Source of the DNA: an uncultured bacterium | GTDB lineage: Bacteria; Patescibacteriota; Minisyncoccia; Phycocordibacterales; GWA1-40-21 | Assembly: GCA_903850545.1 (NCBI GenBank) | Contig: CAINLW010000011.1 | Location: 1-37,263 of the forward strand | Length of the DNA: 37,263 bases | Direction: 5' to 3' | Position numbers and translations under genes: made by a program | Shown: piece after piece, positions 1 to 37,263 of the stretch | Layout: each line of letters begins with the position of its first letter | Position numbering within the stretch: position 1 is the stretch's first letter | The notes under the pieces: generated by a model | What the model was told of the DNA's origin: nothing | Seen by the model: only the letters and a program-made list of their open reading frames with translations | Databases searched by the model: none

Positions 1-110
1 AATCCCGCCCGCATTCCTTCCCAGACCCTTCCTGCGGGCGAGAGAAAGAGTTGAGGCAGGACGAAACCAAGTCCCAGAGAAATGCTCGTCCTGCCGAATC
101 CTTTGTTTAA
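1..110. repeat. Two GC-rich hairpins at the window edge
   Basis: No protein gene is visible here. Two inverted repeats stand out against the AT-rich surroundings. CGCCCGCA (6-13) pairs with TGCGGGCG (33-40), and GGCAGGACGA (55-64) pairs with TCGTCCTGCC (86-95) as a 10-bp perfect stem. Neither is followed by a T-run, so they are not typical terminators. The GGCAGGA core also occurs next to the tRNA gene near 15.6-15.9 kb. They could be the edge of a structured RNA or a palindromic repeat that continues outside the window. Confidence 0.4.
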
Positions 111-178
111 TTAAATTAATTTATCAGAATTTAGTTCAAAATAATTTCGCGCAAAGGTTAGTAAAACACCACATTTAT

Positions 179-201
179 AAAAACGCTTATCGCGTTTTTT
201 T
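179..201 (+). terminator. Rho-independent terminator reading rightward
   Basis: AAAAACGC (179-186), a 5-nt loop, GCGTTTTT (192-199) and a T-run to 201. It would end a transcript entering from the left. It sits just before the candidate structured RNA. Confidence 0.6.
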
Positions 202-204
202 AAA

Positions 205-445
205 TGCGGGAGATAAGTAAGCAAATGATTTTGCTTACGTCAGGACTCGAAAACCTTTGATGGTTTTTCTTGAATATTTTATGAAAAGAAAAACAGAAAA
301 GATATACTGCTCATGTAATGAGAGAGATTCCTGTATCTCAAAACAAGAGTCGCAAAAATTTTTGAGTGTTGACGAAATAATTATTTGTGACCAAACCTTG
401 TATCTCCCACCACAAAAACAAAAAACCGCTTTATGCGGTTTTTTG
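205..445 (+). ncRNA. Candidate structured non-coding RNA, family not recognised
   Basis: Ends 200 nt apart pair perfectly: GGGAGATA (208-215) with TATCTCCC (401-408). Inside there are further possible helices: GTAAGCAAA/TTTGCTTAC (217-225/230-238), AAAACC/GGTTTT (250-255/262-267) and CAGGA/TCCTG (241-245/329-333). The right closing strand is followed by ACCA and then by a strong terminator (421-447). The closing stem plus ACCA recalls a tRNA-like end as in tmRNA. However, there is no T-arm with a TTCRA loop before it, no G-U third pair and no recognisable tag, so tmRNA is not supported. RNase P, SRP and 6S signatures were not seen. A 79-codon reading frame in this stretch has no recognisable product and was not called. 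Confidence 0.35.
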
Positions 446-447
446 TT
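421..447. terminator. Bidirectional terminator
   Basis: AAAACCGC (421-428), loop TTTAT, GCGGTTTT (434-441), with a T-rich tail on the + side and an A-rich lead-in (412-420) that becomes a U-tract on the - strand. It lies directly after the stop of the Cys-rich gene (448, - strand). It can end that operon and also a rightward RNA from about 205. Confidence 0.75.
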
Positions 448-2646
448 TTATCTTGTAAAAACCTTTAATACAGTTCCTACTAGCTCTTGTACGTAACTAC
501 TTGGCTGATTTGGCTGCGTTTGTTGTGGTGACGGTGGTGGTAATGATTGTGATCCCTGAGATGACGGCATTATTTGATCTGCGGGTAATGGTGGCGGTAA
601 AAATTGTCCTCCCCCAGAAGCAGGTGTTATTTGATTCGAAGGTAACGGTTGCTGTTCAGGCGAAATTACTGATCCCTGTGGTACTGTCTGAACAGTTGGG
701 TTATTTAATGGTAAAGGCTGATTTGGTTGAGTCTGAATAAATTGTCCAGGTTGATAATCCGACATTGGTATGGGTCCTGCTGGATATGTAACTGGACCAT
801 TTTGAGTTTGTGTTGGATTCTGCATCATCTGAAATAAATTTGTATTTTTATATTCAAAATTTCCTTCCCCAGATCCTGTTTGGTTTATTTGCGTTCCTGG
901 AGCAAATTGTTGTAAATCTTGATTTACACCTGAAGCTTGTCCTCCACCGCCACCACACTCGGTTGGATTTGAAACGCAATATGTTTGACACTCCTCTGGA
1001 CTCTTACATCCTCCTGGCCCAGCTTGTTGTGGCACAATTTTATTACCTGGATTCATAACTCCCGGCCCAGGTTTAAAATCTTTACATTCATCTTGATGTA
1101 ACTGACAATAAGCATTGCACTCATCTGGTCCTTTGCATCCGCCAGGTCCAGCCTGCTGTGGCATTTGCTGATTACCGGGGTTTATTATATTTTGTCCTGG
1201 TTGAAAATTATCCCCAGCCTGACCTGCTTGCATAGATTGACCTTGTTGATTTTGCTGACCATATTTATCAAAACAAATTTTTGATTTTTCAACAAAAGTT
1301 GGGTCATTAATTTTCCCTGATTCTATTTCTAATAAATCAACTTTTCCAAATTGACCTTCGAGACATTCCCTCAAATCTGCCGGCATATTTGGCAGATTAT
1401 TTTGTTTCTGTTCATTTTGCATTTGTCCTTGTGGAACCTTTTGAAAACATTGGTTGGTAGCTTCCCCAAATTTTTGTGAAATCATAGAACCATTTTTCAT
1501 TTTTTCGACAACATCAGCACCTAAAGAAGAGGTTAAACAATCTAAAACAACCTGTGGTATCTGAGAAAAAGACTCTTTCATTCTTTGCTGACTTTCCTCC
1601 ATTTGTTGAAGCTGATCTTCGGAAATCATTCCATTTTCCTTTGCAAAGTTATAACAAACTTCTTGATTATCAGGATTTTCACAATAAGCTTTACAATCTG
1701 AGCCGGTGCAACCAGCTGGACCTTTGCCTCCAGTTTTTATAGCTATCTTTGCATCTTTTTCTGACATATTTCCTGTTGCCACTGCAAATTTTATACACTC
1801 TTCCACATGATTATCTTCGGCACAATATTTTTGACATTCCTGTTCTCCTTTGCATGCTGGCGGAAGAATTCCTTGTTTAATTGCCGTCAATGTTTTTTGA
1901 GCTTGCTCTTTCTCTTGTTCTGACATCATTCCAGTTTCAATACTAAAATTCATACACTCTTCCATGTGTTCAGAACTTGAACAATATGTATCGCACTCCA
2001 TTTGACCCTTACATGCTGGTGGTTTTACACCTCTTTTGATCGCTGCCAAAATTTTCTTTGACTGTTCTTGCTTTTGCGGGTCCATTATTCCAGCTTCAAT
2101 CGAAAAAGTCATGCATTCTTCCATATGCTCTGACAATGAACAGTATTTGTCACAATCCTCTGGTCCACCACATGATGGAGGTTTTACACCTTTTTTAATT
2201 GCTTCCAAAACTTTTTGTGATTCCTGTAACTTTTCTTCTGACATCATTCCGTTCTTTTGTGCAAAGGTAATACACTCTTCTAAATTACTTACATTACTGC
2301 AATAAGTGGTACACTCTTTTTTACCCTTACACTGGCCGGGACCAATCATTTCAGAATCGGTGAATTTCTTTGCCATGGCCAATTCTTCAGAACTCATCAA
2401 TTTATGTTTTTCAGCAAATTTTAAACAAACTTTTGTATTATTAGAATCATCACAAAAAATCTTACAATCCTCTTTACTCTTACAACCACCCAATTCAGAA
2501 ATAGGAAATTGCATATCTCCTGGCATTTTTTGTTCCTGAGGTTGAAGTAATTTTTCAGTTTGTGCCTGTACGGAATCAGTAATAAAACTGAAAATTAAAA
2601 ATCCAAGAAAAATTGTTATTATTACGATTGAGTTGTTTTTCTTCAT
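448..2646 (-). CDS. Secreted Cys-rich repeat protein
   Basis: A 732-residue exported protein with an N-terminal signal peptide or anchor: Lys/Asn head, hydrophobic residues 8-24, cleavage plausible after the AQA near 29. Residues 55 to about 330 hold six repeats of about 52 residues, each with cysteines spaced C-x5-C-x3-C-x8-C, a helix rich in E/K/M, and a PPxC or GP linker (first cysteines at 55, 61, 65, 74; next at 106, 112, 116, 125). Two shorter Cys motifs follow near residues 500-570. The C-terminal 150 residues are low-complexity Pro/Gln/Asn. The even Cys count per repeat suggests a disulphide-stabilised surface protein. Residues 355-470 carry two copies of a V/LxxCL...C segment. It is downstream of, and 12 nt from, the small membrane protein, so the two are probably co-transcribed. 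Exact function is not known. Confidence 0.85.
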   Translation of the reverse strand: MKKNNSIVIITIFLGFLIFSFITDSVQAQTEKLLQPQEQKMPGDMQFPISELGGCKSKEDCKIFCDDSNNTKVCLKFAEKHKLMSSEELAMAKKFTDSEMIGPGQCKGKKECTTYCSNVSNLEECITFAQKNGMMSEEKLQESQKVLEAIKKGVKPPSCGGPEDCDKYCSLSEHMEECMTFSIEAGIMDPQKQEQSKKILAAIKRGVKPPACKGQMECDTYCSSSEHMEECMNFSIETGMMSEQEKEQAQKTLTAIKQGILPPACKGEQECQKYCAEDNHVEECIKFAVATGNMSEKDAKIAIKTGGKGPAGCTGSDCKAYCENPDNQEVCYNFAKENGMISEDQLQQMEESQQRMKESFSQIPQVVLDCLTSSLGADVVEKMKNGSMISQKFGEATNQCFQKVPQGQMQNEQKQNNLPNMPADLRECLEGQFGKVDLLEIESGKINDPTFVEKSKICFDKYGQQNQQGQSMQAGQAGDNFQPGQNIINPGNQQMPQQAGPGGCKGPDECNAYCQLHQDECKDFKPGPGVMNPGNKIVPQQAGPGGCKSPEECQTYCVSNPTECGGGGGQASGVNQDLQQFAPGTQINQTGSGEGNFEYKNTNLFQMMQNPTQTQNGPVTYPAGPIPMSDYQPGQFIQTQPNQPLPLNNPTVQTVPQGSVISPEQQPLPSNQITPASGGGQFLPPPLPADQIMPSSQGSQSLPPPSPQQTQPNQPSSYVQELVGTVLKVFTR

Positions 2647-2658
2647 GGTTTTATTTGA

Positions 2659-2928
2659 TTATTCAAACGGATTAACTTTTACATCTAAAAATGGATTAGT
2701 GTTACTGTAAGGATTGGTATCCGGCGCATTTTTAATAGGATTAATATTTGTGTCTATTGTCGGTATCGTTCCTTGTGTCGCGAGGTCACTGATCGACTGA
2801 GTTGTTTTTTGCACATCATCCAGTGCCCTCTCGGCCTCAGATTTTTGTATTTTTGTTTTCCAATAATAGTAACCGCCCAAAACCAAAAGCACAATCAACA
2901 AAACAATTAATAGGGGTTTTTTATTCAT
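2659..2928 (-). CDS. Small membrane-anchored protein
   Basis: 89 residues: Lys-rich start, one strong transmembrane helix (residues 5-24), then a short coiled segment and a Pro/Asn/Thr-rich tail with NPF repeats near the end. The family is not recognised. It is the first gene of a two-gene operon with the Cys-rich secreted protein. A TATAAT-like box on the - strand (2935-2940) ends only 6 nt before the ATG, so the mRNA may be leaderless. A role as a membrane partner of the Cys-rich protein is a guess from position. Confidence 0.7.
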   Translation of the reverse strand: MNKKPLLIVLLIVLLVLGGYYYWKTKIQKSEAERALDDVQKTTQSISDLATQGTIPTIDTNINPIKNAPDTNPYSNTNPFLDVKVNPFE

Positions 2929-3114
2929 GAGTTAATTATATCAAATATGGAGGAAAATGATATCTGGTGAGGTTTACTATTTTCCACAAGTATTTTTAAA
3001 AACTAAGCATTTATATTCGTTCAAATTAAAAAACTGTGCACGATAATTTTACATTTGGAACAAAACGGAACAAACAAAAGGACGTTCTTGAAGCTATACA
3101 AAATAATACGATAT

Positions 3115-3819
3115 TTAAACCCCTCCAAAATATATATCTTTTATTTTTGGATTGTCTATTATCTCTTTACCTCCGTGCATTCCTATCCTGCCACCTTCTA
3201 GGACATAAGTTCTATCGGCAATACACATCGCTTGTCTAGCGTTTTGTTCTACCATCAATATAGCGACACCTTCGTTTTTTATTTCTATAATCTTATCAAA
3301 AATTTCGTGCATCATTATGGGTGACAAACCGAGTGATGGCTCATCTAAAAGTAATATCTGAGGATTTTGTATTAAAGCTCTTGCAATAGCGAGCATTTGT
3401 TGTTGACCACCAGAAAGAGTTGCTGAAACTTGATTTTGTTTTTCTTTGAGAATTGGGAACTTTTCAAACACATCTTCAATCCCTTTTTTAATAACGTCTT
3501 GATCTTTAATTATAAAAGCTCCCATTTGCAAATTTTCGAGTACCGTCATATTCTGAAAAAGTTGTCTGCCTTGCGGAACATAACTTATTCCTAATTCAAT
3601 AAGTTCAAACGTTTTTAATTTGGTTATGTCTTTACCCTTGAATATTATTTTTCCACTATACACATCAGCCAAACTAAAAATACTTTTAAGCGCAGTGGAT
3701 TTCCCCGCTCCATTTGGACCAATCATTACTACGATTTCGCCAGGATTTACATCAATATCTACTCCGTGCAATATTTCGGATTTATCATAACCAGAATAAA
3801 GATTTTTTATGCTTAACAT
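3115..3819 (-). CDS. livF: Liv-type ABC transporter ATP-binding protein LivF
   Basis: 234 residues, normal for LivF. It hydrolyses ATP to drive the branched-chain amino acid/amide (HAAT family) importer at the inner face of the membrane. Walker A GPNGAGKS (34-41), Q-loop VPQGRQLF near 81-88 (the F/V-PQ-G-R form is typical of LivF), signature LSGGQ (135-139), Walker B ILLLDEP (155-161), and the switch region MVEQN (189-193) with Gln in place of the usual His, also LivF-typical. Its partners livG, livM and livH lie about 9 kb away (12758-15486), with the binding-protein genes between, so the operon has been split or rearranged. Substrate specificity cannot be read from this subunit. Confidence 0.93.
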   Translation of the reverse strand: MLSIKNLYSGYDKSEILHGVDIDVNPGEIVVMIGPNGAGKSTALKSIFSLADVYSGKIIFKGKDITKLKTFELIELGISYVPQGRQLFQNMTVLENLQMGAFIIKDQDVIKKGIEDVFEKFPILKEKQNQVSATLSGGQQQMLAIARALIQNPQILLLDEPSLGLSPIMMHEIFDKIIEIKNEGVAILMVEQNARQAMCIADRTYVLEGGRIGMHGGKEIIDNPKIKDIYFGGV

Positions 3820-3855
3820 ATCAATATTATAACTTAAAATCTGCGTAAAACAAAA

Positions 3856-3889
3856 AGTCCGCGCAGCTTTAACTTTAGCTACGCGGACT
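3856..3889 (-). terminator. Terminator of the transglutaminase-like gene
   Basis: On the - strand: GTCCGCG, then an AGCT/AGCT inner pair, CGCGGAC and a U-run with TTTTTGTTTT. Arms at 3882-3888 and 3857-3863. It lies about 50 nt past the stop at 3939 and separates this GC-richer gene from livF. Confidence 0.8.
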
Positions 3890-3938
3890 CATGAACCATA
3901 TCGCTGGCTCAAACGCTCGCCTTTCCTAGAGGTAAGTT

Positions 3939-5045
3939 TTACTCATCGAAACTGATTGTTGCATCACCGTCCTTGGTAACAGCTTCACTTGGCGGCCGTT
4001 GTGTGAACTTCACAGTATAGTTGCCGTTAGTTGAAGTCTCGCCAATTCTGAAGCCGGGTACAGTTGTTTCGGCTATCGCACATTTCTCTCCTCCAATCTT
4101 ATAGGCCAAACCATTATAATTGGAGAAATTGCCCGTCACGCACACCGTTATGTGTTCCGGAACATAGAGAAAGCGGTATTTCACACCAGCCTGCTCGAGC
4201 AGAGAGGCATACAATATACTCTTTCCGCTACATGTGCCCGAGCCCTTCATCAGAACTTCGTTGGGTCGCTGCATATACTGAACATCATACGCGCTAGCCA
4301 ATTCATGATCGTACGTTATTTCTTCGGTCACGAAGTCGAGAAGTCGCTGGGCCTTTGCCTCGTTGCTATCAGTTCCGCTTATTATCTCCGCGGTTAACCT
4401 TTTAAGTGAAGGTTCCCCCACTTTAGCAACAAAGGGTCCGTGATTTGGAAGACCTCTTTCATCATCACGAATGAATTCCTTCCCCGCTTCCTCACCACAA
4501 AGGTTCTTGTTGTGTATCAGATCCCTCAACTCCCGCAGAGAAACTTTGTACTCATAATTTCCCAAGGGGAACTTAAACACCTGTTTGGTGTCGATAGCCA
4601 GATCATCTTCGGGTATCCTGAAATAATAGAAATCTTCAAGATAAGATATCCGAGTCCCCAATAAATATCCTCCCTTTTCCGAGTTGTATTTGGCAAACTC
4701 AAACGTCTTCGGATTCCGGCTCATCTGTAGAACATTCACCCTCGTGTATTTACTTTTTGGAATCAAGAAATATATCATCTTCTGATCCACAATCCATCTA
4801 TCTAACTTCACAGGCGCGTGAGTCACTTGCTGGTAAAATCTTTCACCAGAATAACCGACGGCCACCATGTACGAGAGCGCTATATTGCGCAAAGACTTTT
4901 CCTCTTGGCGAACAGCTTCAGCTTCAGCTTTTTTCGCCTGGATCATCTGATAATGCTTTATCGCAAATATCACGATGAGCAAGCACATCACGGCAACAAC
5001 GATCTTCTCGAAGACCGCATCCAACTTCTTCAGTGTTTTCAGCAT
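3939..5045 (-). CDS. Membrane-anchored transglutaminase-like cysteine peptidase-fold protein
   Basis: 368 residues with one N-terminal transmembrane helix (about 14-31), a short charged coil and an extracytoplasmic region. Residues 225-330 match a transglutaminase-like core: GSGTCSGKSIL carries the putative catalytic Cys272, VPEHITVCV the His299, and an acidic residue follows at Glu326 (AIAET). The triad assignment is inference from motif spacing. Such domains act as proteases, amidases or cross-linking enzymes on proteins or cell-wall peptides; the substrate here is unknown. The gene is clearly GC-richer than its neighbours and has its own promoter and terminator. This suggests a single-gene acquired cassette between livF and the first SBP gene. 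Confidence 0.75.
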   Translation of the reverse strand: MLKTLKKLDAVFEKIVVAVMCLLIVIFAIKHYQMIQAKKAEAEAVRQEEKSLRNIALSYMVAVGYSGERFYQQVTHAPVKLDRWIVDQKMIYFLIPKSKYTRVNVLQMSRNPKTFEFAKYNSEKGGYLLGTRISYLEDFYYFRIPEDDLAIDTKQVFKFPLGNYEYKVSLRELRDLIHNKNLCGEEAGKEFIRDDERGLPNHGPFVAKVGEPSLKRLTAEIISGTDSNEAKAQRLLDFVTEEITYDHELASAYDVQYMQRPNEVLMKGSGTCSGKSILYASLLEQAGVKYRFLYVPEHITVCVTGNFSNYNGLAYKIGGEKCAIAETTVPGFRIGETSTNGNYTVKFTQRPPSEAVTKDGDATISFDE

Positions 5046-5105
5046 ATAAGCCCCTTATCTACAAGATTTGTTTTAACCTATGTTCTCAAGGTCCATTCGT
5101 TTTTA

Positions 5106-5134
5106 ATAATAGCACAATTATAAACCTGTGTCAA
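5106..5134 (-). promoter_or_regulatory. Sigma70-type promoter of the transglutaminase-like gene
   Basis: On the - strand TTGACA (5134-5129), a 17-nt spacer, TATTAT (5111-5106). The start codon is about 60 nt downstream, with an AGGGG Shine-Dalgarno-like stretch (5055-5051) 5 nt before ATG. Confidence 0.65.
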
Positions 5135-5150
5135 TGAGTAATTCTACAAC

Positions 5151-5178
5151 AAAAAACCACTTCATTAACGGTTTTTTG
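5151..5178. terminator. Terminator after the first SBP gene
   Basis: AAAAAACC (5151-5158) and GGTTTTTT (5170-5177) flank an 11-nt loop, followed by G/T-rich sequence on the - strand side. It lies about 20 nt past the stop of the SBP gene at 5197 and can work in both directions. Confidence 0.6.
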
Positions 5179-5196
5179 TTTATATGAACTTAAACT

Positions 5197-6354
5197 CTAT
5201 TCAGTATAGGACTCCACGACTCCATTTTTTACAATTTTTGCCTCAAATACTGGGGTTCTTACTTCCCTGTTTTTATCAAACTCCATAACTGGATTAGAAA
5301 CTCCAACATACGAAGTCTTCATGAGTTCTTCTTTTATTTTAGAACTATCATTTGTACCCGCTCGCTCAATAGCAGAAAACAAAATCTTTGCACCGTCATA
5401 TGATGTCGGAGCGGCTGTATTTGGTTGTAAAGTCTCAAAACCCTTTAATGAATTGATTTTCCTCAAAAACTCTTCTGGTGAATAAATCTTTGGTGCAGTA
5501 TAAATTATTCCCTCAGCAACAGGATTCTTCAAAATATCGTTACCGTCTATTGTATCTCCACTCACTACAGGTATAGTGATTCCAAGTTCTTTTATTTGTT
5601 TAAATCCAGCAAGTGCGTTCGCTGGATAAACAGGAAAATATAATGCATCGGACCCATTATTTTTTACTTTAAACAATTCACCTTTAAGATCTATATCGGT
5701 TTCCAATACTCCATTCTCATAAATAATTTTACCGCCCTTAGCCAAATACTCTTTTTTAAATACTCCTTCAACGCCAGCACCCCATGCATTTGTAACGTAG
5801 ATAATTGAGATATTCTTTTTATCCAAAGTGTCAAAAACAAAATCTGCTGCGAATTTACCTTGTGATGAGTCAGATTGTGTTGATCTAAAAATATAGTCCC
5901 CTACACTTGTTATTGAAGGCATACTCGCAATTGTAACCATAGAAGGGATTTTATTACTCTGTGCAATAGGAACCACTGAAGCTGTTGCTCCAGATCCACC
6001 ACCCAATAGAAGTGCAGTAACTTTGTCTATATTTATTAATTTATTTACGGCATTAACACTCCCTCCCTCTGAAGTGTTATCATCCTCTATAATCAACTCA
6101 ATTTTTCTGCCATTAATACCGCCCATATCATTAACTTCTTTTGTTGCGAGTTCTGCACCAGCCAAACCACTTTGTCCCCATACGGCGACATCTCCTGTTA
6201 ATGGTCCAACAAAACCTATTTTTATCGGTTCGATTGAAACAAGCACTGAGGCAGGCCCATTTTGGTTTTTAAGTCCCAAGCAGCCAGCAACAACAAACAC
6301 CGCAATCACTAAAAGCAAAGCAATGATTTGTTTTATATTTTTTGTGTTTTCCAT
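5197..6354 (-). CDS. Liv-type ABC transporter substrate-binding lipoprotein (SBP 1)
   Basis: 385 residues, the usual size for type I periplasmic-binding folds (Peripla_BP_6, LivK-like). The N-terminus has a hydrophobic stretch ending in the lipobox VAGC (22-25), so it is likely a lipoprotein tethered outside the membrane. Hallmarks: IKIGFVGPLTGDVAVWG near residue 45, LAGAELATKEVN, a DDNTSEGGSVNAVNKLI segment, and the C-terminal FDKNREVRTPVFEAKIVKNG. It would capture an amino acid or related amide and deliver it to the LivH-LivM channel. It is divergent from the TrmB-like regulator gene at 6585. Of the three intact SBPs here, only this one has a clear lipobox. Confidence 0.92.
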   Translation of the reverse strand: MENTKNIKQIIALLLVIAVFVVAGCLGLKNQNGPASVLVSIEPIKIGFVGPLTGDVAVWGQSGLAGAELATKEVNDMGGINGRKIELIIEDDNTSEGGSVNAVNKLINIDKVTALLLGGGSGATASVVPIAQSNKIPSMVTIASMPSITSVGDYIFRSTQSDSSQGKFAADFVFDTLDKKNISIIYVTNAWGAGVEGVFKKEYLAKGGKIIYENGVLETDIDLKGELFKVKNNGSDALYFPVYPANALAGFKQIKELGITIPVVSGDTIDGNDILKNPVAEGIIYTAPKIYSPEEFLRKINSLKGFETLQPNTAAPTSYDGAKILFSAIERAGTNDSSKIKEELMKTSYVGVSNPVMEFDKNREVRTPVFEAKIVKNGVVESYTE

Positions 6355-6584
6355 AAATATTATTGTTAAAATAATTGATAAATCTAATAATATAATAAGA
6401 GGTGTTGACCTAATATTACTTTTATAGTGTATTATTTAAAAATAATATAAACAATCGGCTGTTATATATTGTAACAATCCATCATATCCGACATGCAGAA
6501 ATATGCTTATATAACTTGACAAAACCTATATTTCAGATTAACATTATTCTGTTGTCGGTTTTACTAACACTAATCATTACTAGT
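6355..6584. promoter_or_regulatory. Divergent control region between SBP 1 and TrmB-like regulator 1
   Basis: 230 nt without a gene. Rightward promoter candidate: TTGACA (6516-6521), 17 nt, TAACAT (6539-6544). Possible operator elements: CCGACA (6488-6493) and its inverse TGTCGG (6553-6558), which recur in the same arrangement at the third SBP/TrmB pair, and an inverted repeat TGTTA/TAACA (6460-6464/6472-6476). Binding by the adjacent regulator is inference. Confidence 0.45.
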
Positions 6585-7328
6585 ATGAATTATGTAAATA
6601 TCTTGATTAAAGCTGGCCTGTCCACCAAGGAAGCTGCTGTATATCTAGCCAACTATGAACTTGGAGAATCTACTGCGTCGAGAATTTCTCAAAAATCAGA
6701 AATAAAAAGAGCAACTACCTATATGGAATTGGAAAACTTAATTAAAAAAGGATTGGTAAGCCAATCAAGAAAGAAAAATTTAAAATATTATACTGCTGAA
6801 AGCCCAAAAATGATCCTCTCCATAATTGAAGAAAACAAAAAGGATCTTGAACAAAATTTAAAAAATATGATTTCTTTGGGTTCGGCTGTCGACAAAAAAC
6901 CGACCGTTAGATATTTTGAAGGAGTGGAAGGAATAAAAGAAGTTTACAGAGACACATTAGAAAAGACAGACAAGGAAATCCTATCTTGGTTTTCCGGTTC
7001 TACGGCCCTCGGCAGTGAAACTTTTTATGATGAATTTTATATACCAGAAAGACAAAGGAAAAATATTTGGTTTAAAGCGATACTTCCAAATAGTACCGAA
7101 TTCTTACCATATATAAAAAAGGATCGTGAGCAACTACGAGTGTCAAAAACTGTCGATGAAAAAGAATACAATATGGATAATGAAATAATGTTATACGACA
7201 AACACAAAACCGCCATATTAAACTACGGTGATAAAATAAGTCTTATTATTGACAGCCAAAAAATCCACGATTCATTTAAACAAATTTTCGAGGTTATGTG
7301 GGAAATGATTCCACAAGAGAAGAAATAA
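6585..7328 (+). CDS. TrmB-family winged-helix regulator 1
   Basis: About 247 residues from the ATG at 6585. A longer reading from a TTG at 6516 would overlap the -35 box and add a hydrophobic head not found in the two sister genes, so the internal ATG is preferred. The N-terminal winged helix begins LIKAGLSTKEAAVYLANYELG and contains the helix RISQKSEIKRATTYMEL, followed by a wing and a coiled linker. The C-terminal half, from TVRYFEGVEGIKEVYRDTL onward, is the effector region typical of TrmB-like regulators in archaea and CPR bacteria. It is divergently paired with SBP 1 and probably controls it in response to a ligand; which ligand cannot be told. Confidence 0.85.
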   Translation: MNYVNILIKAGLSTKEAAVYLANYELGESTASRISQKSEIKRATTYMELENLIKKGLVSQSRKKNLKYYTAESPKMILSIIEENKKDLEQNLKNMISLGSAVDKKPTVRYFEGVEGIKEVYRDTLEKTDKEILSWFSGSTALGSETFYDEFYIPERQRKNIWFKAILPNSTEFLPYIKKDREQLRVSKTVDEKEYNMDNEIMLYDKHKTAILNYGDKISLIIDSQKIHDSFKQIFEVMWEMIPQEKK

Positions 7329-7343
7329 AAAAATTGAAAACGC

Positions 7344-7374
7344 AAAAAAGCGGCGCTGTAGGCGCCGCTTTTTT
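7344..7374. terminator. Bidirectional terminator between TrmB 1 and the SBP remnant
   Basis: AAAAAAGCGGCGC (7344-7356) and GCGCCGCTTTTTT (7362-7374), with a T-run on either strand. Confidence 0.85.
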
Positions 7375-7404
7375 GTATTACTTTAGGTCCGATCTCGAAC
7401 AAAG

Positions 7405-7640
7405 CTATTTATATTCGACAATCTTTCCGTCTTTAACAATATTGGTTTGAGTTTGACTTACAGTACCTCCAGTTTCGTCAAATCCAAACGGACCAACTGC
7501 CCCATTCCAATCATGAATTTTTGTTAGAAAATAATTACTTACTGCATCTGCATTATTTCCAACTGCCTCCACCGCATCCCCTATCAAGTAAACGGCGTCA
7601 TATTTGAATTGTTGTGGGATTCTAGATCGGTAAAAGAATA
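7405..7640 (-). pseudogene. C-terminal remnant of a Liv-type SBP
   Basis: An open frame on the - strand encodes only the end of a substrate-binding protein. It covers a YDAVYLIGDAVEAVG helix, GAVGPFGFDETGGT, and a last strand with KDGKIVEYK. These correspond to the last 70 or so residues of LivK-like proteins. The frame stays open upstream of a possible TTG start at 7587 to roughly 7640, but no binding-protein core precedes it; the methyltransferase gene lies there instead. Best read as the decayed end of a further SBP copy. Confidence 0.75.
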
Positions 7641-7657
7641 AACAACAAAAACCTATT

Positions 7658-8290
7658 TTAGTATTTTTTGTCTATTATCAACATAAATCTAATTCCCCTC
7701 TTTATAATTTTGTAATCGACGATATTTAGTTCGGCTAGATATTTTTCTATTTCATTTATCTTAAACGAGGAATGTAGGGAGTCCCTCAAAATATTTTTTA
7801 TTACTTGTGGTTCTTTTCGACAATAAACGATCTTTTCTAGAATTTTATTGGATTTTGGCCTGATCAAATCTCTCACCACTACCTTTCCACCAACTTTAGT
7901 TATTCGTAGCATTTCCCTCAACACACTAAGAGGATTAAAAACGTGGTGTAGAAACGAACTACTAACAACAACATCGAAACTCTCCGCAGAAAATTGGAGA
8001 TTCTCTGCATCACCTTTTATTATATTTATTCTTTTATTACTAAGTTTCTTTACGGCATAAATTACTGTGGCGGAATTATCAACCCCCTTCAGAATTAGAT
8101 CTTTCCTTTTTTCTTCTAAATAACCAAGGACAGCACCTATTCCGCACCCAACATCTAAAACTTTAGAGTTGGGTGGAATAAGTCTGCACAAATATTTTAC
8201 AAAGTTCTTGTCCACTTTCGCTATGTATTTTGAAACATCAACAGAAACAATTTCTTTTTCAAAATTTGTTTGTTCTAGGATTCTTTCCAT
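7658..8290 (-). CDS. Class I SAM-dependent methyltransferase
   Basis: 210 residues of the Methyltransf_11 type. Motif I VLDVGCGIG (44-52) binds S-adenosylmethionine, an acidic residue ends strand 2 (GVDNS, Asp71), GDAENLQF is at 93-100, and FDVVVSSSFLHHV (105-117) is the motif IV region with the HH pair common in this family. GGKVVVRD follows at 134-141. The acceptor substrate is unknown. It starts 12 nt after the stop of SBP 2 and is probably co-transcribed with it, which is an unusual pairing. It may have replaced the body of the SBP whose end remains at 7405-7640. Confidence 0.88.
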   Translation of the reverse strand: MERILEQTNFEKEIVSVDVSKYIAKVDKNFVKYLCRLIPPNSKVLDVGCGIGAVLGYLEEKRKDLILKGVDNSATVIYAVKKLSNKRINIIKGDAENLQFSAESFDVVVSSSFLHHVFNPLSVLREMLRITKVGGKVVVRDLIRPKSNKILEKIVYCRKEPQVIKNILRDSLHSSFKINEIEKYLAELNIVDYKIIKRGIRFMLIIDKKY

Positions 8291-8302
8291 AGAATTATCT
8301 TT

Positions 8303-9442
8303 TTAAACTTGATCTTGTGGAACCAGTGCACCATTTTGCACCTTCCACCACATAAAATCTCTTATACCGTCTCCCTTGTTGTCTATACTAAACTTACCGG
8401 ATGCTCCGTCCTTATTTTTGATACCGTAGAGATAGTTGGCCAAACAATCACTATCTGCTGTCTTGCACACATTTAGTGCGTCGTACAAAACATTATAGAC
8501 ATCATAACCCAATGCTCCATACATTTCTTCAGAAAGATCCTTATTAAATTTAACTTTATAATCACTCAGCAAAGCTTTCATTTGAATTGAATCTGTAGAA
8601 TACTTGTAAGTTAAAATTAATAATCCCTCGGCTGATTTGCCCATTAAGCCACGAACAGCCCCCCTAGCAAAGAACGCTTCATTTCCTATCAGCTGAGCCC
8701 CAGTATTTAACTCGCTGGCCTGTTTTACTATTAATGAAGCCGAGACTGGATTTTGTGCAACTAAAATAATCGCTTGTGGCTTAGTTGCTTTGATTTTTAA
8801 TAACTGAGATTTGACATCTTTGTCTCCAGAATTAAAAGTCTCAACACTTGTTATGGTACCATCAAAATTTTTTACAAATGCGTCTTTCCAGTCAATAGCA
8901 TATTGAGTGGTTTCTGCTAAGATCGCAACGTTATCAAATTTTAATTCTTTAACTTTTTCTGCGCTCTTCTCTGCAAACAAATTCGCGGAAGCCGAAATTC
9001 TGAAAACATAATCCCCAGCTTCAGAAATCGCCACGGCACTTGCCACTGGTGAAATTAGTATCTTTTTCTCAGGTTCTGTTAACTTGGAAATAGCAAGCAT
9101 TGATCCCCCATTTATTGCAGATACTACAATATCAACCTTATCAACATTTAATAATTTAGTTGCAGCCGTAACGCTTTCTTTTACATCACCTTTATCATCT
9201 TCAAAAACAACAGTGATTTTTTTGCCGTTTGACAATGTTGAATTATTTAAATTTGCCAATTCAAATGAATTCTTTATAAACTCACCTGGATTTGCCAAAG
9301 GTCCAGTCAATGGTCCGACAAAACCAATTTTAATTGGAGTATTATTCACAAGTTTGTTTGATGAAGTAGAAATAACTAGAACCAAAATCACCGCAATTCC
9401 CACCACCCATATCCATTTGGATAAATTTTTATTGTTTTCCAT
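8303..9442 (-). CDS. Liv-type ABC transporter substrate-binding protein (SBP 2)
   Basis: 379 residues with the type I periplasmic-binding fold. It has an N-terminal membrane anchor or uncleaved signal (residues 9-27) but no lipobox Cys. Hallmarks are IKIGFVGPLTGPLANPGE near residue 38, a DDKGDVKESVTAATKLL segment, and a C-terminal YDVYNVLYDAL helix with GKFSIDNKGDG. The overall plan matches SBP 1 but the sequence is well diverged, so it may bind a different solute. It is divergent from TrmB-like regulator 2 (9677) and precedes the methyltransferase. Confidence 0.9.
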   Translation of the reverse strand: MENNKNLSKWIWVVGIAVILVLVISTSSNKLVNNTPIKIGFVGPLTGPLANPGEFIKNSFELANLNNSTLSNGKKITVVFEDDKGDVKESVTAATKLLNVDKVDIVVSAINGGSMLAISKLTEPEKKILISPVASAVAISEAGDYVFRISASANLFAEKSAEKVKELKFDNVAILAETTQYAIDWKDAFVKNFDGTITSVETFNSGDKDVKSQLLKIKATKPQAIILVAQNPVSASLIVKQASELNTGAQLIGNEAFFARGAVRGLMGKSAEGLLILTYKYSTDSIQMKALLSDYKVKFNKDLSEEMYGALGYDVYNVLYDALNVCKTADSDCLANYLYGIKNKDGASGKFSIDNKGDGIRDFMWWKVQNGALVPQDQV

Positions 9443-9642
9443 AATATTAATATGTTAATTTTATTAAATACAATGCTTTTCGACGTTCTAAAATATTGAT
9501 GATTTGTATACATCGTTTGCTGATAGAACTAGGCAAATTAAAACACGGATATTGACGTCTGTGTAGTAATGTACATTTTATATGCCAATATACCTATAAT
9601 AATAAGGATTATTTCATATTAAGTTAATTCTGCCCGTTCACG

Positions 9643-9670
9643 TTGACAAAATCTTATGGTTTGATAGTAT
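9643..9670 (+). promoter_or_regulatory. Promoter of TrmB 2, likely leaderless
   Basis: TTGACA (9643-9648), 16-nt spacer, TAGTAT (9665-9670). The ATG at 9677 lies 6 nt after the -10 box, where transcription would start, and there is no Shine-Dalgarno sequence. Confidence 0.7.
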
Positions 9671-9676
9671 TACAGT

Positions 9677-10480
9677 ATGGAAATACAAAACAAAGATCTC
9701 CTTCAAAAATTAAACAGATCAGGATTTACTGATAAAGAATCGCTAGTTTATGTTTCATTATTGGAACTTGGTGGTGCCTATCCTTCCAGAATCGCTCAGT
9801 ACTGTAACCTTCGTCGCTCTACTGTCTATAATATTTTATTGTCACTTTCTGTGCGCGGAATTGTAAACGAAATTGAGAAGAAAAATAAAAGTTTTTATCA
9901 AATTGAAAATCCTGAAAAGATAAAACGTTATGTAAATAATAAATTACAGCAAGTTAAGGATACCGCTGATAATCTCGATAAGGTCATACCGGAAATATTT
10001 AGTTTGTATAACATTGGATCAAATAGCCCAAAAGTTACATATTACTCCGGCAGAGAAAACCTTTTGTCGATATATGATGATATGGTTGCTTATAAAAAAC
10101 CTTACGAGATGTTATCTTTCACTAGTGCTGAAAAGTTTTCTTATATTATGAAAAAAAACGACGCTGATAAATATTTTAAGGCTAAACAGAAAATTGGAAT
10201 CACAACAAGAACAATTGTTCCTGATACTAAGGAAAATAGAATGGTAATAGCTAAGATCTGTGAAAATATAGATAAAAAATACTGGCCAAATTCTAGGTTT
10301 GTAGAAGAAAAAACTTTTCCTTCAGTAACAGAAACTGTTATTTATTCACCAAACAAAGTAGCAATTATTAATCTTGATGAAAAGAGTCCAACAGGAGTGA
10401 TTATTGAGGATCCGGCCATTCACAATATGATGAAAGCAATCTTTGAATTGTCTTGGAACTCTAGGTCAGTGAAAGAATAA
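9677..10480 (+). CDS. TrmB-family winged-helix regulator 2
   Basis: 267 residues. Winged helix at about 10-75 (KLNRSGFTDKESLVYVSLLE, then a recognition helix with RIAQYCNLRRSTVYNIL), a coiled linker rich in Lys/Glu/Gln (about 90-110), and a TrmB-type effector half starting KVTYYSGRENLLSIYDDM. It is closely similar to regulator 3 along the whole length, more so than to regulator 1. The DNA-binding half and the C-terminal ELSWNS are nearly shared, which indicates recent duplication. It is divergent from SBP 2, its likely target. Confidence 0.87.
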   Translation: MEIQNKDLLQKLNRSGFTDKESLVYVSLLELGGAYPSRIAQYCNLRRSTVYNILLSLSVRGIVNEIEKKNKSFYQIENPEKIKRYVNNKLQQVKDTADNLDKVIPEIFSLYNIGSNSPKVTYYSGRENLLSIYDDMVAYKKPYEMLSFTSAEKFSYIMKKNDADKYFKAKQKIGITTRTIVPDTKENRMVIAKICENIDKKYWPNSRFVEEKTFPSVTETVIYSPNKVAIINLDEKSPTGVIIEDPAIHNMMKAIFELSWNSRSVKE

Positions 10481-10486
10481 ACACAA

Positions 10487-10510
10487 AAGCGGCGCCATTA
10501 GGCGCCGCTT
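10487..10510. terminator. Bidirectional terminator between TrmB 2 and SBP 3
   Basis: AAGCGGCGCC (10487-10496), loop ATTA, GGCGCCGCTT (10501-10510). The genes on both sides end here. It is almost the same hairpin as at 7344-7374, as expected if the SBP/TrmB unit was duplicated. Confidence 0.75.
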
Positions 10511-10521
10511 ATTTTATAATC

Positions 10522-11658
10522 CTACATTTTTACGAATTTTCTATCCTCAATTGTTTTGATTTCAAAGTCCCTTACTATGTTTTTGTTTTCATCAAACGTT
10601 ATATTACCGCTAACACCTGGGTAATTCTTGCTTGATAAAATGTTTTTTGTTACACACTTTGTATCATTTCCACATTTTGAAATGGCCAAATCGTATAATT
10701 TCAAAGCGTCAAATCCGACAAATGAGTAGAAATTAGGCTCTGTTTTGAACTTTTCCTCGAAATTGGCTATGAAGTCCTTTGTTTCTTTTCTAGTCAAATC
10801 TATTTTTGGGTAAACGTAGATGACTCCATTCGCACCATCCCCTGCCATACTCAAGAATGTTGGGTCTTCGATTTCAAACTGACCAAATATCTTGATTTCT
10901 TTGTCTAACGTTCTGATCTGCTTTACTATTGAACCGTTTTGGAAATTTAAACCGACCACGTAGACAGCATCTGCACCAGAATTTTTTAGTTTTGTAATTT
11001 GTGTTCTGAAATCTTTGTCGGTAATACTAAATTTTTCATTGAACACAACTTTTCCGCCGAGTTCAGTAAATTTATCTTCGAATCCTTTTCCATGATTGAA
11101 TGCCCATTCCTGATCCCACATAAGAAGACCAACTTTCTTTACGTTCAATTTATCAAACGCGTATTCAGCCATAAAACCTGCTTCTGCATGAATGTCTGTT
11201 GCAAGTCCTGGAATACCGTACTCACCTGATGTTTGAATAAACGAGGGCGTTACAGCGCTTGTGTGCATAAATGAAACCTCGCTTTGATTAAATGTTCCGG
11301 CAACAGCTTGATATGGACCAGCACACAAGGGACCAATTACAAATTTAATATTGTCTATATTAATGAATTTTTGTGCGATTGTTTGCGCCGCTGCAAGATC
11401 TGAACATTTGTCATCCTCATAAACTAGAGCAATATTGTTTCTCAAATTACTGTTTGCTAACTCCAAACCTCGAGTGATATATTCTCCAAGTTCAGGAGCT
11501 GCACCAGTCAATGGAGCAATAACTCCAATCTTAATTGGTGTATTTAAAACCGTAACTTCTAGATTATTATTTCTATTAAGCCCACTAAACCCGACTATCA
11601 TTATTATCAATATACCTAAAATAACTATTGATGATATTATTATGTTTCTATTTTCCAT
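10522..11658 (-). CDS. Liv-type ABC transporter substrate-binding protein (SBP 3)
   Basis: 378 residues, same family as SBP 1 and 2. An N-terminal hydrophobic anchor (about 6-25) without a lipobox Cys, then TPIKIGVIAPLTGAAPELGE, a VYEDDKCSD segment, GPLCAGPYQAVAG in the ligand-binding lobe and a C-terminal GVSGNITFDENKNIV. Several Cys pairs, such as ISKCGNDTKCV near the end, are also present in SBP 2 and suggest extracytoplasmic disulphides. It is divergent from TrmB-like regulator 3. Confidence 0.9.
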   Translation of the reverse strand: MENRNIIISSIVILGILIIMIVGFSGLNRNNNLEVTVLNTPIKIGVIAPLTGAAPELGEYITRGLELANSNLRNNIALVYEDDKCSDLAAAQTIAQKFINIDNIKFVIGPLCAGPYQAVAGTFNQSEVSFMHTSAVTPSFIQTSGEYGIPGLATDIHAEAGFMAEYAFDKLNVKKVGLLMWDQEWAFNHGKGFEDKFTELGGKVVFNEKFSITDKDFRTQITKLKNSGADAVYVVGLNFQNGSIVKQIRTLDKEIKIFGQFEIEDPTFLSMAGDGANGVIYVYPKIDLTRKETKDFIANFEEKFKTEPNFYSFVGFDALKLYDLAISKCGNDTKCVTKNILSSKNYPGVSGNITFDENKNIVRDFEIKTIEDRKFVKM

Positions 11659-11870
11659 ATGTTTTATTTTTTAACTGTTAAATTAATATTTACCGACTTA
11701 TAGACTAATTAGTAAATATCTGGCATAATCATATACCAATAGCACCATCCTGTGTTTTCCAAATGACATGTCCGACACAAATTAACCTTATTTTAGAAGG
11801 ATATATTAAGATATTTAATTATGTTGTCGGTCTAATTTGACAAGTAGCACGTATTTGCTACAATGGTTCT
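11659..11870. promoter_or_regulatory. Divergent control region between SBP 3 and TrmB-like regulator 3
   Basis: Rightward promoter: TTGACA (11837-11842), 16-nt spacer, TACAAT (11859-11864), then 6 nt to the ATG. This is the same geometry as TrmB 2 and is again leaderless. CCGACA (11772-11777) and TGTCGG (11825-11830) form an inverted pair as at the first SBP/TrmB unit; the second half lies just upstream of the -35 box. Confidence 0.55.
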
Positions 11871-12674
11871 ATGCAAATAAAAGACACATCATTGGTTAGA
11901 AAATTAGAAAAAACAGGCTTCACTGACAAGGAAGCTTTGGTGTATGTTTCGCTACTAGAACTTGAAGGTGCCTTCCCTTCTAAAATTGCAAAATACAGCG
12001 GTATAAAAAGAGCTACCACATATAATATCCTGGCAACCCTGGCTATCCGTGGATTGATAAATGAAATAGTAAAAGAAAACAAACTTTTTTATCAAATAGA
12101 GAAACCGGAAAAGATTTTAAGATATACTCAAAACCAAATTGATAAAGCGCTGGGAGCAATGGATGGCGCAAAGAAATTGATACCCGAAATCAATAATGTG
12201 TTTAATTTGCTTAAAAATCATTCTAGGGTGACATACTATGAAGGAATTACGGGTCTTTCCTCTATGTATGAAGATATGATAAATGTAAAAAAACCCTACG
12301 AAATGTTTGCTTTTTCTAGAGCTAATGACATCATGAGAGTGCTTCCAGAGAAATTTATAAAAGAATATATAAAAAGAAAAATGGAGCTTAGTATAACAAC
12401 AAGAATGTTTGTTCCAGACACCAACGAGAACAGGCGACATTTGGCAATCTACCCAAAAAATACCCCGGAGAGATTATATCCAAAACTTAAATATGTCGCG
12501 CTTGATAAATTTGATTTTAATGGAGAGATAGTAATATACGGCGAATCAAAAATTGCCATAACAAACCTAAGTGGAGATAAATTAATAGGGGTAATAATAG
12601 AAGATGAAATACTAAACAAAATGATTCGTGTGATATTTGAGCTATCTTGGAATTCTCCACTAGTGAAGGAATAA
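11871..12674 (+). CDS. TrmB-family winged-helix regulator 3
   Basis: 267 residues, a close paralogue of regulator 2. Winged helix with KLEKTGFTDKEALVYVSLLE and the helix KIAKYSGIKRATTYNIL, linker coil, and an effector half beginning RVTYYEGITGLSSMYEDM. The end ELSWNSPLVKE parallels ELSWNSRSVKE of regulator 2. It starts at the ATG 6 nt past the -10 box. The likely target is the divergent SBP 3 gene; a role for all the regulators in shared control of livGMH is possible but not shown. Confidence 0.87.
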   Translation: MQIKDTSLVRKLEKTGFTDKEALVYVSLLELEGAFPSKIAKYSGIKRATTYNILATLAIRGLINEIVKENKLFYQIEKPEKILRYTQNQIDKALGAMDGAKKLIPEINNVFNLLKNHSRVTYYEGITGLSSMYEDMINVKKPYEMFAFSRANDIMRVLPEKFIKEYIKRKMELSITTRMFVPDTNENRRHLAIYPKNTPERLYPKLKYVALDKFDFNGEIVIYGESKIAITNLSGDKLIGVIIEDEILNKMIRVIFELSWNSPLVKE

Positions 12675-12688
12675 ACAAGAGACATTAC

Positions 12689-12725
12689 AAAAAGCGGGTT
12701 TTGGCAGAGCCAAAACCCGCTTTTT
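12689..12725. terminator. Strong bidirectional terminator
   Basis: A 17-bp stem: AAAAAGCGGGTTTTGGC (12689-12705), AGA loop, GCCAAAACCCGCTTTTT (12709-12725). It separates TrmB 3 (rightward) from the end of livG (leftward). Confidence 0.9.
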
Positions 12726-12757
12726 GTATTTCCTTATACTTATACTAATCCCTCATA

Positions 12758-13507
12758 CTATTTCCCCAAATATATTCTCAAAACCTCAGGGTTATTGCGG
12801 ATTTCTTCAGGGGTACCGGTAACAATAATTTTACCTGCATCCATAACAATAACTTTATCAGAAATACCAAGTGTAAATGACATATCATGTTCAATGAGCA
12901 AAATTGTTTCTCCGTCTTTTTTCATTTGTAAAATAATCTTCGCAATGTCGTCGCGAATCTTTGGATTTACTCCTGCTACCGGCTCATCTAAAACTAAAAC
13001 TGTGTGATAATTTAAAATATTTCTTGCAAGCTCAACAAGCCTTTTTTGACCAAAACTCAATTCCCCCGCTGTTAGATGTGTGATTTCATTCAAACCAAAA
13101 TCATTTAAAATTTTAGTGGCCTTTTCTGTCTTACTTTTATCAAACCTATTTAAACCACAAATATTTTTCCAAAACTTTTGGTCTTCATTATCTTCTGCGA
13201 CCAAAAGATTTTCTAGAACAGTTAAGTTCTTAAATAATCTTGATTGTTGAAAGAGTCTTGAGATACCAAGATTAGAAATCTTCTCTACGGACATTCCTAC
13301 AATATTTCTATCACCAGTATTTGTTGAAAAAATAATCTTGCCATCGTCTGGTTCAACAACCCCACAAATGAGATTGAACATTGTGGTCTTTCCTGAACCG
13401 TTTGGTCCAATGAGAGCAGTTATCTTTCCTTTTTCAACTCCAAATGAGCAATCATTGACTGCTTTAATCCCCGAAAAATGTTTTTTAAGATTATTTATTT
13501 TAAGCAT
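12758..13507 (-). CDS. livG: Liv-type ABC transporter ATP-binding protein LivG
   Basis: 249 residues. It is the second ATPase of the Liv importer, pairing with LivF. Walker A GPNGSGKT (34-41), Q-loop RLFQQSRLF (84-92), signature LSFGQ (150-154), Walker B LVLDEP (171-176), switch His207 in IEHDM. The RLFQQ and PVAGVNP forms are typical of LivG. The start ATG is 1 nt past the livM stop, so the genes are translationally coupled in the order livH, livM, livG. Confidence 0.94.
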   Translation of the reverse strand: MLKINNLKKHFSGIKAVNDCSFGVEKGKITALIGPNGSGKTTMFNLICGVVEPDDGKIIFSTNTGDRNIVGMSVEKISNLGISRLFQQSRLFKNLTVLENLLVAEDNEDQKFWKNICGLNRFDKSKTEKATKILNDFGLNEITHLTAGELSFGQKRLVELARNILNYHTVLVLDEPVAGVNPKIRDDIAKIILQMKKDGETILLIEHDMSFTLGISDKVIVMDAGKIIVTGTPEEIRNNPEVLRIYLGK

Positions 13508-13508
13508 A

Positions 13509-14381
13509 TTATTCCAAGTCTAATTTACCGTAAAAACCTCGTGGCTTGTAGTAGAGAATTATCAGTAAAATTAATGCGTAAACTATCTGTCTAGCTGGAC
13601 CAACAATAGACGAGGAGAAACCGATAAAACGAAGTGGTTCTGGTAGAAGAATAATTAAAAATGTAGCAAGTAGTGTGCCTGGGAGAGAACCTAAACCACC
13701 AATTATTATAATGAGGATGATTGGAATTATTCCTGAGAAAGTAAATGACGATGGGTCAATAAAAGTAATATAGGAAGCATAGAGACACCCTGCGATGCCA
13801 GCAAAGAATGCTGAAGTGGCTAGAGTGATACACTTTACTCTGAACGTGCTTTTGCCTAGAGACTTTGCTGAAAGCTCGTCATCACGTATGGCTTCAATGA
13901 CTTTGCCAAATGGTGAAGAAACAATTCTGTTAATGAAAAAGTAACAAATAAAAACTACCGCAAATACAAGAATCATATAAACAAAGTTCTCATTGGTATC
14001 AAAACCAAATATTGTTAGGCGTGGAATACCAGGAATACCAAGAGGACCACGAGTTAATTCAGTCCAATTTATAAGAACTGCGTATGTTACAAAAGAAAAA
14101 CCCAAAGTTATAAGTGATAAATAATCTCCCCTCAATTTACGTATGGCAATAGCTGACATCCAACCAAAAAATGCGGACAATAAACCAGCAGATAAAACAC
14201 AAATCCAAAAGTTAACTCCTTGAAAAAGTAAAAGCGTGTAAGTGTAAGCACCTATTCCAAAGTATGCTATGTGTCCTAAATTTAAAAGTCCACCATACCC
14301 AACAGAGAGCTGTAGTGAGATTGCCAAAATTGCGTATATTCCAATCAGTATTAAAAGATGTATAAAATAGGCGCTAATCAT
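13509..14381 (-). CDS. livM: Liv-type ABC transporter permease LivM
   Basis: 290 residues, a polytopic membrane protein with about eight or nine hydrophobic segments. Family hallmarks: SVGYGGLLNLGHIAYFGIGAY near residue 27, SPFGKVIEAIRDDELSAKSLG (cytoplasmic coupling loop for the ATPase, near 175-195), and a final GFYGKL. With LivH it forms the translocation channel. It is preceded by an array of ATTCGTA-type repeats that ends a few bases before its ATG. Confidence 0.93.
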   Translation of the reverse strand: MISAYFIHLLILIGIYAILAISLQLSVGYGGLLNLGHIAYFGIGAYTYTLLLFQGVNFWICVLSAGLLSAFFGWMSAIAIRKLRGDYLSLITLGFSFVTYAVLINWTELTRGPLGIPGIPRLTIFGFDTNENFVYMILVFAVVFICYFFINRIVSSPFGKVIEAIRDDELSAKSLGKSTFRVKCITLATSAFFAGIAGCLYASYITFIDPSSFTFSGIIPIILIIIIGGLGSLPGTLLATFLIILLPEPLRFIGFSSSIVGPARQIVYALILLIILYYKPRGFYGKLDLE

Positions 14382-14385
14382 TATA

Positions 14386-14485
14386 ATATACGAAAATTAT
14401 GCGAATGATACGAATGGCTACGAATAATTGCAAAATACGAAAATTGTACGAATGTTAACGAATGGCTGCGAATAATACAATTCGG
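14386..14485 (-). repeat. ATTCGTA repeat array upstream of livM
   Basis: On the - strand the motif ATTCGTA (with ATTCGCA and ATTCGTT variants) recurs roughly every 10 nt in two clusters, including ATTCGTAGCCATTCGTA. Related arrays lie at 17019-17040 and 20487-20530. The livM ATG follows directly. Confidence 0.65.
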
Positions 14486-14520
14486 TTTGTTAATTATTAT
14501 CATTTTTTTGTTTTTTAGTT

Positions 14521-14550
14521 GTCATTGCGAGCGAAGCGTGGCAATCCAGG
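14521..14550. repeat. REP-like palindromic repeat
   Basis: GTCATTGCGAGCGAAGCGTG followed by GCAATCCAGG; ATTGC and GCAAT are the outer arms. The frame GTCATT...ATCYAGG is shared with 19454-19480. Similar GTCATTGCGAGCGAAGC sequences are widely scattered in many bacterial genomes. Confidence 0.6.
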
Positions 14551-14560
14551 TTCATTGAGT

Positions 14561-14607
14561 TTTTGAAGGGGAACCCTTAAGAATTCGGAAAGGGTTCCCC
14601 TTCAAAA
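14561..14607. repeat. 18-bp perfect hairpin just after the livH stop
   Basis: Arms 14561-14578 and 14590-14607 are perfectly complementary, with an 11-nt loop. It begins TTTTGAAGGGG and ends CCCCTTCAAAA, so there is no U-run after the stem on either strand. It lies between livH and livM and may protect the upstream mRNA or attenuate read-through, rather than terminate. Confidence 0.7.
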
Positions 14608-15486
14608 CTATTTTGTATTGTATTTAATTCCCAAAATACCATTTGGACGGAAAAGTAAGAATAAGAAAAGAAGTACAAAGGCAATGGCATCTTTATAGCC
14701 AGAAGGTAAATACCAGATACCAAAGTTTTCTGCAAAACCGAGTAAGAACGCACCGAGAATAGCTCCTGGGACACTTCCAAGACCTCCAATAACTGCCGCC
14801 GTGAAACCTTTTATCATTAAACCTGTTCCCATACTAGGCTCGATATTTTGTTCCAGAGAAATAAGAATGGCAGCGACTCCAGCAACCATAGAGCCAATGA
14901 CAAATGACCATGAATAAATCCTACTTGCGGAAATACCGACAATTTCAGCAACTTCAACATTGTCAGAAACAGCTCTCATTGCCTTCCCTATTCTGGTCTT
15001 TTTCATAAACAGATAAAAGAAAACAAAAAGAATAATTGAAGAAATTATTATAACAATTTGTAATGGTGTAATAATTGCTCCATAAAAAGAAAGTCCTTGA
15101 ACATTATCAATATAATCTATCGTCTGCACATTCGCTCCGAAAATTATAAGCATAAATGACTCAAGTAAAATAAGCACACCAAGACTTGCGATAAGCAAAA
15201 TTGAATTGCTCGCCTTTCTTTTTCTAAAAGGTTCATAAATAATTAGATTGATTAAATAACCAACAAGACCAGCAAGAATGACAGCTAGAATACAAGAAAG
15301 ATAAAATTCTAGGTGTAGTAGCGAAAAGAGAAAATAGAAAATATAAGATGAGGCGACAATCACGCCACCGTGAGCAAAGTGAATAAACTTATTAGTAGAA
15401 TAGATAAGAGAAAAACCGCAGGCTATTAAAGAATATATGGCACCTGCTATCAAACTATTGATTACTAATTGTAGAAATATGTCCAT
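14608..15486 (-). CDS. livH: Liv-type ABC transporter permease LivH
   Basis: 292 residues with about eight transmembrane segments. Family hallmarks: LIAGAIYSLIACGFSLIYST near the start, FAHGG (residues 37-41), the coupling-loop motif TRIGKAMRAVSDNVEVAEIVG (about 166-186), GGLGSVPGAILGA and a final LFRPNGILG. It forms the channel with LivM and is the first gene of livH-livM-livG. 226 nt with repeats separate it from livM, a wider gap than is usual inside this operon. Confidence 0.93.
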   Translation of the reverse strand: MDIFLQLVINSLIAGAIYSLIACGFSLIYSTNKFIHFAHGGVIVASSYIFYFLFSLLHLEFYLSCILAVILAGLVGYLINLIIYEPFRKRKASNSILLIASLGVLILLESFMLIIFGANVQTIDYIDNVQGLSFYGAIITPLQIVIIISSIILFVFFYLFMKKTRIGKAMRAVSDNVEVAEIVGISASRIYSWSFVIGSMVAGVAAILISLEQNIEPSMGTGLMIKGFTAAVIGGLGSVPGAILGAFLLGFAENFGIWYLPSGYKDAIAFVLLFLFLLFRPNGILGIKYNTK

Positions 15487-15576
15487 AAAATTATTCTATA
15501 CTGGGAAATTATAGCATTTTTTGAAAAAATTGATAAAGATTTCTACAGGCAGGAAGTTCGACCCTTATTGCTTTCT

Positions 15577-15695
15577 TTTGGGTCCCAACCCAAATTCAAG
15601 CACACGAATACTCGGCAGGAACATGAGTACACCACGTACATTTAAAATTTGGGCCCCACCCCTAATTTTAAATACCGGCAGGACCGTGAGTACAC
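15577..15695. repeat. Imperfect tandem repeat carrying CGGCAGGA
   Basis: Two copies (15577-15632 and 15648-15695) share TTTGGG[T/C]CCCA near the left and CGGCAGGA..TGAGTACAC at the right end. A further GGCAGGAAGTTCGACC sits at 15548-15563. GGCAGGA followed by TCGA(A)CC resembles the T-arm/acceptor end of the tRNA-Arg gene read from the + strand. No protein frame is supported in 15487-15785. Confidence 0.5.
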
Positions 15696-15785
15696 TTATC
15701 TCCTTCGACTAAAGCTTCGTCGACACTCAGCTTTGTCTAGGCACCAGCTCACTCATTTCTTTTGCTAAAGAAATATCGTTCCGCT

Positions 15786-15883
15786 GTTCGATTCCTGCCG
15801 GGGGCACAACGCAAAAGAAAATCACTCCATAATAACAGAGTGATTTTCAATTATTTGCGTTGTGCCCCCGGCAGGAATCGAAC
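15786..15883. repeat. Long inverted repeat that includes the tRNA-Arg 3' end
   Basis: The left arm 15786-15815 is the exact reverse complement of 15854-15883 (30 bp); an inner pair 15817-15827/15838-15848 adds 11 bp. The outer 21 bp of the right arm are the 3' end of the tRNA gene, so the left arm is an inverted copy of that end plus its trailer. Confidence 0.85.
15817..15848 (-). terminator. Terminator of tRNA-Arg
   Basis: On the - strand: GAAAATCACTC, 10-nt loop, GAGTGATTTTC, then TTTTG. It lies 14 nt past the tRNA 3' end. Confidence 0.7.
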
Positions 15884-15934
15884 CTACATCAAAGCCTTAG
15901 AAGAGCTCTGTTCTATCCATTGAACTACGAGGGC
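15863..15934 (-). tRNA. tRNA-Arg(TCT)
   Basis: A 72-nt cloverleaf on the - strand. The acceptor GCCCTCG pairs with CGGGGGC, followed by discriminator A; U8-A9 is present. The anticodon stem GAGCT/GGCTT (with G-U pairs) closes the loop CTTCTAA, giving anticodon TCT, which reads AGA/AGG. The T-arm is GTAGG-TTCGATT-CCTGC. CCA is not encoded. Parts of this gene are duplicated on both sides: an inverted 3' end at 15786-15806 and a direct 5' end at 16031-16046. Confidence 0.93.
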
Positions 15935-15982
15935 AGGATAGTATCACTATTAAACTTTTAAAAATGCGTCAATCAATTTAAC

Positions 15983-16046
15983 CTATCCACTCCGACGATT
16001 TTGTCGGAGAGCCGACCATGAGCGTCGGCTTTGAACTACGAGGGCA
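15983..16046 (-). repeat. Second copy of the tRNA-Arg 5' end, split by a hairpin insert
   Basis: 16 nt (16031-16046) are identical to the tRNA 5' end (15920-15935). The next 7 nt of the tRNA, read CTATCCA on the + strand, occur at 15983-15989. Between them are 41 nt forming two hairpins: CTCCGAC/GTCGGAG (15990-15996/16003-16009) and AGCCGAC/GTCGGCT (16010-16016/16024-16030). The match to the tRNA then ends, so this is a fragment and not a functional tRNA. Confidence 0.65.
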
Positions 16047-16103
16047 ATATGATATGGATTGCAATACAGTACTATAAAATACGAGATAAATCAAATTTTA
16101 CTC

Positions 16104-16430
16104 CTATAAAGAAGGGTCAATCAAATTTTCCACTTTTACTATTTTAAGTATCTCTTTTTTTGTTTCGAAAGTATCAACTATTTTACTCAGCTCTACAGAT
16201 TTTAATTTTTCAACAGTGAGTTCTTGTTTGTTTATACGTACATACATATCCCCACTCGCAACATTATTGTACATATAATAATCAAAATAAACCGACGCAA
16301 CAAGCAAAATCAAAAAAAATGTCAAAAGAATCTTCCAATCTCTTTTTGGATTTAATGTTTTCCCAAAGGATAAAAATTCTTTTGAGAAAGGATTGCTCTG
16401 TGACAAATTTAATTTTGGAGTGTTGTTCAT
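16104..16430 (-). CDS. Small membrane protein at the end of the pil cluster
   Basis: 108 residues: a polar N-terminus (about 33 aa), one transmembrane helix (about 34-53) and an extracytoplasmic tail of about 55 residues rich in charged residues. No family recognised. It starts 4 nt after the pilO stop, so it belongs to the pilM-pilN-pilO operon. Position suggests a PilP-like or other accessory part of the type IV pilus inner-membrane platform, but the sequence alone does not show that. Confidence 0.75.
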   Translation of the reverse strand: MNNTPKLNLSQSNPFSKEFLSFGKTLNPKRDWKILLTFFLILLVASVYFDYYMYNNVASGDMYVRINKQELTVEKLKSVELSKIVDTFETKKEILKIVKVENLIDPSL

Positions 16431-16434
16431 TTTT

Positions 16435-16986
16435 TTATTTAAATTTAACTACAGTAAATTCAAAACCTCCTACCCATGAAACCATTTTTTTACTGCTAAT
16501 GAAACTATCTGACAATTTATTAAACGACACTTTCTGTATGTCAATTTTTAATGGATAATTCTCTAGCAAACTGAGAAAAAATTGTATGTTTTTCCATTCA
16601 CCTATAACATCCATGTTTATCTTTAGATTTTCTGTACCAACAGAATTGCCTTTATCATAAGCTTGATTGACAACGGTTTTAATATTAGATTTAAGTCCGC
16701 TATTTGATACCATTTCCTCAAGTACTTTGATAAAATCAACCGTTCCAGCTTTTGGTATAATATAACTATGAATTTTTTCTTGATATTTTTTTGCTAATGC
16801 TAGGTCTTCCTTCATCATAGTACTACCATCTTCCCTGATCAATTCTAATTTTATATCATTCTCTTTATTTATTGATTCTGCAACCAAATTTTTCGTATTT
16901 AAATACAATAACAAAAAAACCCCAATAGATATTATGTCTAAAAATAGAATTATACTTATTAATGTTTTTGTTTCTTTTTTGGGCAT
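16435..16986 (-). CDS. pilO: PilO-like type IV pilus inner-membrane protein
   Basis: 183 residues. A short cytoplasmic head, one transmembrane helix (about 8-28), a helical segment, and an alpha/beta region with IDVIGEWKNIQFFLSLLENYPL-type sequence (NMDVIGEWKNIQFFLSLLE here), which matches the PilO ferredoxin-like core. PilO pairs with PilN to link the pilus assembly ATPase side to the envelope. It lies 53 nt downstream of pilN. Confidence 0.75.
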   Translation of the reverse strand: MPKKETKTLISIILFLDIISIGVFLLLYLNTKNLVAESINKENDIKLELIREDGSTMMKEDLALAKKYQEKIHSYIIPKAGTVDFIKVLEEMVSNSGLKSNIKTVVNQAYDKGNSVGTENLKINMDVIGEWKNIQFFLSLLENYPLKIDIQKVSFNKLSDSFISSKKMVSWVGGFEFTVVKFK

Positions 16987-17039
16987 TGTATTATTTTTTT
17001 GTATTTAAATTTTTGTTGGCATTCGTAATAATTCGTATA

Positions 17040-17573
17040 CTACAATGTTAAAGTCGCAAAGAAATCAGAATTTGAACTCATAATAAAGTTCGATATAGGA
17101 AAAGTTACACTATTAAAAAAACCGTCAGAAATCAAATCGTTATTGAAAAGTGTCAACGCATCTCTCGTACTCGCAGTTCCAGTCAATAAAACTTTTTTGC
17201 CTGTGTTGTTTTCATTTGAAATAACTATTGATAATAGTTTTATATCTCTGTTTTTTAAAGTTGAAATCTTATTCAATATTTCCCTGTAAGTCACAGTGGA
17301 TTTGTTATCTGTAGAAAAAACAGTACTCAATTTATTAACGTTTTTTATAAATGCGATTGGATCTTCACTTTTTTGTTTATTTTTATTTGCAACTGATTCC
17401 AATTGATTATTAATCGTATTATTTTTATATTCTACAAAAAAATATGATGGTGCAAACAAAGAAATCAACACTGCGCTTGAAGCAAAAATCATCAATAACA
17501 AAAAAACTCCTATTCTTAGAAAATATTCTGAAACAATCTTTTTTTTGTTTTGTTGTGGTAAAAAATTAAGCAT
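17040..17573 (-). CDS. pilN: PilN-like type IV pilus inner-membrane protein
   Basis: 177 residues from the ATG at 17573, which overlaps the pilM stop by 8 nt (ATGCTTAA). The longer upstream reading (to 17651) would run inside pilM and lacks family similarity. The start MLNFLPQQNKKKI resembles the conserved N-terminal PilN peptide that docks on PilM. It is followed by a transmembrane helix (about 20-42) and a C-terminal ferredoxin-like half with ISTLKNRDIKLLSIVI and VLLTGTASTRDAL, as in PilN. Confidence 0.82.
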   Translation of the reverse strand: MLNFLPQQNKKKIVSEYFLRIGVFLLLMIFASSAVLISLFAPSYFFVEYKNNTINNQLESVANKNKQKSEDPIAFIKNVNKLSTVFSTDNKSTVTYREILNKISTLKNRDIKLLSIVISNENNTGKKVLLTGTASTRDALTLFNNDLISDGFFNSVTFPISNFIMSSNSDFFATLTL

Positions 17574-18645
17574 TTGTTTTTTTAATTGATGAAACAAACA
17601 AACCAATCGGTGCGGCAAATCCAAGCGAATCATTGAATTTAAGTCTAACAACAGATTCCTTTATATCAAACGTATTTATCCAAACATCCGCAAGTTTAAC
17701 TTCAGAGTTTATGTTTTGATTAATGTGCTTACCAAAACTTGGCATTGCGGAACTTTTTCCACACAAAATTATTCTTTCTATCTTTTTTGAGAAATTTTTT
17801 GTCACATAACCATCAAACTTATCAACTTCATCTTTCAAAACAGAAAAAATATTTGCAAGCGAGCCATAAGCATCTTTCATATCTGTTGTTTCAAAAGAAA
17901 AATCATTTTCGAAAAAGCTATCTACTGATATTTTATCTTTAAACAAACCTGTTCTAAGCAAAGTTTCTCTAATTGTGTTTTCACCAATAAAAACTGAAGA
18001 TGAAAGACGAACAAAACCGTTTATCACTGCAACTAGTTCTGTTGTATCGTCTTTTATATTCACAATTATTGTATTTTTTTGATCACCTCTAAAAATAACT
18101 GAATTGGCTATCATTTTTGATTCTATCTCAAAAGATCTAGGAAAAAGACCCGCTTTATCAAACAATTCGACATAATCAGAAATGACTTTTTTTGAAATTA
18201 CAGATACACTAAGCACAATATTTTTAGAATTTATTTCGTCTTCAACAATTTCATATTCAAAATAAACTTCGTCTAGTTTGAGTGGAACGTTCTCCTCTAT
18301 TTTAAATTCTAACGCTTCACGAACATTATTTTTTGCTTCTTTTGGTAATACAACATCAAAAATATAAGATTTTTCTTCTGGTATAGAAACTTTGACAAAA
18401 TCGGATGTTATATTATTTTTTACTTCAACGAGAGCTTCTATTAGAGTAGTTTTATTTATTATGTCTCCATTTTTCACAATGTTTGGTTCAAGCATAACCT
18501 CGCTCGCTTTTTTCAAAGAAAGAACCCCGTTATTATTAACAAATTCAACATACTTTATAGAACTATTTGATATTTCAATACCAGCAACCGGTAAAGACAG
18601 GTAGTTTGGAACAGATAAAATTTTTTTCAAAAGATTAAACCTCAT
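17566..18645 (-). CDS. pilM: PilM-like actin-fold type IV pilus ATPase
   Basis: 359 residues, cytoplasmic. Actin-like fold: the first phosphate loop is VAGIEISNSSIKYVEF (about 20-35), the second is VNIKDDTTELVAVING (about 197-212), and the adenosine region is RIILCGKSSAMPSFGKHI near 292-309. EALEFKIEENVPL (about 106-118) is a PilM hallmark. It binds ATP and the N-terminal peptide of PilN at the inner membrane. First gene of pilM-pilN-pilO plus one small protein. No pilin or PilB/PilC is in the window. Confidence 0.9.
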   Translation of the reverse strand: MRFNLLKKILSVPNYLSLPVAGIEISNSSIKYVEFVNNNGVLSLKKASEVMLEPNIVKNGDIINKTTLIEALVEVKNNITSDFVKVSIPEEKSYIFDVVLPKEAKNNVREALEFKIEENVPLKLDEVYFEYEIVEDEINSKNIVLSVSVISKKVISDYVELFDKAGLFPRSFEIESKMIANSVIFRGDQKNTIIVNIKDDTTELVAVINGFVRLSSSVFIGENTIRETLLRTGLFKDKISVDSFFENDFSFETTDMKDAYGSLANIFSVLKDEVDKFDGYVTKNFSKKIERIILCGKSSAMPSFGKHINQNINSEVKLADVWINTFDIKESVVRLKFNDSLGFAAPIGLFVSSIKKTNA

Positions 18646-18825
18646 AAGCTATTGTATATTATAACAAAGAAAGAATCTTTCGGGAAATAGGTTAGGTGTT
18701 GTAATTGTTATAAATGTTGTAACCGTTCTATTTGTTAGAAATATCAACCAATTATTTACAAAGTAAAAAATGACTAATATATTTATATTTAGCAATTACA
18801 TCATCTACAACAACTAAAACAATTA
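18646..18825. other. Spacer with GTTGTAA-type short repeats
   Basis: 180 nt without a gene. GTTGTAATTG and GTTGTAACCG occur about 19 nt apart near 18698-18727. A related, inverted series (TACAACAACTAAAAC) lies at 18810-18830 next to the dedA stop. No clear terminator was seen. Confidence 0.4.
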
Positions 18826-19443
18826 CTACATCTGTTTTTCTTTTCTAGACTTCCAAACTTCAGAGATTATTGGTAAGAAAGATATAATTATAATAACTAA
18901 AATTATTGGCAATATGTATTTGTCTACATTCGGAATCATCTGACCTAAAAAATATCCCGCGTAAATCATACCGAAACACAAAGCAAATCCTCCAACAATA
19001 TTATAGGTAAGAAAGTTTTTGTATTTCATTTGTCCCACTCCAGCCAAAATGGGAGCAAAAGTTCTTACAATCGGAACAAATCTGGCTAAAAATATGGTTT
19101 TGTTGCCATATTTATTATAAAAATTCTGAGCCCTTTCTATATGTTTTTTGTGAAAAAAGAAAGAATCTTCTTTACAAAATATTTTTGGTCCAACCTTTCT
19201 TCCAAACCAATATCCTGTACTATCCCCCAAAACAGCACATATAAATGAGCCCCAAACAAGAATATTAATATCTAAATAATTTTGTGAGGCTAAAAATCCT
19301 GCTGTAAAAAGTAAAGAATCTCCAGGTAAGAAAAAACCAAAAAATAATCCGGATTCTGCATAAACAATGCAAAAAACTCCTATAAGACCGAGGGTCTTTA
19401 TTATCGTCATTGGATCTAACATATTAAATAAATCATGAATCAT
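18826..19443 (-). CDS. DedA-family membrane protein
   Basis: 205 residues with the SNARE-associated/VTT domain. Hallmarks: ESGLFFGFFLPGDSLLFTAG (about 30-49), GDSTGYWFGRKVG (about 73-85), and FLARFVPIVRTFAPILAGVGQMKY (about 118-141) with the paired Arg and Pro residues found throughout DedA. Five or so hydrophobic segments. DedA proteins are lipid transporters or scramblases; some move the undecaprenyl-phosphate carrier. The specific substrate cannot be told. It is followed upstream by a GTCATTCCCGC palindrome rather than a partner gene. Confidence 0.9.
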   Translation of the reverse strand: MIHDLFNMLDPMTIIKTLGLIGVFCIVYAESGLFFGFFLPGDSLLFTAGFLASQNYLDINILVWGSFICAVLGDSTGYWFGRKVGPKIFCKEDSFFFHKKHIERAQNFYNKYGNKTIFLARFVPIVRTFAPILAGVGQMKYKNFLTYNIVGGFALCFGMIYAGYFLGQMIPNVDKYILPIILVIIIISFLPIISEVWKSRKEKQM

Positions 19444-19453
19444 TGTGTTTGTG

Positions 19454-19480
19454 TCATTCCCGCGGAGGCGGGAATCTAGG
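19454..19480. repeat. REP-like palindrome GTCATTCCCGC
   Basis: ATTCCCGC (19456-19463), GGAG loop, GCGGGAAT (19468-19475), then CTAGG. Same frame as 14521-14550. Confidence 0.65.
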
Positions 19481-19541
19481 TTAATTTAATTTCTTATTAA
19501 TAGCCATTTATATCATTCGTTCCATTCATATATTTGTATAT

Positions 19542-20339
19542 TTAATTGAGTTTTGTTCCTTCTTTTATAAATTCTGGCACTTCCATAAGTGCGAGTTTAT
19601 CATCAGTATGTGCAGCAAGTATCATTCCATTACTTAAAAGTCCCATAAGGGGTCTAGGTTCGAGGTTTGTAACAAACACTACCTTTTTTCCAATAAGAAT
19701 CTTTGAATCAGTAAAATATTTTGCTATTCCAGAAATTATTTGTCTTGGTTCTGTTTCTAGAAAATCCACAGACAATTTGTAAAGTTTGTCAGAACCTGCT
19801 ATCGCCTCTACAGAAAGTATTTTTCCAACCTTCATTTCAACTTTACTAAAATCATCATAAGTAATTTTTAAATTCACTTTTGGGAGAATTTCACCGCGAG
19901 ATGGTAATCCATTTTTCGCGGCTCTTTGCTCTTTACTTTCCCTGTCTCGAGCTTGTCGAGAGATTTCTTTATCCATAAAGGTTTGCAATATGATAGACGC
20001 CGCAGAAGCATCGAGCATATCTGTCTTGCCAAAGGTTTTTTCAACCTGCATTGATGTCATAAACTCAGGTTCTAGAAAAATTGGAAGTTTAACAATAGAA
20101 GACAATTCTCTTTTAAAAGAAATTATTTTGGGACTTATTTTATTATCTCCACCCTTATAATCTTTTGATTCGCCAATAACAACGGCTTCAACTTTAGATT
20201 CATTTATTAAATCAGATATCTTTTGCATCAAATCAGTGTTATTTTCCAATACAATTTTTGGAAAAGCTACTTTTCCCTCAACATCAGAAATGGCTATTCC
20301 AACTCTTTTTTCTCCATAATCTATTCCTAAATATTTCAT
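19542..20339 (-). CDS. RuvX (YqgF) domain fused to a MetG-type tRNA-binding domain
   Basis: 265 residues in two parts. Residues 1-125 are a YqgF/RuvX RNase H-like fold: YLGIDYGEKRVGIAISD with Asp7, VVIGES (54-59), EPEFMTS (90-96) and DASAASIILQTFMD with Asp110. Residues 156-265 are an OB-fold tRNA-binding domain as in the C-terminus or beta subunit of MetRS: FSKVEMKVGKI, AGSDKLYKLSVDF, RQIISGIAKY, NLEPRPLMGLLSNGMILAA. The linker (about 126-150, RQARDRESKEQR) is polar and is encoded by two palindromic segments. RuvX proteins process Holliday junctions or rRNA precursors; the tRNA-binding half may redirect the enzyme to RNA. I know of no standard fusion of these two. Confidence 0.88.
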   Translation of the reverse strand: MKYLGIDYGEKRVGIAISDVEGKVAFPKIVLENNTDLMQKISDLINESKVEAVVIGESKDYKGGDNKISPKIISFKRELSSIVKLPIFLEPEFMTSMQVEKTFGKTDMLDASAASIILQTFMDKEISRQARDRESKEQRAAKNGLPSRGEILPKVNLKITYDDFSKVEMKVGKILSVEAIAGSDKLYKLSVDFLETEPRQIISGIAKYFTDSKILIGKKVVFVTNLEPRPLMGLLSNGMILAAHTDDKLALMEVPEFIKEGTKLN

Positions 20340-20486
20340 ACGATTATTGTAGCATAGATTAAAAATTAAGATAAACGTAATAATTAATACTCAGAAAAAT
20401 TGAGATTTGTTTATTATTTTGGTACAATATGAATCGAATATCGTTCGAGCAACAGAATAGTTATGGGTCAATAAAATTTTAATTTA

Positions 20487-20530
20487 TTATTCGTAGCCAT
20501 TCGTAAAATTCGCACGACATTCGTATATCG
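20487..20530 (+). repeat. ATTCGTA repeat array upstream of the DUF5652 gene
   Basis: ATTCGTA, ATTCGTA, ATTCGCA and ATTCGTA at 9-11 nt steps, ending just before the GTG start at 20530. Confidence 0.65.
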
Positions 20531-20775
20531 TGGATACACAAGCATTAAATAGCGCATTGTCATTATATTTGAGTGCACACCCTCAATTTTTTTTGTTATT
20601 AATTTGGTCAATTATTTGGAAACTTATAGCTTTATGGAAAGCTGCCAAACGTGACAATGTTACTATTTTTATCGTTCTCGCTGTCTTAAATACTGTCGGA
20701 ATAGCGGAAATAATATATATCGTCTATCTTTATTTCAAAGAAAAGAAAAATAAGAATTTAATACAAACAAAATAG
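20530..20775 (+). CDS. Small two-helix membrane protein (DUF5652-like)
   Basis: 81 residues from a GTG start. Two transmembrane helices (about 18-36 and 44-69) are joined by the short basic loop WKAAKRDN, and the tail is Lys-rich. The pattern LWKAAK..N...F..L...NT.GI.EI.Y..Y matches DUF5652, small proteins common in Patescibacteria and of unknown role. It is a single-gene unit with a repeat array at its 5' end and a terminator 10 nt past the stop. Confidence 0.75.
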   Translation: MDTQALNSALSLYLSAHPQFFLLLIWSIIWKLIALWKAAKRDNVTIFIVLAVLNTVGIAEIIYIVYLYFKEKKNKNLIQTK

Positions 20776-20785
20776 TTAAAAAATT

Positions 20786-20818
20786 AAAAATCCACCAGTA
20801 GATACTTGTGGATTTTTT
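20786..20818. terminator. Terminator after the DUF5652 gene
   Basis: AAAAATCCAC (20786-20795) and GTGGATTTTTT (20808-20818). It lies between two convergent genes and can serve both. Confidence 0.75.
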
Positions 20819-20821
20819 AAT

Positions 20822-21696
20822 TTAATTTTTTCCCTCGAGAATAATTTGATCTATGACTTCTTTAGGTACAATCTCGTTATGCTCAAAAATAACTTTTCCA
20901 TCTTTTTCTTTTTTATACGAAACTTCAATCACCTGTTCATTATTAATTGTTTTTATTTTGATATTTATTCCTTCTGCAAAACCAAACCCTTGTTTATCCA
21001 ATGCAACAACAAAAGCATTTCTTTCCTCCACACCCTTTGTCTTTTCAATTACCTTTGCTAAAAAAGTTTCTACAACCCCTTGATGGGTTCCAAAATATCT
21101 TTTTAATGTTTCCTTGTAGTCTTTTTCTTCGTCCTGTACTAATTCATTCCAACGAGGAGCGATTTTAATATATTTTTCAATTATTTCGGCGATCCTTCCT
21201 GCCATACGACTATATGTATCTCCTTTTTCATCTCCAAACTCTTTAGCTAGGCCATCGCTCTTTTCAACAATAAATTCCAAATAAGTCTTGTTGTTAAAAG
21301 CATCATACGAAGCTTTTCCAAAAGGTGTTGTCGCATCAACGTTAAAATCTAGCCTCTTATCTACTGAAATTTTATTACTGGTCTCAAGTAATCCTTTATT
21401 TAATTTGCTTTCAATTCTTCCAAACTTTCCATTCCTGTTATTTCATCTTTTAATCCTGCCATCATTAATCCTGCTGTTTCTTGTGATCTTTCTTTGGGTC
21501 CACCAAAAGCCATTGATTGAGAAATATCTCCATCCGTCGCCTTTGCTTTTGAATACAATCTACCTTCTTCAGTTAATCTAACTTTTTCATCAGGTTTCCC
21601 TTTAACGGCTTCCTTGTGTGCGTGCCTAGAAAAATCAAGATCAACTATTGATGTTACTATCTCGTTACTCTCTAGTGTTTTTGATGATTTAAACAT
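20822..21696 (-). pseudogene. Histidine phosphatase superfamily gene broken by a frameshift
   Basis: Two frames on the - strand make one protein of about 290 residues. The first part (21696 to 21400) has the phosphatase N-terminus: FSRHAHKEA with catalytic His25, LTEEG and the RSQETA motif. It ends at a TAA at 21402-21400 after EELKAN. The next frame is open from about 21448 and reads KLNKGLLETSNKISVDKR, later FGTHQGVVETFL with the second catalytic His, and continues to 20822. One missing A in GCAAATTAA (about 21403) would join them as EELKAKLNKG. It may be a true mutation or a sequencing error. No canonical slippery heptamer was seen. Downstream parts beyond residue 200 are helix-rich and of no known family. 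The HD-domain gene precedes it. Confidence 0.75.
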
Positions 21697-21759
21697 ATTT
21701 TTTAATTAATTAATAATAAAATTATTGTACCACCATTATTTGATTACTTCAACATGCCT

Positions 21760-22353
21760 TTATTCTAACAACTTTTTGAATTTTTCTTCCGCTATTTTTC
21801 TAAATTCAGGATAAAAGAAGGTTTTTAAACCTTTTTCTAATACCAAAAACAAAGCTTTTTTGTCTGGGTTTAATTTTTCTATTTTCTTCAATCTTTCCGG
21901 ATTATACCTATCCATACAATCTATATCATGAAATATTTTCTTGTTTTCTGAATTATACACTTTTTCCACATCTATTTTTTCAAGCTGGTCAGCATCATGG
22001 ATACTTATTATATCAACGATCTCTGCCGTTTTGTCATGATCATAATTAATAGAATCTAAAATTTCTTTTGCTATTTTTGCACCAACAAGCATATGAACCA
22101 ATTTACCATTAACAATTTTTTCTTGACCAGTTATGTATTTAAAATGCTCTGGTAAAATTGCCGAGTGACCAATATCATGCATGATTGCTGTAGGAACAAG
22201 GACATCTAAATCTAAATCTTTCTTTCCACAATTTAAAACAAACTCTACTACTTCTATTGCATGTGTGTCATCGTCAGGTCGTCCTTTTTGCAAAAGAGGC
22301 AAGCATTTTTTCCAAAGTTCTAAATATTTTATTGGTAAATTTTTTATTTCCAT
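21760..22353 (-). CDS. HD-domain phosphohydrolase
   Basis: 197 residues. The metal-binding HD pattern is intact: His31 (DDTHAIEVV), His59-Asp60 (IMHDIGH), then His87 (VHMLVGAKIA) and His119-Asp120 (ISIHDAD), with Asp143/Asp148 in HDIDCMDRY. HD hydrolases split phosphate esters of nucleotides or other small molecules; the substrate here is not evident. It starts 9 nt downstream of the 519-aa swivel-domain gene, so it is probably the next cistron of that operon. Confidence 0.87.
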   Translation of the reverse strand: MEIKNLPIKYLELWKKCLPLLQKGRPDDDTHAIEVVEFVLNCGKKDLDLDVLVPTAIMHDIGHSAILPEHFKYITGQEKIVNGKLVHMLVGAKIAKEILDSINYDHDKTAEIVDIISIHDADQLEKIDVEKVYNSENKKIFHDIDCMDRYNPERLKKIEKLNPDKKALFLVLEKGLKTFFYPEFRKIAEEKFKKLLE

Positions 22354-22362
22354 TTTTTTTAA

Positions 22363-23922
22363 TTAATTACTTTTCAAGATTTTAACTATACCACTATTTG
22401 CATCAACCTCAATCAAATCACCATCTTTTATAACTTTTGTTGCTATTTTTGTTCCTACAACACACGGTTTTTTCATTTCCCTACTAACAATTGCAGCATG
22501 ACTTATAACCCCACCAAAATCTGTAACAAATGCAGATGCTTTTTTCATCGCCAATATCAAATCAGGATTGGTAGCAGATGAAACTAACACTTCACCTTCT
22601 TTTATTTTAGAAATGTCTTTTGTTGTAAGGACAATTTTTGCTATTCCTGTAACTTTTCCTGAATAAGCGACCATTCCTTTTATTTCTTTGGCATCAGTGT
22701 CTATCTTTTCATTAATTATATGATTTGAAATTATTTCTTTAGCTTCATTTCCTTGATAAACTTTAGTTTTGCCTTCTTCTGTAATAGCAACACAATACTC
22801 CATTCTTTGTTTAACGACATTAGAAAAATCTTTATTATTAACCAAAACTTCTTCAATTTCCTCTTGGGTTAAATATTTAACTTCATCAAAGGTTAGTTTT
22901 GTTCTTTTTGTAATTTCAATAATAATTGGGTCCATAGAAACATAAGATTTTTGATAAATACCTTTTCTATGATCTTTTAAAAACATAAAAAAGGCAGACA
23001 CTTCAAAAAGATATTTTAATTCACCTGGTAGTTTAATTGAGCTTAAAATTTCTTTTTTCTCTTGTTTTAATTCTGTATAATGATTTTTTATATTATTTAT
23101 TTGTATTTCAATACTATTTTTTTGCTTTAATGAATCGCTCATAAGCTTTATAACATCCGTCTCACTCATCACTGGACCAATATATGCATAAGTAAGCCAT
23201 GCAAACTTTTTTGCATGATTTTTTATTGCATTATAAATGGCAGGGTTCTCTTTCATTTTCAAAACAAATTCACTTATATTGTTTCGCAATAGCTCAATAT
23301 AATTTGAATCAAGTTTTTTTATTTTCTCAACTAGCATAAGTCTTGCTAATTCCTCATTTTGGACTTCACTTTTCTTTTCACTTGAACTCAAAACAGAATA
23401 ATACTCTGCAAACTTATCTCCTTTATTAGTTTGTTGCAAAAACTGTTTAAATTTTTCTTGTATATAATTAGATAAAAATGGTATTTCCATACCATCAAGT
23501 AATGGTGGAACCCAGCCCCACGCTCTCATTATTCTTAATTTTTTGCCATATTCATTATAAATCTCAACAAGTTTTTTGTTAGACAAACCACTGTATTTAA
23601 GTTGGCCTACTTTATTACAAAAATCCGTGAGTTGCTTTCCTGTACTTAAAATGTTTTTTTCAACTTTTTTGTAAAATTTTTTGTCTTTTTTTACTTTTTC
23701 AAATAAAAATTTTCCTATTTCATTACCCCTATCAGTATCAATGTATGAATACAAATATCCTTTTTTAAATTCCAAAATTGTTTTCTCGATTTTCATGCCA
23801 AAAATCTTTTCTATATCATCAGTAAGACATTGCTCAGCAAAATACCAAGGGTAAAGATATATTCTATCTCTGTCAAAAAACAACTTGAGTTTATTTTGTT
23901 TAATAATATTTTTCATTTTCAT
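22363..23922 (-). CDS. Swivel-domain (PEP-utilising enzyme mobile domain) protein A
   Basis: 519 residues. Residues about 435-519 are the phosphohistidine swivel domain: EVLVSSATNPDLILAMKKA, GGVISHAAIVSRE with His475 as the putative phosphorylated residue, then DGDLIEVDANSGIVKI. The rest is helical and includes a DHRKGIY...EITKRTKLTFDE segment (about 325-355). This recalls the RE-x-x-R helix and following G/D..L region in the middle domain of rifampin phosphotransferase-like proteins. A Y.GNEAKEII hairpin comes just before the swivel. No ATP-grasp and no PEP-binding barrel, so it cannot charge its own His from ATP or PEP by known chemistry. The middle domain may hold the phosphate acceptor. 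Confidence 0.85.
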   Translation of the reverse strand: MKMKNIIKQNKLKLFFDRDRIYLYPWYFAEQCLTDDIEKIFGMKIEKTILEFKKGYLYSYIDTDRGNEIGKFLFEKVKKDKKFYKKVEKNILSTGKQLTDFCNKVGQLKYSGLSNKKLVEIYNEYGKKLRIMRAWGWVPPLLDGMEIPFLSNYIQEKFKQFLQQTNKGDKFAEYYSVLSSSEKKSEVQNEELARLMLVEKIKKLDSNYIELLRNNISEFVLKMKENPAIYNAIKNHAKKFAWLTYAYIGPVMSETDVIKLMSDSLKQKNSIEIQINNIKNHYTELKQEKKEILSSIKLPGELKYLFEVSAFFMFLKDHRKGIYQKSYVSMDPIIIEITKRTKLTFDEVKYLTQEEIEEVLVNNKDFSNVVKQRMEYCVAITEEGKTKVYQGNEAKEIISNHIINEKIDTDAKEIKGMVAYSGKVTGIAKIVLTTKDISKIKEGEVLVSSATNPDLILAMKKASAFVTDFGGVISHAAIVSREMKKPCVVGTKIATKVIKDGDLIEVDANSGIVKILKSN

Positions 23923-23925
23923 GTT

Positions 23926-24213
23926 TTAGTTATTATTAATAATTCTCACTATACCACTATCCGCATCAACTTCAACTAAATCTCCATCTTGCAAGATTTG
24001 CGTCGCATTTTTCGTTCCGATAATACAAGGTATATTAAGTTCTCTAGAAACAATCGCAGCATGGCAAGTAATTCCACCCTCATCAGTAACAAAAGCAAAC
24101 GCCTTTATCATTGCAGAAATAAATGACGGAAATGTCATTTACGTCACAAGAATATCTCCGGCCAGCATCCATGGATCTTTGTCGTGTAATAATTTAGACG
24201 TTTTCTTATTCAT
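23926..24213 (-). pseudogene. Stand-alone swivel domain with an in-frame stop
   Basis: From an ATG at 24213 the frame encodes MNKKTSKLLHDKDPWMLAGD and ILVT, then TAA (24141-24139), then MTFPSFISAM and a complete swivel core with GGITCHAAIVSRE. The homologous spot in the 1159-aa protein reads ILVTQMTFPSF, so a CAA to TAA change explains the stop. A 70-residue piece could still start at the Met after it, but would lack the first strands. The stop at 24217 of the upstream gene is 3 nt away, so this is an operon member. It has no helical middle domain, unlike all its neighbours. The C-terminal half resembles the first swivel of the 1159-aa protein and the N-terminal half its second swivel. Confidence 0.75.
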
Positions 24214-24216
24214 ATT

Positions 24217-25155
24217 TTACTCGCTTAAATCTTTTATAAATTTTCTTGCTTGTTTATCATCACCTATTTCGCCAATTTTTCTAAAAGTTCCCTTACCGAA
24301 GGTTTTATCGATAAGCCTGCCCAGTTCTAATAAATCGCCATTAAAATGGCTCCTTCTAAAAATTTCTTTAATTTCGCTTTCGGATTGAAATTTATCTTGA
24401 TTTTTAGCGTACAATTTATTACAAAGCACATCAATCAGCCTCATACTTTCTCCGTAAGAAAAAGTATCCCAATAACTTCCGTCTTTATTTATATAAAAAG
24501 TATTTTCATCAAGAGGCGTAGGACTGCCAAAAGCGTCCATTGAAGCGTTATAATTTCCCCTGGCTTTGTTCGTTCTAGATTCAATATCGTTTTGAAACTC
24601 CAAATATTCTTTTTTTAATATCTCGTTATTGGCCAGGGCTTCATCCAACGCGTTCTTGGTTAAATCCTGCGTTATACCCTCTTCTAAATATGAAAAATAA
24701 CGTTCTCGGCCGCTTCTTGAGCGTACAATTAAACCTCCCCTATAGACGGCTAAAAATTTATCTTCATCACCTTCTCCTTTTATGACTTGAAACGCTAAAT
24801 ATGATTTATAATGCATTATTTCATGCAATAATTTGGCAAAATTCGGGATTATGTATTTAGTGTCTTTTATACTGATAAAACCGCTATAGGGGAAAGTTAT
24901 CGCGTCCGCATCAATATCTTCTTCTGGCCAGTCGCGTTCTTTTACCATGAATATTTGCTCAGGCAATATGTCCCTGTCTTCCTTGTCGTATTTATTTCTT
25001 AGCTCATTAGTAATTGTATTAATGTAATTTATCAGTTTAACCTCTTCGTCGGTTTTTTCTCTTTGTATTTTTTCAAATTTTTTTAAATCTTTTTGTACTG
25101 AATCATTAAAGTCTTCTTTTTTAAGATTGTCATACAGTTTATCAAATCTTTCCAT
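24217..25155 (-). CDS. Putative zinc metallopeptidase-like protein (HExxH)
   Basis: 312 residues, no signal peptide. HEIMH (111-115) is a zinc-binding HExxH motif, preceded by the hydrophobic FAKLL helix and followed by EEGITQD (158-164), where a third metal ligand Glu could lie as in gluzincins. This ligand is inference. The N-terminal 60 residues are a charged coil. The closest family is not recognised. It is set inside the swivel-domain array, with gaps of 3 and 4 nt, so it is co-transcribed with it. It may process a partner in the system or a peptide product. It is the only non-swivel gene on the - strand between 22.4 and 37.2 kb. Confidence 0.7.
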   Translation of the reverse strand: MERFDKLYDNLKKEDFNDSVQKDLKKFEKIQREKTDEEVKLINYINTITNELRNKYDKEDRDILPEQIFMVKERDWPEEDIDADAITFPYSGFISIKDTKYIIPNFAKLLHEIMHYKSYLAFQVIKGEGDEDKFLAVYRGGLIVRSRSGRERYFSYLEEGITQDLTKNALDEALANNEILKKEYLEFQNDIESRTNKARGNYNASMDAFGSPTPLDENTFYINKDGSYWDTFSYGESMRLIDVLCNKLYAKNQDKFQSESEIKEIFRRSHFNGDLLELGRLIDKTFGKGTFRKIGEIGDDKQARKFIKDLSE

Positions 25156-25159
25156 AAAA

Positions 25160-26620
25160 TTATTTTTTTATTTTAATTATGCCTCTATCCGCATCCACTT
25201 CCACCAAATCTCCGTCTTTCAAAACTCGCGTGGCGTTTTTTGTACCAATTATACACGGCTTATGAATTTCGCGCGAGACAATCGCAGCGTGACACAACAA
25301 CCCACCCTCGTCAGTTATTATTGCCAAGCTTTTTTCCATAATTGGAACAAAATTGGGATTTGTCATTTGGGTTACAAGTATTTCTCCATTTACAAATTCA
25401 TTGATTTGGTCAAGACTTTTAATAACCCTGACTCGGCCAACTATTCTTTCATTTGATTTTACTGCAACCGCACCTCTTATTTCCCTTATAGTATTACTCA
25501 CAATCTCAACGGGGATCTGTTTTTTTCTGTAGTCTTCCAGCTCCTTTCCTATAAAAATAATTGATATTCCATTTTCGAATATAATAGCGTGGTCTTTCAG
25601 ACGCATTGTTAATTCTTCTGCCGGGGCAACAAGTTTCTTGTTCAAGATACTGTTCTTTATTTCTTCAAATCTCATAGAAACCAACTGCTCGTAGCTTATC
25701 CCCAACCTATGCGCAATTTCGTAGAACATTCCCATTAAATGATGAACGTAATAACTAGAAACCTCATCTGCCAAGTTCATCACAAAACTAGATTTTCTTG
25801 CGGAATTTATTGCTCTCTCATTATATGCAGAAAGTTTATAATCAGAATATTTGATAACGACAGGTTTTAGGTTTGCGATTTCTTTGTCTATAAAATCTTC
25901 GCCCTTTTGCAATAGATCTTCAAAGCGGTTTTTAATCTCGTCAAAAGTAAACCCGTTGCCCCAGTAGTAATATCTTTTGAGAAAAGCATATTTTTCATGG
26001 TGTTTTTTTAATGCTTTTATATCAACCTTTTTTGATAAAAAATATTTCTTTGCTATTTTTAACAGTGAAAGTTTTTCTTCTCCTATCATAGTCAAACTAA
26101 CTGGAGAAGTTAGATATTTCATTAAATTATCGTTCAGCTTTCCAGAATTTCTTAGATTTTTAACTAATTTTTCAACAAATATGTCGTTAAAGAAAAAATA
26201 ATAAGCATAAACAAAACCACCATTCCAAAGTTTTGCTTGAAAATCAAATCCTTTTTCCAAAACTTTTAATAATTGCCCGTCACTCATATCCCCCCACTTA
26301 GAACTTTTTAATCTATCCGTCCATTTAATAATTTCTTTTGCGTATCTTTCCATAATCCCTGTAATTTTTGAAAACACCTCTGGATCAAATTTAGCTTTCT
26401 TTTCGAGAATTTTAACTATTTTTTTATAATCACTTATTCCAATAGATCGTTTACTATCAAACTGCCTATAATTTTTAATCCTATAATTTTGATTATATAT
26501 TTTTTTAGCATAGTCTCTTTTTATTCCCTCGCCTACTGAATCTATCCACAAAATTGCATGGGGCTTGCCTCTTTTTGAAACATCAAACCATTCTCTTTTT
26601 GTTAATTTGTTTAAATTCAT
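25160..26620 (-). CDS. Swivel-domain protein B
   Basis: 486 residues. C-terminal swivel domain (about 395-486) with GEILVTQMTNPNFVPIMEK, GGLLCHAAIVSRE (putative phospho-His444), and DGDLVEVDADRGIIKI. The N-terminal 390 residues are mostly helical, start NKLTKREWFDVSKRGKPHA, and contain a hairpin FENGISIIFIGKEL before the swivel, as in protein A. The W-x-x...RG.P near the N-terminus recurs in other members as W..KR..P or W.....P. No ATP-grasp. It sits in tight spacing with the metallopeptidase-like gene. Confidence 0.85.
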   Translation of the reverse strand: MNLNKLTKREWFDVSKRGKPHAILWIDSVGEGIKRDYAKKIYNQNYRIKNYRQFDSKRSIGISDYKKIVKILEKKAKFDPEVFSKITGIMERYAKEIIKWTDRLKSSKWGDMSDGQLLKVLEKGFDFQAKLWNGGFVYAYYFFFNDIFVEKLVKNLRNSGKLNDNLMKYLTSPVSLTMIGEEKLSLLKIAKKYFLSKKVDIKALKKHHEKYAFLKRYYYWGNGFTFDEIKNRFEDLLQKGEDFIDKEIANLKPVVIKYSDYKLSAYNERAINSARKSSFVMNLADEVSSYYVHHLMGMFYEIAHRLGISYEQLVSMRFEEIKNSILNKKLVAPAEELTMRLKDHAIIFENGISIIFIGKELEDYRKKQIPVEIVSNTIREIRGAVAVKSNERIVGRVRVIKSLDQINEFVNGEILVTQMTNPNFVPIMEKSLAIITDEGGLLCHAAIVSREIHKPCIIGTKNATRVLKDGDLVEVDADRGIIKIKK

Positions 26621-26646
26621 CTTTAAAATTTTAGTAACAATTTTAC

Positions 26647-28113
26647 TTAAGCTTTTTTTATTATTTTTACCAAACCATGATCAGCGTTAACATCAATCAA
26701 ATCTCCATCTTTTATAGATCTTGAAGCTATTTGGGTACCAGTAATACATGGAATATTCAATTCTCTAGAAACAATTGCAGCATGACAAGTAATACCGCCT
26801 TCATCAGTAACTATAGCAGAAGCCATCTTCATAATTGATACATATTCTGGACGCGTCATTGAAGCAACTATTACATCGCCATTTTCCATTTTCGAAAAAT
26901 CACTTTGATTCAAAATAATTTTGGCTGTGCCAATCGCTTTACCAGGGGAAGCTGTTGTTCCCTTTATTTCAGATGCGGTAATTGTTTTTTCTATAATATC
27001 AAAATATTCTTTTGCGATTGAACCTGAAAACGTTTTTGGTTCTGTTGTTTTTTGAGAAAAAGAAACTAATCCTTCTTTCCTTTTTTTAATTTCTGATAAC
27101 ACCTTATCATCTTTTTTTATAACTGACATAATTTCATTATGAAGTGAGTATTTCAAAAGCTCAGTATCGATTCCCAGCTCATCAGATATCTTTTCAATTA
27201 TTTTTATCAATATATAGTTACTAATTTGATTGTATTTTTTTCTATCATCACGATAAGAAGTAACCCAATTAAAAAAATTTAGATATTCGATAGATTTTTC
27301 GTTTAGTTTATATTTTCCTATCAAAAGAGTCTTATTTTTCTTTGTTTCTTCAAACTTTTTCAAGCCGTTTAATAAAATTCCTACTTCAGATGAATTATTC
27401 AACAATTTATTCAGAATTTCATAAAAATATTTTTCATCTAAACATTCTACTTTTTCATAATCATTTTTTAACCAATAATAATTATTAGAATGATCCTTTA
27501 TCATTTTTTTAACTTTTAATGAATCTGATCCTTCTTTTTTGGCAATTTCATATATCTTTAAAATATCTTTTTGTTCTTCTTGGAAAATAGATAATTTATC
27601 TGGGCTCAACAAAACATTAAGATCCTTTTTGTCTATTTTTTCTTTATTAGAATCAAAAATAAAATCGATTATTTGACTCTCAAATGGGTCAAGTAAATCA
27701 ACAAACAATGAATTTTCCCAGAATTTCATTGAACATTCTAAAAATCTTTCATATTTCTTTGTAAATTTGATTGACGTAACTTTTTCATCCAAAATATCTA
27801 GACCTATTTTTTCCATTTTTCTAGCGGATGGATAAAAATCTTTCTTTAGTTTCTCAAAAAATCCGTCGTTGTCTTCTAAATGTTTAAACATCTTTTCGAC
27901 TTCTTTCAGAGTCAAATAATAATCAAAATAATGATAAAAAATTAAGCCGTTGTTTGATTTTAAACAAATTAGCACATCATTTGGAAAATATAATCCACAT
28001 TTTTTATAAATTCTTTTAGATATAACAAAAAGTGGCACTTCTATACATAAAGGAATTCCTGCACCAGACTGTTTATACCACTTTATTGATTCGACTTGTT
28101 TTTTTGTAAGCAT
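26647..28113 (-). CDS. Swivel-domain protein C
   Basis: 488 residues. Swivel domain about 400-488: GDVIVASMTRPEYVSIMKMA, GGITCHAAIVSRE (His444), DGDLIDVNADHGLVKI. The middle region is helical and carries YRDDRKKYNQISNYI followed by GIDTELLKYSL, the same R-K plus hydrophobic helix plus L-x-Y pattern as in proteins A, D, E and the 1159-aa protein. It begins TKKQVESIKWYKQSGAGIPLC, parallel to the W-x-x start of B. No nucleotide-binding domain. 26 nt upstream of protein B and 11 nt downstream of the winged-helix member. Confidence 0.85.
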   Translation of the reverse strand: MLTKKQVESIKWYKQSGAGIPLCIEVPLFVISKRIYKKCGLYFPNDVLICLKSNNGLIFYHYFDYYLTLKEVEKMFKHLEDNDGFFEKLKKDFYPSARKMEKIGLDILDEKVTSIKFTKKYERFLECSMKFWENSLFVDLLDPFESQIIDFIFDSNKEKIDKKDLNVLLSPDKLSIFQEEQKDILKIYEIAKKEGSDSLKVKKMIKDHSNNYYWLKNDYEKVECLDEKYFYEILNKLLNNSSEVGILLNGLKKFEETKKNKTLLIGKYKLNEKSIEYLNFFNWVTSYRDDRKKYNQISNYILIKIIEKISDELGIDTELLKYSLHNEIMSVIKKDDKVLSEIKKRKEGLVSFSQKTTEPKTFSGSIAKEYFDIIEKTITASEIKGTTASPGKAIGTAKIILNQSDFSKMENGDVIVASMTRPEYVSIMKMASAIVTDEGGITCHAAIVSRELNIPCITGTQIASRSIKDGDLIDVNADHGLVKIIKKA

Positions 28114-28124
28114 CTTTTATATTT

Positions 28125-29999
28125 TTATCTAACAATTTTTACTATACCCCTATCCGCATCAACCTCCACCAAATCCCCGTCTTTCAAAACTTGTGTGGCG
28201 ATTTTGGTAGCAATAACGCAAGGACGTCTCATTTCTCTTGCAACAATAGCAGCATGCGATGTAACTCCGCCTTGATCGGTCACAAAGGCAGCAGCTTTTT
28301 TCATTGCAGGAAGAAGGTCAGGTTGAGTAGAAATTGAAACTAATATGTCTCCTTCATTCACTTTAACCATATCTGAGATTACATTGACAATTTTAACATA
28401 CCCTTTTGCATGACCACGACAACCACATTGACCGTGTAATTCAAGAACTCCTAATTCTTCTTTTTTATAAATATATTTTTCAACAATTCTTTTTGCTTCA
28501 TCACCACTAAAATATTCTTCTTCATTTTTGGTCGTATAATAAAGACAATATTCAACACGTTTCTTTATTTCATTTTGGTCAACAATGTTATGAAAAAGTG
28601 CATTCTTTATCTCGGAAGATTTCATAAATCTTAATTCTTTTAATGTCACACCAATTCTTGAAGCGATTTCTTCTAAGAAAAAGGTAGTTTTGTAAAGTGC
28701 GAAAAGCTGAGCGTAACGACGATCGATTTTTGTAATCATAAAATCTCCCCAAGCAGAGAAAAATCTTATATTATCTTTTGATAAATCCAATTTTTTAATC
28801 AAGTTTAAGCGTTCCTTTTTCTTTTTTTCAACATCTTTTTCTCTTTCTTTTAGTGACGCTTCTAAACTTTCTTCACCATTTACATTACGTACCAATTCTT
28901 TAAGATAATGCTCGAAACTATAAACACCCTGTTCTTCAGTGTAAAGATATTTTGTATAATAATATTTATGATAATGTTCCTCTATTTTTGTCATAATCTC
29001 GGGAATAATTTTATTTTTGATAGTTCTAACAATTTCTGAAAATTTTTCTTCGTATTCTTTACTGTGAGTATATAAACCAAAAAATTTCACGTCTTCTTCT
29101 TTGAATTTTCTAAACAATTCTTTGAAAACGGCAAGTTGTTCCTTGTTTTTTTGAACCATAATACCAATCTTGGTTAGATTGTCTTGTTCTTCTTGTAACA
29201 AAGATGATTTTTCTGGTTCTGTGAGAAGTGATAGATACTCCTCAATTTTATCATCTTTAACCCCCATATCTTTTAAGATTTTCTTTCCTCTGTTTGTTAA
29301 ATTATTACCAAACATATCGGCAGCAGCAGGAATCCAACCGTAACGATAATAGTCTGTATGTATATCCTCATGATCCTGATGATATTTCCAAAGAGTTTCT
29401 TTGTTTTGCTTGTCTAAACCACTCTCAGGAATTTTTTTAGAAAAAGTATTTAGTTTGTCAGCAAAAAATCTTATTTTTGTATTTACGTCTTCCATGAAAT
29501 TCAAATCATTTAGGAATTTGTCAACCAAATGTTCTCCGATCTCATATGTATCTTGTTTATCATAATAAAACCAAAGGTGATAATCTTGATAAATGCTGGC
29601 CAAATACTTATAAGCTCTGCCACCAGGGTGTACAAATTGATTTGTAAAACAACGAAAAGGAATCGACATAAACCAAGGATTAGCATTAACGATTTCTTCA
29701 GCCATAAGCCATTCTCTTTTAAAAATTGTATCAATATTCTGTTCATGACTCTTTGACAATAGGGCTTTGAGCTCTGGCAAAACTTTATAGTTGGAGTTTA
29801 AAGAATAATATTTTTTATTACCGACCTTTTCCCGCTTAATTATTTTTTCTTTTATTAAATCATCCAATTCACGAGAAACATTAGCGTCATTTTTACTTAT
29901 GGCGGTTGCGATTTCACTTAAATACAATTTTGATACTTTCGAACTATTAAACAACTCTAAAATTTCATAAGCTATTTGAGATTTAAATAAGTTTTTCAT
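28125..29999 (-). CDS. Winged-helix DNA-binding domain fused to a swivel-domain protein (D)
   Basis: 624 residues. Residues 1-80 are a winged helix of the ArsR/MarR-like type: SQIAYEILELF, LYLSEIATAISKNDANVSREL, DLIKEKIIKREKVGNKKYYSL. A long helical region follows with FMITKIDRRYAQLFALYKT and SRIGVTLKELRFM, then a YFSGDEAKRIV hairpin. The swivel is at about 535-624 with GGVTSHAAIVARE (His582) and DGDLVEVDADRGIVKI. It is the first gene after a strong promoter and heads the operon of proteins C, B, the metallopeptidase-like gene, the swivel pseudogene and A. A regulator whose DNA binding depends on phosphorylation of its own swivel, and which controls this operon, is the natural hypothesis. Confidence 0.87.
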   Translation of the reverse strand: MKNLFKSQIAYEILELFNSSKVSKLYLSEIATAISKNDANVSRELDDLIKEKIIKREKVGNKKYYSLNSNYKVLPELKALLSKSHEQNIDTIFKREWLMAEEIVNANPWFMSIPFRCFTNQFVHPGGRAYKYLASIYQDYHLWFYYDKQDTYEIGEHLVDKFLNDLNFMEDVNTKIRFFADKLNTFSKKIPESGLDKQNKETLWKYHQDHEDIHTDYYRYGWIPAAADMFGNNLTNRGKKILKDMGVKDDKIEEYLSLLTEPEKSSLLQEEQDNLTKIGIMVQKNKEQLAVFKELFRKFKEEDVKFFGLYTHSKEYEEKFSEIVRTIKNKIIPEIMTKIEEHYHKYYYTKYLYTEEQGVYSFEHYLKELVRNVNGEESLEASLKEREKDVEKKKKERLNLIKKLDLSKDNIRFFSAWGDFMITKIDRRYAQLFALYKTTFFLEEIASRIGVTLKELRFMKSSEIKNALFHNIVDQNEIKKRVEYCLYYTTKNEEEYFSGDEAKRIVEKYIYKKEELGVLELHGQCGCRGHAKGYVKIVNVISDMVKVNEGDILVSISTQPDLLPAMKKAAAFVTDQGGVTSHAAIVAREMRRPCVIATKIATQVLKDGDLVEVDADRGIVKIVR

Positions 30000-30033
30000 A
30001 TTTGTTTGTTAGGCAAATTACATTGCCATGCTA

Positions 30034-30062
30034 ATAATAAACCTAATACAATTTAATGTCAA
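30034..30062 (-). promoter_or_regulatory. Promoter of the winged-helix/swivel operon
   Basis: On the - strand TTGACA (30062-30057), 17-nt spacer, TATTAT (30039-30034); the ATG is at 29999, giving a leader of about 28 nt. Confidence 0.75.
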
Positions 30063-30103
30063 ATAATTAAATTCAGCCATATTTTAAGCGGTATAATTTT
30101 TAC

Positions 30104-30133
30104 TTGACAGGTAATATTATAGTATGCTATACT
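30104..30133 (+). promoter_or_regulatory. Promoter of the SixA-like phosphatase with an overlapping palindrome
   Basis: TTGACA (30104-30109), 18-nt spacer, TATACT (30128-30133). A near-perfect palindrome TATAGTATGCTATA (30118-30131) covers the spacer end and the -10 box, so it is a candidate operator. The gene also has a strong Shine-Dalgarno AGGAGG (30194-30199), 7 nt before ATG, which is rare in this window. Confidence 0.7.
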
Positions 30134-30206
30134 CTACTTAGGTAAGTTCGGAGCAACATCCTTGCTCTAGTAAACAAATGGGTGAACGGATATAGGAGGT
30201 TCTATT

Positions 30207-30806
30207 ATGAACCAGAGTGATGGAAAGACGGTTGTGGTGATATTTGCGCGGCACAGCATCGCGACGAAAGTTGCAAGCAAGCTGAGGACGCTGACGGTAG
30301 AAGGCATCTTGAAGTGCATCGCGGCAAGACACCTGTTGGCGGAAATAGTAGCCGCCGGAATAAAGGTCTTCTGCTCAAACGCACTCAGGGCACTGCAGAC
30401 GGCTCAGGTCTTGATCGGCGACTGCCCGAGAGAAATCACCGCGGTACCGGAGATGTTCGAACATCCCGAAGCCGAGATCAGCAAGGCTTGCGAACAACTG
30501 TTCGCCAAGTACGGCCTAAAAAATCTCAAGACATACATTGAGACAGGTGAGGCCGAAGCCCTGCTCAAGTACGGAAGCTCAGCGGCCGACGCACTAAAGA
30601 AAGCCATCGACGGGAAGTTCGACACAGATACTCTGATCGTGTCACACGCGCCGTTGTTGAACGCTATGGGGTATAACAACATGTTCCTGAAATGTGCAAA
30701 ATTCCAGGAAATAATGCTGACCCACAGCTTCAGCGAAGCGCAGATGCTGAAGGTCACAGTCGATGTCGAAACCCAGAATGTTCTCGACATCGAGTTCCTC
30801 AACTGA
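30207..30806 (+). CDS. Histidine phosphatase superfamily protein (SixA-like)
   Basis: 199 residues. Single-domain histidine phosphatase: ARHS with nucleophile His16, LTVEG (29-33), CSNALRALQTAQVL with Arg61, Glu85 in PEMFE, and SHAP with the second catalytic His147. The compact size and the RHS/SNALRA..TA pattern fit the SixA/phosphoglycerate mutase group. SixA removes phosphate from phosphohistidine in signalling proteins, which fits a gene lying among phosphohistidine swivel proteins, but a small-molecule substrate is equally possible from sequence. It is GC-richer than all neighbours, has its own promoter and SD, and is the only + strand gene between 20.8 kb and the window end. It was probably acquired into the array. 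Confidence 0.87.
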   Translation: MNQSDGKTVVVIFARHSIATKVASKLRTLTVEGILKCIAARHLLAEIVAAGIKVFCSNALRALQTAQVLIGDCPREITAVPEMFEHPEAEISKACEQLFAKYGLKNLKTYIETGEAEALLKYGSSAADALKKAIDGKFDTDTLIVSHAPLLNAMGYNNMFLKCAKFQEIMLTHSFSEAQMLKVTVDVETQNVLDIEFLN

Positions 30807-30848
30807 GAAACTCCCGCCCATAAGGTTACAATTTACCCATAAAATTGA

Positions 30849-30879
30849 CAGCCCCGCCAGGTCACACTGTGCTGGGCTG
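30849..30879 (+). terminator. Possible terminator after the phosphatase gene
   Basis: CAGCCC (30849-30854) and GGGCTG (30874-30879), with an inner CAC/GTG pair, then ATTTCATTT. The U-run is weak. Confidence 0.4.
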
Positions 30880-30882
30880 ATT

Positions 30883-32301
30883 TCATTTATTTAATATTTT
30901 TACCATACCACTATCCGCATCAACCTCCACCAAATCCCCGTCTTTCAAAACCTGAGTGGCTATTTTGGTGCCTATGATACAGGGAACGTTCAATTCTCGA
31001 CTAACTATTGCGGCATGAGAAGTTAATCCGCCTGTGTCAGTAATAACAGCACCAACCTTCTTCATAACAAAAACATATTCGGGACTAGTCCTTGGTGCGA
31101 CTAAAATGTCACCCTTTTTTACTTTCTCAAAATTGTGCGGGTCAAGTAAAACCTTGACTCTGCCAATAACTTTTTTACCCTTGCCTTTACAAGCAATTAT
31201 TCCAGAAAATTCTTTTACATTTATTTCAATTTTTTCGTGCAAATATTCTTTCCAAAGAACTTGGAATTGTTCATTGGTAAAAAATTCAGCTTTATTTTTA
31301 CAATAAACACCAGCTCCATTCTTAACTCTATTTTTTAATATTTCATGAAAATCTTCACCTCTTATAATATCTTCAATTTCCCAGGAACATCTCAATTCAT
31401 CCAAAGAATAACCATAACGTTTCGAGATTTCTATCAAAAAATACTCTAAATAACTTAGGTTTTTAAAAATATATTCTTTTCTTTCGTCTTGCCACTCTAT
31501 TCCGGCAGTAATAGCTTTGGCCGTTTCCATTATTTCTACTGACAAGTCATATCTTTTTTGCAAATCAATCTTTTTTTGTTTTGTTTGTTCTATTTTCGCT
31601 AAAGATTTTTGCTCCAAATCCGGCTTTAATTCTTTTTTCCTTGATATAAAATATGATTCATTTAGTAGTTGCACACCTCCATAACTATTTTTCAACCAAA
31701 AATAGTTTTTATAATGTTTTCTAATGTCATTTGTTTTTAGTAATTCAATTTCCTCTTTTAAATAAAATGATAATTTTTCCGGAATAGTCAAAATTTCCAT
31801 TGCACTCATCAACTCCTCCTTGTTTTTTATATGTTTTTTAAGCTTTTTTTCTAAAATTGGCAATGAACCATAATTAGCAATTTCTGGCAATGAACTGATT
31901 GTCCAAAAATCAATACTTAATTTTATATATTCTTGCCAACGAACCAAAAGTCCACTTTTAGATAAACCTGACAAGAAAATCGGTTCAATTCTTTTATAAT
32001 ATTCAAATCTTTTATTAACTGTTTCTTTCCATTCATAATATAATTTTTGTCTAATTTCTTTCGACAACATATATTTATTAAATGTTTTGCTTCCAGATTT
32101 ATTTAATGAGTTAAAATCTTCAATCCAAAGCATTCTTTTGTTTTTTACGAGAAGAATCGCGTCTGGCCATATGGCCTCTGGAAATTTTTCTTGTAATGGA
32201 CCAAAATCGGCCATCACAAAATCATAAAAACAAACCAGATTACCGGGAATCGGTCCCCAACGAAACAACTCTTTTTTTGGATCTATTTTTACTTTTATCA
32301 T
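30883..32301 (-). CDS. Swivel-domain protein E
   Basis: 472 residues. Swivel domain about 380-472: GDILVAPRTSPEYVFVMKKV, GGLTSHAAIVSRE (His429), DGDLVEVDADSGMVKI. The helical middle carries WQDERKEYIFKNLSYLEYFL and RYGYSLDELRC, the family's R-K helix, and a GAGVYCKNKAEFFT hairpin. It starts IDPKKELFRWGPIPGNLVC, again with an aromatic/W-x-P element near the N-terminus. No ATP-grasp. 54 nt separate it from protein F upstream; it is the last - strand gene before the phosphatase cassette. Confidence 0.85.
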   Translation of the reverse strand: MIKVKIDPKKELFRWGPIPGNLVCFYDFVMADFGPLQEKFPEAIWPDAILLVKNKRMLWIEDFNSLNKSGSKTFNKYMLSKEIRQKLYYEWKETVNKRFEYYKRIEPIFLSGLSKSGLLVRWQEYIKLSIDFWTISSLPEIANYGSLPILEKKLKKHIKNKEELMSAMEILTIPEKLSFYLKEEIELLKTNDIRKHYKNYFWLKNSYGGVQLLNESYFISRKKELKPDLEQKSLAKIEQTKQKKIDLQKRYDLSVEIMETAKAITAGIEWQDERKEYIFKNLSYLEYFLIEISKRYGYSLDELRCSWEIEDIIRGEDFHEILKNRVKNGAGVYCKNKAEFFTNEQFQVLWKEYLHEKIEINVKEFSGIIACKGKGKKVIGRVKVLLDPHNFEKVKKGDILVAPRTSPEYVFVMKKVGAVITDTGGLTSHAAIVSRELNVPCIIGTKIATQVLKDGDLVEVDADSGMVKILNK

Positions 32302-32355
32302 AACGATTTTTTTACACTAACATAATTCTAGTCCCTATCAAAAAATTGTCCAGGT

Positions 32356-33750
32356 CTATTTTATTATTCTCACTATACCCCTATCCGCATCCACTTCCAC
32401 CAAATCACCATCTTTCAAAACTTGTGTGGCGATTTTTGTACCTATAATACATGGAATTCCAAGTTCCCGACTTATAATCGCTGCATGACAAAGAATTCCG
32501 CCTGTATCAGTTATTATTGCTGATGCTTTTTTCATCAATGGAACAAAATTTGGATCGGTCATACTACAAACAAGAACGTCGTCATCCTGAAATTTTCCAA
32601 AATCATCAAAACTTAGCACAACTTTCACTATTCCACGTATTATTCCATGAAAAGCTATAACTCCGTTAAATTCATTTATTATTTTACTCTTTGTATCAAC
32701 AAATTCCTTTTCAAACTTAATAGTGTCATCCTCGGAAAGAATTTGCATATCCTTCTCAGCAATCATGTTTAATGTCTTAAACCCAGTTTTCGAAATATTA
32801 TTTTTATATCCAGATTTAATATAATCCATAAACTCATCTACATAAAACTGTTTGGCGGTTTTCCATGACAAATTGCCTTTTTCAGCCATTTTTATAAGTA
32901 TTGGCTGAATCACAAACAAAGATCTATTTATTACTTCTATGCGTCTGAATTTATTTTTAGAAAATATATTTAAAAGATCCACTAATTGAATAAGTAATTT
33001 ATCTTGGAAGACAATTTTTTTATTTTCAACAATTGGTTTAATTTTATCAAACATATTAACAAAATCTTTTTCTGTATAAGAAACGCCCGTGAATAAGTAA
33101 GTACCAAGATATTCATACTTCTCAATTAGTTTCTTAATTTCTTTTTTAAATTCTACTGAATCCTTTTTTAAAGAACCTTTTTCGACTCTTTTTTTAATTT
33201 CAGTAAGAACAAAGTGTAATTTTCCCGAGTCAGATTCGTTGTTTTCTTCCAAAAGCTGTGGTAAATAAATATTTGTTAATTTTAATTCCTTCAATCTTTC
33301 TTCCAACTTTTCCTCAAGAATAACAGAAAAAACTCTGTCAAACTCAAAAGATGCGCAAAGTAATATAATTGAATCAAATACTTTTTCAATCGCCTCCAAC
33401 CTTTCACTACGAACGACTTCTTTTGATAATTTTTGAGTCTCTAAATACAAATTTCTTTGTTTTTCTATCAATAAATTAAAGAATTTATAATTTTTTTCTT
33501 CAATTTTCTTAATAAAAAATTTATATACTTCTTGCCACTCTTTTTTTGAAGTATAGGCTTCTGATCTTATAAATAAATAATGTAGCGGTTCGCACGGAAC
33601 TCCATAAAACTCATAAAATTTTCTATCTACCGCCGAAGCAAACAGACTATAAGGAAGATTGCTGATTTTCCAATCACCAATTTTTTCCCATTCATAAGAC
33701 TTATATTTCTTAACGAATTCTTTATAGCTGATTAAACTTGTTCTTTTCAT
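32356..33750 (-). CDS. Swivel-domain protein F
   Basis: 464 residues. Swivel domain about 370-464: DVLVCSMTDPNFVPLMKKA, GGILCHAAIISRE (His422), DGDLVEVDADRGIVRI. The N-terminal 360 residues are helical and highly charged. They are the most diverged of the array, although YEWEKIGDWKISNLPYSLFA near residue 20 parallels the W..ERPFYAF start of the second module in the 1159-aa protein. The usual R-K helix is less clear here. No ATP-grasp. 12 nt downstream of the ATP-grasp gene. Confidence 0.83.
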   Translation of the reverse strand: MKRTSLISYKEFVKKYKSYEWEKIGDWKISNLPYSLFASAVDRKFYEFYGVPCEPLHYLFIRSEAYTSKKEWQEVYKFFIKKIEEKNYKFFNLLIEKQRNLYLETQKLSKEVVRSERLEAIEKVFDSIILLCASFEFDRVFSVILEEKLEERLKELKLTNIYLPQLLEENNESDSGKLHFVLTEIKKRVEKGSLKKDSVEFKKEIKKLIEKYEYLGTYLFTGVSYTEKDFVNMFDKIKPIVENKKIVFQDKLLIQLVDLLNIFSKNKFRRIEVINRSLFVIQPILIKMAEKGNLSWKTAKQFYVDEFMDYIKSGYKNNISKTGFKTLNMIAEKDMQILSEDDTIKFEKEFVDTKSKIINEFNGVIAFHGIIRGIVKVVLSFDDFGKFQDDDVLVCSMTDPNFVPLMKKASAIITDTGGILCHAAIISRELGIPCIIGTKIATQVLKDGDLVEVDADRGIVRIIK

Positions 33751-33762
33751 TTCATTATTTTA

Positions 33763-36700
33763 CTAATTGTCTTTTTTCAAAATTTTCACTATACCCCTAT
33801 CCGCATCCACCTCCACTAAATCCCCATCTTTCAATACTTGCGTGGCGATTTTGGTGCCTATAATGCATGGTTTTTTGAGTTCACGAGCAATAATAGCCGC
33901 GTGACAAGTGATTCCGCCTTCATCAGTGACAAACGCCAAAGCTCTATTCATTGCTGAAATAAAAGATGGGAATGTCATTTGTGTCACTAAAATATCTCCT
34001 ACCTGAACTTTGTCTAATTGAAAAACTTTTGTAACTATTTTTACAACACCAGTAACTTTTCCTTTGTAAGCCACAGTTCCTTTTATTTCTTGCGTGTGAG
34101 AAATAACTTGTTCATCAATTATCGGTTCGTCCTGAAAAACAGATTCTCCTTTAAAATTTGCAAAGTTAACTTTTTTTGAATATTTTTCTGGCTTACCGTC
34201 GATAAAACTTCTTGCTCTATAATATTTCATTTCTTCAAAAGGAATATTGTATTTACTGGCAACCTCTTTTAGTATAGGTCGAGCAATATAAAAAAGATAA
34301 TAAAAAATATCTGTTCTCTCAGTTCTAAAAAACACGAGTTCTTGAACCTCGTTAAAAAGAGATTTTAATTTAACGGGAATTTTTACTTTATTATGTTTTT
34401 GAATTTCAGGAAGATCGTTTCTAAGTTTTTTAATTTCTTGAACAGTGTAAGGATTATCAAATCCATCCCTAACTATTACCCAACCAGCGATATCAGCAAT
34501 TTCTTTGTCTGTCTTTTTGCTTCTTAACAATTCGTCAAGTATTGTATGGAAGTTTTTCTTTTTTGGGAAACTCGCGTCTCCAATAAACTTATCTATATCA
34601 TTTTTAATATATTTTGGAACTTCTTTTTTAAGTTTTTTTGCATAATATGCTTCAACCCCATGTGTAAGCCAAATAAATGTCATTCCTCTTGTGAGAATAT
34701 CGTAAACCTCTTTAAAATTTTCTTCTAATAATGAATTTTTGTTTCTATTTATTTCATTTATTATCTTTTCGCTCGTTTTTTTAAATTTTTCAAGAATTTT
34801 TGTCATGCCTATCATTCCATTTTTTTCAAGAAAAATATTTATTTTTTTATCCATCCTATCAAAAACTTCTTGATTGTAATACCAGGATCCATTTTGAAAA
34901 AGAGAAGCGTCAATAGAAATATCTTCTAAACCAGTCTTATGAAATTCCTTTTTATTATAAAAACCCTCTGAAAAAGAAAGAGTGAAAGCATAAAAAGGCC
35001 TCTCAAGCCATTTCTCCCATTTTAATGCCCTAATTTCTTTTATAACTTCTTGTTTAACAATTTCCTCATTATCTAAAATTTTTACTATACCTTTACTTTG
35101 CTCTATAATTCTAACGATTCCACTATCTGCATCAACCTCCACCAAATCTCCATCTTTTAAAACTTGTGTAGCATTTTTTGTACCAATAATACATGGAATG
35201 TTTAACTCTCTTGATATGATCGCTGCATGACAAGTAACACCGCCTTCGTCAGTTACAATAGCTGAAGCAAGTTTCATAACAGATACCATTTCTGGACGGG
35301 TCATGGAAGCAACCAAAATATCGCCTTTTTCCATATTAATCATATCATGAGTTTTTAGTATTATTTTTACTCTTCCAGAAATTTTTCCTTTGTTAGCAAC
35401 GATACCTCTAATTTCACTATTGTTAATGTTTTTTTTCTGAAAAAATTTAAGTGTATCCCTTGCTTCTGTTCCTGTGAATATTTTGTAACCTTCTTTGGTC
35501 CAAACACAAGCACATCCATTTTTTCTGTTTTCAAAAACAGAGATATCAATTTTATTATTTAAAATAGACTCAAATTCAGGAAAAACTGAATACTTGAGTA
35601 AATCGAAAGACACATTAGTTCTTCTACTAAGTTCTTTTAAAAACAAAAACTGATAATGATTAGAAATAAGAACATATTTTTTTCTATCATCTTGCAGTTT
35701 GTAAAATTCATCAATTATATAAAGAAGTTTTTTCTGCCATGAAGAAAGTTTGAATTTTTTAATATAATAATCTTTGTTTTTGGTTGTTTCAGATTTTGTT
35801 TCTTTTATATTAATTTCCTTATCGTTTTCTATCATTTTTTGGAAATCTTCCATTGTAAGAGCTGCGGCTTTAGCATAATTATTTTGAATATAAAAATATT
35901 TTTGTGCATGTTTTTCCAAATCTTTTTTATTTATGAATCCATTCTTTTTAAATTGTTTTTTAAGAAAACTCCTTTCACTAGCCTCTTTATCAATAAACGA
36001 AGGGTATTGTGTTGAGGTTAATATCGGAAATACAATATCAAATTCATTACCAAGAACTTTTTGAAATTCAGGAACCAAATATCTATCAGCGTGCATAGAA
36101 ATAGCATCGCCTAAAGCCATAAAATATTTAAATTCATTAATATATTTATTATAGAAATCGGTATACAAAGCCGAAAGTTCATCGTTTGAAAGATTTGAAA
36201 TGTTTGTCTTTTCAACTTTTTCAATAATATTGTCAAACGAATGTGCTTTTTTATCCCATTGTTCTTCTAATTCTTTCAAATATTTATTATTTGTTTTTAT
36301 ACGTTTAAAAAATTCTTCACGTATACGAGTTAAATCGTTATCGTTCCAATACCAATGTACGTAATCATCCTTAACAAAAAATAATGATGTATTGCAACCA
36401 TCGCCAAAAAAATCACTCATAGAAATTCCCACTGAACTAACAGGGAAAAATGTGTGTAATACTCCATGAAAGCCTTTATGGGTCCATGTTGAAGAATCTA
36501 AATTGTAATTATCTATCAAACTTTCTGTTTTTAATACACTTTCTTCGTTTTTTTTTACTTCAACTTCTTTCAGCGTCGTAATCGGTCTACTCTGAGTAAT
36601 ATAGAATTTGTTTTTCTCAAATGCCCACTCTATATCACAAGGAAAACCATAATGATTCTCTATTCTCATTATAAGATCAGCAAATTCGAGTATTTGTTTC

Positions 36701-37263
36701 TCTGTAAGAACTTGTGAGGAAGCTTTTGGTTCAGGAATATCAATCCATTCATTGCCTCCGGTTTTGACTCTATAAAGAGCTCTGGTTTGTGTAGAGATGT
36801 TTGTATCAATGATTCTTCTAGGTTCTTTTTCTACAACATAGGAGTCAGGTGTGATTTGACCTGAAACTATGGCTTCACCTAGACCAAAGCCTGCTTCAAT
36901 GATTATTTGATTTCTGTCTTCTGTGACTGGGTGGACTGAGAAAGCTATACCTGATATTTCACTGTTTACCATCTTTTGTATTACTACAGCCACTGATATC
37001 TTTGTTTCGTGTAAACCTTTCTCGAATCTATAGAATATAGCTCTTGGAGTGAACAATGAGGCCCAGCAATGTTGGACTTTCTCTAGGAGGTTTGCTTCCT
37101 TGGTGTTTAGATATGAGTCTAGTTGACCTGCCCAGGCGTTTTCTGCTCCATCTTCTGCTGTAGCCGATGATCTGACTGCTACATACTCGGTGTTTAATAA
37201 TTTAAATTGTTTCTTTATTTCCTTGGCAATGTCCTTAGGCATATCTGCATTCTTGATGAGAGC
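33763..37263 (-). CDS. PEP synthase/rifampin phosphotransferase-like protein: ATP-grasp plus two swivel modules (5' end outside window)
   Basis: At least 1166 residues; the frame stays open to the window edge, so the N-terminus is missing. Numbering is from the Met at 37242. Residues 1-235 are the later part of a PPDK_N ATP-grasp domain: VAVRSSATAEDG, AWAGQLDSYLN, QKMVNSEISGIAFSVHPV, EAGFGLGEAIVSGQITPDSY and DIEWAFEKNKFYITQSRP. Then a helical domain with DDRKKYVLISNHYQFLF, and swivel 1 with GGVTCHAAIISRE (His672). A second helical module starts near 740 (WEKWLERPFYAF), and swivel 2 ends the protein with GGITCHAAIIARE (His1114). The classic PEP-binding TIM barrel is absent, so the order is that of rifampin phosphotransferase with an extra acceptor+swivel module. 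It is the only protein in the window able to use ATP for this chemistry. Confidence 0.9.
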   Translation of the reverse strand, partial: ALIKNADMPKDIAKEIKKQFKLLNTEYVAVRSSATAEDGAENAWAGQLDSYLNTKEANLLEKVQHCWASLFTPRAIFYRFEKGLHETKISVAVVIQKMVNSEISGIAFSVHPVTEDRNQIIIEAGFGLGEAIVSGQITPDSYVVEKEPRRIIDTNISTQTRALYRVKTGGNEWIDIPEPKASSQVLTEKQILEFADLIMRIENHYGFPCDIEWAFEKNKFYITQSRPITTLKEVEVKKNEESVLKTESLIDNYNLDSSTWTHKGFHGVLHTFFPVSSVGISMSDFFGDGCNTSLFFVKDDYVHWYWNDNDLTRIREEFFKRIKTNNKYLKELEEQWDKKAHSFDNIIEKVEKTNISNLSNDELSALYTDFYNKYINEFKYFMALGDAISMHADRYLVPEFQKVLGNEFDIVFPILTSTQYPSFIDKEASERSFLKKQFKKNGFINKKDLEKHAQKYFYIQNNYAKAAALTMEDFQKMIENDKEINIKETKSETTKNKDYYIKKFKLSSWQKKLLYIIDEFYKLQDDRKKYVLISNHYQFLFLKELSRRTNVSFDLLKYSVFPEFESILNNKIDISVFENRKNGCACVWTKEGYKIFTGTEARDTLKFFQKKNINNSEIRGIVANKGKISGRVKIILKTHDMINMEKGDILVASMTRPEMVSVMKLASAIVTDEGGVTCHAAIISRELNIPCIIGTKNATQVLKDGDLVEVDADSGIVRIIEQSKGIVKILDNEEIVKQEVIKEIRALKWEKWLERPFYAFTLSFSEGFYNKKEFHKTGLEDISIDASLFQNGSWYYNQEVFDRMDKKINIFLEKNGMIGMTKILEKFKKTSEKIINEINRNKNSLLEENFKEVYDILTRGMTFIWLTHGVEAYYAKKLKKEVPKYIKNDIDKFIGDASFPKKKNFHTILDELLRSKKTDKEIADIAGWVIVRDGFDNPYTVQEIKKLRNDLPEIQKHNKVKIPVKLKSLFNEVQELVFFRTERTDIFYYLFYIARPILKEVASKYNIPFEEMKYYRARSFIDGKPEKYSKKVNFANFKGESVFQDEPIIDEQVISHTQEIKGTVAYKGKVTGVVKIVTKVFQLDKVQVGDILVTQMTFPSFISAMNRALAFVTDEGGITCHAAIIARELKKPCIIGTKIATQVLKDGDLVEVDADRGIVKILKKDN

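What the first reader, a model, noticed from the sequence alone, without database searches (positions are those of the whole stretch)
15786..15934. Perfect inverted copy of the tRNA-Arg 3' end flanking its terminator
30 bp (21 of the tRNA plus 9 of the trailer) are repeated exactly as an inverted copy on the far side of the terminator, making a 98-nt hairpin. Read-through RNA could pair the copy with the tRNA T-arm and acceptor strand and block folding or processing, which would make termination a condition for a working tRNA. The structure could also come from template switching, from integration at the tRNA 3' end, or from assembly error.
Basis: partly seen in the sequence, partly recalled or inferred. 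Interest (0 to 1): 0.55.

Follow-up and report, generated by a model that had tools for sequence, protein, structure and literature searches.

The report
tRNA-anchored antisense-guide elements in Paceibacteria
The perfect inverted copy behind this tRNA gene is one arm of a small structured element, one of a large and apparently undescribed family that sits behind many tRNA genes (and sometimes the related tmRNA gene) of small-genomed Paceibacteria, each carrying a short sequence that can base-pair with the very tRNA it follows.

Summary
In detail: 15786-15815 and 15854-15883 form a perfect 30-nt inverted repeat around the terminator of tRNA-Arg(TCT). It is no isolated accident or assembly error but the antisense arm of a compact element that recurs behind tRNA genes in this lineage. 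Typical unit: tRNA, terminator hairpin, 9-bp hairpin H1, 12-nt guide antisense to tRNA 54-65 (T-loop plus 3' T-stem), two-hairpin core, often a second copy of the tRNA 3' end. In three congeneric genomes 43 of 111 tRNAs have the guide (29 perfect; swapped control 1.8%/0.1%). The core covaries at 26 of 27 pairs; G.U outnumbers A.C 92 to 10 in the tRNA sense. Its model matches 123 of 297 genomes of the order and 0 of 50 of other phyla. The window copy lacks H1, so guide and acceptor antisense fuse into the long palindrome. Best reading (0.45): a non-autonomous mini-element that inserts at the T-arm and regenerates the tRNA 3' end. Enzyme, and whether RNA or single-stranded DNA is the working form, are unknown.

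The parts
15862..15934 (-). tRNA-Arg(TCT) gene, host of the element; its positions 53-74 lie in the right arm of the inverted repeat
   Evidence: ARAGORN; Rfam tRNA 66.4 bits, 15863-15934
15854..15883 (-). Right arm: G53, T-loop 54-60, 3' T-stem 61-65, 3' acceptor strand, A73, C74 and 8 nt of trailer
   Evidence: the repeat finder; tRNA numbering by inference from the T-loop GTTCGATTC
15817..15848 (-). Terminator-like hairpin (14 pairs, 4-nt loop, then TTTT) at the apex of the long palindrome
15799..15815 (-). Antisense of the trailer, of C74 and A73 and of the 3' acceptor strand (optional part of the unit)
   Evidence: antisense runs 17 nt past position 65
15787..15798 (-). Guide: 12 nt antisense to tRNA 54-65 (T-loop and 3' T-stem), 12 of 12; the 9-bp hairpin H1 usually found just before it is absent here
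   Evidence: H1 in other units
15699..15794 (-). Match to model R1 of the core (type M1): hairpin CAGCGGAACGAT..GAGCTG, linker GTGCC, second hairpin; its first 8 positions overlap the guide
   Evidence: R1 114.4 bits, E 1.7e-23; this row is one of the 10 from which R1 was built, so the score is by construction high
15675..15682 (-). A2: partial second copy of the tRNA 3' end (CCTGCCGG = 61-68), could close the core by pairing with the guide; below the 12/14 cut-off used for counting (9/14)
15546..15620 (-). Probable remnants of further units: two more partial copies of the tRNA 3' end (CCTGCCG at 15613-15619, TTCCTGCC at 15548-15555) beside a GGGTTGGGACCC hairpin and an AAGGGTCGAAC stretch like the end of core type M3
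   Evidence: sequence read
15982..16046 (-). Separate 5' feature: fragment of the same tRNA 5' end (16031-16046) with a 41-nt two-hairpin insert (15990-16030) at a D-loop position, upstream of the intact tRNA

Best explanation
The inverted copy belongs to a compact (about 100-250 nt), normally gene-free element that lives directly behind tRNA genes, and sometimes tmRNA genes, of Paceibacteria and some other Patescibacteria. Shown: tRNA - terminator hairpin - (optional antisense of the acceptor) - H1 - guide antisense to tRNA 54-65 - covarying two-hairpin core - second copy of tRNA 60/61-74 in part of the units. Inferred: it is a non-autonomous mobile mini-element that inserts at the T-arm, between the T-loop and the 3' T-stem. 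Its own 5' part supplies an intact tRNA 3' end and terminator, so the tRNA stays functional, while the displaced old 3' end remains as the second copy. The folded tRNA-sense strand, as RNA or single-stranded DNA, is the recognised form: the guide selects the T-arm of the target and can pair with the second copy to close the core. An enzyme supplied in trans, not identified, would do the joining. In the window H1 is missing, so guide, acceptor antisense and trailer antisense are fused into one perfect 30-nt arm.
For: Association: 77 of 87 de-duplicated core hits have a tRNA upstream on the same strand, 64 within 110 nt; 3 of the other 10 follow a tmRNA-like T-arm (one confirmed as tmRNA by Rfam). 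Guide specificity: 43 of 111 tRNAs with at least 11/12 (29 perfect) against 1.8%/0.1% for swapped tRNAs; on the order-wide set 43 of 63, 21 perfect, against 3.0%/0.08%. Fixed ends: antisense goes no further than 54 in 35 of 43 and no further than 65 in 29 of 43. Intact tRNA end plus displaced copy: second copy at least 12/14 in 38 of 63 (control 0.8%) and 16 of 43 (control 0.24%). Structure: 26 of 27 pairs with changes on both sides, 97.4% paired against at most 47.5% when slid; G.U 92, A.C 10. Mobility-like behaviour: at shared tRNAs of three congeners the guide is present in some and absent in others, and core types differ; among 27 hand-labelled family cores, those of one genome on different tRNAs are more alike (0.727) than those of other genomes on other tRNAs (0.662), same-genome against all other pairs reached in 1 of 2000 label permutations; tandem and truncated units; an array with the tRNA-Glu 3' end plus four further copies (one weak, 11/15), two units and a GIY-YIG ORF.
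Against: No enzyme of the three families tested is required: of 48 genomes with at least 4 core hits, 11 have no match to Y1 transposase, RVT_1 or IS110. No precise empty site with homologous flanks was shown. A guide fitted to each tRNA is hard to square with free movement between tRNAs unless it is copied from the target. The second copy falls below 12/14 in 27 of 43 units, the window included. Same-tRNA pairs across genomes (0.734, 11 pairs) are as alike as same-genome pairs, so vertical inheritance also contributes. Pairing of guide with the upstream tRNA shows only a weak RNA-type bias (G.U 21, A.C 11, other mismatches 46). Some core hits have no tRNA directly upstream (L130, L205, L229, L237; weak hits L085, L086).
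Confidence: 0.45

Rival explanations
1. A host RNA: a cis-encoded structured RNA, made by read-through from the tRNA, whose guide binds the T-arm of its tRNA (or tmRNA) and helps or controls maturation, stability or modification; turnover reflects redundancy.
For: Strong structural constraint over a whole order, sense-strand G.U bias, guide tracks the variable T-loop bases, position behind tRNAs and tmRNA, none of three mobilising gene families needed.
Against: No guide of 11/12 behind 68 of 111 tRNAs and differences between congeners at the same tRNA; a terminator-like hairpin precedes the guide in 39 of 43 and no promoter-like match lies between terminator and core in the window; does not explain the second copy of the tRNA end.
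Confidence: 0.25
2. One reading: antisense behind the terminator pairs with unterminated tRNA transcripts, so that only correctly terminated tRNA folds and is processed.
For: Predicted fold of the read-through RNA pairs copy and tRNA; terminator-like hairpins between them in 39 of 43; long fused antisense in 3 of 43, the window included.
Against: Antisense stops at position 65 in 29 of 43, the acceptor part, where present, being set apart by H1; the core and the second copy are unexplained; the second copy can sequester the antisense (folds); terminator-like hairpins are also common behind tRNAs without a unit (48 of 68).
Confidence: 0.1
3. A DNA by-product: fold-back template switching or quasi-palindrome correction at the terminator copied the tRNA end in reverse, and keeps the arms identical.
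For: Arms are perfect through trailer and tRNA in the window; guide mismatches show little RNA-type bias; H1 stems are nearly perfect (895 Watson-Crick, 16 G.T, 8 A.C, 3 others).
Against: Antisense stops at fixed tRNA positions 54 and 65 in the larger part, H1 stands 1-2 nt before the guide in 91 of 103 (where only 0-4 nt were allowed), and a covarying core follows; random switching predicts none of these.
Confidence: 0.1
4. Intron-like element: the guide aligns 54-60 (5' exon) with the second copy 61-65 (3' exon), as an internal guide sequence does in group I introns, and RNA splicing or reverse splicing at 60|61 moves the element.
For: The guide spans the 60|61 junction; the match of the second copy starts at 60 or 61 in 11 of 16 and at 56 or 59 in the other 5; introns (type not tested) occur in two tRNAs of these genomes by ARAGORN (L077, L118).
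Against: The core of about 90 nt matches no ribozyme in Rfam and is smaller than known self-splicing introns (recalled); no tRNA gene was found that depends on splicing, though only a few loci were read for this.
Confidence: 0.08
5. Assembly or binning artefact.
For: The genome is a draft of 64 contigs.
Against: The core model matches 123 of 297 assemblies of the order, with covariation and tRNAs upstream in 77 of 87 hits examined.
Confidence: 0.01

Closest known systems
Genomic islands in tRNA and tmRNA genes (Islander; PMC4383910, abstract and outline seen)
   Same: Target is tRNA and tmRNA genes; a restored target plus a displaced fragment mark the ends.
   Different: Units are about 100-250 nt, normally without a gene, are folded structures with covariation, carry an antisense guide, and sit behind up to 18 of 40 tRNAs of one genome.
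Integron cassette arrays with attC sites (recalled)
   Same: Conserved structure with drifting sequence, strand-specific folding, tandem accretion at one end point.
   Different: Core has two hairpins and the end point is a tRNA; a guide antisense to the target has no counterpart that I recall; an integron integrase was not searched for.
IS110 bridge RNA and IscB/TnpB omega RNAs (recalled)
   Same: Short guide next to a structured scaffold, guide matches the insertion target.
   Different: IS110 occurs in 22 of 297 genomes and shows no association; IscB and TnpB were not searched; both guide parts here are antisense to one strand.
Internal guide sequence of group I introns (recalled)
   Same: One guide can align both sides of a junction, here 60|61.
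   Different: No group I match in Rfam searches of the loci; the tRNA is intact without splicing.
REP/BIME and MITE-type palindromic repeats with Y1 transposases (recalled)
   Same: Non-coding palindromic intergenic elements, genome-specific spread.
   Different: Tied to tRNA ends with a matched guide; Y1 only weakly associated (odds ratio 2.0, p 0.005) and missing in 13 of 48 element-rich genomes.
tRNA primer-binding sites of LTR retroelements (recalled)
   Same: A stretch antisense to a tRNA 3' end.
   Different: The constant part is T-loop and T-stem, not the 3' terminus; acceptor antisense is optional; RVT_1 missing in 21 of 48 element-rich genomes.

Membership tests
Genomic island in a tDNA (Islander definition) | Intact tRNA/tmRNA plus displaced fragment of the same gene | tested here: met
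   In part of the units: second copy at least 12/14 in 38 of 63 (control 0.8%) and 16 of 43 (control 0.24%); the window has only 8 nt of it
Genomic island in a tDNA (Islander definition) | Encodes an integrase | tested here: not met
   In the window the element is about 190 nt in a stretch without an ORF of 80 aa; the other units read are of similar size. Integrases acting in trans were not searched
REP/MITE moved by a Y1 transposase | Y1 transposase in the genome | tested here: not met
   13 of 48 genomes with at least 4 core hits have no PF01797 match; G000 itself has 2
IS110 bridge RNA | IS110 recombinase in the genome | tested here: not met
   PF01548 in 22 of 297; in 4 of 48 element-rich genomes; no match in G000
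Retroelement (RT-dependent) | Reverse transcriptase in the genome | tested here: not met
   PF00078 in 27 of 48 element-rich genomes, odds ratio 1.56, p 0.075; G000 itself has 1
Known Rfam RNA family | Match at the gathering score other than tRNA/tmRNA | tested here: not met
   Window: only tRNA; 14 further loci: 30 tRNA and one tmRNA; 8 loci at E up to 5: besides tRNA only matches below gathering score
Group I intron | Conserved P3-P7 core | tested here: not met
   No group I family among the matches; two-hairpin consensus instead
Integron cassette | IntI-type integrase and attI | not tested
   No search for IntI was made
Transcribed structured RNA | Base-pair covariation and strand-specific G.U | tested here: met
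   strand-specific folding also fits single-stranded DNA
Transcribed structured RNA | A transcript exists | not testable with these tools
   No RNA data at hand

The most novel reading that the evidence does not exclude
A guide-directed insertion system of a new kind: each element carries a 12-nt guide for the T-arm of a tRNA or tmRNA (7 nt of T-loop plus 5 nt of T-stem, spanning the 60|61 junction), uses its folded strand to insert there without breaking the tRNA, and renews its guide by copying the target. It would be either an RNA-level (intron-like) or a single-stranded-DNA-level mobility mechanism with a host-supplied enzyme.
Probability: 0.2. Interest if true: 0.92.

Novelty: categorically new. 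Interest (0 to 1): 0.72.

Why it matters
If right, many Paceibacteria, bacteria with very small genomes, carry a tRNA/tmRNA-anchored structured element, behind 31-45% of the tRNA genes in the three genomes counted, that the Rfam library searched here does not hold. It raises directly testable questions: is the core transcribed, does the guide bind the T-arm in the cell, and what moves or keeps the units? A target-matched guide without its own enzyme would be a new way of choosing an insertion site, and a host role would be a new layer of tRNA control.

Tried and rejected
Assembly error: rejected by recurrence in many assemblies. Chance: rejected. Viral origin: the pattern scan of viral contigs gave 12 loci, none matching the model. 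Dependence on Y1 transposase, RT or IS110: not supported. GIY-YIG endonuclease as mover: an ORF like the two queries is present in only 3 of 77 loci with a core. Rfam: nothing but tRNA/tmRNA at gathering score; low-threshold hits, many to microRNA families, are treated as chance matches of hairpins. Literature: seven full-text searches in the open-access library listed nothing that describes such elements; I saw only listings and the abstract and outline of PMC4383910; subscription papers and preprints are largely not held, so 'undescribed' is limited to that.

Limits of the counts. The core-type calls use loose patterns and contain false positives (for example M1 at G004 Ser-CGA and at Lys-CTT); presence is therefore counted by the guide. 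The M3 alignment was poor in its first hairpin; only its second is used (5 of 5 pairs with double changes). For one search I picked 82 loci; of the family loci I left out four with weak hits (L085, L086, L095, L102) and two overlapping ones (L088, L090); of the loci from named genomes I took those that matched (except three overlapping ones) plus nine others chosen by title, all nine of which matched. This selection favours good matches. Rows dropped: seven duplicates of the 94 matches; the 13 units whose tRNA was further than 110 nt, and one of 64 without a T-loop pattern; tRNAs with under 250 nt downstream or no T-loop pattern; only 27 hand-labelled cores of the 59 family matches were compared. 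In one search I gave the model 80 of 116 genome-contig loci. Of the 10 core hits without a tRNA upstream, three follow a tmRNA-like T-arm, three are cut short (L098, L164, L188, under 140 nt upstream) and four (L130, L205, L229, L237) are unexplained.

Full report
What was checked. The inverted repeat is as described: 30 nt, perfect, 38 nt apart, around the terminator of tRNA-Arg(TCT) on the minus strand. The longest other perfect inverted repeat found by script in the 37-kb window has 20-nt arms. The strand folds with z -11.8.

It is not a single case. In the window's own draft genome (985 kb, 64 contigs) 42 distinct tRNAs were found. Exact antisense of at least 12 nt to the tRNA's own last 31 nt lies 10-300 nt downstream in 16 of 42, against 0.35% when tRNAs are swapped; a direct copy of at least 12 nt occurs in 8 of 42, against 0.5%. 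Reading these downstream regions showed one architecture: tRNA, terminator hairpin, optional antisense of the acceptor strand, a small hairpin (H1), antisense of the T-arm, a conserved core, and a second copy of the tRNA 3' end. Several core types seem to share a two-hairpin layout (called M1, M3, M4, M5 here; my names; only M1 was modelled). The window carries M1.

Exact geometry. In 111 tRNAs of G000, G001 and G004 (same genus; tRNAs with at least 250 nt downstream and a recognised T-loop) a 12-nt stretch antisense to positions 54-65 with at least 11 matches is found in 43 (18 of 40, 14 of 35, 11 of 36), 29 perfect; swapped controls give 1.8% and 0.1%. The antisense extends 0 nt beyond 54 in 35 and 1 nt in 8. 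Beyond 65 it extends 0 nt in 29, 1-3 nt in 11 and 11 nt or more in 3, of which the window's tRNA-Arg is one (17). A second copy with at least 12/14 is present in 16 of the 43 (control 0.24%; 2 of 60 tRNAs whose best guide match is 9/12 or less); its match starts at 60 or 61 in 11 of the 16. H1, a 9-bp hairpin often with loop CTGC (44 of 103), was found within 4 nt of the guide in 103 of 119 distinct units, against 1 of 119 after shuffling. So the window copy is a rarer form without H1, in which guide, acceptor antisense and trailer antisense fuse into the 30-nt arm.

The core is a selected structure. Ten M1 cores gave a consensus with 16 of 27 pairs changed on both sides. The model R1 built from them gave 94 matches in 82 loci that I picked (see Tried and rejected for what was left out). 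On 86 distinct rows 97.4% of cells pair, 26 of 27 pairs have double changes, and sliding the partners drops pairing to 41-48%. This alignment was fitted to the model, which favours the structure; the size of the effect makes this a minor concern. In the tRNA-sense orientation G.U pairs number 92 and A.C mismatches 10, so the tRNA-sense strand is probably the one that folds; the model's own preference for G.U inflates this somewhat. This fits RNA or single-stranded DNA. The guide together with the second copy can close the core into a compact domain (two units folded; z -5.0 and -7.0).

Where it occurs. R1 matches 11 of 12 genomes of the family at E 0.01 (in G002 only one weak match, away from a tRNA), 123 of 297 of the order and 21 of 379 of a phylum-wide sample: 9 in the order, 3 in other orders of the class, 9 in other classes. 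Among 80 of 116 pattern loci of named genomes there were 24 matches in 20 loci: 15 are titled Paceibacterota, Taylor-, Kaiser-, Nomura-, Zambryski- or Parcubacteria and 5 only 'bacterium'. Fifty genomes of other phyla by their titles gave none (the tool notes that an empty answer alone shows little, but the same model and limits matched). Of 87 distinct core hits, 77 have a tRNA upstream on the same strand, 64 within 110 nt. Three of the remaining ten follow a tmRNA-like T-arm, one confirmed as tmRNA by Rfam. Of ten loci from the phylum search that I read, nine follow a tRNA directly, among them five of the six from outside the order. On the order-wide set the guide has at least 11/12 in 43 of 63 (21 perfect; control 3.0% and 0.08%), and the second copy at least 12/14 in 38 of 63 (control 0.8%). 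Some guides replace the middle of the T-loop antisense by GAGAA, which could form tandem G.A pairs (inference).

Mobile or resident. For mobility: at tRNAs shared by three congeners the unit is present in some and missing in others, and core types differ. Among 27 hand-labelled family cores, those within one genome on different tRNAs are more alike (0.727, 47 pairs) than those between genomes on other tRNAs (0.662, 293 pairs); the same-genome excess over all other pairs was reached in 1 of 2000 label permutations. Units occur in tandem (tRNA-Phe and tRNA-Trp) with truncated last units (L177, L310, L312). In L319 the tRNA-Glu 3' end and four further copies of it (one weak, 11/15) bound two units and a module with a GIY-YIG ORF. 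Against: same-tRNA pairs between genomes are as alike (0.734, 11 pairs) and tRNA-Val(TAC) has nearly the same unit and flank in G001 and G004, so units are also inherited. No empty site with homologous flanks was found in the pairs read. No enzyme family tested is required: of 48 genomes with at least 4 hits, 35 have Y1 transposase, 27 RVT_1, 4 IS110, and 11 none of them; the window's own genome has Y1 and RVT_1 matches.

Transcription. A terminator-like hairpin precedes the guide in 39 of 43; the same loose rule finds one within 80 nt behind 48 of 68 tRNAs without a unit. In the window no promoter-like match lies between terminator and core. If the core works as RNA it probably needs read-through.

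Conclusion. Shown by calls: the architecture, its specificity, its structural conservation and its distribution within the samples searched. Inferred: mobility, target choice by the guide, regeneration of the tRNA end. Unknown: enzyme, nucleic acid form, and how the guide comes to match each tRNA. The layout resembles tDNA-targeted islands (restored target and displaced fragment; PMC4383910, abstract) but fails their integrase criterion in the canonical unit, and nothing at gathering score in the Rfam searches or in the listings of the literature searches describes it.

Noticed in passing
window 15982-16046 (minus): A fragment of the tRNA-Arg 5' end with a 41-nt two-hairpin insert (GTCGG-type stems) between CAA and TGG of the D-loop, upstream of the intact tRNA. 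The same kind of insert occurs in tRNA-like sequences of L004 (three places) and L027 (one).
   Followed up: partly
L004 (G000 C30), L027 (G010 C16): A small GIY-YIG-type ORF lies in the same locus as the D-loop-insert tRNA fragments in both, which looks like a second, 5'-end tRNA element with a homing-type gene.
   Followed up: partly
L319 (G008 C7) 711-1940: tRNA-Glu 3' end followed by four further copies (one weak) bounding two structured units and a GIY-YIG ORF, like a cassette array.
   Followed up: partly
L077, L118 (and L101 by reading): tRNA genes with introns of 232 and 211 nt by ARAGORN in the anticodon region, directly upstream of the elements (L077 and L101 sequence). Intron type not tested.
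   Followed up: no
L008 and L017 (G005): Two contigs share the same tRNA-Arg(TCT) and terminator but continue into different H1 and core types (M1, M3), which may be strain variation or two loci.
   Followed up: no
tRNA 3' ends in G000: Many tRNA genes seem to encode N73-C-A rather than N73-CCA after the acceptor; not counted.
   Followed up: no
window 15580-15591 and 15651-15665 (minus): Hairpins of the form GGGTTGGGACCC / GGGGTGGGGCCC beside partial tRNA-end copies; similar hairpins follow some other tRNAs of the genome.
   Followed up: no

Follow-up and report, generated by a model that had tools for sequence, protein, structure and literature searches.

The linker of a fused ruvX gene contains a palindromic element that is a genuine dispersed repeat, beyond chance, and the present gene is very probably the product of two layered events: an old fusion by joining of neighbouring genes and a later in-frame entry of the element into the linker. 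Two questions are separated in this way, namely the origin of the RuvX fusion and the later growth of its linker. The gene lies in a window of 37,263 bases (the whole stretch of DNA that was analysed; 32.9% G+C), which is contig C11 of G000, a draft genome of 985 kb in 64 contigs with 97% completeness. Positions of the features are collected in Table 1.

Table 1. Features of the fused gene and its surroundings (positions in the window)
Feature	Position	Strand	Remarks
ruvX-trbD fusion gene (RuvX + tRNA-binding OB domain)	19542..20339	-	265 codons, uninterrupted, ATG to stop
RuvX/YqgF domain, residues 1-123	19971..20339	-	Pfam PF03652, E 1.1e-23; D7 and D110 conserved in alignment
tRNA_bind / MetRS-beta / Trbp111-type OB domain, residues 169-263	19551..19835	-	Pfam PF01588, E 1.1e-23
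First palindrome, TCTCGA-5-TCGAGA	19945..19961	-	codes for SRQARD (residues 127-132); linker sequence of ancestral origin, no element
Second palindrome (palindromic element), coding strand CCGCGAAAAATGGATTACCATCTCGCGG	19894..19921	-	with flanks (19890-19922) encodes AAKNGLPSRGE, residues 140-150
Stretch common to the LigA copy: element and 3' flank	19886..19921	-	89% over 36 bp
GTCATTCCCGCGGAGGCGGGAATC-type repeat	19448..19487	.	separate intergenic palindrome family, just downstream of the ruvX-trbD gene

The fused gene and its distribution

The preliminary description had proposed an in-frame fusion of RuvX with a tRNA-binding domain, and this is confirmed: a single open reading frame of 265 codons encodes both domains, each scoring above the cut-offs of its families. 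The RuvX half is above the cut-off for PF03652 and TIGR00250, and its residues D7 and D110 are invariant in all of the nine aligned fused proteins. The second half reaches 83.6 bits for PF01588 against a cut-off of 27 in a Pfam search with the fused protein, matches NCBIfam models for the MetRS C-terminal/beta type, and has MetRS-beta and Trbp111 proteins as the nearest solved structures. Both domains thus match known families, Trbp111/MetRS-beta and the stand-alone RuvX (YqgF), but unlike these stand-alone proteins they are placed here in one chain, as a recurrent fusion of operon neighbours. Probably, the fusion product is a functional RuvX that carries a predicted RNA-binding tail. YqgF acts in 16S rRNA maturation, and an RNA-binding tail on RuvX would be attractive in the light of this role.

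From an alignment of nine fused proteins, AlphaFold modelled two folded domains with a helix at residues 109-144 (mean pLDDT 78.8, pTM 0.48). In the model of the fused protein, pLDDT falls below 50 only at 142-157; because this segment covers most of the inserted peptide at 140-150, the insert AAKNGLPSRGE is probably harmless to the protein. The linker, which extends between MDKE and KITYDDF, had been described as 25 residues encoded by two palindromes. Both repeats are indeed in the linker, but it is 32 residues long and only 11 of them (140-150) are derived from a genuine repeat.

A match was obtained in 91 of the 98 genomes searched. All of the five other genomes of the genus (G001-G005) and G007 (sister genus) have the fusion as one open frame, with identity of 68-74%; the linkers of these fused relatives are charged and consist of 17-28 residues, and no comparable hairpin was found in the linkers of any of the six. 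G028 and G018, which belong to other families of the order, are fused as well, and the two genes are separate but adjacent in the sister genus g2 (G006, G009, and G011). In the order as a whole, about 50 of the 72 genomes with both matches have the two genes fused or on one strand with at most 300 nt between them. The matches are within 300 nt on one strand in 36 genomes, and 17 more genomes show a single alignment across both, G064 among them being probably false with its second domain located elsewhere; in 11 genomes the two genes are far apart or on different contigs. Equal open-frame lengths from both halves make G008, G037, G066, G076, and G077 candidates for further fusions.

In a RuvX tree of 29 rows, seven fused rows of the family form one clade (support 100/98), and the tree requires three changes of fusion state. 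By their distribution and tree, ruvX and the tRNA-binding gene are neighbours across the order that have been fused at least three times, and the fusion predates the palindrome in the linker. ruvX was joined with an adjacent gene for a stand-alone MetRS-beta/Trbp111-like domain in the ancestor common to the genus and one sister genus, presumably through read-through.

The preliminary description had a different origin in mind, in which palindromic mini-elements landed between two formerly separate genes and welded them together; on this model, the stop codon would have been lost with the insertion. One mini-element is indeed present in the linker, and element and fusion junction coincide in the G000 species. 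However, six relatives that form one clade with the G000 gene are fused without palindromes, and fusions are also found elsewhere in the order (G028 and G018). Since fused relatives lack the palindromes, the palindromes were not the weld, and their role as the cause of the fusion is hardly credible. Indeed, the palindrome-free linkers of G001-G005 and G007 come close to the observation that the preliminary description itself had named as speaking against its proposal.

The two palindromes of the linker

Both inverted repeats reported earlier are present at their coordinates, and a genome search for them gave different results. The second (CCGCGA...TCGCGG) recurs, with four copies of its core, and the first (TCTCGA-5-TCGAGA) has one intact copy in the genome, so that the idea of linker palindromes as mini-elements applies to the second and fails for the first, which stays at chance level. 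The peptide SRQARD, coded by TCTCGACAAGCTCGAGA in the first palindrome, is ancestral linker, because fused relatives align SRQEKK, ARQEKK, or NRQEIK at the same place. In the whole genome, the pattern has 24 matches at up to two mismatches, fewer than the 44 of a reversed control, and its hairpin is weak (fold z-score -1.07). Perfect 6-bp inverted repeats with a loop of 3-22 are found 497 times in the window versus 398 times in Markov sequence, and at least one is present in 37% of its 75-nt stretches; the expected number of exact matches of the pattern in the window is zero, which is an unfair test because the pattern was picked after sighting. With a single intact copy, no excess of near-copies, a weak fold, and an ancestral alignment, the first palindrome was rejected as a mobile element.

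The second palindrome forms a hairpin with a fold z-score of -3.65, and none of 200 shuffles is equally stable. Its core, AAAAATGGNNTACCATNTCG, has four exact copies in the genome, located in the RuvX linker, LigA, TopA, and a T-box-like leader; a whole-genome search allowing up to three mismatches returned these four at zero mismatches and a chance-like remainder. A BLAST search of the linker against the genome detected the LigA copy in C37 (36 bp, 89%, E 4.9e-7), the TopA copy in C35 (28 bp, 89%, E 4.7e-4), and, as a weaker match, the leader in C9 (20 bp, 95%, E 0.02). This leader, whose T-box match is itself weak (25.1 bits and E 0.0014, with the gathering score at 93), precedes two ORFs, a short one and one named by eye as aspartyl-tRNA synthetase-like. 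Compared with the G002 orthologues, LigA is longer by 33 nt and TopA by 36 nt with the frame intact, the relatives' LigA and TopA being devoid of the element; the LigA insert also sits at a gap against E. coli LigA (alignment only). The outer stem covaries, CCGCGA/TCGCGG versus CCACGA/TCGTGG. The element is open in all six frames, and all three coding copies (RuvX, LigA, and TopA) use one frame and code for the peptide (T/A)KNG(V/L)PSRG. AAKNGLPSRGE has no counterpart in the linkers of fused relatives.

A stable hairpin between two domains (z -3.65) might also be a product of chance or a selected mRNA structure, for example one causing a translation pause between the domains, with the likeness to LigA and TopA arising by convergence. 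This is very improbable in view of the 36-bp near-identity with the LigA loop insertion (E 4.9e-7), the clean gaps of 33 and 36 nt in the LigA and TopA orthologues, the one frame in all coding copies of the KNG(V/L)PSRG element, and the similar behaviour of a second palindrome family, PSQ(I/M)KSQFDG, described below.

The layered history would then continue as follows. After the fusion, and in the G000 species, the palindromic element (about 28-36 bp) very probably entered the flexible linker in frame, with a gain of about 11 codons. Insertion is indicated by the occurrence of the element at other, unrelated sites; the empty ruvX site cannot be read base by base, as the relatives' linkers vary between 17 and 28 residues, and the exact edge in the linker is inferred because of these differences in length. 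Probably, selection retains copies whose hydrophilic peptide comes to lie in a loop or a linker and leaves the reading frame open; by alignment, the inserts of LigA, AlkD, and RNase HI are at loop-like gaps.

Outside G000, none of the matches to the core in 396 relatives looks genuine: ten of the relatives have a match with at most one mismatch, without the outer stem, and these were rejected as true copies and taken as chance. Two GTDB matches, both to the same Pedobacter gene and without the outer stem, were rejected as well, and a search in viral contigs gave no match. No target-site duplication was identified at the element. The insertion sites are also occupied in sister species. In the LigA loop the inserts differ, G001 having TCATTGCGAGCGGAGCGTGGCAA and G007 an insert of the TTTGCGAGTGAAACGAAGCAATCC type. 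At the TopA site, G006 carries an insert of 24 residues; its palindrome is larger, codes for NGVPNRSE, and is possibly related to the KNG(V/L)PSRG element.

Further palindrome families and RAYT-type transposases

Repeats were identified by self-comparison of the genome because de novo scanning of 391 kb for palindromes gave mainly terminator-like intergenic hairpins and spurious ORFs. In the second family, CCAGTCAAATRAAAAGYCAATTTGACGGG is found with up to three mismatches at 22 places in G000, at 10 in G004, and at one each in G002 and G003; a control sequence gave zero matches in this search. Ten of the 22 G000 copies are inside ORFs, all in one frame, with the peptide (P)SQ(I/M)KSQFDG or PGQIKSQFDG, and the hosts are RsmE, RecJ, AlkD (twice), ComEC (twice), RNase HI, a SpoU methylase, and two others. 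Further copies are outside long ORFs. Both inserts are missing from AlkD in the four orthologues found (G001, G003, G009, and G013), and the RNase HI copy is aligned opposite an 11-residue gap of E. coli RNase HI. In G004, UvrB and RNase HI have copies of this family, and in RNase HII of G002 the family is read from the opposite strand as LPRQIEFLFDWG. UvrB of G004 (L128) has a second REP-like insert, LDSRLHGND, beside the PSQIKSQFDG insert.

As peptide, frame, and orientation are all preserved, the inserts might have been spread as peptide modules by gene-to-gene recombination and not as moving palindromic DNA. The copies beyond long ORFs in the second family, the leader copy of the first, and the opposite-strand reading of LPRQIEFLFDWG in RNase HII of G002 make this improbable.

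For the movement of palindromic DNA, a hairpin-recognising Y1/RAYT transposase would be a plausible agent. Y1_Tnp (RAYT-type) genes are found in G000 and in half of 20 relatives. A RAYT/Y1_Tnp-like gene (L122:7132-7856; G000:C13) is accompanied by exact copies of ACTTGGAAGCAAGGCTTCCAAGT, a 23-bp palindrome, on both sides and by a third copy inside in frame, an arrangement like that of the REPtrons in the literature. Such linkage of a palindrome with a Y1 transposase is seen for the ACTTGGAAGCAAGGCTTCCAAGT family; no transposase linked to the KNG(V/L)PSRG family of the RuvX linker was found. By analogy with REPtrons, hairpin transposition in G000 is plausible. Another transposase, IS200-like, adjoins a left half that appears Bacteroidota-like by eye in L159 (G000:C23), a contig that may be chimeric or a contaminant.

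Further palindromes were observed in GatB, MiaA, and two glycosyltransferases of G000. GatB (L118:16480-16530; G000:C55) contains the in-frame palindrome SKPTLLVGSPTGNVGED, whose relative is intergenic at 15985-16034 of the window. In a MiaA-like protein (L117:16739-16768; G000:C35), the palindrome TCCGCCCAAGGTGGATCCGCCTTGGGCGGA follows right after the P-loop region and codes for SAQGGSALGG. The glycosyltransferase genes (L120:4613-5968 and 6644-7759; G000:C64) carry REP-like inserts in frame, the former four and the latter one.

Comparison with known palindromic elements

Palindromes that code in frame have been called a peculiarity that recurs in Rickettsia; few other lineages were later found to have them. 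The Rickettsia palindromic elements (RPE) are palindromes of about 150 bp belonging to several families, which are inserted in frame in unrelated conserved genes, with one peptide recurring and non-coding sites occupied too (Ogata et al., 2000, 2002, as described in PMC10969869 and PMC3733652). The G000 palindromes are like RPE in that they are in frame in unrelated conserved genes, have a repeated peptide, form several families, and include non-coding copies. Dispersed near-identical copies are present at unrelated loci (4 core copies; 22 of the second family), in-frame inserts are missing from orthologues (LigA, TopA, and AlkD twice), and frame and peptide are shared in different hosts (KNG(V/L)PSRG in 3 of 3; the SQ(I/M)KSQFDG type in the ORF-borne copies of G000). 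They differ from RPE, by description and not by sequence, in a length of about 30 bp versus about 150 bp and in their host, a small-genome bacterium that resembles a patescibacterium in gene content and genome size, and the difference in length argues against membership in the long RPE families.

Protein-coding palindromes are also reported outside Rickettsia, in Wolbachia (WPE) and Methanocaldococcus (PMC2996958). These, compared by description only, resemble the G000 elements as in-frame coding palindromes, and the lineage of G000 differs. GTAG/CGTC-tagged REPs have intragenic copies in several species, many of them in replication/repair genes (PMC3733652). Similarly, the hosts here are RuvX, LigA, TopA, RecJ, AlkD, and RNase HI, together with UvrB in G004; judged from this list, they appear to lean to replication/repair genes. 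Unlike these REPs, the KNG(V/L)PSRG element is untagged, with neither GTAG nor CGTC at the ends of CC(A/G)CGAAAAATGGANTACCATCTCG(T/C)GG. No report of palindromic elements in coding genes of Patescibacteria or Parcubacteria was found in a limited literature search.

The KNG(V/L)PSRG, PSQ(I/M)KSQFDG, and ACTTGGAAGCAAGGCTTCCAAGT families are protein-coding palindromic elements of the kind described in Rickettsia and Wolbachia. Tentatively, an RPE-like process may be ongoing in small-genome, patescibacterium-like bacteria. Several palindrome families of unrelated sequence, perhaps mobilised by RAYT-type transposases, would enter the same insertion-tolerant loops of DNA replication/repair proteins again and again, with sister species carrying different palindromes at the LigA site and essential enzymes gaining peptide segments. 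Finding new families in another, very different reduced genome would mean that such insertion is a more general process, and the orthologues with and without inserts are material to study the tolerance of new peptide segments.

Two other regions of the window are worth recording. The genes at 3115-15486, named by eye, form a Liv-type ABC transporter cluster for branched-chain amino acids that includes three paralogues of the binding protein, which is unusual in so small a genome. At 22363-37242, six large proteins are encoded in a row, a local paralogue expansion, and have in common a C-terminal segment like a PEP-utilising mobile domain (HAAIVSRE...GTK.AT..LKDGDLVEVDAD).
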